This document shows, piece after piece, positions 1 through 64,000 of a stretch of 64,000 bases of DNA. Made by a program: the position numbers and the translations under genes. The stretch comes from Ruania halotolerans (GTDB lineage: Bacteria; Actinomycetota; Actinomycetes; Actinomycetales; Beutenbergiaceae): positions 1,809,380-1,873,379 of the forward strand of contig NZ_CP088017.1 of NCBI RefSeq assembly GCF_021049285.1. Reading direction: 5' to 3'. Numbering within the stretch: position 1 is the first letter of the stretch; every line of letters begins with the position of its first letter. The notes beneath the pieces were generated by a model that was not told the DNA's origin, ran no database searches, and worked only from the letters and a program-made list of their open reading frames with translations.

Positions 1-34
1 GAGGACGCCTGACGAACTCCCTGAACACTGCACG

Positions 35-63
35 GCCGCGGTACCGCCCGCGGCAGAGGAAGG
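35..63 (+). promoter_or_regulatory. Leader hairpin and Shine-Dalgarno before the siderophore-binding lipoprotein gene
   Basis: A 7-bp perfect inverted repeat (GCCGCGG at 35-41 and CCGCGGC at 48-54, loop of 6) sits directly before a purine-rich ribosome-binding stretch AGAGGAAGGA (55-64) that serves the ATG at 69. No DtxR/IdeR-type iron box is visible in the 68 bases available; it may lie left of the window. Confidence 0.35.
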
Positions 64-68
64 ACACC

Positions 69-1118
69 ATGTTCCGCGTTTCACCTCGTGGCGCCATCGC
101 CGCGGCCGCCCTGGTCGCCGTCGGCCTCGCCGGCTGCTCCGGCGCAGCCGATTCCACCGACAATGACTCGGAGGAGACCACGGCCACAGAGTCCGGCGAG
201 TGGACTCCCATCACCGTTGAGCACGCTCTCGGCACCACCACGATTGAGGAGCAGCCTGAGCGGGTGGCTGCGATCGGCTGGGCGAACCACGAGGTGGCGC
301 TGGCTCTCGGAATCGTGCCCGTCGGCATGCCGCTGACCGCCTGGGGCGATGACGACGACAACGGTGTGCACCCGTGGGTGGAGGCCAAGCTGGACGAGCT
401 CGGCGCCGAGATGCCCGTGCTGTACGACGAGACCGATGGCATCGACTTCGAGGCCGTGGCTGACTCCGATCCCGACGTGATCCTCGCCGCATACTCCGGG
501 CTCTCCCAGGACGACTACGACACGCTCTCCGAGATCGCCCCCGTGGCGGCTTACCCGGAGACCGCCTGGGGTACGCCGTGGCGCGAGATCATCGAGGTCA
601 ACGCCACCGCGCTCGGCCTGGCCGAGGAGGGTGACGCCCTGGTCACCGAGCTCGAGGAGAAGATCGCCGCCGCCGTGGCCGAGTACCCCGAGCTGGAGGG
701 TGCCACCGCGATGATGGTCACCCATGTGGATCCCTCGGACCTGAGTGAAGTCAACTTCTACAACGCCTATGACACCCGCACCCAGTTCTTCGAGGACCTG
801 GGCATGACGATCCCGGCCAGCCTCCAGGAGGTCTCGACTGACCCGACCGTCTGGAATGGCAGCGTCAGCACCGAACAGGCCGACATCTTCGACGATGTGG
901 ACGTGTTCGTGACCTACGGCGGCCAGGAGCTCATCGACGCCCTCGAGGCCGACCCGTTGCTCTCCCAACTGCCCGCCGTGGCGAATGACGCCGTGGTGAA
1001 CCTCGACGGTGACTCACCGCTCGGCACTGCCGCGAACCCCACACCGCTCCAGGTGGCCGAGACCGACCTGGTGGAGCAGTACGTGGCGCTCCTCGCCGGC
1101 GCCGCCGCCAACGGCTAA
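69..1118 (+). CDS. Iron-siderophore ABC transporter substrate-binding lipoprotein
   Basis: This is the extracytoplasmic binding component of a ferric-siderophore importer. The 349-residue protein has a lipoprotein signal peptide ending in the lipobox L-A-G-C with the acylated cysteine at residue 23. It then follows the periplasmic-binding fold of the FepB/FecB class: an N-terminal segment containing 'QPERVAAIGW', a middle helix, and a C-terminal domain with 'VFVTYGGQELIDAL'. The length is usual for the family. The ATG has a good ribosome-binding site. The two permeases and the ATPase follow directly, which makes an iron-siderophore role likely; the exact siderophore cannot be read from sequence. 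Confidence 0.93.
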   Translation: MFRVSPRGAIAAAALVAVGLAGCSGAADSTDNDSEETTATESGEWTPITVEHALGTTTIEEQPERVAAIGWANHEVALALGIVPVGMPLTAWGDDDDNGVHPWVEAKLDELGAEMPVLYDETDGIDFEAVADSDPDVILAAYSGLSQDDYDTLSEIAPVAAYPETAWGTPWREIIEVNATALGLAEEGDALVTELEEKIAAAVAEYPELEGATAMMVTHVDPSDLSEVNFYNAYDTRTQFFEDLGMTIPASLQEVSTDPTVWNGSVSTEQADIFDDVDVFVTYGGQELIDALEADPLLSQLPAVANDAVVNLDGDSPLGTAANPTPLQVAETDLVEQYVALLAGAAANG

Positions 1119-1127
1119 GGAGACTCC

Positions 1128-2183
1128 ATCAGCACGGCCACCGCCACGCCACCCGCCGCAGCCGGATCTGCCACAGGCACACTCCAGCGCTCGCGGCGGG
1201 TGCGCGTGCTTGCCCTCTGCGCCCTGACGGCGGCCCTGCTCGCAGTCATGGTCGTCTCCGTGGCGTACGGGTCACGTGAGGTGAGCATGGAGGACATCCT
1301 TGCGGCGCTGGGCGGATCGACGGAGGGTTTCGACCACGGCGCCGTCGCACGCCGGATCCCGCGCACCGTGATGGCGGTCCTTGCCGGTGCAGGTCTGGCG
1401 GTCTCCGGTGCGGTGATGCAGGGCGTCACGCGGAACCCGCTGGCCGATCCGGGCATTCTCGGCGTGACCACCGGGGCGTCGCTGGCCGTGGTGATCGGGT
1501 TGGCCTGGTTCGGGCTGGCCAGCGCCACCTCGTACATCCTGTTCGCGATCATCGGAGCCGGCGCCACCGCCACCTTCGTCTACCTCGTGGGCTCGCTCGG
1601 CCGGGAGGGAGCCACTCCGCTGAAGTTGGCGCTCGCCGGGGCGGCCACCGCCGCCGCGCTCGCCTCACTCGTCACCGCCGTGGTGCTGCCCCGCCGGGAC
1701 ATCGCCGAAGGTGCCACGTCCTGGCAGATCGGGGGCGTCGGCGGCGCCACGGCCGCGTCGATCAGCACCGTACTGCCATTCCTCGTGGTCGGGTTCGGCA
1801 TCTGCCTGCTGATGGCGAAGGGGCTGAACACGCTCGCCCTCGGGGACGAACTCGCCGCCGGGCTGGGGGAGCGGGTGGCGGTGACCCGGGGGGTGGCCGC
1901 CTTCGGTGCCGTGGTGCTGGCCGGTGCCGTGACCGCCGTGACCGGGCCGATCGGTTTCGTCGGGCTCGTGGTGCCGCACGCGTGCCGCATGCTCGCGGGT
2001 CCGGACCACCGGTGGCTGCTGCCATTGAGCGCACTCGGTGGTGGGATCCTGCTCACTGCGGCGGACGTACTCGGCCGCGTGGTGGCCAGGCCGGAGGAGA
2101 TCGACGTGGCGATCATCACCGCCATCGTGGGAGCCCCGTTCTTCATCGCGATCGTCCGCCGGCACAAGGTGCGTGCCCTGTGA
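1128..2183 (+). CDS. FecCD-family siderophore permease, probably started at an ATC codon
   Basis: This is one of the two membrane subunits of the ferric-siderophore importer. The protein shows the FecCD hallmark segments 'AVMQGVTRNPLADPGILGV' and 'TGPIGFVGLVVPHACRML' and about nine or ten hydrophobic helices. The first conventional start is GTG at 1200, but that start has no ribosome-binding site and would begin inside the first arginine-rich cytoplasmic segment. In frame, 24 codons earlier, ATC at 1128 stands 5 nt after AAGGAG (1117-1122), just after the stop of the previous gene; the encoded extension (STATATPPAAAG...) looks like a normal cytoplasmic N-terminus. I therefore favour ATC, while GTG 1200 remains possible. 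Its stop overlaps the next start in GTGA. Confidence 0.88.
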   Translation: MSTATATPPAAAGSATGTLQRSRRVRVLALCALTAALLAVMVVSVAYGSREVSMEDILAALGGSTEGFDHGAVARRIPRTVMAVLAGAGLAVSGAVMQGVTRNPLADPGILGVTTGASLAVVIGLAWFGLASATSYILFAIIGAGATATFVYLVGSLGREGATPLKLALAGAATAAALASLVTAVVLPRRDIAEGATSWQIGGVGGATAASISTVLPFLVVGFGICLLMAKGLNTLALGDELAAGLGERVAVTRGVAAFGAVVLAGAVTAVTGPIGFVGLVVPHACRMLAGPDHRWLLPLSALGGGILLTAADVLGRVVARPEEIDVAIITAIVGAPFFIAIVRRHKVRAL

Positions 2184-3286
2184 GCGCACCAACCAGGATC
2201 GCGGCGCCCACCGCCGTCGGGCCGGAACGCCACGGCAAGAGGCTCTCCGCCCCCGACCCCGCGGTGGTGCGGGCCGTGGCCGCGAGCAGGCGGGCCCGCC
2301 TGCGCCGGCGGCGAGTCGTGATTGCCCTGCTGGCAACCCTCGTGGTGGTGATGTTCGCCGTGACCCTCATGGTGGGGCGCACCTTCTATCCACCCGCAGA
2401 TGTGCTCGGCGTGCTTCTCGGTCAGGACGTCTCCGGTGCGAACTTCACGGTCGGCACGTTGCGGCTGCCCCGCGCGAGCGTGGCGGTGCTCACCGGTCTG
2501 TGCTTCGGCCTCGGTGGCGTCACCTTCCAGACGATGCTCCGCAACCCGCTCGCCAGCCCCGACATCATCGGTATCACCTCCGGTGCCGGAGCAGCCGCGG
2601 CCGTGGCGATCATCTTCTTCGGCCTCGGCGGCTTCACTGTCTCGGTGGTGGCCGTGCTCGCCGGCCTGGGCGTGGCGATGGCCGTCTACCTGCTCTCCTA
2701 CCGCAACGGCGTGGCGGGCACCCGGCTCGTCCTGATCGGCATCGGCATGGCGGCCATGCTGAACAGCGTCACCTCCTACGCCCTCGACAAGGCACCGCAG
2801 TGGGAACTGCAGGAGGCGATGCGCTGGCTCACCGGCAGCCTGAACGGATCGTCGTGGAAAGACGCGGCGCCCCTGGCCATCGCGCTGGTCGTGCTCGGCC
2901 CGTTACTGCTGGCCCAGGTGCGCAACCTCGGCGCCCTGCAGCTCGGCGATGACACGGCCGGAGCAGTCGGCGTGCACACTGAACGCACCCGGATCATGGC
3001 GATCGTCACTGCCGTCGGGCTGATCACGTTCGCGACGGCGGCCGCCGGCCCAATCGCCTTCGTCGCCTTCCTCTCCGGTCCGATTGCCGCCCGGATCGTC
3101 GGCCCGCGCGGCTCGATGCTCGTGCCGGCCGCGCTGGTGGGAGCGCTGCTGGTCCTGGTGGCGGATCTGACTGCCCAGTTCGCCTTCGGAACGAAGTTCC
3201 CGGTCGGGGTGATCACCGGTGTGCTCGGCGCCCCGTACCTCGTCTATCTGATCATCCGCACCAACCGCACCGGAGGTGCGCTGTGA
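2180..3286 (+). CDS. FecCD-family siderophore permease, second subunit
   Basis: This is the partner membrane subunit of the ferric-siderophore importer. It carries the paralogous motifs 'FQTMLRNPLASPDIIGITSG' and 'AAGPIAFVAFLSGPIAARI' and multiple transmembrane helices, after a basic N-terminal segment of about 45 residues. The GTG at 2180 is chosen because it overlaps the preceding stop (GTGA), the arrangement expected for translational coupling in this operon; a longer open frame to 1982 lies wholly within the previous gene and is ignored. The C-terminus again overlaps the next gene by a GTGA. Confidence 0.94.
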   Translation: MSAPTRIAAPTAVGPERHGKRLSAPDPAVVRAVAASRRARLRRRRVVIALLATLVVVMFAVTLMVGRTFYPPADVLGVLLGQDVSGANFTVGTLRLPRASVAVLTGLCFGLGGVTFQTMLRNPLASPDIIGITSGAGAAAAVAIIFFGLGGFTVSVVAVLAGLGVAMAVYLLSYRNGVAGTRLVLIGIGMAAMLNSVTSYALDKAPQWELQEAMRWLTGSLNGSSWKDAAPLAIALVVLGPLLLAQVRNLGALQLGDDTAGAVGVHTERTRIMAIVTAVGLITFATAAAGPIAFVAFLSGPIAARIVGPRGSMLVPAALVGALLVLVADLTAQFAFGTKFPVGVITGVLGAPYLVYLIIRTNRTGGAL

Positions 3287-4086
3287 CCCGCGACCGTGAA
3301 CTCCGCGTGGAGAACCTGACCGTCGGGTACCACGAACGGGTCGTGATCGAATCGCTGGATCTGACGATCCCGCCAGGGCAGATCACTGCGATCGTCGGAG
3401 CAAACGCCTGCGGGAAGTCCACGTTGCTGCGTTCGATGAGCCGCCTCCTCGGCCCGCGCGGCGGCCAGGTACTACTCGATGGGCGAGCCGTGCACCGGAT
3501 GCCGGCCAAGCAACTTGCGCGGGAACTGGGGTTGCTCCCGCAGGCACCGATCGCCCCGGAGGGAATCACGGTCAGCGATCTGGTGGGCCGCGGCCGGCAC
3601 CCGCACCAGCGGATCCTCAGCCGGTGGTCAGCCGCGGACGACGAAGCCGTGGCCGATGCGCTCACCGTGACCGACACGCTGGAGCTCGCCGAGCGGCCGG
3701 TGGATGAGCTCTCTGGTGGGCAACGCCAACGCGTGTGGATCGCGATGGCGCTGGCGCAGCGCACCGATGTGTTGCTGTTGGACGAACCGACCACGTTTCT
3801 CGATGTCAGCCACCAGGTGGAGGTGCTCGACCTGCTCACCGATCTGAACGCGGCGCGGGGCACCACGATCGTGATGGTGTTACATGACCTGAATCTCGCC
3901 GCGCGCTACGCCGACCACCTCATCGCGATGGCCGACGGCCAGCTGCACGCCGCCGGTGCACCGGAGCAGGTGCTCACCCCGGACATGGTGCGGACCGTAT
4001 TCGGGCTCGACAGCGACGTGATCACCGACCCGGTCTCTGGCAAACCGCTGATGCTCCCCAAGGGCCGTCACCACAGCTTCGTCTGA
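3283..4086 (+). CDS. Iron-siderophore ABC transporter ATP-binding protein
   Basis: This is the cytoplasmic ATPase (FecE/FhuC type) that powers the importer. At 267 residues it has the usual length. Visible motifs are Walker A 'GANACGKST' near residue 38, the signature 'LSGGQRQRVWIAMALAQ', Walker B 'LLLLDEPTTFLD', and the H-loop in 'MVLHDLNLAARYAD'. It is the last gene of the four-gene operon. The GTG start overlaps the stop of the second permease. A long inverted repeat follows and probably ends the transcript. Confidence 0.95.
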   Translation: MTRDRELRVENLTVGYHERVVIESLDLTIPPGQITAIVGANACGKSTLLRSMSRLLGPRGGQVLLDGRAVHRMPAKQLARELGLLPQAPIAPEGITVSDLVGRGRHPHQRILSRWSAADDEAVADALTVTDTLELAERPVDELSGGQRQRVWIAMALAQRTDVLLLDEPTTFLDVSHQVEVLDLLTDLNAARGTTIVMVLHDLNLAARYADHLIAMADGQLHAAGAPEQVLTPDMVRTVFGLDSDVITDPVSGKPLMLPKGRHHSFV

Positions 4087-4090
4087 CAAT

Positions 4091-4164
4091 CCACCGGCGC
4101 CGAGCGCAAAGTTGTGCGGCCTTCGCTCGAGTTCCCACGTGCCAGGTTTGCGCTCGGCCGGTGG
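4091..4164. terminator. Long inverted repeat between convergent genes, probable terminator
   Basis: CCACCGG-CG-CCGAGCGCAAA (4091-4110) pairs with TTTGCGCTCGGCCGGTGG (4147-4164), an 18-bp stem interrupted by a 2-nt bulge, with a 36-nt loop. It lies between the ends of the siderophore operon and the convergent M23 peptidase gene. There is no U-tract, as is common in actinobacteria. It could also be a copy of a dispersed palindromic repeat, which only a genome search would show. Confidence 0.5.
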
Positions 4165-4225
4165 GGGAGGGCGTGGAGAGTGATGGGCGAAGCGTCGGGA
4201 GGACGAGGAAGGGGCAGAGGAAGGG

Positions 4226-4933
4226 TCAGCCGGAGCCGATCAGGCGCTCGAACCGCCCCGGCACGCCGTGGGTGACGGGCGTGACCAGGGTGGCCCCGCC
4301 GTCGGACTTCTCCACCAGGTCATACCGGGTGAACGCGCACGGCAGGCCCTTGGCCACCCGCAGATCCTCGGAGTCCATCAGCTGCAGATGCAGGTGCGGC
4401 ATCGTGGAGTTCCCGGTGTGCCCGACCCGGCCGATCAGGTCCCCGGCCCGCACGCGCTGCCCAGACCGCACGGCCGCACTCCTGGGCACCAGGTGACCCA
4501 TCCCCACGAACACCGAATCGCCGCGATCGGCTCGTACGATCACGTAGTTGCCCAGCACCTGGGCCATCTGCTTGGGGTTCTCGGGCTGGAACGTGGCCCC
4601 GGTGTGGATCGCCCGGGCGGATTCGCGCGCCGGATGCACCCAGGATCGCTCCTTGGCGCCATCGACCACCCGCACCACCTCACCGTCGCACGGGGCATGC
4701 ACCGGCTGCCCCCACGCGTAGAACTCCCGGGTGGGCGCACCGCTGAGCAGCATCCGCCACGTGGGAGCCGGGTGCGCATGGAACCCGGGGCGGGTGTCGA
4801 CCTGCACGAAGTCGTAGGCGAAACGCTGCCCGAGCAGATCCGTGCCGTGGCTGGGGATGCGGTGAGCGGGGGTGGTCACAGCCGTCCACCCGGCCCCGCG
4901 GAGCGGGAAATCCACCACGATCGGATTCGGCAT
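4226..4933 (-). CDS. M23-family (LytM-like) metallopeptidase domain protein
   Basis: The protein resembles zinc peptidases of the M23/LytM family, which cut peptidoglycan cross-bridges. The zinc ligand pattern is visible as 'HGTDLLGQRFAYDF' near residue 30 and the C-terminal 'GHTGNSTMPHLHLQLMD' with its HxH pair. The beta-strand 'PVHAPCDGEVVRVVDG' is also typical. I place the start at ATG 4933 (MPNPIVVDF); a longer frame reaches 5017 but would overlap the divergent gene at 5007. No signal peptide is evident from this start, so a cytoplasmic or non-peptidoglycan role is possible. Some members of this subgroup are catalytically untested. Confidence 0.85.
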   Translation of the reverse strand: MPNPIVVDFPLRGAGWTAVTTPAHRIPSHGTDLLGQRFAYDFVQVDTRPGFHAHPAPTWRMLLSGAPTREFYAWGQPVHAPCDGEVVRVVDGAKERSWVHPARESARAIHTGATFQPENPKQMAQVLGNYVIVRADRGDSVFVGMGHLVPRSAAVRSGQRVRAGDLIGRVGHTGNSTMPHLHLQLMDSEDLRVAKGLPCAFTRYDLVEKSDGGATLVTPVTHGVPGRFERLIGSG

Positions 4934-5006
4934 GGCGCTGGGTCGGGGCACGAGCACCACGCTAACGCGCTGGGAATGACTGGCACCACCACGGAGTTCC
5001 GAGAAT

Positions 5007-5423
5007 ATGGACTTCAATCAGCAGATCATCGATACCTTCCGCGCCAACGGCGGCGAGGTGAACGAACCCATGCAGTTCGGCAAGTCGCTCGTGCTCGTGC
5101 ACGTGCCCAAGAAGGACGGAACCGAGCGGGTGGTGCCATTGGCCTCGATTGCCACCGATGGTGCGTGGCACGTGGTGGCCTCGGCTGCCGGATCCCCGAG
5201 TCATCCGGCGTGGGTGTTCGGGTTGCGGCGCACCGAGACCGCCACCATCGAAGTACCCGGTGAACCGGTGGAGACGGTCACCGTCTCGGTGACCGAACTC
5301 GACGAACCGGCACGAGCAACGATGTGGGAGCGATTCAAGGCCATGTCAGCCGGATTCGCGGAGTACGAGAAGACCGCGGAGGGGCGGGCGTTCCCCATCT
5401 TCCAGTTGGAGCGCCGCGACTGA
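5007..5423 (+). CDS. Deazaflavin (F420)-dependent nitroreductase-family protein
   Basis: The 138-residue protein matches the small split-barrel family of F420H2-dependent nitro/quinone reductases (Ddn-like, DUF385). Supporting segments are 'GKSLVLVHVPKKDGTERVVPLA', 'WHVVASAAGSPSHPAWVFGLRR' and the C-terminal 'RATMWERFKAMSAGFAEYEKTAEGR.FPIFQLER', all characteristic of the family. The ATG at 5007 is preceded by a purine run. It is divergent from the M23 peptidase gene with only about 73 bp between starts. The substrate is unknown; F420 binding is inferred from family membership. Confidence 0.85.
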   Translation: MDFNQQIIDTFRANGGEVNEPMQFGKSLVLVHVPKKDGTERVVPLASIATDGAWHVVASAAGSPSHPAWVFGLRRTETATIEVPGEPVETVTVSVTELDEPARATMWERFKAMSAGFAEYEKTAEGRAFPIFQLERRD

Positions 5424-5497
5424 GCATTCCACCATGCGCCGCTCTGAGCGAGAGCCACGCGATTGTGGGTGGGCCGCCGTCGTGATTGTCTGATCGG

Positions 5498-7306
5498 GTG
5501 AGTTCTCCCATCGGCGACTACGCCCTCCTGGCCGACCTGCACACTGGCCCACTGGTTTCGGCCGAGGGGAGCATCGACTGGCTCTGTCTGCCCCGGTTCG
5601 ACTCCGACTCGGTGTTCGCTGCGATCCTCGGCACGCCGGATCACGGCCGATGGCTGATGGCACCCGCGGGCGGCACCCTGACTGAGCGCATCTACGAACC
5701 GGGTACCTTCGTGCTGCGCAGTACGTGGACCACCCCCACCGGCACCGCCGAGATCACCGAGTTCATGCCGATCGACGGCGACCGCGCAGACATCGTGCGG
5801 ATCGCGCGGTGCACCAGCGGCGAAGTGGCGATCGTGCACGACCTCCGGCTACGCCCGGAGTACGCGGCTTCGTTGCCGTGGGTCCGTCGGGTGCCGGACG
5901 GACCAGAGATCGACCGTTCCGCCGCTTCTGCTGATCACGCCGATGGTGAGGATGGTGGCTACCTGCTCGCCATCGCCGGACCCGATGCCTACGTACTGCG
6001 TGGGCCCGCGCTCACCTCCGCCGGGCACTGCCACGAAGGAACGTTCACTCTGACGGCGGGGCAGGAGGAGGTCTGGGACCTCACCTGGGCACCCTCGTTC
6101 CGGCAGACTCCGGCGCCCCTGGATGTTGCCGCGGCATTGGCGAGCACCCGCGAGTTCTGGAGGGACTGGGCCGCCCGCGCCGAGTGCGAGGGACCGTGGG
6201 CCGAGGCCGTGGAGCGGTCGCTGCTCGTGCTGCGCGCTCTCACCCACGCCGAGACGGGCGGGATCGTCGCGGCCCCGACCACCTCACTGCCCGAGGATCC
6301 GGGCGGGGTGCGCAACTGGGATTACCGGTTCTGCTGGCTGCGCGACTCCGCCCTCACACTGGAGGCCCTGCTCGCGCACGGGCGTACCGAGGTGGCCCAC
6401 CACTGGCGGGACTGGCTGCTGCGTGCGGTGGCCGGCGATCCCGAGGATCTGCAGATCATGTACGGGATCGCAGGGGAACGTCAGCTGCCTGAGCGCACCC
6501 TCGGTCACCTGCCCGGGCACCTGGACTCGCGCCCGGTGCGAATCGGCAACGGCGCGGTCGGGCAGTTCCAGGCCGATGTGGTGGGGGAGGTGATGATCGC
6601 GCTCGACCAGCTCCGCGCCGCAGGCGTGGCCGAGGACGACTTCTCCTGGCCGCTGCAGCGGGCGATGATCGACTACGCCGTGGACGCCATGGGTCGCAAG
6701 GACCAGGGGCTGTGGGAGATGCGCGGCGACGCGCACTACTTCACCCACTCCCGGGTGATGATCTGGGCCGCGCTGGATCGAGGCGTGCGAGCGGTCGCCG
6801 AGTACGGCCTGCCCGGCCCGGCGCAAGAATGGGCCCGGCTGCGCGATCAGCTGCGCGAGGAGATCCTCAGCCGCGGTGTACATCCCGAGACCGGCGCGTT
6901 CACGCAGCACTACGACACCCGCGAGGTGGACGCCTCCTTGCTGCAGATCCCACAGACCGGGTTCGTCGCCTACGACGACCGCAGGATGCTCGCCACGGTG
7001 GCGCAGATGGAGGCCGAGCTCCGCCATGACGGCCTGCTGCTCCGGTACCGCACCAACGGTACCGATGGACTCAGCGGTGACGAGTATCCGTTCCTTGCCT
7101 GCTCGTTCTGGCTCGTGGAGCAGTACGCCCACAGCGGCCGGCGCCCGGACGCCGTCGCGCTGATGGATCGGCTGGTGGGATTGCGCACGGAGCTGGGCCT
7201 GCTCGCCGAGGAATACGACCCGGCAGGGTCGCGGCAGATGGGAAACTTCCCTCAGGCGTTCTCACACCTGGCCCTGGTGCGTGCCGCCGATGCCCTCGGC
7301 CAGTAG
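5498..7306 (+). CDS. Glycoside hydrolase family 15 protein (glucoamylase/trehalase type)
   Basis: The protein is a cytoplasmic GH15 enzyme of about 602 residues. The N-terminal beta domain shows 'GDYALLADLHTGPLVS..GSIDWLCLPRFDS' and the catalytic (alpha/alpha)6 barrel has 'GGVRNWDYRFCWLRDSALTLEAL', diagnostic for bacterial GH15 enzymes that act on trehalose or alpha-1,4-glucans. There is no signal peptide. GTG 5498 is preferred over TTG 5486 because the family N-terminus begins at the SSPIGDY segment. It stands just before a glucose-6-phosphate dehydrogenase gene (30 bp gap), suggesting that released glucose feeds the pentose phosphate pathway. Confidence 0.93.
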   Translation: MSSPIGDYALLADLHTGPLVSAEGSIDWLCLPRFDSDSVFAAILGTPDHGRWLMAPAGGTLTERIYEPGTFVLRSTWTTPTGTAEITEFMPIDGDRADIVRIARCTSGEVAIVHDLRLRPEYAASLPWVRRVPDGPEIDRSAASADHADGEDGGYLLAIAGPDAYVLRGPALTSAGHCHEGTFTLTAGQEEVWDLTWAPSFRQTPAPLDVAAALASTREFWRDWAARAECEGPWAEAVERSLLVLRALTHAETGGIVAAPTTSLPEDPGGVRNWDYRFCWLRDSALTLEALLAHGRTEVAHHWRDWLLRAVAGDPEDLQIMYGIAGERQLPERTLGHLPGHLDSRPVRIGNGAVGQFQADVVGEVMIALDQLRAAGVAEDDFSWPLQRAMIDYAVDAMGRKDQGLWEMRGDAHYFTHSRVMIWAALDRGVRAVAEYGLPGPAQEWARLRDQLREEILSRGVHPETGAFTQHYDTREVDASLLQIPQTGFVAYDDRRMLATVAQMEAELRHDGLLLRYRTNGTDGLSGDEYPFLACSFWLVEQYAHSGRRPDAVALMDRLVGLRTELGLLAEEYDPAGSRQMGNFPQAFSHLALVRAADALGQ

Positions 7307-7336
7307 TCCACGCACGTCAGCGAAACGGAGCCCGCG

Positions 7337-8776
7337 ATGACCCCCACCTGCACACTGGTGATCCTCGGCGCCTCCGGTGACCTCACCGAGCGGTTGCTGC
7401 TGCCCGGGATCGGTTCGTTGCTCGAGCGCGAGCCGGACCGTGCCCTGCGGATCGTCGGCTCCGACCGGGTCGAGATGAGCGATGCACAGTTCGCGGAGTT
7501 GCTCGTACGCGCACTCATCGCCGGTGGAGCTGCCGAGCAGGTGGCCCACCGGATCGCCGACGACGCCGCGTACGTGTGCGCAGACGTCACCGATTCGGAT
7601 GGCTTGCGTGAGGTGCTCGGACAGGCGCAGGGGTGTGTGATCCGCCCGCGCAGCAGCGGCCGCCGGGCCCACCAGGAGGTGCCCGACGGCGGTGGTCACC
7701 TCGTGCTGTACTTCGCCCTGCCGCCTGCGGTCACCGAACGGGCGTGTGCGGCATTGCAGGAGGTTGAGCTTCCGGACCGCACGCACCTGGCGATGGAGAA
7801 ACCGTTCGGCCGGGACGAGGCCAGTGCGCGCGCACTGAACGAGCGGGTGGCCACACTGGTGCCGGAATCTCAGGTGCACCGGGTGGACCACTTCCTCGGC
7901 AAGTCGACAGTGCTCGACGTGATTGCCCTGCGGTTCGCGAACCGGCTGTTCCAGGCGGTCTGGAGTGCGGAACACATCGAGAGCATCGAGATCGCCTATG
8001 ACGAGTCGCTCGCCCTCGAGGGGCGGGCGGGGTACTACGACCATGCCGGTGCCCTGCGGGACATGATCCAGTCCCATCTGCTGCAGGTGCTTGCCTTGGT
8101 GGCGATGGAACCTCCGGCGCGGATCACCGACCGTGACCTACGCGATGCCACGGCCGCTGTGCTGCGGGCCACGCGGCTGTGGGGTGGCGGGCCGGAGACG
8201 GCGAGCCGGCGCGCCCGGTACACCGCGGGATCGATCGGGGACCGGCAGGTGCCGGCGTACGTGGATGAACCGGGTGTGGATCCGGAGCGGGAGACGGAGA
8301 CGCTCGCCCAGGTCACGGTGGAGGTCGCGAATCCCCGTTGGGCCGGTATCCCGATCACGTTGCGTTCGGGGAAGGCGCTCGGGGCCACCCACAAGCATGT
8401 GGTGATCACGTTCGCCGATGTGCGGCATCTGCCGGACGGGCTCACCGGGCCCGATCCCCAGGATCAGCTGGTGATCGGTTTGAGCCCCGATGTGATGGAG
8501 CTGCGGATCACCACCAATGGCACCTCCGATCCGCTGGCCCTGGAGCAGAGCGTGTTCACCACGTCGCTGCGGGAGGCGGAACTGGAGGCCTACGGCGAGG
8601 TGCTCGCCGGGATCCTGGACGGTGATCCCATGCTCACAGTGCGCGGGGACGCCGCCGAGGAATGCTGGCGGATCTGTGATGACGTGCTCGCCGCCTGGAA
8701 GGACGGGCGAGTACCGATGGAGGAGTACCCGGCCGGGTCCGCCGTACCGAGTGCGTGGGGCGCCGCCCTCGACTGA
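7337..8776 (+). CDS. zwf: Glucose-6-phosphate dehydrogenase
   Basis: This enzyme oxidises glucose 6-phosphate with NADP to 6-phosphogluconolactone. The nucleotide-binding 'LVILGASGDLTERLLLPGI' is at the N-terminus, the substrate site 'RVDHFLGKS' (usually RIDHYLGK) lies at about residues 182-190, and 'GALRDMIQSHLLQVLALVAMEPP' follows near 235-258. At 479 residues it is within family range. Two oddities: the motif has S rather than E after the lysine, and a roughly 20-residue basic insert (GCVIRPRSSGRRAHQEV region, near residue 100) precedes the strand 'LYFALPP'. It is likely an accessory zwf paralogue, co-oriented with the GH15 gene. Confidence 0.92.
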   Translation: MTPTCTLVILGASGDLTERLLLPGIGSLLEREPDRALRIVGSDRVEMSDAQFAELLVRALIAGGAAEQVAHRIADDAAYVCADVTDSDGLREVLGQAQGCVIRPRSSGRRAHQEVPDGGGHLVLYFALPPAVTERACAALQEVELPDRTHLAMEKPFGRDEASARALNERVATLVPESQVHRVDHFLGKSTVLDVIALRFANRLFQAVWSAEHIESIEIAYDESLALEGRAGYYDHAGALRDMIQSHLLQVLALVAMEPPARITDRDLRDATAAVLRATRLWGGGPETASRRARYTAGSIGDRQVPAYVDEPGVDPERETETLAQVTVEVANPRWAGIPITLRSGKALGATHKHVVITFADVRHLPDGLTGPDPQDQLVIGLSPDVMELRITTNGTSDPLALEQSVFTTSLREAELEAYGEVLAGILDGDPMLTVRGDAAEECWRICDDVLAAWKDGRVPMEEYPAGSAVPSAWGAALD

Positions 8777-8847
8777 TCGCCGTCGGGAGGGCCGGACGCT
8801 GCGCGTGTAGGTCAGTCGTGACCCGGGCAGCGACCTACCCTGGTGCG

Positions 8848-9759
8848 GTGCGCATCGCCTCGGTCAACGTGAACGGTATTCGTGCGGCTCATCGCCGCGG
8901 CTTCGGGGACTGGATGGAGCAGCGAGAGTGTGACGTGCTCACCCTGCAGGAGGTCCGCTGCACCGTCCGCGACCTCCCCGAGGAGGCCTTCGGCTCCTCC
9001 TGTGCCGTCTACGATCCCGGCAGTATCGCCGGCCGCAACGGAGTTGCCGTCCTCACCCGGCATGCTCCGGTCGCTGTGCGCACCTGGGGCGTGGACGTGG
9101 TGGTGCGCGCACCGGGTGAACCGGTCACATGGGTCACCGGAGACGATCCCGGCCCGCTGGCCCGTGGGATCTCCCGGTATGCCACCGAGGGCCGCTACCT
9201 CGAGGTCGACCTTGCCGACAAAGCGCTGACCGTGGCTACCCTCTACCTGCCCAAGGGTGGATTGCCGGAGCACCTGCAGCGACAGGGCCGGATGCGGGAG
9301 ACGCCGGACGGCGGCGAGAAGTACTTGCGCAAGATGCACTTCCTCGATGCCTTTGCCCGCCAGCTCGCCCGGTCCCGGAGGGCAGCCAGGGCGAACGGCC
9401 GCGAGTTCCTCCTCACCGGGGACCTCAACATCGCACATACCCGGCAGGATGTGGCGACCTGGCGGCGCTCCCAGCAGGCTGAGGGCTTCCTGCCGGAGGA
9501 GCGGGACTGGCTGAGCCGGCAGCTCTCACCGCGCACACTCGTCGACGTCGTGCGGCAGCTGCATCCGGACGTGGACGGACCGTACTCCTGGTGGAGCTGG
9601 CTGGGGCAGGCATACCCGAACGACACGGGCTGGCGGATCGACTACCACCTGGCCACGCCCGGGCTGGCCCGGCGGGCGAGGCGGGCGGAGGTCGACCGGG
9701 ACCACCGCGGCACGCGGCTGAGCGACCACGCCCCGGTCGTCGTCGACTATGACCTCTAG
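8848..9759 (+). CDS. xthA: Exodeoxyribonuclease III (ExoIII/AP endonuclease)
   Basis: This is a DNA-repair nuclease of the endonuclease/exonuclease/phosphatase superfamily, with AP-endonuclease and 3'-5' exonuclease activity expected. Visible are 'IASVNVNGIRAAHRRGF', the metal-binding glutamate in 'LTLQEVRC', 'TGDLNIAHT' with the catalytic Asp-Asn pair, 'YSWWSWLGQAYPNDTGWRIDYHLATP' and the terminal 'LSDHAPVVVDYDL'. GTG 8848 is chosen because it precedes the family N-terminus directly; the upstream extension to 8755 overlaps the zwf end and is low-complexity. It converges on the methyltransferase gene with 7 bp between stops. Confidence 0.94.
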   Translation: MRIASVNVNGIRAAHRRGFGDWMEQRECDVLTLQEVRCTVRDLPEEAFGSSCAVYDPGSIAGRNGVAVLTRHAPVAVRTWGVDVVVRAPGEPVTWVTGDDPGPLARGISRYATEGRYLEVDLADKALTVATLYLPKGGLPEHLQRQGRMRETPDGGEKYLRKMHFLDAFARQLARSRRAARANGREFLLTGDLNIAHTRQDVATWRRSQQAEGFLPEERDWLSRQLSPRTLVDVVRQLHPDVDGPYSWWSWLGQAYPNDTGWRIDYHLATPGLARRARRAEVDRDHRGTRLSDHAPVVVDYDL

Positions 9760-9766
9760 GCCCTGC

Positions 9767-10546
9767 TCACGGGCCGGCCGGGAGGCAGTAGACGCTCACA
9801 TGTGAGGTGGACTCCCCGGTGAACGGGGTGCCCGCGAAGTCCGCGTGCCGCGACTCCAGTGCGAACCCGGCGAGCTGGGCCATCAGGTCCAGTTCGGCCG
9901 GCCAGATATAGCGGTGCGGGGAGCGGAACAGTTCCGCCTCGTGGCCCTCGGCCGGGTCGGCGGCGAACCGCACGTGGTGGGAGACGACGTGCTGGCGGAG
10001 CACATCGTAGGTGTCGAAGAGGACATACCCGTCCTCCACGTGCCCGACGGTGGCGCGCTTGCCCGGCGTCAGGCTGCGCAGTTCGGGTACCCACAGTTCG
10101 ATGAGGAATCGTCCACCGGGGCGCAGGTGCCGGGCGGCGTTGCGGAAGCACTCCACCTGCTCTGCCTGAGTGAGGAGGTTCGAGATGGTGTTGAACACCA
10201 GATAGACGAGCGTGAACTCCCCGGGCACCCGGGTGGCTGACATATCGCCCATTGCCACCGGCAACTGCTCCTCGCTCACCTTCTCCCGCAGCTGCGCCAC
10301 CATTGCCTCGGAGAGTTCGATGCCGGTGACGGCCACCCCGCGCTCGGTGAGCGGGATCGCCACCCGACCGGTCCCCACCGCGAACTCAAGCACCGGCCCG
10401 CCGTCGGCGAGCCCGGCCAGTCGGTCCACGGTGGGGCCGAGCACCTCGGCAGAGAACATCCCCATACCGGGGGTGTCGTAGGCGGCCGCCGTGCGGGCAT
10501 CCCAGATGGCTGCGGGATCCGGCAGGGGAGCGGTGGGCGTGTCCAT
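9767..10546 (-). CDS. Class I SAM-dependent methyltransferase
   Basis: A 259-residue Rossmann-fold methyltransferase. Motif I is 'VLEFAVGTGRVAIPL', followed by the acidic end of strand 2 in 'VTGIELSEAMVAQL', and 'FLIELWVPELR' further on. The substrate is unknown. The ATG at 10546 is preferred (10555 is an in-frame alternative). The open frame continues to 10693, but that extension is translated from a 10-bp tandem repeat and gives an implausible Cys/Val-rich N-terminus. The neighbours give no functional clue. Confidence 0.88.
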   Translation of the reverse strand: MDTPTAPLPDPAAIWDARTAAAYDTPGMGMFSAEVLGPTVDRLAGLADGGPVLEFAVGTGRVAIPLTERGVAVTGIELSEAMVAQLREKVSEEQLPVAMGDMSATRVPGEFTLVYLVFNTISNLLTQAEQVECFRNAARHLRPGGRFLIELWVPELRSLTPGKRATVGHVEDGYVLFDTYDVLRQHVVSHHVRFAADPAEGHEAELFRSPHRYIWPAELDLMAQLAGFALESRHADFAGTPFTGESTSHVSVYCLPAGP

Positions 10547-10620
10547 GGCTACCATCGTGGCGAGAACGCCGACGGCGGTCCACACCTTTTCCGGGCACCG
10601 GTCTGGCGCTGGGCAGATCG

Positions 10621-10710
10621 TGGCACCGAACAACACCGAACAACACCGAACAACACCGAGCAGCATCGAGCACTGAGTAGCACGGAGTAGCACTGAGCAA
10701 CACCGACCCG
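10621..10710. repeat. Degenerate 10-bp tandem repeat upstream of the methyltransferase
   Basis: About nine units with a 10-bp period run from 10621, beginning near-perfect (CAACACCGAA at 10631-10640 and 10641-10650, CAACACCGAG at 10651-10660) and decaying to CAGCATCGAG, CACTGAGTAG, CACGGAGTAG and CACTGAGCAA. The unit is close to one helical turn of DNA. It sits 75-165 bp upstream of the methyltransferase start. Confidence 0.8.
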
Positions 10711-10718
10711 AGACGGCA

Positions 10719-10760
10719 GCGGCCGGGTGCAGGGCCCGATGGAACCCTGCACCCGGCCGC
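10719..10760 (-). terminator. Strong 16-bp hairpin terminator after the surface metallophosphoesterase
   Basis: GCGGCCGGGTGCAGGG (10719-10734) pairs perfectly with CCCTGCACCCGGCCGC (10745-10760), with a 10-nt loop. It begins about 22 bp beyond the stop of the long minus-strand gene. It has no T-run, which is usual for actinobacterial terminators. Confidence 0.75.
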
Positions 10761-10781
10761 GATCGTTCAGGCCGTGGCTAC

Positions 10782-13700
10782 TCAGGCTGTGCGGAGCTGG
10801 CGCCGTCGGATCACGGCGCCCACGAACACCAGGGCGGCGGCCGCGCTCAGCAGCGCCAGCATCGGTCCCGGACCGGTGGTTGCCAGGTCGCCGTCACCGG
10901 CGGATTGGCCGTCGGAGGAGTCCGACCCGTCAGCACCGGTGCCGTTTGAACCAGACCCGTCAGACCCAGTGCCGTCAGCACCGGTGCCGTCTGAACCAGA
11001 CCCGTCTGAACCAGACCCGTCTGAACCTGAGCCGTCCGACCCCGAGCCATCTGAACCTGAGCCGTCCGAACCGGCGTCGTCGGAACCGTCACTGCTGGAC
11101 CCGTCCGAGCCGACCACCACGAAGGTGCGCACCGCAGAGGTGTTCACACCGCCGTTGTCGTCGGCCGACTCCACGAACCAGCCGTACTCGCCCGGTTCGG
11201 TGAGCGTCCACGTGGCCGAGAGCGTCATGCTGCCGTCGGGGTGGGGGATCGGCATCCGTGCCACGGACCGCTGACCATCGGCGCTCGCTGCGCCTACCTG
11301 GCTCCCATCGGTGGCGACGTCCTCGAAGGAGGCGATCACGGTCTCGCCGAGCACCTCCGCGGTGAAGGAGTCGGTCACCAGTTCCTTGACGTCCGGATCG
11401 ATGCGGAGTTCGTCGTAGGACACCTCGAAGTCCTGGAACTCGTAGGGGTCCTCGCCTGAGCCGAGCAGGTTCGGGTCGTCCGAGTTGTAGCGGTCCTCCG
11501 AGGGGGAGAAGGTGCGCACGCGCATCTGCTCGCCGTCATTGTCGAACTGCAACATCCGCAGGTAGCCCAGACCGCCTTCGGGCAGCCCCTGGTAGTCGAA
11601 CAGCATCGAGTACACGTTCCGGTCCTCGACGCCGTCGCCGTCATCGTCGAAGCCATCGATCCGGGTGAAGGCGTCGTGGTAGTGCCCGGAGAAGACCATC
11701 CTCACGTTCGGGTTGGTGGCCACCACCTCGTCCATGATCTGCTGCGGGATCGGGCCCAGCCCACCGGTGGTGAGCATGAACTCGTGCAGGTTCACGATGG
11801 CGACTCGCTCGGGGTGGCGCGCGAGCACCTCGTTCATCCAGTCGATCGCATCCTGGCCCGGGTCCCAGCCCATGTACAGCATCAGGAAGTCGATCCCACC
11901 GGCACTGATCAGGTCGTAGTGCCCGCGGTTGTCCTGGAAGGATTCCCCGTACCAGGGGTTCCCGGAGAACCGATCTTCACCGAAGTACTCGCTGTAGACC
12001 GAGTAGTCGGCGAGCTGGTTGCCCACATCGTGGTTGCCGGCCAGCACACCGTAGGGCAGAGCTGCCTCGTCGAAGCGCGCGTACTGCGGATCGGCGTTCT
12101 CCCACTGGTAGGGCTGGTCGTACTCATCGACGATGTCACCGGTGTGGATGACGTACTGCAGGTTCATGTCCTCGCGCTGACCCAGCAGGTAGTCGTGGAT
12201 CGCTACCTGGTGCTCGTAGAACTCCTCGTTGTAGTACTGCGTATCCGACTCCCACCCAATGGTGAAGTCGTACTCACTGCGCGGGGTGTCATCCGGGTGG
12301 TACGGCTCCACGGTGTCGTCCCGGTCGCTGAGGTCCGCACCGGCGAAGCCCTCGGAGTGCTGAACCAGCACCGTCACGGCCCCCTCGGTGGCGTGATCGC
12401 CGGCGGCGACCGTCCCGCCCAGGGAGATCTCCTCACCATCGGCCTGCGTGTGGTGACGATCCACCTCCACCCATGCTGCGCCGTCGGCAGACAGCGCGTA
12501 CAGGATCACCTGGGAATCGGCGTTCGCCGTTCCCTCCCAGGCCAGGCGCACATCGGCTGCGTCGCCCGCCTCGGCGGGCACCTGCACGTCGAACTGCGTG
12601 TACGGCAGCGCGGTCGAGGACGTCACCGGGTCCAGACCTGCCTGCGTGGACAGATCCGCGGTGGCAAGTACCGCACCGTCCCGCTCGATGGCCGCCGCAT
12701 CGCGCGTGGTGCCCTGGCTGGCGGTGACCTCGTCATCGCCGAGCTCGTAACGGTAGCCCTGCCGGAACTGCACATCCAGCGGGTCACCCGTCGGGTCGGA
12801 CACAGTGGCGGTCAGTGTGACGTCACCGGCCGGCACCTGCGCGCCGTCGGCCGGAGCCGTCCCGGTCCCGAGCGGCTCCTCGTCCGGTACCACGAACGTG
12901 GTGACGGACTCGGTCACGTTCCCCACGCCGTCGGCGGCTTCGATGATCAGCTCGTGGTCCCCGGCCTCCAGCTCCACCGAGGACGTGGTGTGCGGGAGCT
13001 CGATCTGCTCGCCGTCGAGGGTGGCGGTGGTGGATTCGACTCCGGCGCCCGCGCCGTCGCTGACCTGCGCGTCCAGCACGATCTCGCCCTGGTAGGTCTG
13101 ACCATCGTTGACCGACGGCGTCACCTGGGGCGCGGTGTTGTCCACCAGCACCGCGGCACTGGCCTCGTCGTCACCGTCGATCGCACGCACCGTGTGCTCA
13201 CCGTCAGCGACGGCGGTGGTGTCCCACTCGTGCGCGAGCGCGGTGTAGGCGTCGTCGGGGAGAGTGAAGACGGAATCGTAGAAGTCGTGCTTGCCGGTGG
13301 AATCACCCATGGCGATGGTCTGGTTCGGATCGTCGTACCCAGCCGGGGTCAAGGTGCGCCCATCCGGCAGGATCAGCCGCATCCCGGAGATCACGAAGTC
13401 GTCGTTGTTCTCGTTCTCGTCGATCTCGGGCGCGGCCTTGGTGCCCGCCCACACGCTCACGGTGACGTCCTCACCCTGAGTGAGGTACTCCAGGGGCACC
13501 GGCGTGGACATGGTCTCCGTATTGGAGTAGGTGCCCTCGTCGAAGATGAACAACACGTCCTCACCGATGCGGACGCCATTGCGGAAGTAGAAGTCGGTCT
13601 GGGAGACCTCGAACACGAACAGCGGCGCATCCTCCAGGCTCGGCTCGGTGGACACGGGCGCGTCATCGATCGAGAGCTCCAGCTCGGGCGGGTAGGTCTC

Positions 13701-15350
13701 GCCCGCGGCGGAGATCGTGGTGGTGCCGGAGACGAACTCGCCGTCGGTCACGTTCAGCCGTACCGGGTCCGTCACGGCCCCGGCGATCGGAACGCGCACC
13801 GCCTCGGTGGTCACCTCGTTGGCGCCGTCGGTGATGGTGAGGGTGTACTCGTACCAGCTCTTCCCGGTCAGATCGGCGGCGGTGACCGTATGGGTGTAGC
13901 GGTCATCCGGGCCGTGGGTGAGTGAGACCTCTCGGGGTGCGTCGTCTACGTCGTTGGTCAGCGTCAAGGTGGCGGTGCGTACCTGGACATCGTCGGTGAG
14001 GGTGAATTCGAGCGTGAAGTCCTCGGCCGGGTCGATCTCGTCGGCCGTGCCACCCTCGATCACCGGCGCGACGGTGTCCTCCGGCACGATCATCAGCCCA
14101 TCCGGCACCTGGTCCGCCTGCACGGCTCCCGGAGTCGCGGGGGCCGTGTCCACGAGCGTCTGCAGGCTCAGGTCCTCGGGGTTCACCGCGTACCGGATGC
14201 CCTGGTCAGCCGAGGTGTCATCCGCATCGGTCATGTTGTAGTAGGCACGGTTGATCCCGAAGCCGGTGTTGGTGCGGATCTCGACGCCACGGGGAGAGCC
14301 GTTGGCCATCCCGCCGACGAAGACCTCCACCAGGTCGGTGCCCAGGGTCAGCTCGGTCCCGAACTGGGCGTTGAACTCGGCATCGCCGAGGTCATCGTTC
14401 TGCCCGTTCTTGACCCACAGCACCAGCGTGCCGCCCGATTCGATCGTGACGTCACGGGGCACGCTCGGCCAGTGCGCCTCGTTGGTGTTCGTGGTGGTGT
14501 CCTGCGGGTACAGGTAGGTCAGGGCGTAGTCGGAGAAGTCCACCGGTTCGGAGGTGGCGTTGTACAGCTCGATGAATTCGTACCCGTCCGCGGTGCCCAC
14601 GTTCGTGGAGTCGGGCAGGATCTCGGTCACCTGCAGCGGCGCCGTGATCAGGTCCGGATCGGGTCCGGGCTGAGGTTCCGGATCGGGCCCCGGTTCCGGG
14701 TCGGCGGGAACGAGGCTCTCCGGGTCGAGCGTTCCGGGCGTGGGCTCAGCCAGGGTGGCCAGGACCGGATAGGACCGCTGGCCCGCCTCGGCGGGAAGCC
14801 GGAATGTGGTGCTCAGATCGTTGCCCATCGATCCGGCCGGGTAGAAGGAGCGGGTCTCATCGCCATCGGGAGCGGTCACCCGGATGCCCCGGTCGCCACC
14901 ATTGGCCATCCCGGGCTGGCCGGTGATCCGGACCACGCGAGCGGTCTCCGGGGTGCCGGTGTGGGTGCGGAACTCGGCCTCAGTCCGGGCGAACGAGTCG
15001 AGCGTGCCATCTGCATTGGTGTAGCTGAGCCAGAGCACGATCGTCTCACCGGAGGCGAGAGTGACGTCGTCGTCGATGGTCAGCGCGACGTCGCCGCTGG
15101 TGTCGTCGGAGTCACCGTAGGTGTAAGCCAATTGGTAGTCGGCGAGATCGACCGCCGCGCCGGAGGGGTTGTGCAGCTCGAGCCACTCGTAGTTGTCGTA
15201 GCTGGCGTTGTTCGCCACGATCTCGGACACGAACACCGAGTCGCGGGTGGCGGCGCTCGCGGAGAGCGCCGGGGGGAGGGCGACGGCGCCGAGAGCGGCG
15301 AGTGTCGATGCGGTGAGGGCGGCGAGGAACCGGCCCGATCTGCTGGCCAC
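10782..15350 (-). CDS. Cell-wall-anchored metallophosphoesterase with two lamin-tail domains and an LATTG sorting signal
   Basis: The 1522-residue protein is secreted and sortase-anchored. In order: signal peptide (about 1-34, ending ALSASAA), lamin-tail domain 1 (about 38-195, 'YEWLELHNPSG'), a DPEPGPDPEP linker (about 212-236), lamin-tail domain 2 (about 240-400, 'YEFIELYNATS'), several Ig-like/carbohydrate-module-like beta domains (430-1020), and a calcineurin-type metallophosphoesterase (about 1028-1260). That last domain has 'HTGDIVD' near 1070, 'GNHD' at 1105-1108, and 'GHYH' at 1222-1225. A further beta domain, a Ser-Asp-Gly repeat stalk (about 1417-1480), LATTG at 1489-1493, a hydrophobic helix and RRRQ complete it. 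The substrate (nucleotide, phosphodiester or phospholipid) is not readable. Confidence 0.9.
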   Translation of the reverse strand: MASRSGRFLAALTASTLAALGAVALPPALSASAATRDSVFVSEIVANNASYDNYEWLELHNPSGAAVDLADYQLAYTYGDSDDTSGDVALTIDDDVTLASGETIVLWLSYTNADGTLDSFARTEAEFRTHTGTPETARVVRITGQPGMANGGDRGIRVTAPDGDETRSFYPAGSMGNDLSTTFRLPAEAGQRSYPVLATLAEPTPGTLDPESLVPADPEPGPDPEPQPGPDPDLITAPLQVTEILPDSTNVGTADGYEFIELYNATSEPVDFSDYALTYLYPQDTTTNTNEAHWPSVPRDVTIESGGTLVLWVKNGQNDDLGDAEFNAQFGTELTLGTDLVEVFVGGMANGSPRGVEIRTNTGFGINRAYYNMTDADDTSADQGIRYAVNPEDLSLQTLVDTAPATPGAVQADQVPDGLMIVPEDTVAPVIEGGTADEIDPAEDFTLEFTLTDDVQVRTATLTLTNDVDDAPREVSLTHGPDDRYTHTVTAADLTGKSWYEYTLTITDGANEVTTEAVRVPIAGAVTDPVRLNVTDGEFVSGTTTISAAGETYPPELELSIDDAPVSTEPSLEDAPLFVFEVSQTDFYFRNGVRIGEDVLFIFDEGTYSNTETMSTPVPLEYLTQGEDVTVSVWAGTKAAPEIDENENNDDFVISGMRLILPDGRTLTPAGYDDPNQTIAMGDSTGKHDFYDSVFTLPDDAYTALAHEWDTTAVADGEHTVRAIDGDDEASAAVLVDNTAPQVTPSVNDGQTYQGEIVLDAQVSDGAGAGVESTTATLDGEQIELPHTTSSVELEAGDHELIIEAADGVGNVTESVTTFVVPDEEPLGTGTAPADGAQVPAGDVTLTATVSDPTGDPLDVQFRQGYRYELGDDEVTASQGTTRDAAAIERDGAVLATADLSTQAGLDPVTSSTALPYTQFDVQVPAEAGDAADVRLAWEGTANADSQVILYALSADGAAWVEVDRHHTQADGEEISLGGTVAAGDHATEGAVTVLVQHSEGFAGADLSDRDDTVEPYHPDDTPRSEYDFTIGWESDTQYYNEEFYEHQVAIHDYLLGQREDMNLQYVIHTGDIVDEYDQPYQWENADPQYARFDEAALPYGVLAGNHDVGNQLADYSVYSEYFGEDRFSGNPWYGESFQDNRGHYDLISAGGIDFLMLYMGWDPGQDAIDWMNEVLARHPERVAIVNLHEFMLTTGGLGPIPQQIMDEVVATNPNVRMVFSGHYHDAFTRIDGFDDDGDGVEDRNVYSMLFDYQGLPEGGLGYLRMLQFDNDGEQMRVRTFSPSEDRYNSDDPNLLGSGEDPYEFQDFEVSYDELRIDPDVKELVTDSFTAEVLGETVIASFEDVATDGSQVGAASADGQRSVARMPIPHPDGSMTLSATWTLTEPGEYGWFVESADDNGGVNTSAVRTFVVVGSDGSSSDGSDDAGSDGSGSDGSGSDGSGSDGSGSDGSGSDGTGADGTGSDGSGSNGTGADGSDSSDGQSAGDGDLATTGPGPMLALLSAAAALVFVGAVIRRRQLRTA
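10915..11103 (-). repeat. Ser-Asp-Gly coding repeat (stalk of the surface protein)
   Basis: Short 15-bp units coding (G-S-D-G-S)-like peptides repeat with degeneracy. They form the low-complexity wall-spanning stalk between the enzyme domains and the LATTG signal. Asp-rich Ser/Gly stalks are common in sortase substrates. Copy number is prone to change by slippage, and since the unit is a multiple of three this would not shift the frame. Confidence 0.8.
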
Positions 15351-15456
15351 GGAAATTGTGCCTTCGGTCAGGGGAACGCGGACCGAATCACACTAGGGAG
15401 GGCAGGCGAACGAAAGGTGAGCGAGGGGCGACCACCAGGTGACGAACAGGAGCACC

Positions 15457-15663
15457 TCACGGCGCTGGATCGTGGAAACGGGAGAGGCGAGCCATGAACG
15501 TCTCGTCGTGGTCGCCGTCGGGCACGGTGATGGTCTCGGCGATGTCCAGACCGTCGCAGGTGATCAATTCGACGATCAGGGCCCCTCGCCCGTGCCGGAT
15601 GCGGAACCGGCCGCCGGCCGCCACCCACCGCTCGACGATGGCGACCGGTCCGGCCACGCTCAC
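15457..15663 (-). CDS. Small conserved-looking protein coupled to the DUF1540 gene
   Basis: A 68-residue frame I do not recognise. It starts at GTG 15663, which overlaps the stop of the DUF1540 gene in GTGA, so translational coupling is likely. The sequence 'AIVERWVAAGGRFRIRHGRGALIVELITCDGLDIAETITVPDGDHDETFMARLSRF' reads like a compact alpha/beta protein with a conserved ELxTCDxG core. Its role is unknown; the coupling suggests it works with the Cys-rich partner. Confidence 0.6.
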   Translation of the reverse strand: MSVAGPVAIVERWVAAGGRFRIRHGRGALIVELITCDGLDIAETITVPDGDHDETFMARLSRFHDPAP

Positions 15664-15959
15664 TGCGGGTCGTAGGTCAGGCAATCCGCTTCATCGGTAC
15701 CTGCACCCACACGGACAGAACTGGCCGTGCATTCGAGTGAGGAATTGTGCGAACAGTCGGCGCGCTGGCACGCGCCCACATGGGAGATCACCTTGTCCAG
15801 ACCGCCTTTCGAACTCAACGGGATGAACGTGGCGCAGTGCGCGTCCCCCGGGGAACCGGCGATGGTGACCGCAGCGGCGTGACAGTGCGAGTGATCGTTG
15901 TAGGAGCAGCCTTCAACTGAACATTCGGAGACAGTGGGCATTTCTGCGAGGGAACTCAT
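15660..15959 (-). CDS. DUF1540 Cys-rich protein
   Basis: The 99-residue protein has two copies of a Cys/His motif: 'CSVEGCSYNDHSHCHAAAVTI...C' (about residues 13-43) and 'CQRADCSHNSSLECTASSVRV...C' (about 64-93). This is the DUF1540 pattern, widespread in Gram-positives and presumed to bind metal. The ATG at 15959 has a strong GGGAGG ribosome-binding site. A metal-storage or stress role is only inferred. The small downstream gene overlaps its stop. Confidence 0.85.
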   Translation of the reverse strand: MSSLAEMPTVSECSVEGCSYNDHSHCHAAAVTIAGSPGDAHCATFIPLSSKGGLDKVISHVGACQRADCSHNSSLECTASSVRVGAGTDEADCLTYDPQ

Positions 15960-16165
15960 TCGAAAAACCTCCCGAGTAGCCGTTGTTCACAAAGAGTAGA
16001 CCCGATTTCGCTGTTCGGAAAGAGGAGGGAAGGACGTCCGGCAGGATGCCAAGGGAATGTATTTCATTGCGCCGAGGTCACATATTTCGTGCCGGTGTGT
16101 CGCTTCCTGGATAGGCGCGGGCATGCCTGAGGGAGCACAATGAGGACCGTGTCCAGGGAACAGCG
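15960..16165. promoter_or_regulatory. Divergent intergenic region between the DUF1540 and pirin genes
   Basis: About 206 bp, more A/T-rich than the surrounding DNA, holding the promoters of the DUF1540 pair (minus) and pirin (plus). The minus side shows GGGAGG at its ribosome-binding position. I cannot assign -35/-10 elements with confidence on either side. Confidence 0.3.
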
Positions 16166-17212
16166 ATGAGCAATGTGGAAGCCCGGCCCACCGAAGTGGT
16201 GTGTGCGGCCAACGATGCCAGCGACGGTCCCGCGCAGGTGCGCGTGCTCGAGCCACGTGCCGTGCCGCTCGGGGGCCCACGCGCAATGTCCGTCCGGCGG
16301 ACTCTCCCACAGCGCGCTCTCTCACTGATCGGGGCGTGGTGTTTCGTTGACCACTACGGTCCTGATGATGTGGCTCGCAGCGGCGGGATGGACGTGGCAC
16401 CGCATCCGCACACCGGCTTGCAGACGGTCAGTTGGCTGTTCTCCGGGCAGATCGAGCACCGGGACTCGGCGGGGCATATCGCCACGGTGAACCCCGGTGT
16501 GCTCAGCCTGATGACCGCGGGGTCCGGGATCAGTCACTCCGAACGTTCTACCCCTGAGACCACCACCCTGCACGGGGTGCAACTGTGGGTCGCGCTGCCG
16601 GAGCGGGAGCGCTTCGGTGGCCGCGGATTCGACACCTACGAGCCACCGGTCGTGCGCGGAGACGGGTACTCCGCGCAGGTCTTCCTCGGCAGTGCGTTCG
16701 GGGATACCTCACCGGTTGCCACGGCTACGGAGCTGCTCGGCGCCGAGCTCCGGCTGGACCCCGGGGCGCAGGTGAGCCTCACGCCGTCGGGAATGTTCGA
16801 GCTGGGCGTGCTGGTGGATGACGGCGAGGTGGTGGCCGACGGCGTTCGGGTGGCCCCCGATCACCTCGCCTTCCGCGAGGCGTGCGCTGATCCGATGGCC
16901 CTGGTAGCAGGGGAGCACGGGGCGCGTCTGCTCGTGATCGGGGGGCCTGCGTTCGGTGAGCAAATCGTCATGTGGTGGAACTTCGTGGGCCGCAGCCATG
17001 AGGAGATCGTCTCCTTCCGAGCGGCGTGGCAGGCGGAGATCGGCGCCGCGCAGGCTATGCCGGGGACGGCCGAGCCGGCGATCTCGCCGGAAACGCCGGG
17101 GGCAGGTCACGGGGTGCCCCGCACCCACTTCGACCTTCCCGAGGATCCCGGCGATCCGCTTCCGGCGCCCACGCTGCCGCCGGTGCGGATCAAGCCGCGC
17201 GGCGCGGGCTGA
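16166..17212 (+). CDS. Pirin-family bicupin protein
   Basis: A 348-residue pirin homologue. The N-terminal cupin shows 'HPHTGLQTVSWLFSGQIEHRDSAG' and 'MTAGSGISHSE', which supply the His/His/His/Glu metal ligands. The C-terminal cupin includes 'GGPAFGEQIVMWWNFVGRSHEEIVSFRAAWQ'. Bacterial pirins bind iron or another metal and some have quercetinase activity; the role here is not determined. The start at ATG 16166 follows a weak ribosome-binding site. A proline-rich tail follows the second cupin. Confidence 0.93.
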   Translation: MSNVEARPTEVVCAANDASDGPAQVRVLEPRAVPLGGPRAMSVRRTLPQRALSLIGAWCFVDHYGPDDVARSGGMDVAPHPHTGLQTVSWLFSGQIEHRDSAGHIATVNPGVLSLMTAGSGISHSERSTPETTTLHGVQLWVALPERERFGGRGFDTYEPPVVRGDGYSAQVFLGSAFGDTSPVATATELLGAELRLDPGAQVSLTPSGMFELGVLVDDGEVVADGVRVAPDHLAFREACADPMALVAGEHGARLLVIGGPAFGEQIVMWWNFVGRSHEEIVSFRAAWQAEIGAAQAMPGTAEPAISPETPGAGHGVPRTHFDLPEDPGDPLPAPTLPPVRIKPRGAG

Positions 17213-17239
17213 CCCGCGCTCGACGCGACTCGTGTCCGA

Positions 17240-18106
17240 TCAGAAGACGGGCTTGCCCCCGGTCACGCCGAGGACGGTTCCGCTGACGTAGCTGGCGTCG
17301 TCGGAGGCCAGGAAGACCGAGGCGGCAGCAACCTCGATCGGTTGCCCCGGTCGACCCAGCGGTGTGTCGGAGCCGAATCCTTCCACCTTCTCCTCGTCGA
17401 ATGTGCTGGGGATCAGCGGGGTCCAGATCGGTCCCGGTGCCACCGCATTCACCCGGATGCCCTGCGGCCCCAACTCCGAGGCCAGGTTGACCATGAAGTT
17501 GTTCAGCGCGGACTTGCTGGCGGCGTAGTCCAGGAGCTGCTCGGATGGGCTGTAGGCCTGGATCGACGTGGTGACGATGATGCTCGCGCCCGCCTGCAGG
17601 TGCGGCACCAATGCCTTGGTCAACCAGAATGTGGCGAACATATTGGTTTCGAAGACGCGCTCCAACTGTCCGCTCGGGATATCGACAATCCCGCCAGGCT
17701 GGCCCATTTGGAAGGCCGCATTGTTCACCAGGATGTCGATGCCGCCGAGCGCCTCCAGTGCGGCCGCGGCCAGTTCATTGTTGGCCTGCTCGGTGCGCTG
17801 GTCGGTGGGCAGGAGCACGCAATCGACGCCTGCACTCTCCACTGCCGCCCGGGTGGCCTCGGCGTCCTCCTGCTCCTGCGGAAGGTAGGCGATCGCCACG
17901 TGGGCGCCTTCCTTCGCAAAGGCGATGGCTGTGGCTCGCCCGATACCTGAGTCACCGCCGGTGATCAGCGCCTTCTTCCCCTCAAGGCGTGCCCTTCCGG
18001 TGTAACTGGTCTCGCCGTGATCGGGCTGTGGGTCCATATCAGCCGTGCGGCCGGGCCACTCCTGTTGCTGTGCTGGGACGTTCTCGATGTGCGCGTGATG
18101 GGTCAT
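17240..18106 (-). CDS. SDR-family oxidoreductase (general-stress, YdaD/YhxC-like)
   Basis: A classical short-chain dehydrogenase of 288 residues with a roughly 40-residue N-terminal extension rich in Q, P and H, typical of the stress-induced subgroup. The cofactor motif is 'LITGGDSGIGRATAIAFA', NNAA is at 'ILVNNAAFQ', the catalytic Ser is in 'IIVTTSIQAY', and 'YAASKSALNNF' provides the YxxxK pair. It ends 'YVSGTVLGVTGGKPVF'. The substrate is unknown. It converges with pirin and is divergent from the membrane-protein gene. Confidence 0.93.
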   Translation of the reverse strand: MTHHAHIENVPAQQQEWPGRTADMDPQPDHGETSYTGRARLEGKKALITGGDSGIGRATAIAFAKEGAHVAIAYLPQEQEDAEATRAAVESAGVDCVLLPTDQRTEQANNELAAAALEALGGIDILVNNAAFQMGQPGGIVDIPSGQLERVFETNMFATFWLTKALVPHLQAGASIIVTTSIQAYSPSEQLLDYAASKSALNNFMVNLASELGPQGIRVNAVAPGPIWTPLIPSTFDEEKVEGFGSDTPLGRPGQPIEVAAASVFLASDDASYVSGTVLGVTGGKPVF

Positions 18107-18194
18107 GAACCCATCGTGGGCCGGTTCTTGTTCGCGTGCATCTGGGGACGGCGAGCGAGCGCGTGCCGCGCCGCCGGTTCGTTAGGGTGGGCGC

Positions 18195-18857
18195 GTGTAC
18201 TCGGACTGGAAGCGCCGGCGCGCGGCACGGAAGGTCAAGCCGGGGGATGGTCACCCGCTCCAGCGGTACCGGTGGTGGCAGCCACTCTCTCGGGCCCTGC
18301 TCCACCTGGACATCGCTGAGGAGGGTGGCGAGCACCACACGTGGTCCGTGGACGTGCGGCTGTGGGGAGACAAGAACGGCGACGTGCTGGCCCAGCTCTA
18401 CCGCGACGGCCACCATCACGCCTGGTCCAAGCTACCTGCCGCGTTCGCTGTGCCTGGGGGCACGGTGGAGGTGGCCACGAGCGCCTACGGACTCAAGCGC
18501 TGTCACTACGTGCCCGATGCCGGTCAGCAGCGGCAGTTCCGCCCGGATCCCGCCTCCGCCGAAGGTCGACGCGAGCGTCTGGAGCGCACGCGGCCGGGCC
18601 TGAGCCGGGCCATCGGGTTCGTCTCCGTCGCGGTGCTGGTGGTTGCGTTGATTCTCGGCCTCCCGCAGATCGCGCAGGAGGTCTCCCAGATTCCGCCCGT
18701 GGCCGAGCGGCTGGGTACGTTCACCTCGCCGATCGCACTGTACGGATGGCTCAACATCGCGCTCGTGGTCGCCACGCTGGTGGCAAGCACCGAACGTGCG
18801 TTGCGACTGCGGTATCACTGGCTGCTCGACGGTGGGCTGTTCGATGGCGAGAGCTAG
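18195..18857 (+). CDS. Hypothetical membrane protein
   Basis: A 220-residue protein I cannot assign. The first 130 residues are soluble and rich in Trp, His and Arg ('HHTWSVDVRLWGDKNGDVLAQLYRDGHHHAWSKLPAAFAVPGG'). They are followed by a transmembrane helix near 140-160 and a second near 178-198, ending in a short charged tail. The GTG at 18195 is chosen because it is the first in-frame start and the N-terminus is strongly basic. It stands between divergent SDR and downstream mycothione reductase genes without an obvious operon link. Confidence 0.75.
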   Translation: MYSDWKRRRAARKVKPGDGHPLQRYRWWQPLSRALLHLDIAEEGGEHHTWSVDVRLWGDKNGDVLAQLYRDGHHHAWSKLPAAFAVPGGTVEVATSAYGLKRCHYVPDAGQQRQFRPDPASAEGRRERLERTRPGLSRAIGFVSVAVLVVALILGLPQIAQEVSQIPPVAERLGTFTSPIALYGWLNIALVVATLVASTERALRLRYHWLLDGGLFDGES

Positions 18858-18993
18858 CTGGTGTGGCTGCTGCAGGCTCACGGCAGTGCGGGCGCCTTCC
18901 GCGGTCTGAGCCCATGCCTGGTGGCGTGCGGGGCGATCCTGCTGCGTGGTTAGGCTGAGCGGGCATCCCGCATCCGCCCGGAAGGAATCGCCT

Positions 18994-20382
18994 GTGCCCC
19001 ACGTCGACCTGCTCTTGATCGGCACCGGATCGGGCAACTCGATCCTCTCCGAGGAGTTCGCCGGCCGCACGGTGGCCATCGTGGAGCGTGGAACATTCGG
19101 GGGTACCTGTCTGAACGTCGGATGCATCCCGACGAAGATGTTCGTGCACACCGCCGATGTGGCGGCCACGCCTGGATCCTCGTCCCGGTTCGGCGTGGAC
19201 GAGACGCTGGATCAGGTGCGCTGGGCTGACATCCGCGATCGTATCTTCGGCCGCATCGACCCGATCGCCGCCGGTGGCCTGGAGTACCGCACCTCGCATC
19301 AGGACAATGCGCACGTGCAGGTGTACCAGGGAACTGCGAGGTTCACCGGTGAACGCCGGGTACAGGTCACCCCCAACGACGGCGGTCCTGAGGTGGAGGT
19401 GACGGCTGACCAGGTTGTGGTGGCGGCAGGTGGGCGACCCTTCATCCCGGCCATCGACGGCTTGGCCGATATCGACTTCCATACCAGTGACACGATCATG
19501 CGCCTCGATCGGTTGCCGCGGCACCTGACAGTTCTTGGCGGCGGTTTCGTCGGCTCGGAACTCGCTCACGTGTTCTCCTCGCTCGGCGTCGCAGTCACGG
19601 TGATCAACCGCTCGGAGGCGTTACTGCGGGGTGAGGATGAGGAGGTGTCGGCGCGCTTCACGGAGATCGCCTCGGAGCACTGGGACGTGCGACTGAACAC
19701 CCGCGTGCGCAGCGCTGCTTCGCACGGCACCGCGATCCACCTCGAGTTGGAAGGACCTGACGGGTCGACCACGCTTGAGACCGACGAACTACTGGTGGCC
19801 GTCGGGCGTGTGCCGAATTCCGATCTGCTGGATGCCACGGCCGGTGGTCTGGGAGTGAACCCCGCCGGACTGCTCGTGGTGGATGAGTACCAGCGCACGA
19901 CGGTCGACGGTGTCTGGGCTCTCGGCGACATCTGCTCCCCGTGGCAACTCAAGCATGTGGCCAACCACGAGGCCAGGATCGTCCAGCACAACCTGCTGCA
20001 CCCGGACCGGCTCCGCGCAAGCGACCATCGGTACGTGCCGCACGCGGTCTTCTCCTCGCCCCAGGTCGCCTCGGTCGGCCTCACCGAGAAGCAGGCGCGC
20101 GCCCAGGGCATCGACATCTCGGTCGCGCGCCAGGCGTACGCCGATATCGCCTATGGCTGGGCCATGGAGGACACCACCGGGTTCGCCAAACTGGTGGCGG
20201 AGAAGGGGACTGGTCGCCTCCTCGGGGCGCACATCATCGGCCCGCAGGCCCCCACGCTGATTCAGACGCTGATTCAGGCGATGAGCTTCGATCAGGATGT
20301 ACGTGAGGTGGCCCGGGGGCAGTACTGGATCCACCCGGCCATGCCTGAATTGGTGGAGAACGCGCTGCTCCAGCTCGACTGA
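18994..20382 (+). CDS. mtr: Mycothione reductase
   Basis: This flavoenzyme reduces mycothiol disulfide with NADPH, keeping the actinobacterial thiol pool reduced. The N-terminal FAD motif is 'LLLIGTGSGNS', the redox-active disulfide is 'GGTCLNVGCIPTK' (Cys39 and Cys44), the NADPH motif is 'LTVLGGGFVGSELAH', the second FAD motif 'VDGVWALGDIC' follows, and the C-terminal 'YWIHPAMPELVENALLQ' holds the catalytic His-Glu pair. The GTG at 18994 has the ribosome-binding site GGAAGGA at 18980-18986. The gene is the best evidence that the host makes mycothiol. Confidence 0.95.
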   Translation: MPHVDLLLIGTGSGNSILSEEFAGRTVAIVERGTFGGTCLNVGCIPTKMFVHTADVAATPGSSSRFGVDETLDQVRWADIRDRIFGRIDPIAAGGLEYRTSHQDNAHVQVYQGTARFTGERRVQVTPNDGGPEVEVTADQVVVAAGGRPFIPAIDGLADIDFHTSDTIMRLDRLPRHLTVLGGGFVGSELAHVFSSLGVAVTVINRSEALLRGEDEEVSARFTEIASEHWDVRLNTRVRSAASHGTAIHLELEGPDGSTTLETDELLVAVGRVPNSDLLDATAGGLGVNPAGLLVVDEYQRTTVDGVWALGDICSPWQLKHVANHEARIVQHNLLHPDRLRASDHRYVPHAVFSSPQVASVGLTEKQARAQGIDISVARQAYADIAYGWAMEDTTGFAKLVAEKGTGRLLGAHIIGPQAPTLIQTLIQAMSFDQDVREVARGQYWIHPAMPELVENALLQLD

Positions 20383-20442
20383 GCTCAGTACGCGTGAATG
20401 CGCCCGTTCCAGCCAGTGCTGCATCGCGCGGGCGCAAGGGCC

Positions 20443-20997
20443 CTACTGGTAGGGGTTCTGACCGTACCCGGATGGCGGCGGGGGCGGCTGCTGGCCGTAG
20501 CCGGGCTGCTCGGCGTATCCCGCTTGGGGTGCCGGCGGCTGCTGCGCTGCCGGCGCCTGAGCCCCGTATCCGGCGGCCGGGGGCGGCTGCGAGGCGCCGG
20601 GCCCTTGAGGCGTCGACGCCGAGGTGGCCTGCGCGGCCACCTGCGCAGACTGCTTGGTGTGCCCCTCCTCATCCTCACCCAGTGGAACGGCGTAGACCGC
20701 CGTACCGTAGGCGCACACCTCGGAAAATGCCTGAGCAATGTCGCCGGTGTCGAACCGCATCCCGATCACAGCGTTCGCGCCACGGCGCTGCGCCTCGGTG
20801 ACCATCCGGTTCATGACCTCCTGGCGGCTCTCGTAGACGAGTTGGGTGTACTCGGTCACCTCGCCACCGCCGATCGAGCGGAAGCTCGCAACGAAGTTCT
20901 GACCGGCATTGGCGGCGCGCACGGTCAAGCCCATCACCTCGCCCATCACGGCGTCGATGCGGTAGCCAGGGATCTCATTCGTGGTCACAACGATCAT
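20443..20997 (-). CDS. YbjQ-family (DUF74) protein with Pro/Gln/Gly-rich tail
   Basis: The first ~105 residues are a YbjQ/DUF74 heavy-metal-binding-like domain: 'IVVTTNEIPGYRI..VMGEVMGLTVRA', 'ESRQEVMNRMVTEAQRRGANAVIGMRFDT' and 'EVCAYGTAVYAVPL'. The remaining ~75 residues are disordered and rich in P, Q, G, Y and A, in YGQQPP-like repeats. I set the start at ATG 20997; the longer frame to 21165 overlaps the divergent dehydrogenase leader. The family forms pentamers of unknown role; the low-complexity tail may mediate oligomer contacts. Confidence 0.88.
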   Translation of the reverse strand: MIVVTTNEIPGYRIDAVMGEVMGLTVRAANAGQNFVASFRSIGGGEVTEYTQLVYESRQEVMNRMVTEAQRRGANAVIGMRFDTGDIAQAFSEVCAYGTAVYAVPLGEDEEGHTKQSAQVAAQATSASTPQGPGASQPPPAAGYGAQAPAAQQPPAPQAGYAEQPGYGQQPPPPPSGYGQNPYQ

Positions 20998-21136
20998 GTC
21001 CTCATCCTCGCATCGTTGCCCGGCCCGGAGGGAGGGGGAGACCCGCCCAGCGGCGGCAACCGGCGGCAACACCTCCGCGGGGCGGGTCGCCCGCCATAGG
21101 GTGATCGGGACGTTCATCGGCGAAAGGGACAACAAC

Positions 21137-22306
21137 GTGTCGCAACAGGTCAGGGTCGGGATCATCGGTTACGGCGCCCAGGGATCGACCTATGCCCGGA
21201 TGCTCGCCGAGGGCTCGATTGCGGGAGCCACCCTCGGGGCCGTCGCCGATCATGACCACGCCCGCCGCTCGCTCGTGGCCGAGGAGCACCCGGGAACCCC
21301 GTTGTTCGAGGAGTACCTGGACCTCCTTGGCAGTGGTGCCGTGGACGCCGTGGTCACCACAGTCCCGCACTACCTGCATCCCGAGGTGGCGATCGCCGCC
21401 CTGGAAGCTGGGCTGCACGTGCTGGTGGAGAAGCCTGCCGGCGTCTACACGGCACAGGTGCGAGAGCTGAACGAGTTCGCCGCCACCAAGCCGGACCTCA
21501 CCTTCGCGATCATGTTCAACCAGCGCACCAACCCGCTGTACCGGAAGATCAAGGAGATCGTGGACGCGGGGGAGATCGGTGCGATCCGCCGCTCGAACTG
21601 GATCATCACCACGTGGTGGCGCCCGCAGGGCTACTACGAGCAGAGCGCGTGGCGTGCCACCTGGGGTGGCGAGGGCGGCGGCGTCCTGGTGAACCAGGCC
21701 CCGCACCAGCTGGATCTGTGGCAGTGGATCTGCGGTGTGCCGAAGTCCGTGGTGGCCAAGGCGGGCTTCGGGTTCCGTCGCGACATCGCCGTCGAAGACG
21801 AGGTGACCGCCCTGGTGGACTACGGTGACGGCGCCACCGGGGTGTTCATCACGGCGACCCACGACCTGGTCGGCACCGACCGCTTCGAGATCCTCGGCGA
21901 CAAGGGCAAGATCGTCGTGGAGGGTTCCGCGACCGCCACCGTGACCCGACTGGTCAAGGACGAGCGGGAGATCAGCGATGGCGTGCCCGCCGAGGACGTG
22001 CGCAAGATGTTCCGGGGCGAACTCGGACTCGCGGAAATGCAGGAGACCGAGACCCTCTCGTTCGACTCCGCGTGGGGCTCCCAGCACGGTGAGGTGCTAC
22101 GCAACTTCGCCGCGAATATCCGGGGGGAAGAACCACTCCTTGCGCCTGGCTCGGACGGGATGAACGGTGTGCGGTTGGCCAACGCCATCCACCTCTCCGC
22201 CTGGCTCGGCCGCGAGGTACCGCTCGACTTCGACGAGAGCCAGTACCTGGAGGAGTTGAACGCACGCATCCGCGCCGAGGGGAAGTTCCCCGAGCGGGCC
22301 GGATGA
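21137..22306 (+). CDS. Gfo/Idh/MocA-family oxidoreductase
   Basis: An NAD(P)-dependent sugar or inositol dehydrogenase-type protein of 389 residues. The Rossmann motif is 'VGIIGYGAQGSTYARM', the EKP motif is 'HVLVEKPAGVY', and the C-terminal domain contains 'GGVLVNQAPHQLDLWQWICG', which carries the catalytic His. GTG 21137 is selected over the longer frame because a GAAAGGGA ribosome-binding site precedes it and the family N-terminus begins five residues later. It converges tail-to-tail (5 bp gap) with the LacI gene, so co-regulation is not evident. The substrate is unknown. Confidence 0.92.
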   Translation: MSQQVRVGIIGYGAQGSTYARMLAEGSIAGATLGAVADHDHARRSLVAEEHPGTPLFEEYLDLLGSGAVDAVVTTVPHYLHPEVAIAALEAGLHVLVEKPAGVYTAQVRELNEFAATKPDLTFAIMFNQRTNPLYRKIKEIVDAGEIGAIRRSNWIITTWWRPQGYYEQSAWRATWGGEGGGVLVNQAPHQLDLWQWICGVPKSVVAKAGFGFRRDIAVEDEVTALVDYGDGATGVFITATHDLVGTDRFEILGDKGKIVVEGSATATVTRLVKDEREISDGVPAEDVRKMFRGELGLAEMQETETLSFDSAWGSQHGEVLRNFAANIRGEEPLLAPGSDGMNGVRLANAIHLSAWLGREVPLDFDESQYLEELNARIRAEGKFPERAG

Positions 22307-22311
22307 GCTGA

Positions 22312-23301
22312 TCAGGACCGCGGCGGTCCCACCGAGCTGCGCACCACGAGACTCGGTTCCACCACGTCGATCCGGGGTGCCGCACCGCCGATGACGTCCT
22401 CGAGGAGTTGCAGCGCACGCTGCCCGATCAGCAGTCGTGGTTGATCGAGACTCGTCACTTGGGGCCGCACCAGTCGCGCCACATCGCTGTTGTCGTATCC
22501 GACCACGGACAGGTCCGCTGGCAGGTGGAGTCCGGCGTCGAGCGCCACCCCCACAACCTCCACGGCGCGCCGGTCTGTCGCGCAGTACACCGCCGTCGGC
22601 GCAGTCTCCGGCGCCGAGCGGACGAAATCGATGAGACGGGCGGCGTCCTCGAAGACGGCCGGGTTCAGCCCGTCGCGGATCATCAGTTCGAGGTAGGCCC
22701 GACGCCGTGCCTGCGCCGCCGCGCGCGGCGAGCCCGTCAGGTGCGCGATCCGTTCGTGCCCGTGCGCCCGCAGGTGCTCCAGGGCGAGGAATGTGCCGTG
22801 TTCGTCATCGTTGTACACAGCGGCGACGGCGGAGCCCACCTCGTTCGGCCGGCCCACCTGGACGAGAGGGTAACGAGCCGCTGCTCGCTCCAGCTCTGCT
22901 GAGTCCAGCAGTGCCGAGACCACCACGATGCCGTCGGTGCCGAGTGCAGCGAGGGAGTCGATCCGCTGGGCCAGGGTTGCCGGGTCGCGGCGCCCGTGGG
23001 CGATGAGGATCTCGATGCCGCGTTCGGCAGCTGCGTCCTCCAGCCCGGCCACCACATCGGTGTGGTGGTCACTGTGCAGATCGTTGAGTACCACGCCGAC
23101 GAGCTGGCTCCGCCCTCGAGCGAGGGCCCGGGCCAGTCGATTGGAGTGATAGCCGAGATCGGTGGCGATGGTGCGGATCCGGTCCCGGGAACTGGCGCTG
23201 ACCCCCGGGTCGCCGCGTAGCGCTAGCGAGACGAGTGACTTTGACACTCCCGCCTGCCGCGCCACGTCCATGATCGTGGGACGGGGCTGGGGGTCGGGCA
23301 T
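22312..23301 (-). CDS. LacI-family transcriptional regulator
   Basis: A 329-residue repressor. The N-terminal helix-turn-helix and hinge are 'TIMDVARQAGVSKSLVSLALRGDPGVSASSRDRIRTIATDLGYHSNRLARALA' (residues 9-61), followed by the two-lobed periplasmic-binding-like sensor domain ending 'TSLDQPRLLIGQRALQLLEDVIGG.....VVEPSLVVRSSVGPPRS'. The start at ATG 23301 is preferred over the upstream frame. It is divergent from the HAD-ECF operon, and the inverted operator pair at 23354-23390 lies between them, so it most likely controls that operon and itself in response to the transported compound. Confidence 0.93.
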   Translation of the reverse strand: MPDPQPRPTIMDVARQAGVSKSLVSLALRGDPGVSASSRDRIRTIATDLGYHSNRLARALARGRSQLVGVVLNDLHSDHHTDVVAGLEDAAAERGIEILIAHGRRDPATLAQRIDSLAALGTDGIVVVSALLDSAELERAAARYPLVQVGRPNEVGSAVAAVYNDDEHGTFLALEHLRAHGHERIAHLTGSPRAAAQARRRAYLELMIRDGLNPAVFEDAARLIDFVRSAPETAPTAVYCATDRRAVEVVGVALDAGLHLPADLSVVGYDNSDVARLVRPQVTSLDQPRLLIGQRALQLLEDVIGGAAPRIDVVEPSLVVRSSVGPPRS

Positions 23302-23353
23302 GTTCTGGTTTGTATCACAGCCAACCGGACGTTCGTGTGCACACGCACCCATC

Positions 23354-23390
23354 CTGGAGCGTTCCAGAAGTGGCCTCTGGAACGCTCCAG
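23354..23390. promoter_or_regulatory. Paired LacI-type operators in inverted orientation
   Basis: CTGGAGCGTTCCAG (23354-23367) and CTGGAACGCTCCAG (23377-23390) are exact reverse complements, and each alone is a near-palindrome with the central C-G step expected for LacI-family sites. Their centres are 23 bp apart. They lie 53 bp upstream of the LacI start and 99 bp upstream of the HAD gene start, placed to control both directions. Confidence 0.8.
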
Positions 23391-23488
23391 AGTGTTCATC
23401 TGGGCGTCGCTTTCTGCACACCCGGTCGTCCTAACGTCGCTGTCGCGGGCCAGTGGCACGCACGACGACCCCAAGAGACCGGAGCATG

Positions 23489-25240
23489 ATGTCCACCCAC
23501 CACGCACCACGTGACCTCCTCGGCAGCACCACGCCGATGATGGAAACGGAAAGTCACACCACCGGCCGGCTCCTGTCACCCCGCGGCCTCTTGTTGGACT
23601 TCGGTGGCGTGGTGTTTCTGACCGCGAAACGTGCCGGCGGTGTGACTGACTGGGTTCGTTCCGTGCTGGCCCGGCTTGATCTCCTCGGGTTGGCGCCCGA
23701 TGAGGACCAGGTGGCTGCCTCCTTCGTGAGCGGGCTGGCGGCGCTGAAGCATTGGAAGCACGCCGCCTCGCGTCGTCCGGAACCGAGGGAGCTCAGTCAT
23801 CGGGAGATCGTCGCGGACTTCCTCGCCTCTGACCTTGAGGCGCCGCTACGGGCCGCACTGGCCGCCGATGCGGACGAGGTGCTCCGCCTGCAGACGTCCA
23901 TGCTCAGCGATCACACCTTGCGTCCGGGAGTCCGCGAACTCCTCGACTCGGCCGACCGCCTCGGCATCGGCGTGGGAATCGTCTCCAATGCCCACTCCGG
24001 GGAGAGTCACCGTGCGCTGTTGCGCCGGCACGGACTGCAGGAACGGTTCGCCGTGCAGGTCTACTCCGACGAGGTGGGGATCCGTAAGCCGCATCCCGGC
24101 ATCCTGGTTCTCGGTGCCGAGGCGCTCGGCATTCCGATCCAGCAATGCTGGTACGTCGGGGACACCCTCGATCGAGACGTCGTCGCCGGACGTCGCGCCG
24201 GTGCGGGCGCGGTCCTGGTCACCCGGAGCCAACACACCGACTCGCCGCCCTTCGCTGTGACCGCGGATGCAGACCTCGTGTGCGAGGATCCGCGCGGCGT
24301 GGTCGCTGCGCTGGATGCCACCGTCGCAGCAGAGACGGAGCACCGCCACGAGGTTCCAGCTGGACCCGGCCCGGCACCTGCCTCGGACCCGCGGTCCGAG
24401 CATGCGGGACCTCGCCCGGTCACCGCATCTCTGCGGCGCCGCGCTGCGGTGTTTCTCGATCACGGCGGCGTGATCTCCGGATCCAGCCGTGACGAGGTGG
24501 GCCGAGCGGCATTCGCCCAGCGGGTGGCCGATCGGCTCAGCAGTTCGGCCGAACCGGTCTCGGCTGAGCAGATCGCCACAGCCATTGAGCGCGCGCTGGG
24601 CGAGTACGCCGAGCTCAAGGCCCGGAACAGGCGCCTGCACGAGGCCTCCGGCGCGCCGAACGCCGAGGTCGACCCCCGCATGTTCTGGGATGACCTCGTG
24701 GGTGCCGGCCTGCCACCGCGGATGCGTGCCGTGCTGCGCGCAGAATGCGTGGGACTCGCCCAGGAGTGGGGCCGTGCCAAGTCTCGCCGCGTCCTGCGGC
24801 CCGGAATCCGCGAGCTCGCCCTGATGTGCCGCGACGAGGGCGTGCCCGTTGTGGTCGTCTCGAACACGGCCAGCGGCCGCGCTGTGCGCGCTGAGTGCCG
24901 CGGGCACGGACTCGATGACGTGATCGCTGCCTACATCTGCTCCGATGAGGTCGGCGTGCGTAAACCGGATCCCCGGATCCTGCAGGAGGCCATCACGCTC
25001 GCCCATGCCGACCCCGCGCAAAGCTGGTTCGTGGGCGACCGCCCCCAGAATGATGCGCTGGTCGCCCGGCGGTGCGGTATCGCCCACCGCGTGCTGGTTC
25101 TCGGCGGTACGGCCAACCGAACAGATGCAGAGGCGGCCCTCGATGCCGGGGACGCGACCGCCGTCGTGGCCGATACCGCAGACCTTCCTGACCTCTACCG
25201 GCGCACGCGGGCGGTCACGTTCGCGGGTGCCATCACCTGA
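23489..25240 (+). CDS. Tandem HAD-family hydrolase (two HAD domains fused)
   Basis: A 583-residue protein with two complete haloacid-dehalogenase-like domains. Domain 1 (about 30-265) has motif I 'LLDFGGVVF' with nucleophile Asp37, 'GIVSNAHSG', the Lys motif 'GIRKPHPGI', and the acidic motif 'YVGDTLDRDVVAG'. Domain 2 (about 315-560) has 'VFLDHGGVIS' (Asp324), 'VVVSNTASG', 'GVRKPDPRI' and 'FVGDRPQNDALVA'. In both, the usual second Asp of motif I is Gly, as in the YihX group of sugar-phosphate phosphatases. A Pro/Arg-rich linker separates them. The start is ATG 23489 or the adjacent 23486. It leads the ECF transporter operon, which suggests dephosphorylation of the transported compound or its product. 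Confidence 0.9.
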   Translation: MSTHHAPRDLLGSTTPMMETESHTTGRLLSPRGLLLDFGGVVFLTAKRAGGVTDWVRSVLARLDLLGLAPDEDQVAASFVSGLAALKHWKHAASRRPEPRELSHREIVADFLASDLEAPLRAALAADADEVLRLQTSMLSDHTLRPGVRELLDSADRLGIGVGIVSNAHSGESHRALLRRHGLQERFAVQVYSDEVGIRKPHPGILVLGAEALGIPIQQCWYVGDTLDRDVVAGRRAGAGAVLVTRSQHTDSPPFAVTADADLVCEDPRGVVAALDATVAAETEHRHEVPAGPGPAPASDPRSEHAGPRPVTASLRRRAAVFLDHGGVISGSSRDEVGRAAFAQRVADRLSSSAEPVSAEQIATAIERALGEYAELKARNRRLHEASGAPNAEVDPRMFWDDLVGAGLPPRMRAVLRAECVGLAQEWGRAKSRRVLRPGIRELALMCRDEGVPVVVVSNTASGRAVRAECRGHGLDDVIAAYICSDEVGVRKPDPRILQEAITLAHADPAQSWFVGDRPQNDALVARRCGIAHRVLVLGGTANRTDAEAALDAGDATAVVADTADLPDLYRRTRAVTFAGAIT

Positions 25241-25275
25241 CCACCGCCGACACACCACCACTCCGGAGGACAACT

Positions 25276-26193
25276 ATGACCAGCAACGACACTCTGCGCG
25301 AGGGGCTGCTCCGCACCCGCGTAGGCGAGCCCGGTGGGTTACGCACTCCGCAGAAGCTCATGATCTTCGTCCTATCGATGTCCCTGTTCGGGCTTTCCAA
25401 CATCATCTTGGAGGTCATCCCGGACATCTCGATCGGACCGGTCGATATCTCCGTGTCCTATTTCGTGTTCGTTCCGCTCGTGATGGTCGCGCTGTTCAGT
25501 CCGTTCTGGGCTGCGATCGGTGCACCACTGGGGGAGATCGTCTTCACCGATCTGCTGATGGGGGACTTCTCTGGCCTCGCAGAGGTGGAGGGTTTCATCC
25601 AGATGGCCCTGGCGCTCTACATCGCGGGCTCGCTGATCCGTGATCCTCGCCGGGTCGGTCAGATCTGGATGGGGGCGATCACCGTGGTGGTGGTGGACAA
25701 GTTCCTGTCCGCGGCCGTGGACTTGGCCAAGGTGTGGGTGGGCGTCGAGGACGCCGAGTTCGTGGAGGGGCTCCCTCAGTCCATCCTGCTCTTGGAGGGA
25801 ATCGGCTTCGGCGTGGACATCCTGATCAGCGGGATCCTCTTCGGTGCGATACCGGCGATGTATCTCATCCCGGCGCTCCACGGGAAGATCGAACCGTTGC
25901 TCGGGCTCCGCCCGCGGATGCCCGGCGAACGGGTCCCGGGAGCCGGTGGCACGTGGTTCATCGTGCTCGCCGTGCTCCTCTCCGTCGCCTCGTTCCTCTT
26001 CGCCTTCCTCGAAGCCTGGGACATGAGCGTGGGCAGCGTCGACGCCGAACTGCGTGAGACCTATGGCGATGGGATGCTCTGGATCAGTGTGGCGCTGCTC
26101 GTTGCACTGTTGATTGCCACGGTGCTGGTGGCGCGCTGGCGAGCCAGGCGCCGGGAGCACCAGGGCGCCGGGAGCGCCGAACGTGATGCCTGA
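25276..26193 (+). CDS. ECF-type transporter substrate-binding membrane (S) component, candidate
   Basis: A 305-residue integral membrane protein with about six to seven hydrophobic helices; the first begins at 'MIFVLSMSLFGLSNIILEV'. The stretch 'FVFVPLVMVALFSPFWAAIGAPLGEIVFTDLL' resembles the substrate-binding helices of S components. It is followed directly, with an 8-bp overlap, by a fused ECF ATPase and then the T component, so its assignment as the S component rests on that context. No family-specific motif tells me the substrate. It is longer than typical S components (about 180-220) because of a C-terminal helix pair and charged tail. Confidence 0.75.
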   Translation: MTSNDTLREGLLRTRVGEPGGLRTPQKLMIFVLSMSLFGLSNIILEVIPDISIGPVDISVSYFVFVPLVMVALFSPFWAAIGAPLGEIVFTDLLMGDFSGLAEVEGFIQMALALYIAGSLIRDPRRVGQIWMGAITVVVVDKFLSAAVDLAKVWVGVEDAEFVEGLPQSILLLEGIGFGVDILISGILFGAIPAMYLIPALHGKIEPLLGLRPRMPGERVPGAGGTWFIVLAVLLSVASFLFAFLEAWDMSVGSVDAELRETYGDGMLWISVALLVALLIATVLVARWRARRREHQGAGSAERDA

Positions 26194-27970
26194 GTTGCCC
26201 ACTGAGCCCATTGTCGAGTTCGACCGTTTGAGCTTCCGGTATCCGGGTGCCGAGCAGGATGCGTTGCGCAATGTCACGGCGTCGATCCCCCGGGGAGACT
26301 TCGTGGCCGTCATCGGCGGGAACGGCGCCGCGAAGACCACCCTGTGCAAGGCGATCACCGGCCTCATCCCGCACTACTGGGACGGCGAGTTCGCCGGTGC
26401 GGTTCGGGTGGCGGGGCAGGACACCTGGGAGACCGACGCGTCGCAGCTGGCCAGCGTGGTGGGGTACGTCGCCCAGGACTTCCAGAACCAGCTGGTCCGG
26501 CCGACCGTCCGCGACGAGGTGGCTTTCGGGCCACTGAACTTCGGGCATGCGGACTACCGTGAACGCACCGATGAGGCGCTCGAGCTCCTCGGCCTGACGG
26601 AGATCGCCGATCGCTTCGTCTGGCAACTCTCCGGCGGTCAGGCTCACCTGACGGCCCTGGCGGCGGTGCTCGCGCTGCGCCCTCAGGTTCTCATCGTGGA
26701 CGAGCCCGTGGCGGAGGTCGATCCGGCCAGGGCAGGTCTCGTGTACGAGAAGCTGCGTGTCTTGAATGCTGAACTGGGCATCACGGTGATCACGATCGAA
26801 CACCATGTGGAGTTCGTCGCACGGTACGCCCGCAGCGTGCTGTTGATGGCTGAGGGTCGTCCGGTCTGGCACCTCCCCGTTGAGGAGGCCATGGCCCGAT
26901 CCGATGAGCTGGCTCGGTACGACGTACCACCGTCCACGCTGGTGGCTGCGGTGCGCGCCGCGGGTGAGCAGAGCACGCCACGGACCGTGGCGGAGGCGGC
27001 TGACCTGCTGGCCGGGCGGAGTTGGGTTCGCTCGCCACCTCCTGATGCAGCATCGAGTGATCGCAGGAGTTCCGGTCTGGTTCCCGGCACACCGGTCGCC
27101 ACGAGTTCTGTCCGGGAGCCGGTTGCCACGTTCGCCTCTGTCTCGCACGCCTATCGCGGTGTGGACGGCTCGCTGTTGCCTGTCCTGCGAGAGGTGGACC
27201 TGGAGTTGTACGAGGGTGAGCAGGTAGCGCTCGTCGGCGGGAACGGGGCCGGGAAATCGACCCTGCTGCGCATTCTCGCCGGCATCGTGATCCCGCGCGC
27301 CGGTCAGGTGCGGGTGCGCGGCACGGACACCGCAGCTGTCAGTGCCGCCGTGATGGCCCGGCAGGTGGCGTACCTGGCTCAGCACCCCGCCCAGATGTTC
27401 CTCACCGGGCAGATCCGCGATGACATCGCCCTGTTCCCGAGCACGCACGGGTACGACAACGTCGAGGCCGCCACCGAACGCATCCTCGGTCAGGTACGCC
27501 TTCGCGAGCATGCCGATAGAGACGGGCGCCTGCTCTCCGGCGGCCAGCAACGCCGAGCCACGATCGGGATCGGCCTCGGGATGAGGCCACACCTGCTGCT
27601 CCTGGACGAACCGACGGCGAGTCTGGACACCCGCAGTAGGGACGACGTCGTGATGATGCTGCGTGAGCTTGCCGCATCCGTCAGTTGCGCCGTGGTGGCC
27701 TCCCATGACATGGACTTCGTCGCGGCCTGGGCGGACCGGGTGATCGTGCTCGGCGAGGGACGCATCCTCGCCGATGTGAGTCCGGCTGAACTGTTCGCGG
27801 ACGCGGCGCTGCTCACCGCCGCACATCTGGTGGCACCTCAGCTCGCACAACTCGGCACCGCGCTGGGCCTCTCCCCGCCACCGCTGACCCTGGCGCAGTG
27901 GAGTGAGTTGATGAGCGCCGGCACGCCGGAGGGCATGGCCGAGAGCGTGACGATGGGAGCTCTGCCATGA
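26186..27970 (+). CDS. Fused dual-ATPase of an ECF transporter
   Basis: A 594-residue protein with two ABC ATPase domains (A1-A2 fusion). Domain 1 has a degenerate Walker A, 'GGNGAAKTT' (residues 44-52, Ala49 in place of the invariant Gly, Lys50 kept), the signature 'LSGGQAHLTALAA' and Walker B 'VLIVDEPVAEVDP'. Domain 2 has the canonical Walker A 'GGNGAGKST' (351-359), 'LLSGGQQRRATIG' and 'LLLLDEPTASLD'. ATG 26186 is preferred because it overlaps the S-component stop by 8 bp. A linker of roughly 50 residues joins the domains. The protein powers import by the S and T subunits encoded on either side. Confidence 0.93.
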   Translation: MPELPTEPIVEFDRLSFRYPGAEQDALRNVTASIPRGDFVAVIGGNGAAKTTLCKAITGLIPHYWDGEFAGAVRVAGQDTWETDASQLASVVGYVAQDFQNQLVRPTVRDEVAFGPLNFGHADYRERTDEALELLGLTEIADRFVWQLSGGQAHLTALAAVLALRPQVLIVDEPVAEVDPARAGLVYEKLRVLNAELGITVITIEHHVEFVARYARSVLLMAEGRPVWHLPVEEAMARSDELARYDVPPSTLVAAVRAAGEQSTPRTVAEAADLLAGRSWVRSPPPDAASSDRRSSGLVPGTPVATSSVREPVATFASVSHAYRGVDGSLLPVLREVDLELYEGEQVALVGGNGAGKSTLLRILAGIVIPRAGQVRVRGTDTAAVSAAVMARQVAYLAQHPAQMFLTGQIRDDIALFPSTHGYDNVEAATERILGQVRLREHADRDGRLLSGGQQRRATIGIGLGMRPHLLLLDEPTASLDTRSRDDVVMMLRELAASVSCAVVASHDMDFVAAWADRVIVLGEGRILADVSPAELFADAALLTAAHLVAPQLAQLGTALGLSPPPLTLAQWSELMSAGTPEGMAESVTMGALP

Positions 27971-28791
27971 GGAAGACCCGAGATGTGTTGTCGGTGGAGT
28001 GGATCCGGTTGGAGCTGGTCCGGGCCGCCTACGCCACCCGCGGGGGAGTGCTCGCGGCGATGGACCCCCGCGCAGTGTTGGCCTGGTACGCACTGCTCGC
28101 GCTGGCACCGTGGTTCACCCACAACGTCACCGTCCTCACCGCTCTGTTCCTCCTCGGTCTGGCTGCCGTGCTGCTGGCACGCGTCGGACCGCTGCTCCTC
28201 GGCCTGTTCCTGTTCGGGATCGCGATGGAGACGATCTATCTCGCCGCTGCCGCCTGGCTGTTCGGGGGAGACCTGAGCACCGTTGTTGCGCTGGCTGTCC
28301 TCTCCCTGAAGTTGGGGACCGTCTCGGCAGCGAGCATGGCCGCGTTCGTCTCGCTTGACCCGGAGAAACTCTCAGATGGACTGCTGGCGTTGCGTGCCCC
28401 AGAGCTCGTGGCGTTCGGTGTGAGTTACGGATACCGGATGCTGCCGGTCCTGATCGACGAGTACGGCACCGTCCTCGAGTCGTCCCGGTTGCGCACGGCG
28501 CCGCCGGCGAAGCCGGGTTTCCTCGGATACCGGGTGCTCTGGCATCACGCCAGGCTGGTCGTGCTCGCCTTCTACCCGATGTTCCTGAACACGGCACTGG
28601 CCGTGCGTACCACGGTCGAGTCGCTGGAGACGCGAGGGTTCACCTTTGCCATGCGCGACGGCGGAGCGCGCCGGCTCCGTCTGGCGCACCTTCGGTTCGG
28701 CCCTCGTGATGGTGTCGTGCTCGCGCTGACGGTGGTGGGTGTGGCGGCGGCATTCGGAGCTGGCCAGGTATGGCCGGTGTACCGGATGTGA
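27967..28791 (+). CDS. ECF transporter transmembrane (T) component
   Basis: A 274-residue CbiQ/EcfT-type membrane protein. 'MDPRAVLAWYALLALAPWFTHNVTVLTALFLLGLAAVLL' at the N-terminus, 'VAFGVSYGYRMLPVLIDEYGTVLESSRLRTA' in the coupling region and the C-terminal 'VRTTVESLETRGFTFAMRDGGARR' agree with T components, which have conserved Arg/Gly coupling helices (A-R-G-like). It overlaps the ATPase stop by ATGA and closes the operon. Confidence 0.9.
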   Translation: MRKTRDVLSVEWIRLELVRAAYATRGGVLAAMDPRAVLAWYALLALAPWFTHNVTVLTALFLLGLAAVLLARVGPLLLGLFLFGIAMETIYLAAAAWLFGGDLSTVVALAVLSLKLGTVSAASMAAFVSLDPEKLSDGLLALRAPELVAFGVSYGYRMLPVLIDEYGTVLESSRLRTAPPAKPGFLGYRVLWHHARLVVLAFYPMFLNTALAVRTTVESLETRGFTFAMRDGGARRLRLAHLRFGPRDGVVLALTVVGVAAAFGAGQVWPVYRM

Positions 28792-28840
28792 TCGCTGGTC
28801 GGCATCTGCCAGGCCGTGACTGGACACCTTCCCCATGATG

Positions 28841-28872
28841 GTTACCGGGTAAGTGGTAGGTTACTCGGTAAC
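28841..28872. promoter_or_regulatory. Inverted-repeat operator of the PadR regulator
   Basis: GTTACCGGGTAA (28841-28852) and TTACTCGGTAAC (28861-28872) are inverted repeats matching at 11 of 12 positions with an 8-bp spacer. The pair ends 17 bp before the padR start at 28890, with GGAGGAGGGG as the ribosome-binding site between. Its size and position suit autoregulation by the PadR-like protein. Confidence 0.75.
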
Positions 28873-28889
28873 CGATCGGAGGAGGGGCG

Positions 28890-29519
28890 ATGTCCGTCAA
28901 GCAGGGACTGCTGGCGCTGCTGAGTGTGGAACCGATGGGCGTAGCGCGGCTCCGTAAGGAGTTCGAGACGCGTACAGGGGGCACGTGGCCGCTCAATATT
29001 GGCCAGGTATACACGACCATGCAGCGGCTGGAACGAGACGGGCTGGTCGAGCGAGTCGATGACCATCCGGATACCGTCGTCGACGACGCAGGCACCGCCG
29101 TCGAACGGTTTGCGCTGACCGGAGCGGGCCGGGAGGTGGCCGAGGGCTGGTGGCTCACCCCGGTCCGGCGCGGTGCTCCCGAACGGGACGAGCTGGTGAT
29201 CAAGGTGGCGCTCGCGGTCACCACTCCCGGTGTACAGGTGCGGGACGTGGTGCAGCGCCAACGCACTGAGACGATGCGCTCACTGCGCGACCTCACCCGG
29301 CTCAAGGCCACCGCCGACGGCGGAGAGACCGAAGATCTCGCGTGGTCACTCGTCCTGGACAATCACGTGTTCGCCGCCGAGGCGGAGCTGCGTTGGCTCG
29401 ATCACATCGAATCCAGGGCCGAACGAGCCTCGCGATTGCGGACCGGTGCGCCAGCGACGCAGGGCGACTCCGCGCAGGACCCGGCGGCTCCCAGCACCGC
29501 CGAGGGACATGCCCGATGA
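28890..29519 (+). CDS. PadR-family transcriptional regulator
   Basis: A 209-residue winged-helix protein: 'SVKQGLLALLSVEPMGVARLRKEFETRTGGTWPLNIGQVYTTMQRLERDGLVERV' is the PadR DNA-binding domain and 'RFALTGAGREVAEGWW' its wing. The longer C-terminal helical half (about residues 100-180) would carry the dimer interface and ligand pocket. A very strong ribosome-binding site precedes the ATG. The stop overlaps the next gene's start (ATGA), so the regulator is co-transcribed with an ABC exporter, the usual arrangement for substrate-responsive efflux control. Confidence 0.93.
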   Translation: MSVKQGLLALLSVEPMGVARLRKEFETRTGGTWPLNIGQVYTTMQRLERDGLVERVDDHPDTVVDDAGTAVERFALTGAGREVAEGWWLTPVRRGAPERDELVIKVALAVTTPGVQVRDVVQRQRTETMRSLRDLTRLKATADGGETEDLAWSLVLDNHVFAAEAELRWLDHIESRAERASRLRTGAPATQGDSAQDPAAPSTAEGHAR

Positions 29520-30262
29520 GCGCCGGTCCGGTGATCCTTCAGCTCGTTGATACTACGCGTGTGCACGGTGAAGGCGCTCGCGAGGTTCGGGCCCTGGACG
29601 GAGTGAACCTCACCGTACGGATGGGCGAACTCGTGGCCGTGATGGGCCCCTCAGGCTCGGGCAAGTCCACCTTGCTCAACCTGGCGGGCGGTCTCGACAC
29701 CCCGACCAGTGGTGCGGTCCGGCTGGCCGGCGATTCGCTCTCGGACTTGGACGCGAAAGGCCGCGCAGGGCTGCGCCGCCGCCGGATCGGTTATGTGTTT
29801 CAAGACCTCAACCTCATTCCCGCGCTCACAGCGGCCGAGAACGTGTCTCTACCTCGGGAGCTGGACGGTGTGCGGGCGCGCAAGGCGCGGCGTGAAGCAC
29901 TCGCCGCACTGGAGGAGGTGGACCTGCGGGACCTCGCGAACCGGTTCCCGGATGAGATGTCAGGCGGGCAGCAGCAACGGGTGGCGATCGCTCGCGCACT
30001 GGTCGGCCCACGCAGGCTCGTGCTCGCTGACGAACCCACCGGTGCATTGGACTCCGCCACGGGTGAGGCGGTGATGAAGGTGCTGCGAGCTCGGATGGAC
30101 GCCGGCGCGGCTGGTCTGCTCGTCACCCACGAACCCCGCTTCGCTGCCTGGGCGGACCGGACTGTCTTCTTGCGCGACGGGGTGATCGTCGACGCCACCG
30201 AACCGGACGAGCCGGAGCACTTGTTGACTGCTGCCGGACCGAGGCGACGGGACGAACGATGA
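29516..30262 (+). CDS. ABC transporter ATP-binding protein (MacB/LolD type)
   Basis: A 248-residue ATPase that pairs with the FtsX-like permease next to it. Motifs: Walker A 'GPSGSGKST' near residue 45, Q-loop in 'YVFQDLNLIPALTAAENV', signature 'MSGGQQQRVAIARALVG', Walker B 'LVLADEPTGALD', H-loop 'LLVTHEPRFA'. ATG 29516 is used, overlapping the padR stop by ATGA; a longer frame from 29342 lies inside padR. Such pairs export antimicrobials or lipids or carry signals of cell-envelope stress. Confidence 0.94.
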   Translation: MSAGPVILQLVDTTRVHGEGAREVRALDGVNLTVRMGELVAVMGPSGSGKSTLLNLAGGLDTPTSGAVRLAGDSLSDLDAKGRAGLRRRRIGYVFQDLNLIPALTAAENVSLPRELDGVRARKARREALAALEEVDLRDLANRFPDEMSGGQQQRVAIARALVGPRRLVLADEPTGALDSATGEAVMKVLRARMDAGAAGLLVTHEPRFAAWADRTVFLRDGVIVDATEPDEPEHLLTAAGPRRRDER

Positions 30263-32970
30263 GCCGCTGGCTCACCCGCTGGCGAGCCGCCCTGCGGATC
30301 GCGCGTCGCGATGCGCTCCGGAACAAGGGCCGGACGGTGCTGGTAGTGCTGCTGATGATGTTGCCGGTCGCCGCGGGGACGTTTGCGATCGGTGTGCTGC
30401 GCATGTCATACCCCACACAGGAGACTCAGATCGAGTGGGCGATGGGGGAGTCGGCCCAGGCTCGCCTCTCGTTGCCCTGTGGTGAGCGGATTCCGACGGC
30501 GCAGGCGGCCGATGGTTCGTCGGGCATGTGCGATGAGGGTGGGGACCTCGGGCCGGTGACCGACGCCGAGTGGGCATCGGTACTGCCGGACGGTACTGAC
30601 ATCGTCGACGGCGCGCAGATTGGGACGAGTATCCGAACGGCAAGCGCCCTGATCGATTACACCGACTTGCTTGAAGTAGACGCCTACCAGGTGCCAGGAC
30701 TGCTGGGGACCATCAGCGGTGAGGCCGTACCCACCGCGGGTGAGGCGGTGCTGGTCCGCGGCATCGCCGATCGCCTCGGCGTGGGCGTGGGGGACGAGGT
30801 GGAGATCGACCTTGACGGGGAGATGGCACCTCTGACGGTGATCGGCATTGGCGACAGCGCCACGACCACGGGTGCCGTGATCGGTCCGGGCACCATTCCC
30901 GACGGCGTAGCGGAGCCGATCTGGTTCGTCACTGGGGAGGCTCCGGTGACGTGGGCCGACGTGGTCGAGCTCAACACGATCGGGATCCTCGTGGAGAGCC
31001 GGGCGGTGATCCTTGACCCGCCACCGGATGATGAGGTCTATGGCGGTAGGTTCTCCCACCCAGGGTCCGACGCCACGATGATCGGCTACTTTCTCGCCGT
31101 CGGCGGGCTAGGACTGCTGGAGGTCGTGCTCCTGGTGGGGCCAGCCTTCGCGGTGGGTGCGAAGCGGAGTGCCCGCTCGCTGGCTTTGGTGGCCGCCGCT
31201 GGTGGACAACCGCGTGATCTGCGCAGGATCGTGCTCGCCGGTGGTGTGGTGGCCGGCCTATTGGCAGCCGTGGTGGGGGTGCTCGTCGGCGCGGCGGCTA
31301 GCCTCGTCGTGTACACGGTGATGCAGTCTTCGAGCAACCCGCCAGCCAACCTGGTGTTCCCGTTCGGAGAATGGGCAGCTGTCGCAGCAGTCGCACTCAT
31401 CCTGGGCGTCGCGGCGGCCTGGTTTCCGGCACGCGCGGCGTCCCAGGCCGACGTCGTCACCGTGCTCGCCGGGCGCCGGAGCGAGCCGGCACAGCGACGG
31501 GCAGTGCCATGGGCAGGACTCGGAGTGGCCGTCATCGGGTTCGTGCTCGGGGTGGTCGCTGCGGCGTTGAGCCAACCCATCATGCTCGCCGCAGGTGCTC
31601 TGGCGGTCGAGATTGGCATCATCATGTCCGTCGGAGCCCTGGTGGCATTGGTCGGCCGGCTGGCTCCACGGTTTGGCGTCGCCGGCCGATTCGCGCTCCG
31701 GGACGCTAATCGGCACCGGAGCCGCACCACGCCCGCGGTGGCGGCCGTGGTGGCAGCAGTGGCCGCAATGACCGCTGGCCTGGTGTGGACGGTCAGTGAA
31801 GAAAGTGCCCAGGAGGGCATCTGGCAGCCGGTAGCAGCCGACGGGACAGGTCTGCTCAGCGTCGGGATCCCGCCAAACTCGGCAGTCGACCAGCGCACCC
31901 TTTACCAGGACGCTGCGTCGGTGGTCGAGGACGAGTTCCCAGCGGCGAGCGTCACGCCCGTCCGCGAGGTTGCCGTCACTGATGGTGGATTCTTCCCGTG
32001 GCCCTTCCCGCTCACCGACCCCGCGAAGGAGTGCCCGGACCCTGACCTCTGGTCGGCCGACGCCGACGACCCTCGGTGCCGATACGAACCGGGAGTGTCC
32101 TCGGGTTACAGCTGGGGCTTCCAGCTGATCGATGACGGCACCTTCGTGCGCACGCTGGGCCTCGACGGCGCCGCCGAGGCTGCCGACGCGTTGGCTGCCG
32201 GGCATGCCCTGACGAACGACCCTGATTCGATCTGGCCGGATGGGAATCTTCATCTCGCTGCGAGCGAGGGCCCGGAGAACGGTGAGGAATCGATGGTGCT
32301 CCCCGCGTACCTCGTGCCGTGGTCATCGAATCAGTACACGCTAGTGCTGCCGGTCGAGGCGGTGGGCGAGATTGCCGTGCCCGCGGAGGGCTCCAGCGAA
32401 TCAGCCGGGGCATCTGCACTCGACGAAGGACTCATCGAGATCCGGACAGTTGGCGCTACCGTCACCGGAGTCAACTTCGAGCGGGCAGACGTCGACCGGC
32501 TGAACCGGCTGCTCGCCGACGTCGAGGCCAACACGCGGATCCAGGTCGAGGGTCAGATGACTCAGGAGGATTCTGACGTGATCACGTGGGTCCTGCTCGC
32601 CATCGCGGTCTTCGTCGCGCTGGCGGCGACTGGGCTGAGCGTCGGACTGGCCCTCGCTGACTCCCGCGCTGACTTGGCCACGCTCGCCGCGGTCGGTGCC
32701 AGCCCACGGATCCGCCGTCGCGTGACTGCCGCCCAGGCCGGAGTGATCGCGGTGATTGGGACCGCTACCGGACTTGTCACCGGGATTGCACTCAGCTTCG
32801 TGCTGGGCTGGTGGGCCGCTACGAGCTTCGGATATGGCGATGCGTGGCAGACGATCATTCCGTGGCAGCCGCTCGCCCTTGCGCTCGTCCTCATCCCAAC
32901 CTTGGCGATTGGCGGCGGATGGCTGTTCACGCGATCGCGGCTCGCTGTAGTGCGCCGCATCGTTTCCTGA
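30259..32970 (+). CDS. FtsX-like ABC permease
   Basis: A 903-residue permease. After a basic N-terminus and a first helix ('VLVVLLMMLPVAAGTF') comes an extracellular domain of about 190 residues. A bundle of helices (about 270-530) resembles two FtsX/MacB core blocks, followed by a second large extracellular domain (about 530-770) and a C-terminal FtsX block with 'ITWVLLAIAVFVALAATGLSVGLALADSRADLATLAAVGASPRIRRRV'. The ATG overlaps the ATPase stop by ATGA. The large extracellular parts suggest a lipid- or peptide-handling efflux role. Substrate unknown. Confidence 0.92.
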   Translation: MSRWLTRWRAALRIARRDALRNKGRTVLVVLLMMLPVAAGTFAIGVLRMSYPTQETQIEWAMGESAQARLSLPCGERIPTAQAADGSSGMCDEGGDLGPVTDAEWASVLPDGTDIVDGAQIGTSIRTASALIDYTDLLEVDAYQVPGLLGTISGEAVPTAGEAVLVRGIADRLGVGVGDEVEIDLDGEMAPLTVIGIGDSATTTGAVIGPGTIPDGVAEPIWFVTGEAPVTWADVVELNTIGILVESRAVILDPPPDDEVYGGRFSHPGSDATMIGYFLAVGGLGLLEVVLLVGPAFAVGAKRSARSLALVAAAGGQPRDLRRIVLAGGVVAGLLAAVVGVLVGAAASLVVYTVMQSSSNPPANLVFPFGEWAAVAAVALILGVAAAWFPARAASQADVVTVLAGRRSEPAQRRAVPWAGLGVAVIGFVLGVVAAALSQPIMLAAGALAVEIGIIMSVGALVALVGRLAPRFGVAGRFALRDANRHRSRTTPAVAAVVAAVAAMTAGLVWTVSEESAQEGIWQPVAADGTGLLSVGIPPNSAVDQRTLYQDAASVVEDEFPAASVTPVREVAVTDGGFFPWPFPLTDPAKECPDPDLWSADADDPRCRYEPGVSSGYSWGFQLIDDGTFVRTLGLDGAAEAADALAAGHALTNDPDSIWPDGNLHLAASEGPENGEESMVLPAYLVPWSSNQYTLVLPVEAVGEIAVPAEGSSESAGASALDEGLIEIRTVGATVTGVNFERADVDRLNRLLADVEANTRIQVEGQMTQEDSDVITWVLLAIAVFVALAATGLSVGLALADSRADLATLAAVGASPRIRRRVTAAQAGVIAVIGTATGLVTGIALSFVLGWWAATSFGYGDAWQTIIPWQPLALALVLIPTLAIGGGWLFTRSRLAVVRRIVS

Positions 32971-32972
32971 CT

Positions 32973-33011
32973 GCCGCGGGTGCACCGGAGGAGGGCCGAT
33001 GCACCCGCGGC
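32973..33011 (+). terminator. Perfect 12-bp hairpin after the FtsX permease gene
   Basis: GCCGCGGGTGCA (32973-32984) pairs perfectly with TGCACCCGCGGC (33000-33011), 15-nt loop, beginning three bases past the stop codon. It probably ends the padR-ABC operon. Confidence 0.7.
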
Positions 33012-33036
33012 GACCTCTGCTGGTCGAGCGTCCCGC

Positions 33037-33092
33037 GCGTTGCCCCAAACTGTCGGCCAACCCACATCGACGGCGACAGAACGGGGCAACGC
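33037..33092. terminator. Second nested hairpin, between convergent genes
   Basis: GCGTTGCCCC (33037-33046) pairs with GGGGCAACGC (33083-33092). Inside it, CTGTCGG...CCGACAG-like arms form a smaller stem with one mismatch. It lies 29 bp before the end of the minus-strand DUF899 gene and likely serves as its terminator. Confidence 0.5.
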
Positions 33093-33120
33093 ACGCTGCG
33101 CCGTCGGGAATCGCTGGCGC

Positions 33121-33811
33121 TCAGGCCTTCGGGCCGTACGCGGCCGCGATGTCCTCCGACCCTGCCCAGCCCGAGTAGGTGGGCTGCTTCGGCCAACCCG
33201 CAGGGGAGTCCTGCCACTCTTCCTGACGCCCATAGGGGAGGAGATCGATGAGGGGGAACGTGTGGCTCAGCTGCTCGGTGCCGCGACCGTCGCTGTGCCA
33301 GGTGCGGAACACCTCGTCGCCGTCGCGGAAGAACACGTTCACCGCGAAACCCTCCCCGGGGCCGGCACCCATATCCGCACCGAACGGGCTGTCCGCGGTC
33401 GAGTACCACGTCATCCGGTTCCCCACCTTCTCGGCGTAGGCGAGTGCCTCCTCGATCGGGCCCTGGGTCACGATCACGAAGCGTGCATCGTAGTTGTCCA
33501 GGAATTCCAACCGGGTGAACTGGGAGGTGAATCCGGTGCAGCCCCCACACTGCCACTGCGCCCCCGGCTTCCACATGTGGTGATAGGTGATCAACTGTGT
33601 CTGACCGTCGAACACGTCGGCCAGGCGCACCGGGCCGTCCTTGCCGACCAGGGTGTACTCGGGGAGTTGCACCATGGGCAAGCGCCGCCGCTGGGCGGCG
33701 ATCGCGTCGAGTTCCCGTGTGGCTGCCTTTTCCCGGGTACGTAACTCATCGAGTGCGGCCCGCCACTCCTGCTGGGACGTTACGGGCGGGCGGGCGTGCG
33801 GTGCTGGTCAT
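33121..33811 (-). pseudogene. DUF899 (thioredoxin-like) gene with N-terminal frameshift in a GGGC repeat
   Basis: The open part (33121-33681, TTG start at 33681) codes for 'LVGKDGPVRLADVFDGQTQLITYHHMW' and 'QCGGCTGFTSQFTRLEFL', the DUF899 thioredoxin-like core. The family's usual N-terminal helix is also present in the DNA, but out of frame with its ATG at 33811. From that ATG the frame reads M-T-S-T-A-R-P-P and then fails, whereas deleting one of three GGGC units (33784-33795, plus strand) restores the whole helix (S-Q-Q-E-W-R-A-A-L-D-E-L...R-R-R-L-P-M-V). The repaired protein would be 228 residues, a normal length. The lesion may be a true mutation, a phase-variable tract or a sequencing error. 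TetR-type regulation is suggested by the operator just upstream. Confidence 0.75.
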
Positions 33812-33850
33812 GGGTGTTCCTCTCGTATGTGTACGCCGTGCACATCAGCT

Positions 33851-33869
33851 ATGTTGACACTGTAGACAT
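33851..33869. promoter_or_regulatory. TetR-type operator between tetR and the DUF899 gene
   Basis: ATGTTGACA-C-TGTAGACAT is a 19-bp near-palindrome (7 of 9 pairs per half), placed between the divergent starts at 33811 and 33891. A TTGACA hexamer (33854-33859) lies inside it. The position is that expected for autoregulation and co-regulation of the neighbour. Confidence 0.55.
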
Positions 33870-33890
33870 CCTGGAGGGTGCAGGCAAGAG

Positions 33891-34511
33891 ATGGCACAGC
33901 AGCAGACCGGCAGCTACCACCATGGCAATCTGCGCGCCGCGCTGGTCGATGCTGGCCTGGCACTGGTTCGCATCGGCGGCCCTGACGCGCTCTCGTTGCG
34001 GGAGGTGACACGTGCCGTCGGCGTCACGCCCAGCGCGGCCTATCGCCACTTCGCCAACCGGCAGGGGCTCCTTGGGGCGGTCGCAGTGGCCGTGCAGGAT
34101 CGGATGGCCGACGCCATGCTCGAGCGCTGGCCGGATGGCACCGGCGCCGAGGCCGCTCGCGCGCGACTGCGCGCCGTGGGCACCGGCTATATCGCCTTTG
34201 CCCAGTCCGAGCCAGGATGGTTCGCCGCCTTCTTCGCTCCGGAGGACGCCTCGCCCGACGGCGGAACTCACCTGACGGATCGCGCCCCGCCATTCGTCCT
34301 GCTCACCCAGGCGCTCGACTCCATGGTCGAGGCGGGCGCGCTGACCCCAGCATCCCGGCAGGGCGCCGAATGGCCGTGCTGGTCTGCTGTGCACGGCTTC
34401 GCCCACCTGGCCAGCACCGGACCGCTCCGGCACCTCAGCGGACCCGAGCAAGACGCACTCGCGCTGGCCACCGTGGAGACGATCATCGAGGGCATCTGCG
34501 CCCGTTCCTGA
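33891..34511 (+). CDS. TetR/AcrR-family transcriptional regulator
   Basis: A 206-residue regulator. Helix-turn-helix: 'LRAALVDAGLALVRIGGPDALSLREVTRAVGVTPSAAYRHFANRQGLLGAVAV' (residues 14-66), with the classic 'AAYRHFANRQGLL' recognition helix. The C-terminal TetR_C-like ligand domain contains 'GTGYIAFAQSEPGWFAAFF'. It is divergent from the DUF899 gene, and a dyad operator lies between the two. Confidence 0.92.
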   Translation: MAQQQTGSYHHGNLRAALVDAGLALVRIGGPDALSLREVTRAVGVTPSAAYRHFANRQGLLGAVAVAVQDRMADAMLERWPDGTGAEAARARLRAVGTGYIAFAQSEPGWFAAFFAPEDASPDGGTHLTDRAPPFVLLTQALDSMVEAGALTPASRQGAEWPCWSAVHGFAHLASTGPLRHLSGPEQDALALATVETIIEGICARS

Positions 34512-34567
34512 ACCGAGCCCATCCGTGTGCCTGCCAGGGTGGCGCCGTTTCGGGTACCGTCACGCGC

Positions 34568-34978
34568 ATGTGCTCCTGCCCGAACCGCCGCCAGGTGTTA
34601 CTTGCCACGAGCAGCGGCGCCGCTGCCGTACTGGGACTTGCCGCCTGTTCGCAGTCCGCGCCGGACCCGGATGAGGTGAGCACGGGCACCGTGTTGATGC
34701 CCCTCGACGACGTCGCCGTGGGTGAGGCGAAAGCCGTCACCACGGACGATGGCGTGGAGATCATGGTGGTCCGCACCGCCGAGGAGCAGGTGCATGCGTT
34801 CAGCGCCATCTGCACGCATCAGGGATGCTCGGTGCGCCCGCAAGACGGCGAGTTGCACTGCCCGTGCCACGGCTCCCGGTTCGACCAGGCAACCGGTGAA
34901 CCCACCGATGGCCCGGCGACCGAGCCGTTACCCGACGTGGCCGTCGCGATCGAGAACGGCAACGTCGTCACGGTCTGA
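34568..34978 (+). CDS. Rieske [2Fe-2S] domain lipoprotein
   Basis: A 136-residue protein with an N-terminal export signal: 'CPNRRQVLLATSSGAAAVLGLAACSQ' has an RR pair and an L-A-A-C lipobox. The Rieske centre follows, with 'CTHQGCSV' and 'CPCHGSRFD' giving the two Cys and two His ligands. It is probably a Tat-exported membrane-attached electron carrier, like other small actinobacterial Rieske proteins. ATG 34568 is used; the longer frame from 34217 lies within tetR. Confidence 0.92.
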   Translation: MCSCPNRRQVLLATSSGAAAVLGLAACSQSAPDPDEVSTGTVLMPLDDVAVGEAKAVTTDDGVEIMVVRTAEEQVHAFSAICTHQGCSVRPQDGELHCPCHGSRFDQATGEPTDGPATEPLPDVAVAIENGNVVTV

Positions 34979-34990
34979 CCCGTGGGCTAG

Positions 34991-36202
34991 TCAGGAGCGA
35001 GGGACAACATCCGGTTCGTCCACTTCCTGCATGGGCGGATCGACTGTGCGGAGCTTGGCGTAGACCGCCCAGATCACAGCCACGATCGGGATCACCACCA
35101 CGGCCCCCAGGATCCCGGCCACCAGCGTGCCGGAGGTGACCGCCAAGGCGATGGCTACCGGGTGCAGGGAGACCTGCTTTCCCATCACCAACGGCTGCAG
35201 CACGTGACCTTCGAACTGACCGATCAGCGCGATCGCGATCCCCACGATCACCGCATTCAGTGGTCCGTTGATGGCCAGCGCCACGATCATCGCGATCACC
35301 ATCGCAGCGGGTGCGCCGACCAGCGGGATGAATGCACCGATGAACACCAGGACTGCCAGTGGCGCCGCGAGGGGGACGCCGGCGATGAGCAGCACGATCA
35401 GCGCGAGCACCCCGTCCACGAGAGCGATGATCACCGTGCCGCGGGCGTATCCGGAGAACGTGTACCAACCCACGCCGCCGGCAGTGAGCCATTGGGACCG
35501 CACGCGGGCCGGCAGCTGGTTGATGAACCACCGCCACATCTCATCGCCGCGGGCGAGGAAGAACACGGTGCAGAAGGTGGCCAAGGCCAGAATCGCGAAC
35601 GTCTCGAACACCGAGCCGGCGCCCTGCGCAGCCCTGTCCAACAACTCGGACTGGTTCTCGCGGATCCACTGCAGGCCCGTCTCGGACCATTCACGCAACT
35701 GGTCCGCGGTGATGGAGATTCCGAATGGAAGGTCCTCCGCCAGGTTGAACAACTCGTTGATTCCCACGGTGAACTCGTCCGAGAGAGTCTCCCACTGCCC
35801 GGTGACGGAGCTGACCACATAGGTGACCATTCCGCCGATCACCAGCACCGCCCCGAGGATGGACAAGGCAGTGGCCGCGGCTCGCGGCATCACCTTGTCC
35901 ATCCAGTTCACGAACGGGCGTAGAACCGAGGCGAACACCAGCGCGAGGAAGACGGCGATGAACACCAACTGGATCTCCGCCGTCGCCCACACCAGCAGAG
36001 CCACGACGGCCACCACCACGAGCAGGCGCCACGACCATCCGCCGGCCTTGACCATCCAGCGCGGTACGCCGTCCGTTGTCGTTTCCGAGCTCAGGTGGCG
36101 CTCGGGAAGGCGGTGCGGGTGCAGGCGTGCGCCACGCGCGGGGGAGCGGGCGAGCTTGGGCATGGTCAGCGACTTCACCGTGGCCCTGCGACGCGTGGTC
36201 AT
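34991..36202 (-). CDS. AI-2E family transporter (PerM-like exporter)
   Basis: A 403-residue membrane protein of the AI-2E/PerM family: 'WRLLVVVAVVALLVWATAEIQLVFIAVFLALVFASVLRPFVNWM' opens the first helices, and a cytoplasmic/periplasmic loop domain follows (about 120-220). The C-terminal bundle contains 'GVLALIVLLIAGVPLAAPLAVLVFIGAFIPLVGAPAAMV' and 'PLVMGKQVSLHPVAIALAVTSGTLVAGILGAVVVIPIVAVIWAVY', the family signature. The start may be ATG 36202 or 36163. The substrate of most homologues is unknown; autoinducer-2 export applies to few of them. Confidence 0.88.
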   Translation of the reverse strand: MTTRRRATVKSLTMPKLARSPARGARLHPHRLPERHLSSETTTDGVPRWMVKAGGWSWRLLVVVAVVALLVWATAEIQLVFIAVFLALVFASVLRPFVNWMDKVMPRAAATALSILGAVLVIGGMVTYVVSSVTGQWETLSDEFTVGINELFNLAEDLPFGISITADQLREWSETGLQWIRENQSELLDRAAQGAGSVFETFAILALATFCTVFFLARGDEMWRWFINQLPARVRSQWLTAGGVGWYTFSGYARGTVIIALVDGVLALIVLLIAGVPLAAPLAVLVFIGAFIPLVGAPAAMVIAMIVALAINGPLNAVIVGIAIALIGQFEGHVLQPLVMGKQVSLHPVAIALAVTSGTLVAGILGAVVVIPIVAVIWAVYAKLRTVDPPMQEVDEPDVVPRS

Positions 36203-36254
36203 CTTCACACCGATAGTGTGCCGCAGCCACGGCCATTCTCGCGATGGGCGTGCC

Positions 36255-37252
36255 CTAGTGTCGGAGCAGGCCCGCCCAGAGGCGCACCTGGTAGAGGTCG
36301 TCTCGAGTGCGGGCCTGGCGCTCCGGCTCCTGCCAGGTTTCCCACTGCCACAGGATCGACTCGACGCATCGGGCGAGCGCCCACTCGCAGATCCGCTGTG
36401 CAGGCACACCCAGTGTCGCCTCGGCTAGGCGTACCCGAGCCGCCAGTTCGGCCGGTGGGTCGGGGTAGGCGAACGGTTGGTCGAGCTGGGAGAGCAGCGG
36501 CCACAGGTCGTATCCCGGATCTCCGGCCATCGGCTTGGGGTCGATCGCCAGCCAGTGCGCGCCGTGGCCGCGTGGAGCATCGAGCAGCACGTTGCCCGGG
36601 TTCAGATCGCCGTGCAGAAGGACGGTCGGAGCCGGCATCGCACCAACGGTCCCGAAGGCTCGGAGCAGTTCCAGGCCTTGGCCCATCGGTACGGCTGCGT
36701 CGGCGTACAGGTGCCTCCACCGGGCGGCCCGCTCGGCGGCGAGCTCCGCCCAGTAGGCACTCACGGCCGTCTGCGAGGGCAGATGCTCCGTCAACGGAGC
36801 CCGGTGCAAGTTCGCCAGCACCTCCAGCCCCGCCTGCAGTCGTACCTGCGGCGGAGAGGTCACCTGCGCCATCGGCGTGCCCGGATGGGCGCGACGCAGC
36901 AGCAGGGCCCAGTCCTGCGAATCGTGGTCAAGCAGTTCCACCGCAGCCAGGCCGTGCCACATCCGCAACGCTGCGGCCTCGTACTTTGCCTCGTCATGCG
37001 GGAAGGAGATCTTCAGCGCCACGGGGTACCGTCCGCGGTGGTGGCCGGCGCGGTCCAGGCGGCAGTACCACCGGCGAACGGTTCAGCCAGCCGTAACCGC
37101 CAGCGGGCGACGGCGCGGTGGACCAGTTCGGGCACGCGGGTGAGCCAGGCCGCGCCCGCCGGGGTCGACCCTGCACCGGTGGCCAGTGACGTGGGGATCG
37201 GTACTGTCGAACCGGCGCCATCGCTTGGCGCGGCGGCACGGGCACCTCGCAT
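36255..37252 (-). pseudogene. Aminoglycoside/streptomycin-phosphotransferase-like kinase split by a frameshift
   Basis: Two adjacent frames join into one kinase. Frame 1 (37252 down to 37013) codes 'VPELVHRAVARWRLRLAEPFAGGTAAWTAPATTADGTP' and frame 2 (36255-37022) continues 'VALKISFPHDEAKYEAAALRMWHG', then 'VLLHGDLNPGNVLL' (catalytic Asp and Asn) and 'AIDPKPMAGDPGYDLWPLL'. They are out of register at a run of four C on the minus strand (GGGG at 37023-37026). A fifth C would fuse them into a 332-residue protein with the family's GTPVALKI sequence. It could be a genuine 1-bp loss or a base-calling error in a homopolymer. Frame 2 alone retains the catalytic loop but lacks the N-lobe. Confidence 0.75.
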
Positions 37253-37291
37253 GCTCACGGCGTCAGACTATCCAGCCGGTAGCCTGCCTGG

Positions 37292-38167
37292 GTGCCTGAT
37301 ATCGAGTTGACGGCGGACTGTTCCTCTTGCGTCGGACTGTGCTGTGTGGCGCTGGGGTTCAGGGCCTCCGCTGACTTCGCGTTCGACAAAGCTCCCGGCG
37401 AGCCGTGCCGCAACCTCACACCGGAGCACGGTTGTGGCGTGCACGCCACGCTCCGGTCGCGAGGAATGCCCGGGTGCACGGTGTATGACTGCCAGGGAGC
37501 CGGGCAGCGCACGACCGCCGTGTTCGCCGAGGCGGCTGCCCGCGGGGAGATTCCCGCGGCGACCTGGCGGGACCCGTCGGTGGCACCGGCGATGTTCGCC
37601 ACGTTTGCACGGATGCGCCGCCTGCATGACGCCCTCTGGCATCTGGATCATGCTGCTGGCCGTGAGGTGAGTGAGGACCTGCACGTCGAGGTGCAGCAGC
37701 ACCGTGACCAGGCGAGCATCGTCGCTCATGCGCGACTGGAGGACCTGCCGAGCGAGGCCGATGTGGAGGAACTGTGGGAGCAGATCGGCCCGCTACTGGC
37801 TGCGGTCAGCGAACAGGTGCGTTCCGAGACGGTGGCCGAACCGGCCGATCTGCGCGGGCGTGACCTCGCTGGTGCGCGGATGCGGGGACGGGGGATGCGG
37901 GGGGCCAACTTGCGTGGGGCGATGCTGGTGGGGGCGGATCTGCGGGAGGCCGACCTACGGGCTGTGGACCTGGCCGGCGCCGATCTGCGCGGCGCGCGCC
38001 TGGACGGGGCAGATTTGACCGGTGCGCTGTTCTGCACTCAGTCCCAGCTCGATGCGGCCCGTGGCAACGGCGCTGCCCGCCTGCCTGCCGGGCTGCATCG
38101 TCCCGGTCATTGGGGGAACTCCGGGGGCGCGAAGCCCCGTGGTCAGGTTCAGGCGCCGCCTGCGTAG
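37292..38167 (+). CDS. Cys-cluster and pentapeptide-repeat protein
   Basis: A 291-residue protein. Residues about 10-70 hold a dense Cys cluster ('CSSCVGLCCVALGF', 'PCRNLTPEHGCGVH', 'GCTVYDCQGAGQ'), likely binding metal (YkgJ-like). A helical region (75-180) follows, and then a right-handed pentapeptide-repeat helix (about 185-250, A-D-L-R-G and A-N-L-R-G type repeats). The tail is basic. GTG 37292 is used. It overlaps the 3' end of the convergent trmL gene by 19 bp. The combination is known in actinobacteria but its function is not established. Confidence 0.87.
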   Translation: MPDIELTADCSSCVGLCCVALGFRASADFAFDKAPGEPCRNLTPEHGCGVHATLRSRGMPGCTVYDCQGAGQRTTAVFAEAAARGEIPAATWRDPSVAPAMFATFARMRRLHDALWHLDHAAGREVSEDLHVEVQQHRDQASIVAHARLEDLPSEADVEELWEQIGPLLAAVSEQVRSETVAEPADLRGRDLAGARMRGRGMRGANLRGAMLVGADLREADLRAVDLAGADLRGARLDGADLTGALFCTQSQLDAARGNGAARLPAGLHRPGHWGNSGGAKPRGQVQAPPA

Positions 38168-38622
38168 CCGTTCTGACGCCACGCCTCGAAGGTGGCAATG
38201 GCGGCCGAGTTGGACAGGTTCAGAGACCGTACGCCGGGGTGCATCGGGATCCGGACGCGCGCAGTGAGCCGATCGTCGGCGAGGACGTGCTCGGGCAGTC
38301 CGGCCGGTTCGGGGCCGAACAGGAGGGCATCGCCTGGGGTATAGGAGATGTCGGCGAATGACTGGTCGGCGCGTCCGGTGAACGCGAACACGCGGCCCGT
38401 GCCGTGGGCGAACAGGTACGTCAGGGTCGTCTCCAGGTCCGGGTGGACATGCACGCGGGCGAGATCGTGATAGTCGAGCCCCGCACGGCGCAGTTTGGCG
38501 TCGGAGAGGTCGAAACCTAGAGGTTCGACCAGGTGCAGGGTGGTACCGGTGGCCGCGGTCATGCGGATCGCATTCCCGGTGTTGGGCGGGATTCGCGGCT
38601 CGTAGAAGACGATATGGAACAC
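38149..38622 (-). CDS. trmL: tRNA (cytidine(34)-2'-O)-methyltransferase
   Basis: A 157-residue SPOUT-fold enzyme that methylates the ribose of the wobble nucleotide of tRNA-Leu isoacceptors. Characteristic segments are 'IVFYEPRIPPNTGNAIRMTAATG', 'YTPGDALLFGPEPAGLPEHVL' and 'IPMHPGVRSLNLSNSAAIATFEAWRQ', which build the knotted SAM site. It is short, as usual for TrmL. Convergent with the pentapeptide-repeat gene. A tRNA-Leu gene happens to lie further right in the window. Confidence 0.95.
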   Translation of the reverse strand: MFHIVFYEPRIPPNTGNAIRMTAATGTTLHLVEPLGFDLSDAKLRRAGLDYHDLARVHVHPDLETTLTYLFAHGTGRVFAFTGRADQSFADISYTPGDALLFGPEPAGLPEHVLADDRLTARVRIPMHPGVRSLNLSNSAAIATFEAWRQNGYAGGA

Positions 38623-38631
38623 CCGCTGACT

Positions 38632-39786
38632 TTACCCGCGCGTCGGCCACGTCCAAGACGGGCGGTCCAGCGTGCCCTGCCCGTCCACCTCAGTGGCTCC
38701 CCACTCCTTGACCAGGTGCACATGCGAAGCGGTGCCGAGGTGCTCGCGGAGCCGGTCGGAGTGGGTGACCACCACCACCTGCATCTCTTCGGCGGCGCGC
38801 TTCATCAGGTGGGCCAGTGGCTCGATGAGTTCTGGGTGCAGGCTCGTCTCCGGCTCGTTCAGCACCATCAGCTCGGGGGGCCGCGGGGTGAGCAGTGCGG
38901 CCGCAAGCATCAGGTAGCGGAGGGTGCCGTCGGAGAGTTCCGGTGCGGATAGCGGCCTGAGCAGGCCCGGCTGATGCAGCGCGAGCGCGAAGCGGCCGGA
39001 TTCCGCGGTGATCGTGATCGTGCTTGCGAACGCGTGCTCAAGTGTGCTGGCCAGGACATCCGCCCGCCCGATCTCCTCGATCGTGGCCAGGGCCGCTGCA
39101 AGGTCCGAACCGTCCGCGGCGAGTACGGGAGTACGCGTTCCGACGACGGTGGCTCGTGCAGGTGCCCCGGCGTCGGTACGGAGATGGTCATAGAAGCGCC
39201 AGGTACGCATCGATTCCCGCAATTCGAGCAGCTCTGGGGCGCGTTGGGGGTCGGCGAGCGAGCTCACGCATGAGTCCGAAGGGGCCAGGCCATGGGTGAG
39301 TTCCACCCAGTCGCGTCCGTCGCGCACGGTGACCAGAGGACCTCGCCGGCGCACGAGTTGCGCGGCCGGGCGTGCGAGCGGCCCTGCCCAGATGGTCTCC
39401 AGCTTGATCTCCGGGTCGAGCGCGAACCGGGTGGGGACATCCGGCCGTGGCAGTCCGAGGTCGAGCGCGTATCCGAAGGTGTCCCCCGAGAAGCCCAGTT
39501 GCAGTCGTACCGGCCCTCGGCGGGTGGTGCCCTGCACGGTATGCGCTCCACGGCGCATCGCCGCGGAGAGGTGCTCAGGTCCGGCCCACCGGGTGGAGGC
39601 GAGCCCACCTTCGGCAGCAAGCGATGCGATGGCCGTTCCTGCTGCAGTCTCGGCGAGCAAGCGCAGCGCGCGGTAGAGACTTGACTTGCCGGTTCCATTG
39701 GCTCCGCTGATGACGGTGAGCCCGTCGAGGGGAATGACAATGTCCTGGAGCGACCGGTAGCCCTGCACGGCGAGGGTGGTAATCAT
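38632..39786 (-). CDS. AAA-family ATPase (RecF/OLD-like, putative)
   Basis: A 384-residue ATPase. Walker A is 'VISGANGTGKSSLYRAL' near residue 28, and near the C-terminus are 'LSDGTLRYLMLAAALL' (signature-like) and 'MVLNEPETSLHPELI' (Walker B), followed by 'VVVVTHSDRL'. The arrangement is that of the SMC/RecF-like ABC ATPases grouped as AAA_21. No DNA-binding or TOPRIM nuclease partner is adjacent. ATG 39786 is used. Orphan members of this group take part in various genome-maintenance or defence roles; I do not claim any. Confidence 0.85.
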   Translation of the reverse strand: MITTLAVQGYRSLQDIVIPLDGLTVISGANGTGKSSLYRALRLLAETAAGTAIASLAAEGGLASTRWAGPEHLSAAMRRGAHTVQGTTRRGPVRLQLGFSGDTFGYALDLGLPRPDVPTRFALDPEIKLETIWAGPLARPAAQLVRRRGPLVTVRDGRDWVELTHGLAPSDSCVSSLADPQRAPELLELRESMRTWRFYDHLRTDAGAPARATVVGTRTPVLAADGSDLAAALATIEEIGRADVLASTLEHAFASTITITAESGRFALALHQPGLLRPLSAPELSDGTLRYLMLAAALLTPRPPELMVLNEPETSLHPELIEPLAHLMKRAAEEMQVVVVTHSDRLREHLGTASHVHLVKEWGATEVDGQGTLDRPSWTWPTRG

Positions 39787-39833
39787 CGTGGCTAGCGTAG
39801 GCGGGAGCGGTGACAGTTCGGCAGGATGGGGCA

Positions 39834-40334
39834 ATGACGCCACGAGACGCTCAGGACGGCTCGGCCGGACGGAACGAATCCGCGGTCGAGCGGGCAGACC
39901 GCAACTGGGATGAACTCATGCAGGAGCTACGCGTGACCCAGACGGGCGCGCAGATCCTCACCGGCTTCCTCCTGACGTTGCCCTTTCAGCAGCGCTTTGG
40001 TGACCTGCGCTCCGATCAGGTCGCCGTCTACCTGATCCTTGTCGGGCTCGCACTAGCCACCACCGCATTCATGGTGGCTCCGGTCAGCATCCACCGGATG
40101 CTCTTCCAGAAGCGCCGCAAACCGCAGACCGTCCAATTGGGCAACCGGATGGCCAAGGTCGGACTGGCGTTGCTTGCGTTGACTGTCACCGGCATCGCCT
40201 GGTTCATCTTCGATGTGGTGGCAGGCCGTCCGGCGGCGATCGCGGCGGCGGCCGGAGCAGCGGCGGTCGCCGCGGTGTTCTGGTTGGCTCTGCCATGGTG
40301 GATGCGGCGCGGTGCACGCGGCCAGCAGGACTAG
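39834..40334 (+). CDS. DUF6328-type small membrane protein
   Basis: A 166-residue protein. A soluble charged N-terminus ('ERADRNWDELMQELRVTQTGAQILTGFLLTLPFQQRF') leads into four predicted helices. The 'QELRVTQTGAQILTGFLL' segment is shared with the actinobacterial DUF6328 family, of unknown role. ATG 39834 has AGGATGGGG just upstream. Its stop overlaps that of the convergent DNA ligase gene in the tetranucleotide CTAG. Confidence 0.8.
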   Translation: MTPRDAQDGSAGRNESAVERADRNWDELMQELRVTQTGAQILTGFLLTLPFQQRFGDLRSDQVAVYLILVGLALATTAFMVAPVSIHRMLFQKRRKPQTVQLGNRMAKVGLALLALTVTGIAWFIFDVVAGRPAAIAAAAGAAAVAAVFWLALPWWMRRGARGQQD

Positions 40335-41956
40335 CGGTCGGACCGCCTCGACCCGCGACCGGCTGAATCTGCCGAGCTCGCCGCCTCTGGCGCGCTCGTC
40401 CCAGACGCTCGTGCCCCTGGTGGTGCCTGCCCGGGCAGGAGCGCGCGCAGGCCGCTGATCGGGTCGGCGTCCGTGGCGCGTTTGTCGTCACGGTAGGTCA
40501 CCACCCGGGCAAACCGGAGCGCCACACCGCCGGGGTATCGGGTGGAGCGTTGAACGCCGTCGATGGCGATCTCAACGACTTGTTCGGGGTGTACCCGCAC
40601 GACCGTCTCGGTGCGTTCGGTGGCCAGTTCGGTGAATCGTTCGGTCTGCCAGCTGAGCATGGCGTCAGTGAGGCCTTTGAACGTCTTGCCCACCATCACG
40701 AAGCCTCCGGGTGGGCCGTAGTGCCCGTCCGGATCGCGGGCGCCCAGGTGCAGGTTGGACAGCCATCCCGTGCGCCGTCCGTACCCCCATTCGGCGGCGA
40801 GGACCACCAGATCGACGGTGTGCACCGGTTTCACCTTCAACCAGGCGGAGCCGCGCCGGCCCGCTGCGTAGGTCGAATCGATGCCCTTGACAAGTACGCC
40901 CTCGTGCCCGGCTACGAGGGATTCCTCGAGCATGTGCTCAGCAGTGCTCGGATCGCCAGTCACGGTGCCCGGGACCATCAGGTCACCCGCGATCTGAGCG
41001 AGCACCTCGAGGCGGTCCCGCAGGGGAGAGTCAATGAGATCTCGTCCATCCACGTGCAGGACGTCGAAGAACCATGGGCGCAGCACAACGTCACCGGCGT
41101 CGCTGCCGAAGCGCGCCATCGACTCCTGAAAGGGTCGAGGTCGGCCGTCGTCGGTCAGCGCCAGGGTCTCGCCATCCAGGATCACGGCGTGCACGGGCAG
41201 GGCCCGCGCCGCTTCGACGACGTCGGGCACCCGCTCGGTGATCTCGGCCAGGCTGCGCGTATAGACGCGTATGTCCTCGCCCAGGCGGTGGACCTGGATC
41301 CGGGCTCCATCCAGTTTGGCCTGGACGGCGGCTGTTCCGACGGCGGCCAACGCTTCAGTGGGTGAGGGCGCGGTCCCGGCGAGCATGGGAAAGACAGGGG
41401 TTCCCACTTGTAGTCCGATCGCACTCAGGTCGGCGCCGGTCCGGGCGAGGCGCGCGGTTTCCCCGAGATCACCGGTGAGCATGGCGGCACGACGGACTTC
41501 TTCGGGAGGGAGCTCGCAGGCGCGAGCGATGGCGTCGGTGAGTACTCCCTCCAGGGCGCCGGTGCGCATATCGCCGAGGATCACCCGGATCAGGAAATCC
41601 TGTTCCTGCTCGGTCGCTCTGGAGAACAGGCTCTGGAGCAGTTCGCCACGCTGGTTGGCCGAGCCCGGTCCGGTGGTTGCCGCCAGCGCGCTGAATACCT
41701 GGTCGACCTCGGCGACGGTGAGGCTGGCCTGCCCGGCCGGCTCGCGGGGGACCGCTTCCAGGGTCCGCCAGCCCACACCGAGCCGCCCCTGGCGCACGCT
41801 GCCGAGCAGCATCCCGACGGCGGCGGGCACCTCAGCAGGGTCGAGTCGCCCGAGGAGTTCGGAGAGCGCGGTGATCTTCGCAGTGCGCGAGCGGGTCGCC
41901 GCGAGCGCTGTGGCCGTGGCGTCGAGGTCAGCGAACGGGGTCGAGCCTGCAGACAT
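40331..41956 (-). CDS. ATP-dependent DNA ligase (LigB type)
   Basis: A 541-residue ligase of the mycobacterial LigB/archaeal class. The N-terminal helical DNA-binding domain ('AALAATTGPGSANQRGELLQSLF', 'GDMRTGALEGVLTDAIA') precedes the nucleotidyltransferase, where 'AKLDGARIQVHRLGEDIRVYTR' has the adenylated Lys (residue 214) in the KxDGxR motif. The 'VILDGETLAL' motif and 'EGVLVKGIDSTYAAGRRGSAWLKVKP' follow. An OB domain and a Ser-rich tail complete it. Non-essential accessory ligases of this group act in repair. The start is ATG 41956. Confidence 0.93.
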   Translation of the reverse strand: MSAGSTPFADLDATATALAATRSRTAKITALSELLGRLDPAEVPAAVGMLLGSVRQGRLGVGWRTLEAVPREPAGQASLTVAEVDQVFSALAATTGPGSANQRGELLQSLFSRATEQEQDFLIRVILGDMRTGALEGVLTDAIARACELPPEEVRRAAMLTGDLGETARLARTGADLSAIGLQVGTPVFPMLAGTAPSPTEALAAVGTAAVQAKLDGARIQVHRLGEDIRVYTRSLAEITERVPDVVEAARALPVHAVILDGETLALTDDGRPRPFQESMARFGSDAGDVVLRPWFFDVLHVDGRDLIDSPLRDRLEVLAQIAGDLMVPGTVTGDPSTAEHMLEESLVAGHEGVLVKGIDSTYAAGRRGSAWLKVKPVHTVDLVVLAAEWGYGRRTGWLSNLHLGARDPDGHYGPPGGFVMVGKTFKGLTDAMLSWQTERFTELATERTETVVRVHPEQVVEIAIDGVQRSTRYPGGVALRFARVVTYRDDKRATDADPISGLRALLPGQAPPGARASGTSAPEAASSADSAGRGSRRSDR

Positions 41957-42043
41957 GGTGTCAGTGTGGCACCGAGCTGTGACGTCCACCGCGTGGACCG
42001 TGAACGTCAGGATGACGCGGTCCACTTGGCCGGTGGTGCCGCG

Positions 42044-45000
42044 TCAGTGCGGCCGGGCGCGCACCGTGACGAGTTCAAACGCGCGCAGGTCGAGTTCGAG
42101 CTGGTTCTGCGCGGCCTCACGATCGGTGTCGACTGCGCGCTCGAGCGAATCAACAGGGCGGATAGTTGCCGAATCCACCACGATCCGGGCCCGGGTGGGG
42201 CGCCCGAGCGCTTCGTAGACACGGATGATGAGATCACCGGATCCGTCCTCGGCGAGCTTGACCGTATGCAGCACCACGCCGGCTCCAAATGCTTGGGCGA
42301 CCGGCGCCACATCGGCGCCACTGCCGGTGACGGCCCGCAGCGGCGTGTCGAGGTCGTAGGCCTCCTCCACGGCCCCGGAGACATCCGGGGTGAGCACCAT
42401 GCGGGAGCGGAACGTGTGCACGCCCTGATCGCTCTCGGGATCGGGGTACAACGGACCGCGCAGCAGGGTCTGGCGCACCTGAGTGCGGTACTCCTCGCCG
42501 GGGATGCGCGTGATGTCGTGCCCGTAGGTGGAGTCGTTCACCACGGCAGCACCGACCACGCGATCGCTGACGTGCACCCACCGGTGCGCGACCACCTCGA
42601 ACCGTGCTTCATCCCAGGAGGTGTTCTCGTGGGTCGGGCGCTCCACGTACCCGAACTGCGTCTCCGCAGCGCTGGCGCGGGCGTCGATGCGGAACGGATG
42701 GGCGAGCTTGAGCAGACGCTGGCACTCATGCCAGTCGACGGTGGTGACGATGTCGACCACGGGCCGGTCGGCGAGGACGGTCACCACCTGCTCGACCCGA
42801 GAAGAGCCGAAGGTGCGCGTGATGCGCACGGCAGGAGCGCCGTCGTCGGCCATCTGCACGCAGGCGGTGCCATCGGTGGGCACAGTCAGTTCCCGGTAGT
42901 GGGCATCGATATCCCACGCATCCCAGTCGGTGGGGATGTCCTGGTGCAGGTCCAGGGCGTTCCCCGGGGTGCCGGAGCTGAACAGGCCGCGGCCGGAGGC
43001 GTGGTCGAGCAACTCCACGAAGGTGCCGTCATCGGCCACGTGCAACTCCAGGTGGGCGCTACGTAGCACGTGCCGGTCAGCCTCCCGAGCCACTGACACG
43101 TCCTGGCTCACCGTCTCGACCGGCGCGGCAGCGAGTGGAGCGATCCCGGAACGTGGGAAGGGTGATCCGTTCACGGTGATGGTCTCACTGCCCACTCCGG
43201 CGAGCAGATCCAGCGAGCCGGTGATGATCCGCTCCAGGGCAGCGGCGTCCTGCGCGTGCATCCGCTCCGCGTCGGTGTGCACCCACGAGATCGAACTGCC
43301 GGGCAGGATGTCGTGGAACTGCAGCAGCAGGGTCCGCTCCCAGATCCGGGTCAGTTGTTCTTGTGGGTACGGCGCACCGGCACGGACGGTGGCCGTGGCC
43401 GCCCACAGTTCGGCCTCGCGCAGCAGTGCCTCGGCCCGACGGTTGCCCCGCTTGGTCCGTGCCTGCGAGGAGTAGGTGCCGCGGTGCAACTCCAGATACA
43501 TCTCCCCGGTCCAGGTGGCCGGGCCGGTTTCGCCAGTCTCACTCGCCTCGGCCTGCGCTTGGGCGAAGAACTCCGACGGCGCACCGAACCGGACCCGGGG
43601 CAGGCCCTCTACATCGGCGGCGCGCCGGCCGGCCTCGAGCATCTCCCGGGTCGGCCCCCCGCCACCATCGCCGTATCCGAACGGCACGATACTGCCGGAG
43701 AAATCGTCGTGATCGGCGAAGTTGCGCTGAGCGTAGGAGAGTTCGAAGGGGGACAGGTCGGAGTTGTAGGTGTCCACCGGAGTGAAGTGGGTGAGGATGC
43801 GGGAGCCGTCGATGCCCTCCCAGGTGAAGGTGTGGTGCGGCATCCGGTTGGTGCGGTTCCAGGACATCTTCTGCCCGAAGAACCAGCGAGCGCCGGCCGA
43901 ACGCGCGATCTGCGGGAACGCGCCGGTGTAGCCGAAACTGTCCGGTAGCCATACCTCGGGGCATTCGATGCCGAACTCGCGCATGAAGAAGCCCTGACCG
44001 GCCACGAACTGGCGCACCAGGGACTCCCCGCTGGGCATGTTCGTGTCGGACTCCACCCACATCCCGCCCACCGGAACGAATTGGCCGCGCGAGACGGCCT
44101 CGCGGATGCGCGTGAACAGGTCCGGGTAGTGCTCCTTCATCCACGCGAACTGCTGAGCGGAGGAGCAGGCGAACACGAAGTCCGGGTTGTCCTCCATCAG
44201 GGTGAGCACATTGGAGAAGGTGCGGGCGCACTTGCGGATCGTCTCGCGCAGCGGCCAGAGCCAGGCCGAGTCGATATGCGCGTGTCCCACGGCGGTCAGC
44301 GTCATGGCGCTCGCGTGTGCAGGCGCGCTCAGCACGCCGGTCAGCTCTCTGCGTGCCGCCGCGGCGGTGCCGGCAACCTCGGTGGGGTCGAGAACGGCGA
44401 GCATCCGCTCGATCGCGGCAAGGATCAGGTCCCGACGGCGCACATCGGTGCTCTCGTCGGTGGCGATCCCGCGCAGCAGGTCCACATCGTGGCCGAGGGC
44501 GACCACGTCGGCATCGGGGACCGCCAGGTGGGCGCCGCCGAAGCGGTAGATCTCCGCCTCGCCGGCGCTCTCCCAGCTGCCCAGGTGCGCGAGCGGGATC
44601 AGGTCCGTGCCGTGAGCGGTGTTCAGGGTGGGGTTCGCGGCCGCCTCCACCCAGTACTCGACTTTTCCGCCCGGCGTGACGTCCAGGGGGATGCGGTGAT
44701 TCAAGGGGGAGAGGGCTCGAACCACCGTGCCCTCAGCGGTGTAGACGAGACCCTCGGCCTGGAACCCGGACTGCGCTGTGGTGAACCCCAAGTCGATCTC
44801 GAGCTCCGTGGCCGATGTGCTCTCGGCGTCCCAGTCGTCCGGCACCTGGCCCTGTACGTGCATCCACACCGTGTCCCACGCCCGCCCCCAGGAGGCGCCG
44901 GGAGCGAGCGGGCTCAGCGTGCCCTGAGTCCCTTCGGCGAAGGTCACGGGTTCGCCGCCGACAGCTCGCGCCGCGACCGAGAGGGGACTGCGGTGCCGGA

Positions 45001-45088
45001 CCCGAGCAGGTCTGATCACTTCACGGACGACGCGGTCCAGCCGCCGGACGATCTGTGTGGTGGCATCCTGCTGGCGGGTCTCGGTCAT
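42044..45088 (-). CDS. GH38 alpha-mannosidase
   Basis: A 1014-residue enzyme cleaving alpha-mannosyl linkages. After an N-terminal beta domain (to about 250), the catalytic domain shows 'GHAHIDSAWLWPLRET' with His269-x-His271-x-Asp273 (zinc site) and nucleophile Asp383 in 'LPDSFGYTGAFPQI'. The mid domain begins near 550 ('TKRGNRRAEALLREAELWAA'), and the C-terminal beta-sandwiches complete it. There is no signal peptide, so it acts on imported mannosides. It lies downstream of the first ROK regulator with an operator in the 154-bp gap. It belongs to the same locus as two CUT1 importers and a sulfatase. Confidence 0.95.
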   Translation of the reverse strand: MTETRQQDATTQIVRRLDRVVREVIRPARVRHRSPLSVAARAVGGEPVTFAEGTQGTLSPLAPGASWGRAWDTVWMHVQGQVPDDWDAESTSATELEIDLGFTTAQSGFQAEGLVYTAEGTVVRALSPLNHRIPLDVTPGGKVEYWVEAAANPTLNTAHGTDLIPLAHLGSWESAGEAEIYRFGGAHLAVPDADVVALGHDVDLLRGIATDESTDVRRRDLILAAIERMLAVLDPTEVAGTAAAARRELTGVLSAPAHASAMTLTAVGHAHIDSAWLWPLRETIRKCARTFSNVLTLMEDNPDFVFACSSAQQFAWMKEHYPDLFTRIREAVSRGQFVPVGGMWVESDTNMPSGESLVRQFVAGQGFFMREFGIECPEVWLPDSFGYTGAFPQIARSAGARWFFGQKMSWNRTNRMPHHTFTWEGIDGSRILTHFTPVDTYNSDLSPFELSYAQRNFADHDDFSGSIVPFGYGDGGGGPTREMLEAGRRAADVEGLPRVRFGAPSEFFAQAQAEASETGETGPATWTGEMYLELHRGTYSSQARTKRGNRRAEALLREAELWAATATVRAGAPYPQEQLTRIWERTLLLQFHDILPGSSISWVHTDAERMHAQDAAALERIITGSLDLLAGVGSETITVNGSPFPRSGIAPLAAAPVETVSQDVSVAREADRHVLRSAHLELHVADDGTFVELLDHASGRGLFSSGTPGNALDLHQDIPTDWDAWDIDAHYRELTVPTDGTACVQMADDGAPAVRITRTFGSSRVEQVVTVLADRPVVDIVTTVDWHECQRLLKLAHPFRIDARASAAETQFGYVERPTHENTSWDEARFEVVAHRWVHVSDRVVGAAVVNDSTYGHDITRIPGEEYRTQVRQTLLRGPLYPDPESDQGVHTFRSRMVLTPDVSGAVEEAYDLDTPLRAVTGSGADVAPVAQAFGAGVVLHTVKLAEDGSGDLIIRVYEALGRPTRARIVVDSATIRPVDSLERAVDTDREAAQNQLELDLRAFELVTVRARPH

Positions 45089-45140
45089 GTGAGCTCTCGT
45101 CCCTTCGTGCCGCATCAATGCGGCGTCTCCGATCGATAGA

Positions 45141-45163
45141 TTTAGTAAAGCATATTGAATAAA
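45141..45163. promoter_or_regulatory. ROK-type operator overlapping the mannosidase promoter
   Basis: On the minus strand TTTATTCAA-TATGC-TTTACTAAA forms a dyad (7 of 9 per half, 5-bp centre), just downstream of a TTGACG hexamer that could be the -35 element. The same core (TCAATWTGCT, then A-x-T-x-AA) recurs in the binding-protein promoter at 46541-46565, in line with control by the neighbouring ROK protein. Confidence 0.65.
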
Positions 45164-45242
45164 TGACCACGTCAAATCGGGGCACGGCGGTCGGTGCGCA
45201 CAGCGCCCCGGCGCTCGCCGCCGGGGCACGGCCGTGGCCGTG

Positions 45243-46508
45243 TCAGCGAGGCAGGAAGAGCTGGGTGGGCGCGTTGAACGTGCTCGACCACATGGCCAAC
45301 GACGCGGCTCCCACGGCTCCCACGTGATCACCGATCGACGTGCCCCGGACCGTCACCGGGTGCAGGGCGCGCCCGATGAACATCCGGGTGACGACGTCCG
45401 GCACGATGCGCAGGAACGTAGGCGCGAACGGCTCCCACTGCGGCCCGCCGAAGACGATCGCATCCAAGTCGAGCAGATTGGCGAGTTGTCCTGCGATCCG
45501 GCCCAGCCCGCGGGCCGCGCGCTCGACGATCTCGGCCGCGTCCCGCTCGCCGGCATCGGCGAGACGGCACAGCTGTGTCAGTGCGGCGCCCAGTGCTCGG
45601 GCATCGCCGATGTCGACAGCCGGAAGCACGCCACGGACCGTGGCTTCCCCGACCAGATTGCGCGGAAGGATGGTGCTCTCGAGACAGCCGCGGCCACCGC
45701 AGAAGCAGATCGGTCCATTCGGGTCGGCATTCATGTGCCCGATGTTCCCGCTCGAGCCACGCATCACCTCGCCGTCGAGCACGAGGCCCGCCGCCACACC
45801 AGTTCCGATATAGACGAACGCCATATTCCTCGGCCCGTCCTCGGCGTTCCACATCTCCCCGACTGCAACTGCGGTGGAGTCCTTGTCGATGGTGACCGGG
45901 AGGTCGAGCCGCCGTTCCAGGTCGGTCTTCAGCGGGACCCGTTCCCAGCCAGCCAAGTAGGGGGCTCCGACCACGGCGCCGGTGCGGACGTCGATCGGGC
46001 CGGGTGTGCCGACCCCGAGCCCGGCCAGGCGGTCTGCCGGGATACCTGAATCAGCAACGAGCGAGCGGATCATCCCTTCGATCGCGTCCAGCACGGCCGT
46101 TGGATCGGGTACGGCCGGAGTCGGGATGCGCACAGTGCCGACCACCTCGCCGGCGAGGTTGAGCACCACAGCTGTCAGCCAGGCGGGATCGATATGCAGA
46201 CCGAGGGCGAACAGTCCGCCGGGCTCCACCTCGAAGATCGTCCGAGGGGCTCCCGCACCGGCGTAGATCCGCCCGGATTCCTTGATCAAACCGGAATCGC
46301 TGAGGCGACGGCAGATGTTGGACATGGTCTGCGCCGTCAGGCCGGTGTGCTGAACGAGCTCGACCCTGCTAATCCCGCTCGATCGCCGAATCAGATCGAG
46401 CACCAGCATCTTGTTGTAGTCCGCCACCCGGGGCAGGTTCGTGCCGCGACGGCCCGGTGACGCCGGGGGCGTGGCGTCGTCAGGGGGCAGCGGTGTCTGA
46501 CTCGGCAT
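45243..46508 (-). CDS. ROK-family transcriptional repressor (first)
   Basis: A 421-residue regulator: winged helix at residues about 30-85 ('VLDLIRRSSGISRVELVQHTGLTAQTMSNICRRLSDSGLIKES'), then a sugar-kinase-like ROK domain with 'GLGVGTPGPIDVRTG' and the zinc motif 'CFCGGRGCLEST'. Repressors of this kind release DNA on binding a sugar or its phosphate. It faces a divergent CUT1 importer operon and is followed by the GH38 gene, and an operator-like element lies in both flanking regions, so it probably controls all of them. Confidence 0.94.
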   Translation of the reverse strand: MPSQTPLPPDDATPPASPGRRGTNLPRVADYNKMLVLDLIRRSSGISRVELVQHTGLTAQTMSNICRRLSDSGLIKESGRIYAGAGAPRTIFEVEPGGLFALGLHIDPAWLTAVVLNLAGEVVGTVRIPTPAVPDPTAVLDAIEGMIRSLVADSGIPADRLAGLGVGTPGPIDVRTGAVVGAPYLAGWERVPLKTDLERRLDLPVTIDKDSTAVAVGEMWNAEDGPRNMAFVYIGTGVAAGLVLDGEVMRGSSGNIGHMNADPNGPICFCGGRGCLESTILPRNLVGEATVRGVLPAVDIGDARALGAALTQLCRLADAGERDAAEIVERAARGLGRIAGQLANLLDLDAIVFGGPQWEPFAPTFLRIVPDVVTRMFIGRALHPVTVRGTSIGDHVGAVGAASLAMWSSTFNAPTQLFLPR

Positions 46509-46536
46509 GCGCCGATGCTACGCAGGGGCAGCGGCG

Positions 46537-46565
46537 TTGACAAACTCAATTTGCTGGATTTAACT
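46537..46565 (+). promoter_or_regulatory. Promoter and ROK-type operator of the first CUT1 importer operon
   Basis: TTGACA (46537-46542) is a likely -35 element for the binding-protein gene at 46598; a TTAACT-like -10 follows at about 46560. The intervening CAAACTCAA-TTTGC-TGGATTTAA resembles the dyad upstream of the mannosidase gene, sharing TCAATxTGCT and trailing A-x-T-x-AA. Confidence 0.6.
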
Positions 46566-46597
46566 GTGCCCACTCGCATCAACGGAGAGGCAGTCAC

Positions 46598-47872
46598 GTG
46601 AACACATCCAGGTACATCGCCGCCGCCGCGATCGGCGCGCTCGCTGCGACCCTCGCCGCGTGCAGCGGGGGAGGGTCGGCGCCGGACGACGGCGTGGTCC
46701 GACTCACCTTCCGGCAGTTCGACCCTGCCGATCAGATTCAGGGCCTCGTCGAGGCCGTCGACACCTGGAATTCCGACAACCCGGAGATCCAGGTGGAGCT
46801 GGAGACCGTCACGCCCAACAACCCGCAGCAGTTTGCCCGCGAGGCCAACTCAGGATCGGGTCCGGACCTGATCCACATCGCTTTGGCGGATGCTGCCTTC
46901 CTGGCCGACCCGAACATCCTGCTCCCGCTGGACGACCTGATGGCCGAACAGCCACTGGAGAATGCCGATGGCCTGCTGGCCACCGAGATGACCGTGCTCG
47001 ACGGCACCACCTGGGCCATCCCGTGGACCGCTGACACGATGGCGCTGGTTTACCGCGAGGATGTGCTCGCCGACGCCGGATTCACCGAGACGCCGGCTGA
47101 CTGGCCGGAGCTGCTCGAGATGGCCGGTGAGATCACCGAGGCCTCCGGTGGTGAGGTGAGTGGGTGGTGCTTCTCCGCCGGCGCTCCGCAGAACGCCGCG
47201 CAGTGGTTCCCGATCAACTACTACATGTGGAACAACGGGTTCCAGCTCATCGAATCCACCGATGGTGAATGGAGCGTCGGAGCCACCGAGGCCGAGTTGG
47301 CTCAGACGATCGACTACTTCAACTCCTTCTTCACCGAGGGAATCACGCCGACGTCCATGCAGGCGCTCACCGACTACGCCGACCCGGCCACGGCCGCCGG
47401 CCTGGACGAGGGAACGTGCGCGATGACGTTCATGCCACCGGCAGCGTTCCGCACGGTGCAAGCCCAGATCGATGCGCAGATCCAGACGGCGCCGATGCCC
47501 GGTGGCCTGGACGATGGATCGACCCACCTGGGCGGGCGCGCGCTGGGCATCAACCAGAACAGTGAGCACCCGGATGAAGCGTGGCAGGTGATGCAGTACC
47601 TGCTCAGCGCCGAGACGTTCGGTACCTACGACCAGTACCCGGCGTCGGCGTCGACGCTCACCGAACTTGACGTGGACCCCAGCGAGCAGGGTTTCGTGGA
47701 CCAGCTCCCGCATTCGGTGCCTTTCGTGCGCTACATCGGTGCACCGATGACCATTGCTTCGCTGCAGGAGCTGGTGAACCAGCAGTTCTCCGCGGTCTAC
47801 TCGGGTCAGGCGGACAGTGCCACGGCCGCTCGCTCGATCATCGAGACGATCGAGCGCGAGCTGCAGGGCTGA
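46598..47872 (+). CDS. CUT1 sugar ABC transporter substrate-binding lipoprotein (first)
   Basis: A 424-residue solute-binding lipoprotein; the signal peptide ends at the lipobox L-A-A-C with Cys22 or so. The mature protein has the extracellular MalE-like fold: 'PDLIHIALADAAFLADPNILLPLDDLM', 'PWTADTMALVYREDVLADAGFTETPADWPELLEMA' and 'HLGGRALGINQNSEHPDEAWQVMQYL'. The ligand is presumably an oligosaccharide bearing mannose, judging by the GH38 next door. GTG 46598 follows GAGAGGCAG as ribosome-binding site. Confidence 0.93.
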   Translation: MNTSRYIAAAAIGALAATLAACSGGGSAPDDGVVRLTFRQFDPADQIQGLVEAVDTWNSDNPEIQVELETVTPNNPQQFAREANSGSGPDLIHIALADAAFLADPNILLPLDDLMAEQPLENADGLLATEMTVLDGTTWAIPWTADTMALVYREDVLADAGFTETPADWPELLEMAGEITEASGGEVSGWCFSAGAPQNAAQWFPINYYMWNNGFQLIESTDGEWSVGATEAELAQTIDYFNSFFTEGITPTSMQALTDYADPATAAGLDEGTCAMTFMPPAAFRTVQAQIDAQIQTAPMPGGLDDGSTHLGGRALGINQNSEHPDEAWQVMQYLLSAETFGTYDQYPASASTLTELDVDPSEQGFVDQLPHSVPFVRYIGAPMTIASLQELVNQQFSAVYSGQADSATAARSIIETIERELQG

Positions 47873-47879
47873 TCCGACG

Positions 47880-48779
47880 ATGACGACGCACCGGAAGTCC
47901 GTGCAGGCGTACCTGTTGAGCGCCCCGGCGCTCGTCATCATCGCGCTGCTGTTCCTCTTTCCCTCCATCTATAACGTCATCCTGGCGTTCCAAGAGCTCT
48001 CCCCGTTCCAGGCGCCGTCGGACGGTACATGGGTGGGGCTGGGGAACTTCCGCTACGTCTTCTCCAACCCCGAGTTCGGCTCCATCCTGACCAACACGGT
48101 CTTCTGGCTCACCGCCCTGACCGTGGTCTTACGGATCGTGTTCGGGCTCGCCCTCGCCACCACCCTGCACTCCCCGGTGCTGCAGCGGTGGAAAGTGCGG
48201 GGCGTAGCCCGAACACTGGTTCTCATTCCCTGGATGGTGCCGCCGGTGGTCGCCGTCGCCTCCTGGCGATGGCTCCTCGACGGAAACTCCGGGGTGCTCA
48301 ACCAGACCCTCGTCGGACTCGGCGTGGTCGATTCCGGTATTCCGTTCCTGGCGCAGACCAGCACCGTGTGGTGGAGCGTGGTGGCCATCATCGTCTGGCG
48401 GGAACTCCCGTTCGTGGTGATGGTTCTCCTCGCCGGGTTGCAGTCGATCCCCACCGAGCAGTACGAGGCGGCGTCGCTGGACGGAGCGGGCAGGTCCCGG
48501 TCATTCCGCAGCGTCACGATCCCGAATCTTCGGCCGGTGTTGACCGTGGTGGTGTTGGTGACGGTGATCCAGACGTTCAATAACTTCGTTTACGTCTGGC
48601 TCACCACAGGGGGCGGCCCCGGAACGTTCACGGCCGTCCTGGCCACCGAGTTGTACTCCACGGCGTTCTTCGGCAACAGGCTGGGCGCCGGTGCGGCGAT
48701 CGGCCTGGTGATGACGGTGATCATGGCGGTGTTCGCCGTCCTCTACATGCGCGCGACTCGATCGGAGAACCAGGCATGA
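47880..48779 (+). CDS. CUT1 sugar ABC permease, MalF type (first importer)
   Basis: A 299-residue membrane subunit. Six helices starting 'VQAYLLSAPALVIIALLFLFPSIYNVILAFQEL'. The EAA coupling loop is 'EQYEAASLDGAGRSRSFRSVTIPNL', a good match for sugar importers. ATG 47880 is seven bases after the binding-protein stop. The stop overlaps the next gene's ATG (ATGA). It works with the next permease and the shared ATPase. Confidence 0.94.
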   Translation: MTTHRKSVQAYLLSAPALVIIALLFLFPSIYNVILAFQELSPFQAPSDGTWVGLGNFRYVFSNPEFGSILTNTVFWLTALTVVLRIVFGLALATTLHSPVLQRWKVRGVARTLVLIPWMVPPVVAVASWRWLLDGNSGVLNQTLVGLGVVDSGIPFLAQTSTVWWSVVAIIVWRELPFVVMVLLAGLQSIPTEQYEAASLDGAGRSRSFRSVTIPNLRPVLTVVVLVTVIQTFNNFVYVWLTTGGGPGTFTAVLATELYSTAFFGNRLGAGAAIGLVMTVIMAVFAVLYMRATRSENQA

Positions 48780-49663
48780 GCGCCGTGACCCAGACCGAGG
48801 CGCCACCGGTGCAGCGCAAGCGCCGCGACAGCTCAGCGCGCCGGGCGAGCGATCTGCTGGTGCTCGTGCCGTTCGCCGTGGTGTTGCTGGCGATCATCTT
48901 CCCGGTGCTCTGGATGGTCTACAGCGCATTGCGCCCGGTGCAGGAGATCGCCGCTGGTGTCTCCTGGGGCAGCCTGCTGGACAACGCCAGCCTCGACTCG
49001 TTCTCCCGGCTCTTCGCAGCCACGAACTTCGAGCAGTACCTGGTGAACTCGATCGTGATGTGCCTGGTCGGCACGTTCGCCACCGTGGTGGTGGCGAGCC
49101 TCGCCGGCTTCGCGCTCTCCCGGTACGCCTTTCGCGGCCGTGGCGTGATGTTCCTGGTCTTGGTCGCTACCCAGCTCCTCCCGTTCGTGGTGCTGATCAC
49201 GCCGGTGTACCTGTTCTTCTCCCAACTGGGTCTGCTGAACACATACCCGGGCATCGTGATCGTGTACGTCGCTATGACCCTCCCGCTCGCCGTACTGCTG
49301 ATGACCGGGTTCTTCAACTCGGTGCCGCGCAGCCTGGACGAAGCCGCCCGGGTGGACGGTGCGTCGACTCTGACGGTGCTTACTCGAGTGATCGCTCCGC
49401 TCGCCTGGCCCGGAATCGTGACCGTGGCTGTGACGGCTTTCATTGCGATGTGGGAGGAGTTCTTGTTCGCGCAGGTCTTCCTCACCGACGACTCGCTGAA
49501 GACCGTGCAGGTGGGCCTGGCCGGCCTGTTCGGTGAGTACGGCACCGACTGGGGCGTGGTGATGGCCGCCTCGACGATTGCCGCCGCCCCCACCATCATC
49601 CTGTTCTCCTTCTTGCAACGACGCCTTGTGGCGGGTGTGGCCGCCGGAGCGATCAAAGGATGA
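48776..49663 (+). CDS. CUT1 sugar ABC permease, MalG type (first importer)
   Basis: A 295-residue membrane subunit with the EAA loop 'RSLDEAARVDGASTLTVLTRVIAPLAWPG'. A cytoplasmic N-terminus rich in Arg precedes the first helix 'LLVLVPFAVVLLAIIFPVLWMVYSAL'. Coupled to the preceding gene by ATGA. There is no ATPase gene in this operon, so a genome-encoded MsiK-like ATPase is expected to energise it. Confidence 0.94.
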   Translation: MSAVTQTEAPPVQRKRRDSSARRASDLLVLVPFAVVLLAIIFPVLWMVYSALRPVQEIAAGVSWGSLLDNASLDSFSRLFAATNFEQYLVNSIVMCLVGTFATVVVASLAGFALSRYAFRGRGVMFLVLVATQLLPFVVLITPVYLFFSQLGLLNTYPGIVIVYVAMTLPLAVLLMTGFFNSVPRSLDEAARVDGASTLTVLTRVIAPLAWPGIVTVAVTAFIAMWEEFLFAQVFLTDDSLKTVQVGLAGLFGEYGTDWGVVMAASTIAAAPTIILFSFLQRRLVAGVAAGAIKG

Positions 49664-49697
49664 CGAACCTCAACCCACACCCACCAGGAGCGCTGTG

Positions 49698-51023
49698 ATG
49701 ACTTCACGTGAACGCCCGAACATCGTGATCCTCTATGCCGACGATCTCGGCTGGGGTGATCTCGGCTGCTTCGGTGCCGAGTTCGAGACACCGGCCCTGG
49801 ACGCCCTGTGCGCCTCGGGAGTCAAGTTGTCCCAGTGGTATTCAAACTCCCCAGTATGCTCGCCGTCGCGGGCCTCCCTGCTGACCGGCAAGTACCCCGA
49901 GCATGCCGGTGTACCAGCGATCCTCGGCGGCACGCGGAACACGCCCGGTCTGCCCCAGCAGGAGACGCTCGCCAGCCAGTTGCGCCGTCGGGGGTATCGA
50001 ACCGGCCTTTTCGGCAAGTGGCACCTGGGTGCCTCGGACGAGTACAGCCCGAGCCAGTATGGCTTCGAGGAGACCTTCGGGATCCGTGCCGGATGTGTGG
50101 ACTACTACTCGCACATTTTCTACTGGGGCAATCACAACCCGATTCACGACCTGTGGGATGACGACGAGGAGGTCTGGCTGAACGGTGAGTACCTCACCAC
50201 CGTGATCGGAGATCGAGCCGCGGACTTCATCGGCCGGCACGCGGACGAGCCCTTCTTCTGCTACGTGCCGTTCAATGCCCCGCATTACCCGATGCACGCC
50301 CCGGCCGAGTACATGGATCGGTTCTCGCATCTGCCCGAGGGGCGCCAGGAAATGGCGGCGATGGTGGTCGCGATGGATGACGCCGTCGCCACGATCATGG
50401 CTGCATTGGCCGAGCACGGCCTGACCGAGAACACCCTGGTGTTCTTCTCCTCCGACAACGGCCCCTCTGCGGAGAGCAGGAATTGGTTGGATGGCGAGGA
50501 GATCTCCTACGACGGGGGATCGGCCGGTGGACTGCGCGGGACGAAGGGGTCGGTCTTCGAAGGCGGTGTGCGCGAACCCAGCATCGTCTCCTGGCCCGTT
50601 CGCCTGCCTGCTGGAGCCGAGTACGACGCCATCGGGATGATGATGGACGTGTTGCCCACGGTGCTGCACGCCGTGGATGGCACCTCCGTGGACGAGGAGT
50701 CCATCGACGGCGTCTCCCTCCTGGAGGAACTGACGGCGGCCGCAGAGTCAGGTGCGGAAGGTTCCGATCGTGCGGTCTTCTGGACCTACGAGGGCCAGTG
50801 GGCGGTTCGGCGGGGCGACCTCAAGCTCGTCCGTGACGCCCGTGAGGGTATGGAGCCTCCGGCCGCGGTGGCGCAGGCACTGTATGACCTCGCCACGGAC
50901 CCGGCCGAGACGACGGACGTCTCGGCCGAGCGCACCGACGAACTCGCAGGCCTCACCGAGGAGCTGAGTAGGTACCAAGCTCAGCACGATGAGTGGGTGC
51001 GGCCTACTGCACCAGCTCGTTGA
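49698..51023 (+). CDS. Sulfatase (arylsulfatase type)
   Basis: A 441-residue sulfatase, hydrolysing sulfate esters. The formylglycine motif is 'SPVCSPSRASLLTGKYPEH' with Cys54 (C-x-P-S-R), requiring activation by a formylglycine-generating enzyme elsewhere in the genome. Other metal/catalytic residues are in 'VILYADDLGWGDLGCFG', 'LFGKWHLG' and 'FFSSDNGPSAESRNWLDGE'. There is no signal peptide, so it probably acts in the cytosol on imported sulfated sugars. ATG 49698 follows AGGAG. It is downstream of the first CUT1 importer and shares 20 bp at its 3' end with the convergent binding-protein gene. Confidence 0.94.
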   Translation: MTSRERPNIVILYADDLGWGDLGCFGAEFETPALDALCASGVKLSQWYSNSPVCSPSRASLLTGKYPEHAGVPAILGGTRNTPGLPQQETLASQLRRRGYRTGLFGKWHLGASDEYSPSQYGFEETFGIRAGCVDYYSHIFYWGNHNPIHDLWDDDEEVWLNGEYLTTVIGDRAADFIGRHADEPFFCYVPFNAPHYPMHAPAEYMDRFSHLPEGRQEMAAMVVAMDDAVATIMAALAEHGLTENTLVFFSSDNGPSAESRNWLDGEEISYDGGSAGGLRGTKGSVFEGGVREPSIVSWPVRLPAGAEYDAIGMMMDVLPTVLHAVDGTSVDEESIDGVSLLEELTAAAESGAEGSDRAVFWTYEGQWAVRRGDLKLVRDAREGMEPPAAVAQALYDLATDPAETTDVSAERTDELAGLTEELSRYQAQHDEWVRPTAPAR

Positions 51024-52350
51024 CCTCCTCGTTCACCTCAGTCAGCGTGCTCGGGTCCCGGGAGCCGATGTAGATCTCGTCCATGATCGGTGCCATCAGT
51101 GCCTGGATGGACCCGTACCCGTCCGTCACCGGGAAGTAGAGCGTGTGCCCGGCCTCGACGAGGTCGGTGAACGGGGAGACGTCGATCCCGCGCGCTTCGA
51201 AGGCCTCGATGGCCGCCTCGGTGCCGGCCGGTCGCGCCGGAAAGACCACCGCGGCCTCACCCACGATCACCTGACACTCCTCCGACCCCAGGAACGCCAC
51301 CAGCTCCGCTGCCTCCTGCGGATGTTCCGTCTGTGCGCTGATCGAGTCCGCGAGACCGTTGTACATCGACACCGGGTGCCCGATCGGACCGGAAGGCAAG
51401 GAGGCGATCCCGAGGTCGATACCCTCCAGGTTGGCGTAGGTGTTCAGCATCCAGGACCCGGCCGGGGCGAGCGCTGCTTGCCCCGATCCGAGGGCCTGCT
51501 GCGGGTTGGGTTCGGTGCCGATCTCCTCGTAGGGGGCCATGAAACCCTTGTCGACCAGGCCGAACAGCCAGGCCAGCGACTCCTGAAGCCGGGGGTCGTC
51601 GTAGTAGTACTCATCACCCCAGATGTCGGCGTTGGTGAACTCCCAGCCGGTGGAGCCGGCCAGCCACGACCAGGCGGTCTGGCCCTCCGGACCGCCGGAC
51701 CCGTTTGAGGCGAGCCCGTAGGTCACCACATTGTCGGGGTCGAAACCCTCCTCGTCCCCACGGACGCCGTCGGCGTCCACACTCAACCGGGCGATCACGT
51801 CCTCGAAGGTGCCACCGTCGTCAGGGTTCCAGTTCAGGTCGGTGAGATCGTCCGGGGTGAGTCCGGCATCCTCGATCATGGTGACGTCGTAGAAGAGCGC
51901 GACAGTGTCGAAGTCCTTCGGACTGCCGTACTGCCCGCCCTCGGTGCCCACCCACAGATCGGCCAGACCCTCCTGGAACTCGGCGTCGGCGATCCCGGCG
52001 GTCGGTTCGAGCGTATTGAGATCGAGCAGGAGGTCGCGCCGCACATACTCGGGGTAGCGAGTCAGATGATCGGTGAAGACGTCGGGACCGGCACCGGCAA
52101 CGAAGCCGGCGGTGATCTTCTGCCAATAGTCGTCGAAGCCATACTGGCTGATCCGCACCTCGATTTCGGGGTGCTGCTGTTCGAATACGTCGACGCACTG
52201 CTGGTAGGCGGGCAGCTGGTTGGAGTCCCAGAGCCAGTAGTCCAGTGCCACGTCACGGCCCTGGGCCGCGGCGCTGCATCCGGCGGCTGCGGTCAGGGCC
52301 GCCACCACACCCAGCCCGAAGGCGGTTCGTGTTCTGCTCATGGTGCGCAT
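51004..52350 (-). CDS. CUT1 sugar ABC transporter substrate-binding lipoprotein (second)
   Basis: A ~448-residue binding lipoprotein, with a signal ending at 'TAAAGCS' (lipobox A-A-G-C). The mature fold follows the MalE-like class: 'YWLWDSNQLPAYQQCVDVFEQQHPEIEVRISQYGFDDYWQKITAGFVAGAGPDVFTDHL' and later 'APAGSWMLNTYANLEGIDLGIASLPSGP'. I choose ATG 52350 because GTGAGG stands about 8 nt before it; 52356 and 52341 are alternatives. The gene is last in the three-gene importer operon and overlaps the sulfatase end on the opposite strand. Confidence 0.93.
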   Translation of the reverse strand: MRTMSRTRTAFGLGVVAALTAAAGCSAAAQGRDVALDYWLWDSNQLPAYQQCVDVFEQQHPEIEVRISQYGFDDYWQKITAGFVAGAGPDVFTDHLTRYPEYVRRDLLLDLNTLEPTAGIADAEFQEGLADLWVGTEGGQYGSPKDFDTVALFYDVTMIEDAGLTPDDLTDLNWNPDDGGTFEDVIARLSVDADGVRGDEEGFDPDNVVTYGLASNGSGGPEGQTAWSWLAGSTGWEFTNADIWGDEYYYDDPRLQESLAWLFGLVDKGFMAPYEEIGTEPNPQQALGSGQAALAPAGSWMLNTYANLEGIDLGIASLPSGPIGHPVSMYNGLADSISAQTEHPQEAAELVAFLGSEECQVIVGEAAVVFPARPAGTEAAIEAFEARGIDVSPFTDLVEAGHTLYFPVTDGYGSIQALMAPIMDEIYIGSRDPSTLTEVNEEVNELVQ

Positions 52351-52360
52351 CGTCATCACC

Positions 52361-53314
52361 TCACTTGATCCCACTGAAGCCGATGGAGTTCACGATGCGT
52401 TTCGCGAACGCCAGGAAAAGCACAAGCATCGGTAGGGCTGCCACCAATGTCGCTGCCATCAGTCCGGCCCAGTCTGGACCTGTCTGCGGCGACTGCTCAT
52501 TGAAGTTCCCGAGCGCCACGGTCAGCACGCGCGACTCGTCCGTATAGCTGACCATCAAGGGCCAGAAGTAGTCGTTCCAGGCGGTGATGTAGGTCAGGAT
52601 CGAGATCGTCGCGATCGGTCCCACCGAGAGTGGGATGATCAGCACGAAGAACACCCGCACCTTGCTGGCGCCGTCAATCAGCGCCGCCTCTTCCACCTCC
52701 ACGGCCACATTCATGAAGAACTGCCGCAGGAAGAAGATGGCGAACGGTGTCATGAACAGGCTCGGCAGCATGATTCCGAGGAGGGTGTCGATAAGCCCCA
52801 TCTCACGGATGAGCAGGAAGTTCGGGAGCAGGGTGAAGATCTGCGGCACCATCAGGGACAGTAAGAACACGCTGAACACGTGGTTGCGGCCAGCCCAGCG
52901 CAGCCGGGAGAACGCGTACGCCGCCATCGCAGAGAAGAACACCTGGCAGGCGGTGATCCCGGTGGCCACGGCGATCGAATTGAGCAGGTACCGCCAGAAG
53001 TCGATCGAGGCGCCGGAGCCGCCCTGGGCGATCGCCTCCTCGGTCGTCTGCAGCCCGAACACCCGCTCGAAACCACCCCAGCTAAATTCTGTGGGCAGCA
53101 ACGACTGGGAGTTCGCGTACAGGGCGCCATTGCTGGACAGAGCCGTGCGAAGGATCCAGTAGAACGGAAAGAGCGTGACGATCAGGATGATCACCATCGC
53201 AGTCCAGGCAAGGATGCGCCCGAGGGTGGGACGCGGCCGGGGCGGGCGGTTTCGCGGCGCCTGTAAACGCGATGCCTGGGCCGCGGTGGGCGCCGGAGCG
53301 GTGTGGTGTGCCAT
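52361..53314 (-). CDS. CUT1 sugar ABC permease, MalG type (second importer)
   Basis: A 317-residue permease with a Pro/Arg/Ala-rich cytoplasmic N-terminal tail, six helices starting 'ILAWTAMVIILIVTLFPFYWIL' and the EAA loop 'VEVEEAALIDGASKVRVFFVLIIPLSVGP'. It lies 18 bp after the MalF-type gene. The C-terminus 'AFAKRIVNSIGFSGIK' is typical. Confidence 0.94.
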   Translation of the reverse strand: MAHHTAPAPTAAQASRLQAPRNRPPRPRPTLGRILAWTAMVIILIVTLFPFYWILRTALSSNGALYANSQSLLPTEFSWGGFERVFGLQTTEEAIAQGGSGASIDFWRYLLNSIAVATGITACQVFFSAMAAYAFSRLRWAGRNHVFSVFLLSLMVPQIFTLLPNFLLIREMGLIDTLLGIMLPSLFMTPFAIFFLRQFFMNVAVEVEEAALIDGASKVRVFFVLIIPLSVGPIATISILTYITAWNDYFWPLMVSYTDESRVLTVALGNFNEQSPQTGPDWAGLMAATLVAALPMLVLFLAFAKRIVNSIGFSGIK

Positions 53315-53332
53315 ATCGATTCCCCTTCGCCC

Positions 53333-54262
53333 TCAGTTCAGATCCGTCTGGCCGGCACGCGTGATCCGGTATTGCACGAACGTGACCAGCACCAACACCA
53401 CGAGCAAAGCGACGCTCAGGGCCGAGGCGTATCCGAAGTCGAACTGACCGAAGGCGTTGTTGTAGATGTACAGCTGCAGCACGCGGCTGGCGTCCACCGG
53501 TCCTCCGTTCGTGGTGACAGCGACGGTGTCGAAAACCTGGAAGGACCCGATCACGGAGATGATCAACACCAGACCGAGGATCGGGCGCAGCAGCGGCACC
53601 GTGATGCTGAAGAAGGTGCGCACCTCCGAGGCGCCGTCCACCTTCGCCGCTTCGTAGACCGAATGCGGGATCGTCTGCAGCCCCGCGAAGATCAGCAGCG
53701 CGGTGTAGCCCATGTGCCGCCAGACGTTGACCAGGGCGATCGTCGGGATCACCCACGCTTCGCTGGTGAAGAACCCGACCCGGTCCAGTCCGAGCCACGC
53801 CAGCACTTGGTTACCGATCCCGAGCTGAAAGTCCAAGATCCAGAGGAACACCAACGCAGCCACCACGTTGGAGACGAGGTAGGGGGTGAGCACGAGAGAG
53901 CGCAGCAACGTGGATTGACTCAGCCGTTGCATGAGGACGGCGATGAGCAACGCCACCACGGTCTGTACGCCGATATTGATGACGACGTACAACAGCGTCA
54001 CGCGTACCGCGTTCCAGAACACCGGATCGGACACCATGCGCGTGTAGTTGTCCAGCCCAATGAACTGCGCTGGAGTGAGGATGTCCCACGACGTGAAGCT
54101 CAGTGCGATCCCACGCACCAACGGCCAGAAGTAGAAGACCACCAACCCGATCGTGGCGGGCAGCAAGAAGATGAGCGCGAGGCGTCGATCGTCGCGCCGT
54201 CGTCGGCGAGGCGGGCTGGCCACGGGGGCGTTCGCCATGCTGCTGGCTCGGATGTCGGTCAC
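53333..54262 (-). CDS. CUT1 sugar ABC permease, MalF type (second importer)
   Basis: A 309-residue permease: six helices, first 'LALIFLLPATIGLVVFYFWPLV'. EAA loop 'SVYEAAKVDGASEVRTFFSITVPLLRPI'. The GTG at 54262 is preferred because a strong AAGGAGG stands 6 nt before it, giving an N-terminus TDIRASSMANAPVAS; ATG 54238 would be nine residues in. It is the first gene of the second importer operon, behind the second ROK gene with 59 bp between. Confidence 0.93.
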   Translation of the reverse strand: MTDIRASSMANAPVASPPRRRRRDDRRLALIFLLPATIGLVVFYFWPLVRGIALSFTSWDILTPAQFIGLDNYTRMVSDPVFWNAVRVTLLYVVINIGVQTVVALLIAVLMQRLSQSTLLRSLVLTPYLVSNVVAALVFLWILDFQLGIGNQVLAWLGLDRVGFFTSEAWVIPTIALVNVWRHMGYTALLIFAGLQTIPHSVYEAAKVDGASEVRTFFSITVPLLRPILGLVLIISVIGSFQVFDTVAVTTNGGPVDASRVLQLYIYNNAFGQFDFGYASALSVALLVVLVLVTFVQYRITRAGQTDLN

Positions 54263-54321
54263 GACGGTCCTCCTTGCGTCCTTGCAGGGGTTCGGGCGGC
54301 GGTCCGCTGGGTGCGGATGGT

Positions 54322-55494
54322 TCAGAGATCGGCCCGATCGGCCGGTGGATCCACGAGCAGCCACTGGCACGCCACCACGGCGGCACCGCGTGCCCACTCG
54401 TCGAAGTCGGAGGCGAACAGGTGCACGGCCGGTGCGCTCGCGTCGGGATCGAGGTACTCGGCCAGCGCCCGGTTCATGGCAGGCCGTCCATGGTCGAGCA
54501 CGATCAGGCCATCCCCGGCGAGCACGAGCGCGGGGAGCCCGAGGGTGTTCACGAGACCAGCAAGAACTACGCCGAGCGCATGACCGGCATCGCTGAGCAC
54601 GCGGCTCGCGGCCGGATCACCCGCAGCGGCCAGGTCACAGACTGCTGCGAGGTCCAGGTCAACGCGATCGTGCGCGTACGCCACGGCGCGCACGATCGGC
54701 GCTGATTCCAGGTAGACGGCGGCGCAGCCCCGGTGCCCCAGGCTGCAGGGTGGTCCGGAGTCGGTCACCCGGGTGTGCGCGATGCGTCCGACGCCGCCGC
54801 TCACGCCCGCTACAGTCTGCCCGCCGAGGACCAGGCCCATCCCGATCCCGACCCCGATCGTCACCACTGCGAAGTCATCGAGTTCGCGACCGGGACCGGA
54901 CCAGTGCACCCCTGCCGTCAATGCCCGCACATCTCCGCTGATCACGGTCGGCAGCCCGGTCCGGGAGCGCACCAGTTCTGCGAGCGGAACGTCATGCCAC
55001 CCCAGGTACAGATTGTTGCGGACCCGGTCGTCGAACCGGTCCATCGTGCCGGCCACGCCAATGCCGACGGACTGGACAGGATGCACTCCCGCCAGATCAT
55101 TCACTAGGTGAACGATCAGCGTCGCGACGGCGTCGACCTCAGTTGTCGCGAGAGGCCGCCGAGCGCTGTCCAGAACGCGTCCGGCTGCATTCGTCCGAAC
55201 AGCGAAGACATGGTCGCCGGTGATCTTGACGCCGAGGAACTGATGGTCGTCGATCGCCACCGAGACCGGGATCCCCGGGCGCCCTCGAGAGTCCCGCATA
55301 GGAGCAGCGTTCTCCGTAATCACGCCCCGCGTGAGGAGTGATCGGGTGGATTTGGTGAGACTGGCCGGGGAGAGTTCGAGGCGGCGGGCCAACTCGGCAC
55401 GGGGGAGTGGCCCGCGGACCAGAAGCTCCCGCACGACAGCACGCTCGGTTCGGCTCAAGGAGCCGAGAGGTGTGCTCTGCATGCGTCGTCGCAT
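54322..55494 (-). CDS. ROK-family transcriptional regulator (second)
   Basis: A 390-residue regulator: winged helix ('TERAVVRELLVRGPLPRAELARRLELSPASLTKSTRSLLTRGVI', residues 15-60), ROK domain with 'VGIGVAGTMDRFDDRV', 'VTIGVGIGMGLVLGG' and a shortened zinc motif 'CSLGHRGCAAVYLE'. It precedes the second importer operon on the same strand and probably controls it. Its own promoter and a palindrome lie at 55511-55530. The start is ATG 55494; ATG 55482 is an alternative. Confidence 0.93.
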   Translation of the reverse strand: MRRRMQSTPLGSLSRTERAVVRELLVRGPLPRAELARRLELSPASLTKSTRSLLTRGVITENAAPMRDSRGRPGIPVSVAIDDHQFLGVKITGDHVFAVRTNAAGRVLDSARRPLATTEVDAVATLIVHLVNDLAGVHPVQSVGIGVAGTMDRFDDRVRNNLYLGWHDVPLAELVRSRTGLPTVISGDVRALTAGVHWSGPGRELDDFAVVTIGVGIGMGLVLGGQTVAGVSGGVGRIAHTRVTDSGPPCSLGHRGCAAVYLESAPIVRAVAYAHDRVDLDLAAVCDLAAAGDPAASRVLSDAGHALGVVLAGLVNTLGLPALVLAGDGLIVLDHGRPAMNRALAEYLDPDASAPAVHLFASDFDEWARGAAVVACQWLLVDPPADRADL

Positions 55495-55510
55495 GCTGAG
55501 ATCATCACCT

Positions 55511-55530
55511 CAGTTTGTTTACTGTGTCAA
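55511..55530 (-). promoter_or_regulatory. Promoter and palindromic operator of the second ROK gene
   Basis: CAGTTTGTTTACTG (55511-55524) is a near-palindrome (CAGT...ACTG) adjoining the TTGACA hexamer (minus strand, 55525-55530) that would be the -35. The element overlaps the last codons of the DUF4862 gene. A spacing of 17 gives a weak TGATGA -10, putting the transcript start at or very close to ATG 55494, so the message could be leaderless. Confidence 0.55.
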
Positions 55531-56520
55531 TAGGTCGGTTCGAGTGCGAGCAGCAAGCACACGCTCGACTCCATCGCGGATCTGTGCCACCCGCCGTTCG
55601 ACCGGTACATCCAGTGGACGGCAAGCGATCTTGACACCTGACCACACCGAGGGGCCCGCCTCGGCCAAGGTCTCGACCACTCGGGCGTCGGTGAGCAGGG
55701 AGCCCTCTGCCCCGGTACCTGCTTCGGCACCGGGAGCGAACGGGAGGTGCGCGTCTGCCCAGGCGGGACCGTACTCCGTGGCGGTGTCCGCGGCTCCGGA
55801 GAAGACGATTCCGCGCAGCACGCCGGCCGCGCGTGCCATCCGGACGTGCTCGGCCACCCGGTCCGGATCGCCCAGCTCGATCGCCGAACGCCCCCAGTTC
55901 ACGACCACGCCGGCGCCTGTGCCGGCGTCGGCGATTGCCTGCAACTCAGCGTCCAGGGAGAGAAAGCCCTTGGCGACGGGTCGAGTGTCGACCGGTCGAC
56001 CGGGCCCGTGTTCATCACAGTGCTCGACCAGCAGGTCCGCGCTGTACCACTCCCACTGGGCAATCTCACGCAGCGATTCGGCCAGCGCAGTCGCACTACT
56101 TGCCGCAGCCGGGGTGGCCGGTGCGCTGTGCACTTCGATCCCGGTGACCACCTGTCGGCCGTGGGCGTCGTTGAGGCGCGCGACGTCCTCGCGGATGGCG
56201 GCCACATCGGCCACCGCCCGGGCGCGGCCCTCTTGATCATCCGACGCCAACCCGTACCGCGGGTTCTCGGCGAGCCGGTGCATCGTTCCGCCGATGTGGG
56301 TGATGGTCACGGTCCACTCCGAGGGGAGGTGGTTCGCGTACCAGTGCTGATCGTGGGCGTGCAGCGATGTGATCCACGGGATCTCGAGGCCGTGCACACC
56401 GGGCACAGCGGTGAGGTGGTCGAGGTACGCCTGCTCCAGCCGGGGATCCCACGCCTTCGTCGTGGGGGACGAGGCGTAGGCCCCGACGATCACCCCGGGA
56501 TCGGGAGAGAGTGTGCTCAT
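55519..56520 (-). CDS. DUF4862-family protein
   Basis: A 333-residue cytoplasmic protein resembling the DUF4862 family: 'DPGVIVGAYASSPTTKAWDPRLEQAYLDHLTAVPGVHGLEIPW' at the N-terminus, with 'GIEVHSAP', 'LVEHCDEHGPGRPV' and 'VVVNWGRSAIELGDPDRVAEH' later. Family members sit in carbohydrate loci in actinobacteria, and its acidic/His pattern suggests a TIM-barrel sugar-isomerase-like or epimerase-like enzyme, though no activity is established. It lies beside the second ROK/importer operon and is divergent from a Gfo/Idh dehydrogenase. Confidence 0.8.
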   Translation of the reverse strand: MSTLSPDPGVIVGAYASSPTTKAWDPRLEQAYLDHLTAVPGVHGLEIPWITSLHAHDQHWYANHLPSEWTVTITHIGGTMHRLAENPRYGLASDDQEGRARAVADVAAIREDVARLNDAHGRQVVTGIEVHSAPATPAAASSATALAESLREIAQWEWYSADLLVEHCDEHGPGRPVDTRPVAKGFLSLDAELQAIADAGTGAGVVVNWGRSAIELGDPDRVAEHVRMARAAGVLRGIVFSGAADTATEYGPAWADAHLPFAPGAEAGTGAEGSLLTDARVVETLAEAGPSVWSGVKIACRPLDVPVERRVAQIRDGVERVLAARTRTDLLTQ

Positions 56521-56609
56521 GTGACCAGCCGATCTGTGGTTGTCTCGGGACCAGCCACGATATCGACCGGGAACCAGCGTGCTCGCAGTTCCTCGCTAGG
56601 CTCGGGTTC

Positions 56610-57602
56610 GTGGACACGGTGCGATGGGGAATCATCGGTGTCGGAGACGTCACCGAGAGGAAGAGTGGACCGGGCTTTCAACAGGCGGACCGCTCGGAGC
56701 TGGTTGCCGTGATGCGGCGCGACGGAGCGAAGGCTGCCGACTACGCACGCCGTCACGGCGTGCCACGGTGGTACGACGACGCCGAGGCGCTGCTGCGTGA
56801 TCCGGACGTCGACGCCGTCTACATCGCGACCCCGCCCGATTCGCACCGCGACTACGCGCTCCGGGCGCTGGCCGCTGGAAAGCCCGTGTACGTGGAAAAG
56901 CCGATGGCCCGCACCACTGCCGAATGCGAGGAGATGCTTGCTGCCGCCGCGCGCGCCGGCCTCCCGCTGTTCGTGGCCTACTACCGCCGTGCCATGCCTC
57001 GCTTCGCTCGGGTGAAGGAACTCCTCGACGGCGGTGCCATCGGCCGGGTGAACGCGTTCCGCGTGGAGAACTTCCGTACGGCGCCGGGTGCGGATGAGCA
57101 GGTGTCGTGGCGGCTGCGGCCGGAAGTCTCCGGCGGGGGCCTGTTCGTCGATCTCGCCTCGCACACGCTGGACGTGCTCGACTACCTCCTCGGCCCGGTG
57201 ACGCGGGCACGCGGAGGGGCGCTGAATGTCTCCGGCCTCTCCCTTGCGGAGGACACGGTGACCGGAACATTCGAGGTGGGCTCCGCCGTCGTGGGTACCG
57301 GTCTGTGGTGCTATGCAGCGGGGGAGCAGCGCGACCTGGTGGAGATCATCGGTACGGCCGGATCGCTCGAGTTCTCAAGTTTCGGTCAGGAGCCGCTTCG
57401 GTTGCGGACGGCCACCGGGGTCGAGGAGATCGAGGCCCCGTATCCGCCCACGGTGCAGCAACCGCTGATCCAAGCGGTGGTCGATGAACTCACCGGTGTT
57501 GGCAGCTCACCGAGCACTGGCGCGAGCGCCGTCCGCACCGCAAAGGTCGTCGACGCACTTCTGGCGCAGTACCGGGCGGAGCACGGCATCACATTCGAGT
57601 GA
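56610..57602 (+). CDS. Gfo/Idh/MocA-family sugar dehydrogenase
   Basis: A 330-residue NAD(P)-dependent dehydrogenase. Rossmann motif 'WGIIGVGDVTERKSGPGF', EKP motif 'PVYVEKPMARTTAECEEML', and 'GGGLFVDLASHTLDVLDYLLGP' with the catalytic His. GTG 56610 is used, the first codon consistent with the family start. Its place beside DUF4862 and the sugar importer suggests a step in breakdown of the imported sugar. It converges with the kinase gene (4 bp gap). Confidence 0.93.
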   Translation: MDTVRWGIIGVGDVTERKSGPGFQQADRSELVAVMRRDGAKAADYARRHGVPRWYDDAEALLRDPDVDAVYIATPPDSHRDYALRALAAGKPVYVEKPMARTTAECEEMLAAAARAGLPLFVAYYRRAMPRFARVKELLDGGAIGRVNAFRVENFRTAPGADEQVSWRLRPEVSGGGLFVDLASHTLDVLDYLLGPVTRARGGALNVSGLSLAEDTVTGTFEVGSAVVGTGLWCYAAGEQRDLVEIIGTAGSLEFSSFGQEPLRLRTATGVEEIEAPYPPTVQQPLIQAVVDELTGVGSSPSTGASAVRTAKVVDALLAQYRAEHGITFE

Positions 57603-57606
57603 CCCG

Positions 57607-58500
57607 TCAGAGGAATTCGGTGAGCCGGTCCATCGTGCCGGCAAGTGCCTCCTCGGTGCCGTGCAGGATGTTGTAGACGATGTGGTCGAGCCCGATGTGC
57701 AGCAGGCACGCCAAGTGCCGGCCGGGATGATCCACGGGTGAGATCCCGACGGCGTCCCACCGGGCCTCGAGTTCCCTCACCAGGAGGGGTACGTCCAGGT
57801 TCGGGTGCCAGGGCGCCCAGAATTCGAACCAGGCGAGGTCGTAGAGGTGGTCGCCGAATCGTGAGCAACCCCAGTCGAAGATGCCGGTGATCCGATCGTC
57901 GGCCACGTGAACGTTGCGGTTGATCCAGTCGGCATGCAGAAGAGACACAGGGACGGTGACGGGCGTGATCCCCCGGAGGGCGTCCAGGCCGCGGTCGAAG
58001 AGGGCGAGCGCTTCGGGTCCGGCGTGGTCGGCTCGTTCACGCCAACCTGCCTGCCAGGGATAGTCACCCACCTGGAGCAGATGCTCGCGCCAGCTGGGCG
58101 CTGACTGGTCCGTCGCATCCGGTCGAGTGGCCCGGAGGCCTTCGAGAATGTCGGCCAACTGGGGAGCCAGCGCTGCCCAGGCCGTGGGGGAGGCGTGCTC
58201 CAGTGGTGTGCCGGGGACGAACTCGGAGATGGCGTAGGTGGTGCCTGTAAGTTCGCCGGCGTCGAGCCTGCCGTGTTCCAGAACTGCAGGTATCGGGAGC
58301 CGAGCATGGCCGAGCGTGGCGGCGTAGGCGTCGGCCGCGTAGTCCTCACTCGGGCCACCGAGCCGAAGCACAAGGTCGCGCCCGTCGCAGCGGGCGGCGA
58401 AGGCTGTTGACCATGCACCGCCCTGGAGGGGCCGGACCTGAGCAGGGGCGTAGCCGCGGGCGGTCAGCAGGTCGCGGGCGGAACCGGGGGAGAAGGACAC
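57607..58500 (-). CDS. Aminoglycoside phosphotransferase-family kinase
   Basis: A 297-residue APH-fold small-molecule kinase. 'LLHADWINRNVHV' (catalytic Asp with Asn) and 'GIFDWGCSRFGDHLYDLAWFEFW' (DFG-like Asp) are clear, as is the N-lobe 'LQGGAWSTAFAARCDGRDLVLRLGG'. The substrate could be an amino sugar, homoserine-like compound or antibiotic. GTG 58500 is used; the upstream frame to 58737 has no plausible start. The gene is next to, and convergent with, the dehydrogenase. Confidence 0.88.
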   Translation of the reverse strand: MSFSPGSARDLLTARGYAPAQVRPLQGGAWSTAFAARCDGRDLVLRLGGPSEDYAADAYAATLGHARLPIPAVLEHGRLDAGELTGTTYAISEFVPGTPLEHASPTAWAALAPQLADILEGLRATRPDATDQSAPSWREHLLQVGDYPWQAGWRERADHAGPEALALFDRGLDALRGITPVTVPVSLLHADWINRNVHVADDRITGIFDWGCSRFGDHLYDLAWFEFWAPWHPNLDVPLLVRELEARWDAVGISPVDHPGRHLACLLHIGLDHIVYNILHGTEEALAGTMDRLTEFL

Positions 58501-58625
58501 GAGGGAAGTCTGCCAAGCCGGGACGCTGCTGTGGACCACGCGACTATCCCCACCTATTCGGATATCGCACCATCGTCCACACCCCCCTCCTCGTGCCGAG
58601 CGGACCACGGCGATGTCGAACGACG

Positions 58626-61037
58626 ATGCCGACCATGACACGTTCAGCTCAGACGCGGACCGCAGTTCGCACGCAGACAGCCCGCCACCTCGGGCATGTC
58701 CTTCACGCCGCCCGTCGCGCGGCGGCGGTGGTGGCACTCGGCGCCGTGCTGGCCCTGGCCGCCGCGCACGGGCTCGCTATCGCGCCTCCCGCCACAGCGG
58801 AGAGCCCAGGCTGGCAGCGCAATGCCGGCGGGTCCACGCCCGGTGGCTCCTACTTCGGCAACTTCGTCAACGCCGCGGGGGATCGGGGCATCTGTGCCCT
58901 CGATGGCGCGAAGTTCGGTCCCGGGCACCCGGCCGGTGGCAGCGAGACCGCCACGGTGTACGGCGAGCCGTACCCGATCGAGGAGGTGCGGCCGCAACGC
59001 TACGACGGCAGCAGCGCTGAGCGGGTGCGGGGACGCGCCATCGACCACCTGGGGTACGTGATGAGCGTGTTCGCCGCGACCGATGATCGGCGCGAGTCCG
59101 TGGCTGCCGACCTGGCGACTATCCGCCTGACCGGTGCCGAACTCAGCTGGCAGGCCTACGAAGCCGACCGGATTGCTCCCGGCGCCAGCGCCCGAGCCGA
59201 CCAGATGATCGCCGAGGCCGAGGAGAATGCTGGCCCATACTCCGCTGGCCGCCCCGACATCGCCCTCGATGCTGACGGCCGGTCGGGCACCGTCGAGACG
59301 ATCGGTGTGCGCGACGGCGATGGCGACTGGCTCGCCGGATATACGTGGACCGCCACCATCACCGGCGATGCCACCTGGTCCAACGATGCGACCACGATCA
59401 CCGGAACCACTCGGGCTGCGCCGATCGAGCGCTCGGTGCACGCCACCGGTCCAGGTGAGATCCGCGTGCGGCTGACGGTGCACGATCTGCCCGATGCGCT
59501 GCACCGGATGGACCCGGTGGATGGGGGCTCACTGGCGCAACGGATCTTCCCCGCCGGGCGCACGCAGGAGGTCACCGCGCGGGGCAGTGCGAGCAGGATG
59601 GTGTACGAATTTCAACCCACGGCGCGCACTGAGGTCGACCAACGGTATGTCGAGGCCGGGGATCCGCTCACCGACCACGTCACTGCTGCGGGGCCAGGCT
59701 GGGCCAGCGTGGATGGTGAGGGCGTCCCGGTCACGTTCGTCGGCACCCTGTACGGTCCCTACAGCACGCCACAGGACGAGCAACCGACAGTGCCGGACGG
59801 CCAGCCGGAGGTGGGCACGACGAGCCTGACCTTTACCGGCCCGGGCACGCAGACCGCTGAGGCCTTTGAGGCACCGACGGCAGGCTTCTACACTTGGGTG
59901 TGGACGATGGCCCAGGACCAGCAACCGGCCGAGTACCAGGACTATCTCGCTGGTGACTTCGCGGCACCATTCTTCGAGCAGGTGGAGACCACGTCTGCCC
60001 GGCACGCTCCTGAGGCCACGTCTGAGATCGCGGCAGCGGACCGGCTCGTTCTTCCCGGAGACCCGGTGGTGGACACCGTCACCATCGAGGGATTCCCGGA
60101 CGATCACACCCAATACGACGGCGACGGCTCCGAGTGGGAGGCCGACGTCGCCCATGTCAGCCACCGCATGTACGGCCCGTTCGAGCAACCGCCGCACGCA
60201 GACGACCACCCGGTCACCTTGGCCGAGGCACCGGTCGCTGCCGAGCTACGCAGTCCCGCCGTCAACGGTGAGGTGGCGATCACGTACGAGGGCTCGAATG
60301 CGCCGTCAGACGCCGGACACTACGTGATCGTGACCAGCTTCGAGGGAGACTCCCGGGTGGCGCCGTGGCAGAGCTCGCCCTACGACACGGCGGAAATGTT
60401 CCAGGTGGCGCGGACTCCATCGGTGGTGACGCAGGCACAACCCGAGGCGATCCTCGGCACGAGTATTCGTGACACAGCGGAGGTGACCGATCCGGACGGG
60501 GTGATCGGGGCCGATGACGGGTGGCGCTGGTCGGTGGAGTTCTCTGCCTACTTCGCCGGTGAGCTCGCGCCATTGACGGTCGACCAGAACGGGAGACCGG
60601 TAGCGGAGGTGCCTGAGGCCATCGAGGCCGTGTGCATGGGCGAGGCGATCGGCGCCTCGCAGGTACCGATCACCGACGCGGGGTCGGTGGATTCGGATCC
60701 GGTCACCGTGGATCGCGCCGGGAATGTGTTCTGGGTTGAACGGCTGGTGAGAGAGCATGAGGACCTTGGCCGTGAGATTCTCGCCACCGGGGTGTGCGGA
60801 CTTCCACACGAGACGACCGCTGTGGCGGTGGTACCGGAAGTGCCTGCACCAGAGATGCCAGGCCCAGAGCGGCAGCCGGAGTTGGCTGAGACGGGTTCGA
60901 CGCTGTCAGCTCCCGGCTCGCAATGGCCTTCCGTGCTGTCCGGGACGCTGATCGTGCTCGGCACGGTCGGGGTGATCATTGGGCGTTGTCAGAGTGGCCG
61001 AAACGCCAGGTGCGAGCGGGCACTGTATCGGGCGTGA
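58626..61037 (+). CDS. Sortase-anchored repetitive surface protein (LAETG)
   Basis: An 803-residue protein: a long signal peptide (hydrophobic core 'AAAVVALGAVLALAAAHGLAIA', cleavage near ATAES), a Ser/Thr/Gly-rich N-terminal region, several related beta domains. They begin with segments such as 'VEAGDPLTDHVTA', 'VLPGDPVVDTVTIEGFPD' and 'ILGTSIRDTAEVTDPDGV', each followed by a 'LYGPYSTPQ'/'MYGPFEQPP' strand. A Pro-rich stalk, LAETG at 753-757, a hydrophobic segment 'VLSGTLIVLGTVGVIIG' and a basic tail complete it. The repeated domains recall the VaFE type of Gram-positive surface adhesins. ATG 58635 is an alternative start. Ligand unknown. Confidence 0.88.
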   Translation: MPTMTRSAQTRTAVRTQTARHLGHVLHAARRAAAVVALGAVLALAAAHGLAIAPPATAESPGWQRNAGGSTPGGSYFGNFVNAAGDRGICALDGAKFGPGHPAGGSETATVYGEPYPIEEVRPQRYDGSSAERVRGRAIDHLGYVMSVFAATDDRRESVAADLATIRLTGAELSWQAYEADRIAPGASARADQMIAEAEENAGPYSAGRPDIALDADGRSGTVETIGVRDGDGDWLAGYTWTATITGDATWSNDATTITGTTRAAPIERSVHATGPGEIRVRLTVHDLPDALHRMDPVDGGSLAQRIFPAGRTQEVTARGSASRMVYEFQPTARTEVDQRYVEAGDPLTDHVTAAGPGWASVDGEGVPVTFVGTLYGPYSTPQDEQPTVPDGQPEVGTTSLTFTGPGTQTAEAFEAPTAGFYTWVWTMAQDQQPAEYQDYLAGDFAAPFFEQVETTSARHAPEATSEIAAADRLVLPGDPVVDTVTIEGFPDDHTQYDGDGSEWEADVAHVSHRMYGPFEQPPHADDHPVTLAEAPVAAELRSPAVNGEVAITYEGSNAPSDAGHYVIVTSFEGDSRVAPWQSSPYDTAEMFQVARTPSVVTQAQPEAILGTSIRDTAEVTDPDGVIGADDGWRWSVEFSAYFAGELAPLTVDQNGRPVAEVPEAIEAVCMGEAIGASQVPITDAGSVDSDPVTVDRAGNVFWVERLVREHEDLGREILATGVCGLPHETTAVAVVPEVPAPEMPGPERQPELAETGSTLSAPGSQWPSVLSGTLIVLGTVGVIIGRCQSGRNARCERALYRA

Positions 61038-61080
61038 CAGTTGCCCTCACCCATCGCTACCTTCCCGCGTTCCCCCGGGT

Positions 61081-61851
61081 CTAGGGCTTGACCCGTTCCC
61101 GTGGCGCCATGGTTCTCGCCAGGGAGGCGACGGGCTGGTTTCGCGCGGCGCGTGCCAGATCGGCGTCGATAAGTGCGCGTTGCTCCAATACGTCGATCGC
61201 GTGGTGGAGGTCGGCGAGGATCTCCAGGCGGGCGTGGTGGTCGAGTGCTTCCACCGCTCGGTTCAGTCGCCGGAGATTCAATTGCTCAGTGGCGGCGGAG
61301 TCGGACGTTGGAACGTAGAAGCGGAGCGCGGCGATGCCATAGGCCACGTCTGCGAGTAGGCCGACGATGCCCACCGCACCGATGGCCACGCCGTGCCCTA
61401 TCGCCAGGAGTGCGAGAACTGTGGCGATTGACGAGGGGAGCAGATGCAGGAGCGCAAGCAGTCGGGCGCCATTGACAGCGCGGCCATCCGGGCTGCGTGC
61501 ATCGCGGCTCATGCCGAACAGGGACCAAGCAGCCGCGAATCCCGCGAAGGCGCCTGCTACTGCGACCGGCGCTGTGGCCTCCGTCTCACCCAGCCACGCG
61601 GTCATCATCACAGCGGCGGAGACCGGTAGCGTGAGTGAGGCGATGTGCGCTGGGACCATGAGGCAGCCGAGCGCCTTCGGCACCCCTCGCGAGAGCTGCG
61701 TCCAGGCAGCCGGTGGTGCGAAGAAGGCGAGAGCGTGGGTGAGGTCAGGGTGGCGGGCCACGGCGCGCGCCTCGAGGTGCCACCAATCGAGAGCGGACCA
61801 TTCCTCCGCCTGGTGTGCGTACTCAACCGCGGAGTGACTCACGGCGCCCAT
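61081..61851 (-). CDS. Hypothetical polytopic membrane protein
   Basis: A 256-residue protein I do not recognise. It has four to five hydrophobic segments (for example 'VSAAVMMTAWLG', 'VAVAGAFAGFAAAWSLFG', 'ARLLALLHLLPSSIATVLALLAIG' and 'AIGAVGIVGLLADVAYGIAAL') with a charged helical C-terminal half ('NLRRLNRAVEALDHHARLEILADLHHAIDVLEQRALIDADLARAA'). It converges with the surface-protein gene. No functional clue. Confidence 0.7.
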   Translation of the reverse strand: MGAVSHSAVEYAHQAEEWSALDWWHLEARAVARHPDLTHALAFFAPPAAWTQLSRGVPKALGCLMVPAHIASLTLPVSAAVMMTAWLGETEATAPVAVAGAFAGFAAAWSLFGMSRDARSPDGRAVNGARLLALLHLLPSSIATVLALLAIGHGVAIGAVGIVGLLADVAYGIAALRFYVPTSDSAATEQLNLRRLNRAVEALDHHARLEILADLHHAIDVLEQRALIDADLARAARNQPVASLARTMAPRERVKP

Positions 61852-61907
61852 GGTGGCATAGGTCGAGTCCTCAGTCTTCCGACGACCTCGATAGTCAGAA
61901 CACGTGG

Positions 61908-61992
61908 TGTCCGAGGGGGGACTTGAACCCCCACGCCCTATACGGGCACTAGCACCTCAAGCTAGCGCGTCTGCCATTTCCGCCACCCGGAC
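61908..61992 (-). tRNA. tRNA-Leu (GAG anticodon)
   Basis: An 85-nt tRNA on the minus strand. Acceptor arms GTCCGGG and CTCGGAC pair (one G-U). The anticodon stem CTAGC/GCTAG encloses the loop TTGAGGT with anticodon GAG. A long variable arm (GCCCGTATAGGGC) and T-arm GGGGG-TTCAAGT-CCCCC identify a class II leucine tRNA. The discriminator base is A, and CCA is encoded (61905-61907, reverse complement TGG). Confidence 0.96.
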
Positions 61993-62001
61993 AAGGGTGA
62001 G

Positions 62002-62027
62002 GCGAACACTCCCGCAGGAGCGTTCGC
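62002..62027 (-). other. Hairpin in the 5' leader of the tRNA-Leu transcript
   Basis: GCGAACACTCC (62002-62012) and GGAGCGTTCGC (62017-62027) form an 11-bp stem with one mismatch and a 4-nt loop, about 10 bp upstream of the tRNA. An AT-rich box (GGTATGTTTATC on the minus strand, about 62034-62045) further upstream may be the -10 region. Confidence 0.45.
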
Positions 62028-62127
62028 GACGGCGATAAACATACCATGCGCGCCACGGCGGTTCGTCACCGGAGCACCGTGTTCATGGCCACCTGAGGCC
62101 GTTCCAGGGGTAGTGGATGCCCAGCAC

Positions 62128-62163
62128 GTGCGGGGTCCGAGCCACCCGGCCCGGACCCCGCAC
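62128..62163 (-). terminator. Perfect 12-bp hairpin after the subtilase gene
   Basis: GTGCGGGGTCCG (62128-62139) and CGGACCCCGCAC (62152-62163), 12-nt loop, start 34 bp beyond the stop codon of the minus-strand subtilase. It is likely that gene's terminator. Confidence 0.7.
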
Positions 62164-62196
62164 CGCTTCAGAGCTTCCCGCGTTCCCGATGAGACG

Positions 62197-64000
62197 TCAG
62201 CAGCGGCCCTGCATGATGCAACGCAACTGGCCCTTCATCTTCGGTGGCACATCGCGCAGCTGCTCCTCGAACTCACCCGGCGGGTTCCCGTCACCGTCCC
62301 GGTCGATGGTGAACACGGCCGAATCGACGCTCTCCACGTGGTCCGGGTTCTCCGGGTCGCCCAACGCGTTCACCGCCGTCACCTCGATGATGTAGTCGCC
62401 GTCAGGCACGTCCCATTCGTTGTTGTGGCGTCCCGCTCGGTACACCGAGGCGAGTACGCCATCCCATGTATAGGGAGTGAACGCCTCGGCCCCGCCGGAG
62501 CGGCCAACAAACTCGGTATCAACGAACGTCGCCGTCGGACCGATGGCCGACCCGCGCTCGCCGTCCACTGCCGCATACACGGTCAGATCGACTGATTGCG
62601 CCGGGTGTTCCAGGTGAACGAGGAACGTCGGTACGTCACCGTCGGCCATCGAGTACGTGGCCCCGTCGGGCATCAGATCCCACGTGCCGTTCATCGTGCA
62701 ATCCACTCCGATGAGCCGATCACACGAGGTGAGCTGCCCGAGTACTGGCATCCCGTAGCCGATGTCGGTGAGCAGCGGCAGCGCCTGGTAATCGCCGGCG
62801 AACCCCACGTAGGGGACCCGCACGGGCTCGCCCTCCTGAGGCGCAAGCGTCAGGTACCCGCCGTACTGGGCCAACTCCAGGTCCTCCGGCGGGGCGATCG
62901 TCACGTCGAAGGAGACGGTACTACCGGCCGGCACGGTGACACTCTCCGGTGCCTCGACCGTGCTGACGCCATACAAGAACGTCGGGTTGTTCGGATCACC
63001 GTTCGTGGCGATCGCATCCTCGGCCGTCACCGTGTACGTGACATCGGCGTCGCTGTCGTTGTGCACCGTCAACGTCTCTGAGACCGGGCCGCCCTCACTC
63101 TCACCGAGCTCAATCGCACCGGGAGAAACCCGGGTGGAGGCAAGGATCGCGTCGTCGATGTCCAGCATGCCCGCGCCCTGCCGGAACACCGGCTCCAATA
63201 GACCGATGCTGGGATCGAGCGACCAGAGGGCAGGATCGGCCGTGTTCTGCAGGAGCTCACGGATCTGACCAGGTTCGAGATCGTCCCGCGCCTCGAGCAA
63301 GAGCGCGACGCCTCCGGCCACGTGCGGCGCCGCCATCGAGGTCCCGGACTTCGAGCCGTAGCCGCCCTGCTCGAGCGGGATGGTCGACCAGATCTGGCCA
63401 CCGGGAGCGCCGAGATCGGGCTTGAGTTGCAGGTCCGCGGCCAAACCATAGGAGCTGAAGTCGGAGATCAGTCCCGCCGTCGGATTCGGTACCGAGGCAG
63501 TCTCATCGGTCCACACCAGATCCGTTGCCGTCCCGTCGGCCAGTGCCTCCACTAGAGACGTTCCGTCCGCCAGTGAGATCGAGACCACGGGGATGGTGAT
63601 CGGGGTCGCGCCTTCCACCGTGGGTGTGACCAGCCCGGGAGCATTGTTATAGAGCACCATGCCGGCGGCTCCGGAGTCCTGGACGTTCACGGCCTTGATG
63701 TGGAACGAGCAGTCTCCGCGCTGGATCACCACGAGTTGCCCGCTGTAGTCACCACCGAGCGGCCCGCAGGCCAGCGGATCGTCGTCGGGCAGAGCGAGTT
63801 CGCCGCCGCCGCTCTCGGGCACCTCGGCCGAACCTGATGCCTGGACGAACGGGTACTGCGCATCGTCCGGGCTCGTGCGGAACACTGTGGTGGTGAAATC
63901 GACGTTGTCGTAGGAGGCAACTCCGATCACCTCCTCACCCACACCGGGAGCACCAGCGGCCCAGGTGCCGAGGTCGCCGTTGTTGCCGATCGAAGCAACC
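62197..64000 (-). CDS. Subtilisin-like serine protease (S8), C-terminal part, N-terminus off window
   Basis: The frame is open to the right window edge, so the start and the catalytic Asp and His lie beyond it. The visible ~600 residues begin with 'VASIGNNGDLGTWAAGAPGV', the oxyanion Asn region. A protease-associated domain is inserted ('YSGQLVVIQRGDCSFHIKAVNVQDSGAAGMVLYNN'). The catalytic Ser sits in 'GSKSGTSMAAPHVAGGVALL' (around 63339), followed by Fn3-like domains ('TRVSPGAIELGESEGGPVSETLTVHNDSDADV'), and it ends without a sorting signal. Residues between suggest a secreted high-molecular-mass subtilase. Confidence 0.93.
   Translation of the reverse strand, partial: VASIGNNGDLGTWAAGAPGVGEEVIGVASYDNVDFTTTVFRTSPDDAQYPFVQASGSAEVPESGGGELALPDDDPLACGPLGGDYSGQLVVIQRGDCSFHIKAVNVQDSGAAGMVLYNNAPGLVTPTVEGATPITIPVVSISLADGTSLVEALADGTATDLVWTDETASVPNPTAGLISDFSSYGLAADLQLKPDLGAPGGQIWSTIPLEQGGYGSKSGTSMAAPHVAGGVALLLEARDDLEPGQIRELLQNTADPALWSLDPSIGLLEPVFRQGAGMLDIDDAILASTRVSPGAIELGESEGGPVSETLTVHNDSDADVTYTVTAEDAIATNGDPNNPTFLYGVSTVEAPESVTVPAGSTVSFDVTIAPPEDLELAQYGGYLTLAPQEGEPVRVPYVGFAGDYQALPLLTDIGYGMPVLGQLTSCDRLIGVDCTMNGTWDLMPDGATYSMADGDVPTFLVHLEHPAQSVDLTVYAAVDGERGSAIGPTATFVDTEFVGRSGGAEAFTPYTWDGVLASVYRAGRHNNEWDVPDGDYIIEVTAVNALGDPENPDHVESVDSAVFTIDRDGDGNPPGEFEEQLRDVPPKMKGQLRCIMQGRC

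Follow-up and report, generated by a model that had tools for sequence, protein, structure and literature searches.

The genes at positions 22312 to 28791 of the window, the 64,000-nucleotide stretch of the Ruania halotolerans genome analyzed here, may represent a self-contained, LacI-repressed uptake-and-processing module that combines an importer with a phosphoester-hydrolysis step, a reading whose chances we consider about even. Judging from sequence and comparison, the S, A1A2, and T genes encode an ECF importer of the dedicated type (group I) with predicted transport function, and a protein with two fused HAD domains (HAD2) is its constant partner. The module comprises the following features:

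22312..23301, minus strand: repressor of the LacI family, 329 aa (start ATG, 23301) (PF00356, 46.4 bits; PF13377, 101.6 bits)
23354..23367, no strand assigned: operator 1, CTGGAGCGTTCCAG, conserved in related intergenic regions
23377..23390, no strand assigned: operator 2, CTGGAACGCTCCAG, identical to the reverse complement of operator 1
23486..25240, plus strand: HAD2, a fusion of two HAD domains, 584 aa (start ATG, 23486; PF00702 in two stretches)
25276..26193, plus strand: S component, 305 aa, assigned by predicted fold, with a C-terminal two-helix extension
26186..27970, plus strand: fused A1-A2 ECF ATPase, 594 aa (TIGR04520, TIGR04521, two ABC_tran stretches)
27967..28791, plus strand: T component (EcfT/CbiQ type), 274 aa (PF02361, 38.5 bits; cut-off, 25)

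The HAD2 and S-A-T genes diverge from lacI and are tightly packed, with overlaps of 8 bases between S and A and of 4 bases between A and T, and with a HAD2-S gap of 35 bases that carries GGAGGA ahead of the S start codon. The lacI reading frame is open to 23421, its start at 23301 having been chosen from the sequence, and HAD2 has an alternative start at GTG 23453. The ATPase scores 327.1 bits against TIGR04520 (cut-off, 315) and 320.9 bits against TIGR04521, just under the cut-off of 330; the T gene is kept behind A in relatives. All parts of the complete importer headed by a tandem HAD protein, as described in the initial annotation, are present, and the repressor indeed faces them across a perfectly inverted operator pair. 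Two flanking groups, a GFO/IDH/MocA gene (21101-22306) on one side and PadR-ABC genes (28890-32970) downstream, were excluded from the module: across 20 neighborhoods plus the window, no gene cluster outside the module occurred more than four times. The module comes without a kinase or a catabolic gene, which is unusual for a sugar pathway.

In a survey of 199 genomes, including that of R. halotolerans, S and HAD2 were found in exactly the same 20, representing 10 genera. This census scored the seven best candidates per genome; weak S matches in two genomes (G148 and G009) were dropped from the counts. In the census of loci, the distant S-ATPase loci L044 (in G148) and L139 (in G250) gave no S match at 1e-10. 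Among the 80 named loci, S is adjoined by HAD2 in 72 and by a PHP-type enzyme in 3, whereas 5 have an S match that begins 101 to 423 bases from a contig end. The S-A-T order is found in 79 of the 80, and in the remaining one (L073) the sequence stops 1167 bases after S. These counts were taken from tblastn because simple gene calling gave wrong genes in loci of medium GC content; 259 further S relatives were found that lie outside the neighborhood comparison. Both of the observations named beforehand as contrary to the proposal, a HAD gene unlinked from the ECF genes and homology of S to a known vitamin component, were looked for: the linkage proved to be very strongly kept, and no such homology was found.

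The two operators, whose starts are 23 bases apart, are each imperfect palindromes with 6 of 7 pairs matching, and CTGGANCGNTCCAG has only two exact sites in the 4.27-Mb genome, both of them in the lacI-HAD2 operator pair. Of 87 intergenic regions between lacI and HAD2 (taken from the window and related loci, with 10 genomes counted twice; an 88th locus, L060, was left out because of overlapping matches), 82 contain a site that differs at no more than two positions from one or the other of two consensus operators. Random control stretches from the same loci yielded no such site in 1703 and 13 within three mismatches; conservation of the operators exceeds chance. As for the five exceptions, L081 is without a good site, and L079, L082, L084, and L110 carry another palindrome, either TTGCAGATCTGCAG or CTGCAGATCTGCAG.

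A rearranged locus in Nesterenkonia (L030 in genome G090) bears on the extent of the regulon: HAD2 is inverted behind T, lacI lies ∼4.5 kb beyond HAD2, and operator cores are located before S (9185 and 9275), HAD2 (14836 and 14859), and lacI (19114). Because HAD2, lacI, and S each keep their own operator there, the regulon looks closed, with apparently no gene beyond lacI, HAD2, and S-A-T. The genes that separate HAD2 from lacI here, initially guessed from their lengths to encode a TRAP transporter (an assignment dropped once the sequences were inspected), presumably form a MoxR/DUF58-type operon. In 17 module genomes, 15 operator-like sites were detected outside the module, 13 inside called genes and 2 intergenic (L191 and L199), and inspection revealed no neighbor of these sites common to several genera. 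Nine of the 15 are in a single genome (G106), one of them within another LacI-type gene, and G088 has no site of the exact operator pattern. The search for operators elsewhere, suggested as a source of regulon members, thus provided no further shared target.

The repressor has the HTH, the periplasmic-binding-like ligand domain, and the palindromic operator of the LacI family. Its best relative in the PDB is CcpA, followed by LacI, RbsR, and PurR, among others, and in NCBIfam it comes closest to CytR, RbsR, and UriR, each with a score far below the cut-off. Such matches, together with the pyrimidine nucleotidases found among the sub-cut-off NCBIfam matches of HAD2, would fit nucleoside/ribose-type scavenging, with import of a nucleoside or a modified nucleoside and HAD2 acting as a nucleotidase. 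In Bifidobacterium, RbsR paralogs control nucleoside genes, and the ribose/nucleoside regulons described in PMC4746261 resemble the module in having a local LacI-type repressor and an operator beside transport genes; the main text of that paper does not contain “energy-coupling” or “phosphatase.” Unlike those regulons, this importer comes without a sugar kinase or a nucleoside hydrolase, and nucleoside phosphorylases and kinases are likewise missing from the module. With CcpA ranking above RbsR and PurR and with an acid-rich S component that does not suggest a base, nucleoside scavenging appears distinctly unlikely.

The S component lacks any notable sequence match in Pfam, NCBIfam, or the PDB; 14 S members showed no Pfam S-component family up to an E value of 5, and 4 members showed no NCBIfam match to vitamin S families. 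The earlier failure to assign it to a known vitamin was borne out, as no characterized vitamin transporter matched in sequence. Its structural model (pLDDT 80.5, pTM 0.74) nevertheless retrieved ECF S components in the top 18 rows of the VIA comparison (Z 9.6 to 12.6; next row, 5.7), including 4huq, whose title says only transporter and which we take to be an S component; the best Foldseek E value, 0.043, is weak alone. By its modeled fold, the membrane protein classes as an ECF S component. A single-sequence model with a pLDDT of 50.7 was set aside. Eight charged residues (E46, E87, E103, E105, D149, K152, E161, and E174; seven acids and one lysine) are kept in at least 91 of 95 to 96 rows and in 12 of 12 rows of the PHP type. 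Based on S-component topology and K/R counts, these charges would face outward. A ligand with an amine or with several hydroxyls suits them better than a sugar phosphate alone, and a binding side rich in acids speaks against an anionic phosphoester as cargo. In addition, Phe65, Phe90, and Phe98 are invariant in 14 diverse members, which leaves room for an aromatic ligand.

ECF importers mostly carry vitamins, and the system could be an ordinary importer of a vitamin or cofactor precursor with a diverged S component, in which HAD2 or PHP would dephosphorylate a vitamin phosphoester of the TMP, PLP, or FMN type. The S model shows much the same similarity to FolT, ThiT, RibU, PanT, and BioY (Z spread within 3), its acid-rich pocket would suit thiamin-like cations, the three Phe residues are compatible with such cargo, and ThiC is missing in 13 of the 20 module genomes. 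However, ThiC is encoded in 7 of these 20 genomes versus 21 of the 179 others and so is not rarer with the module; loss of thiamine synthesis shows no association with it in this comparison. PdxS and DHBP synthase are each encoded in 19 of the 20, no Tyr, Trp, or His of S is kept at 90%, and the absence of Pfam S-component families among the 14 members also speaks against a vitamin importer. Furthermore, an Rfam search of the window at gathering scores detected one tRNA only and no riboswitch, and the predicted control is by LacI or RpiR. We regard vitamin import as unlikely.

In HAD2, the residues of HAD motifs I (Asp nucleophile), II (Ser), III (Lys), and IV (Asp) in the first half (D38, S167, K201, and D226/D231, respectively) and in the second half (D325, S459, K493, and D518/D523) are invariant in all 19 aligned sequences, the interrupted copy in L027 having been left out. 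The HAD core and the Asp nucleophile are shared with type IA hydrolases and with YihX, an alpha-D-glucose-1-phosphate phosphatase (8pne; E value, 7.4e-6), whereas HAD2 differs from YihX in having two catalytic domains per chain, both with DxGGV, and in matching 2hoq better in the PDB (E value, 9.4e-13). Motif I reads DFGGV in one domain and DHGGV in the other in 19 of 19, with Gly at +2 in both, and the second Asp of the classical HAD phosphatase DxD is found in none of the 19; phosphatase activity is thereby unassured. YihX also has Gly at this position.

In other lineages, the HAD2 enzyme and the LacI regulator are both replaced. The arrangement S-A-T-PHP with an RpiR/SIS regulator is seen in all 10 loci that belong to a different class of the phylum and in all 3 loci of Bacillota. 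HAD2 is absent from those 10 genomes, and the PHP ortholog is absent from the 20 HAD2 genomes, in which 7 short matches of at most 26.1 bits were obtained (positive controls, 432.7 and 438.1 bits). On the S tree, the PHP rows make up one side of one branch (support, 100/99), and the exchange of enzyme and regulator appears there as one switch. That RpiR/SIS and PHP take the place of LacI and HAD favors a signal of the sugar type and a step of hydrolysis. The PHP partner has motifs HxH, TEH, E, H, and GSDxH, invariant in 7 sequences, and scores over the PF02811 cut-off in 3 of 5 proteins and under it in 2; its best solved relative is PsfC (7rty; profile E value, 6.5e-16). PsfC is a dinuclear non-heme iron enzyme that acts on a phosphonate in fosfomycin synthesis, according to PMC12871164, whereas the PHP partner is encoded behind an ECF importer. 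That PsfC is not a phosphatase would count against a phosphatase reading. Of the sugar- or nucleoside-like substrate with a phosphate step put forward in the initial annotation, the regulator-and-enzyme swap fits the general outline, while the missing +2 Asp in both HAD halves and the proximity of PHP to PsfC weaken the phosphate step. In addition, LacI and RpiR proteins sense sugars only usually, which counts against the sugar reading.

The same features raise the possibility of an importer of aminophosphonates or other phosphono compounds, with a phosphonatase-like HAD2 and a PsfC-like PHP enzyme: motif I of HAD2 lacks the +2 Asp, and seven acids with one lysine could hold a zwitterion. The relation of PHP to PsfC is remote, however, and the module is without a transaminase, which a phosphonatase route would call for. 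Control by LacI or RpiR is not typical for phosphonates either, and such cargo seems very improbable. HAD2 and PHP could also act off the substrate path, clearing toxic phosphorylated by-products or acting on the importer or the regulator. HAD enzymes can have house-cleaning roles, there are no other pathway genes, and the regulon looks closed, but strict co-occurrence and the same-locus exchange for an unrelated hydrolase suggest a substrate-tied reaction and make this explanation quite doubtful.

Under the preferred uptake-and-processing model, LacI without ligand would bind the paired operators and so keep both divergent promoters shut. Trace substrate would enter, and the substrate or its phosphoester would bind LacI and open the operon. 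The compound brought in by the importer would be scarce, sugar-like, and hydrophilic and might bear an amine, to judge from the acids kept on the predicted outward face of S. HAD2 would hydrolyze a phosphoester of this compound or of a form that the cell makes from it, and the product would enter housekeeping metabolism. The PHP enzyme and the RpiR/SIS regulator would do the same job in some Bacillota and in one further class of the phylum. Confidence is lowest for the phosphatase chemistry, for the amine, and for the source of the phosphoester, which could be taken up as such or formed in the cell.

More broadly, and tentatively, since we hold this to be somewhat less probable than its negation, these proteins could constitute an ECF family outside vitamins and metals, devoted to a nutrient of the sugar type (amino sugar, aminopolyol, or a phosphoester of these), whose uptake is obligatorily coupled to cytosolic hydrolysis by either of two unrelated enzymes, tandem HAD or PHP, under either of two unrelated sugar-sensing regulators, LacI or RpiR/SIS. 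Similarly to group I importers such as BioMNY, CbrTUV, and YkoEDC, S, the ATPase pair, and T are encoded together and the S fold matches solved S components. Unlike in those systems, S matched none of the Pfam or NCBIfam family models in the searches and has a C-terminal two-helix extension, control is by LacI and operators in a window without a riboswitch, and a HAD or PHP partner is constant. No earlier description of the module was found in the open-license PMC literature, and the terms cobalt, haloacid, and phosphatase are absent from the main text of PMC4052901.

LacI, RpiR, HAD2, PHP, and S offer five independent probes for one missing metabolite. ECF S components with a ligand still to be found are common, but few carry so many independent constraints: an apparently closed five-gene regulon, strict co-occurrence with an enzyme, a cross-phylum exchange of enzyme and regulator, and eight fixed charges in S. 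The missing substrate is thus a tractable question, and, if the ligand is of the sugar type, the range of known ECF cargo would widen.

At positions 22312-28791 of the window, the initial annotation placed a LacI repressor facing, across an inverted operator pair, a protein with two fused HAD domains (HAD2) and a complete ECF importer. This module is real and strongly conserved, with the following layout.

22312-23301, minus strand, LacI repressor
between LacI and HAD2, two operators, exact reverse complements of each other as originally described
23486-25240, plus strand, HAD2, first of the co-oriented run
25276-26193, plus strand, substrate (S) component, second of the run
26186-27970, plus strand, fused ATPase (A1A2), third of the run
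27967-28791, plus strand, T component, last of the run

The 3' flank (28890-32970) encodes a PadR-type regulator and then two ORFs, one resembling an ABC ATPase and the other, which is large, a permease; this trio did not recur beside the module in the neighborhoods compared. The Walker A motif of the first ATPase domain is GGNGAAKTT, with Ala replacing the Gly before Lys. Among 114 aligned stretches, a set in which certain genomes recur and a few unrelated ABC proteins are included, 31 read either GGNGAAKTT or GGNGSAKTT.

The S component was found in 22 of 199 genomes (the host and its relatives), 20 of them solid: the host itself and 19 others with 44-74% identity. Exactly these 20 genomes, from 10 of 75 genera, match the HAD2 profile (E <= 1e-60). 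The distribution is patchy, with the module in 2 of 8 Ruania genomes and the S profile matching 9 of 396 genomes sampled from the phylum. In a tblastn census of the best 80 of 339 relatives from a scan of GTDB genome contigs for S, HAD2 adjoins S in 72 loci and 3 have a PHP-domain enzyme; the other 5 could not be scored, since only 101-423 bases separate the start of the S match from the edge of the contig. LacI is divergent to HAD2 in 69 of the 72 HAD2-S loci; two of the others (L063 and L092) have just 781 and 2300 bases available before S, and the third is a rearranged Nesterenkonia locus (L097). The five module families are the only gene clusters present in more than four of the 20 neighborhoods and the window. 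The HAD-ECF linkage, whose absence would have counted against the initial annotation, is conserved. Two distant relatives carry neither a detected HAD2 nor a PHP gene: in L044 (8929-12081) an S-like domain is apparently fused ahead of the double ATPase, and in L139 (9644-12783) S, A, and T stand by themselves.

Sequence searches with the S component of the window gave no notable match in Pfam, NCBIfam, or PDB, and 14 diverse S members matched no S-component family up to E 5. Its AlphaFold2 model, built from 20 sequences, has a pLDDT of 80.5 and a pTM of 0.74. Foldseek alone gave weak matches (best E 0.043). When its 1000 highest chains were ranked by VIA-align, the first 18 rows were ECF S components (FolT, ThiT, RibU, PanT, BioY, and others, including 4huq, which we take to be one), with Z of 9.6-12.6 and rmsd of 3.2-4.2 over 150-181 residues, and the next row had a Z of 5.7. 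An S-component fold is thus established with fair confidence.

S components share a known topology and bind their ligand at the outer face. Residues E46, E87, E103, E105, D149, K152, E161, and E174 are kept in at least 91 of 95-96 sequences and in 12 of 12 rows from PHP-type loci. Lys and Arg number 4, 3, and 4 in the N terminus and the 121-126 and 202-225 loops and 1 in 255-265, and are absent from loops 48-64, 96-100, and 156-165. Together with the topology, this distribution would point the eight charged residues to the outer face; the equally conserved E206 and R214 belong to the loop that follows helix 6, taken as inside. With seven acids versus one lysine on the outer side, the ligand is probably hydrophilic and may bear hydroxyls or amines. 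These 95-96 sequences conserve no Tyr, Trp, or His at 90%; an aromatic ligand might nevertheless be bound by stacking, since Phe65, Phe90, and Phe98 are invariant in the 14 diverse members. Vitamin auxotrophy as an explanation gained no support from the marker enzymes of three vitamins: ThiC is encoded in 7 of 20 module genomes versus 21 of 179 others, and PdxS and DHBP synthase are each encoded in 19 of 20, both being missing from the same genome (G121).

In 19 of 19 aligned sequences, the nucleophilic Asp, Ser-Asn, Lys, and the acids of motif IV are retained in both halves of HAD2. Motif I reads DFGGV in one half and DHGGV in the other, so that Gly occupies position +2 in place of the Asp of classical phosphatases. 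The halves are related: the second half in the window aligns with the first half of the L042 ortholog across 236 residues at 36.9% identity (E 1e-30). PDB relatives include the HAD hydrolases PH1655 and HDHD3, with YihX ranking lower. In another Ruania genome (G005, L027:10414-12009; same locus in L051), one in-frame stop splits HAD2 into ORFs of 199 and 330 aa, reflecting either decay or a sequence error.

The host genome is a single 4.27-Mb contig, and the suggested search for operators elsewhere in it found exact matches to CTGGANCGNTCCAG only at the two module operators. Among 87 LacI-HAD2 intergenic stretches (window included, 10 genomes counted twice; an 88th locus, L060, with overlapping LacI and HAD2 hits, left out), 82 contain a site that differs from CTGGAACGTTCCAG or CTGAAGAGTTTCAG at no more than two positions. 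None of 1703 random equal-length stretches drawn from these loci does so, although 13 have a site with three mismatches. CTGAAGAGTTTCAG belongs to the Brachybacterium group, whose LacI is also more divergent (41-42% identity where found). A third palindrome is present in 4 of the 5 stretches lacking both consensus operators. Exact sites occur in 16 of 17 module genomes searched, with 15 sites outside the module, 13 of them within genes as called. One genome (G106, L193-L201) has nine further operator-type sites, more than any of the 16 others, one of them in another LacI-type gene. In Nesterenkonia G090 (L030), HAD2 is inverted behind T and LacI lies ~4.5 kb past HAD2, and separate operator cores precede each unit: S at 9185 and 9275, HAD2 at 14836 and 14859, and LacI at 19114. 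This arrangement supports S-A-T, HAD2, and LacI forming a predicted closed regulon.

In three Bacillota (Oceanobacillus rekensis, Paenibacillus sp. OVF10, and Salibacterium salarium) and ten genomes from another class of the same phylum (out of 197 searched; five were already in the 396-genome sample), S-A-T is followed by the PHP-domain protein. An RpiR-type HTH_6+SIS regulator lies behind PHP or divergently before S in all 13 loci by tblastn, with family assignment checked on 5 PHP and 3 RpiR proteins. The HAD2 profile, which found the 20 HAD2 genomes, had no match in the ten other-class genomes, and no PHP ortholog was found in those 20 (7 short hits of <=26.1 bits, compared with 432.7 and 438.1 bits for two positive controls). 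In the 96-row S tree, the 12 PHP rows fall on one side of one branch (support 100/99). Enzyme and regulator thus appear to have been replaced jointly, each by an unrelated protein of comparable type. Three of the ten other-class loci also encode, upstream of S, a single-domain HAD protein, whose motif I is FDMGGVLMTF in L135 and L138.

L135:6388-6984, opposite strand to S, single-domain HAD protein
L137:8524-9150, opposite strand to S, single-domain HAD protein
L138:8754-9389, opposite strand to S, single-domain HAD protein

The usual ligands of LacI and SIS-domain RpiR proteins are sugars or sugar phosphates, and phosphoester hydrolysis is the commonest chemistry of both HAD and PHP proteins; the swap is therefore the strongest functional hint, and would point toward a sugar-type signal and phosphoester hydrolysis. 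Against the phosphoester reading, the best solved relative of the PHP profile (E 6.5e-16) is PsfC, which PMC12871164 describes as a dinuclear non-heme iron enzyme that takes part in making fosfomycin.

Tests for homology of S to a vitamin transporter and for a missing HAD-ECF linkage found neither. The best reading of the module is a dedicated ECF importer that would bring in a sugar-type micronutrient, with a coupled hydrolysis step and a local repressor in control. Its candidate substrate is now well constrained.
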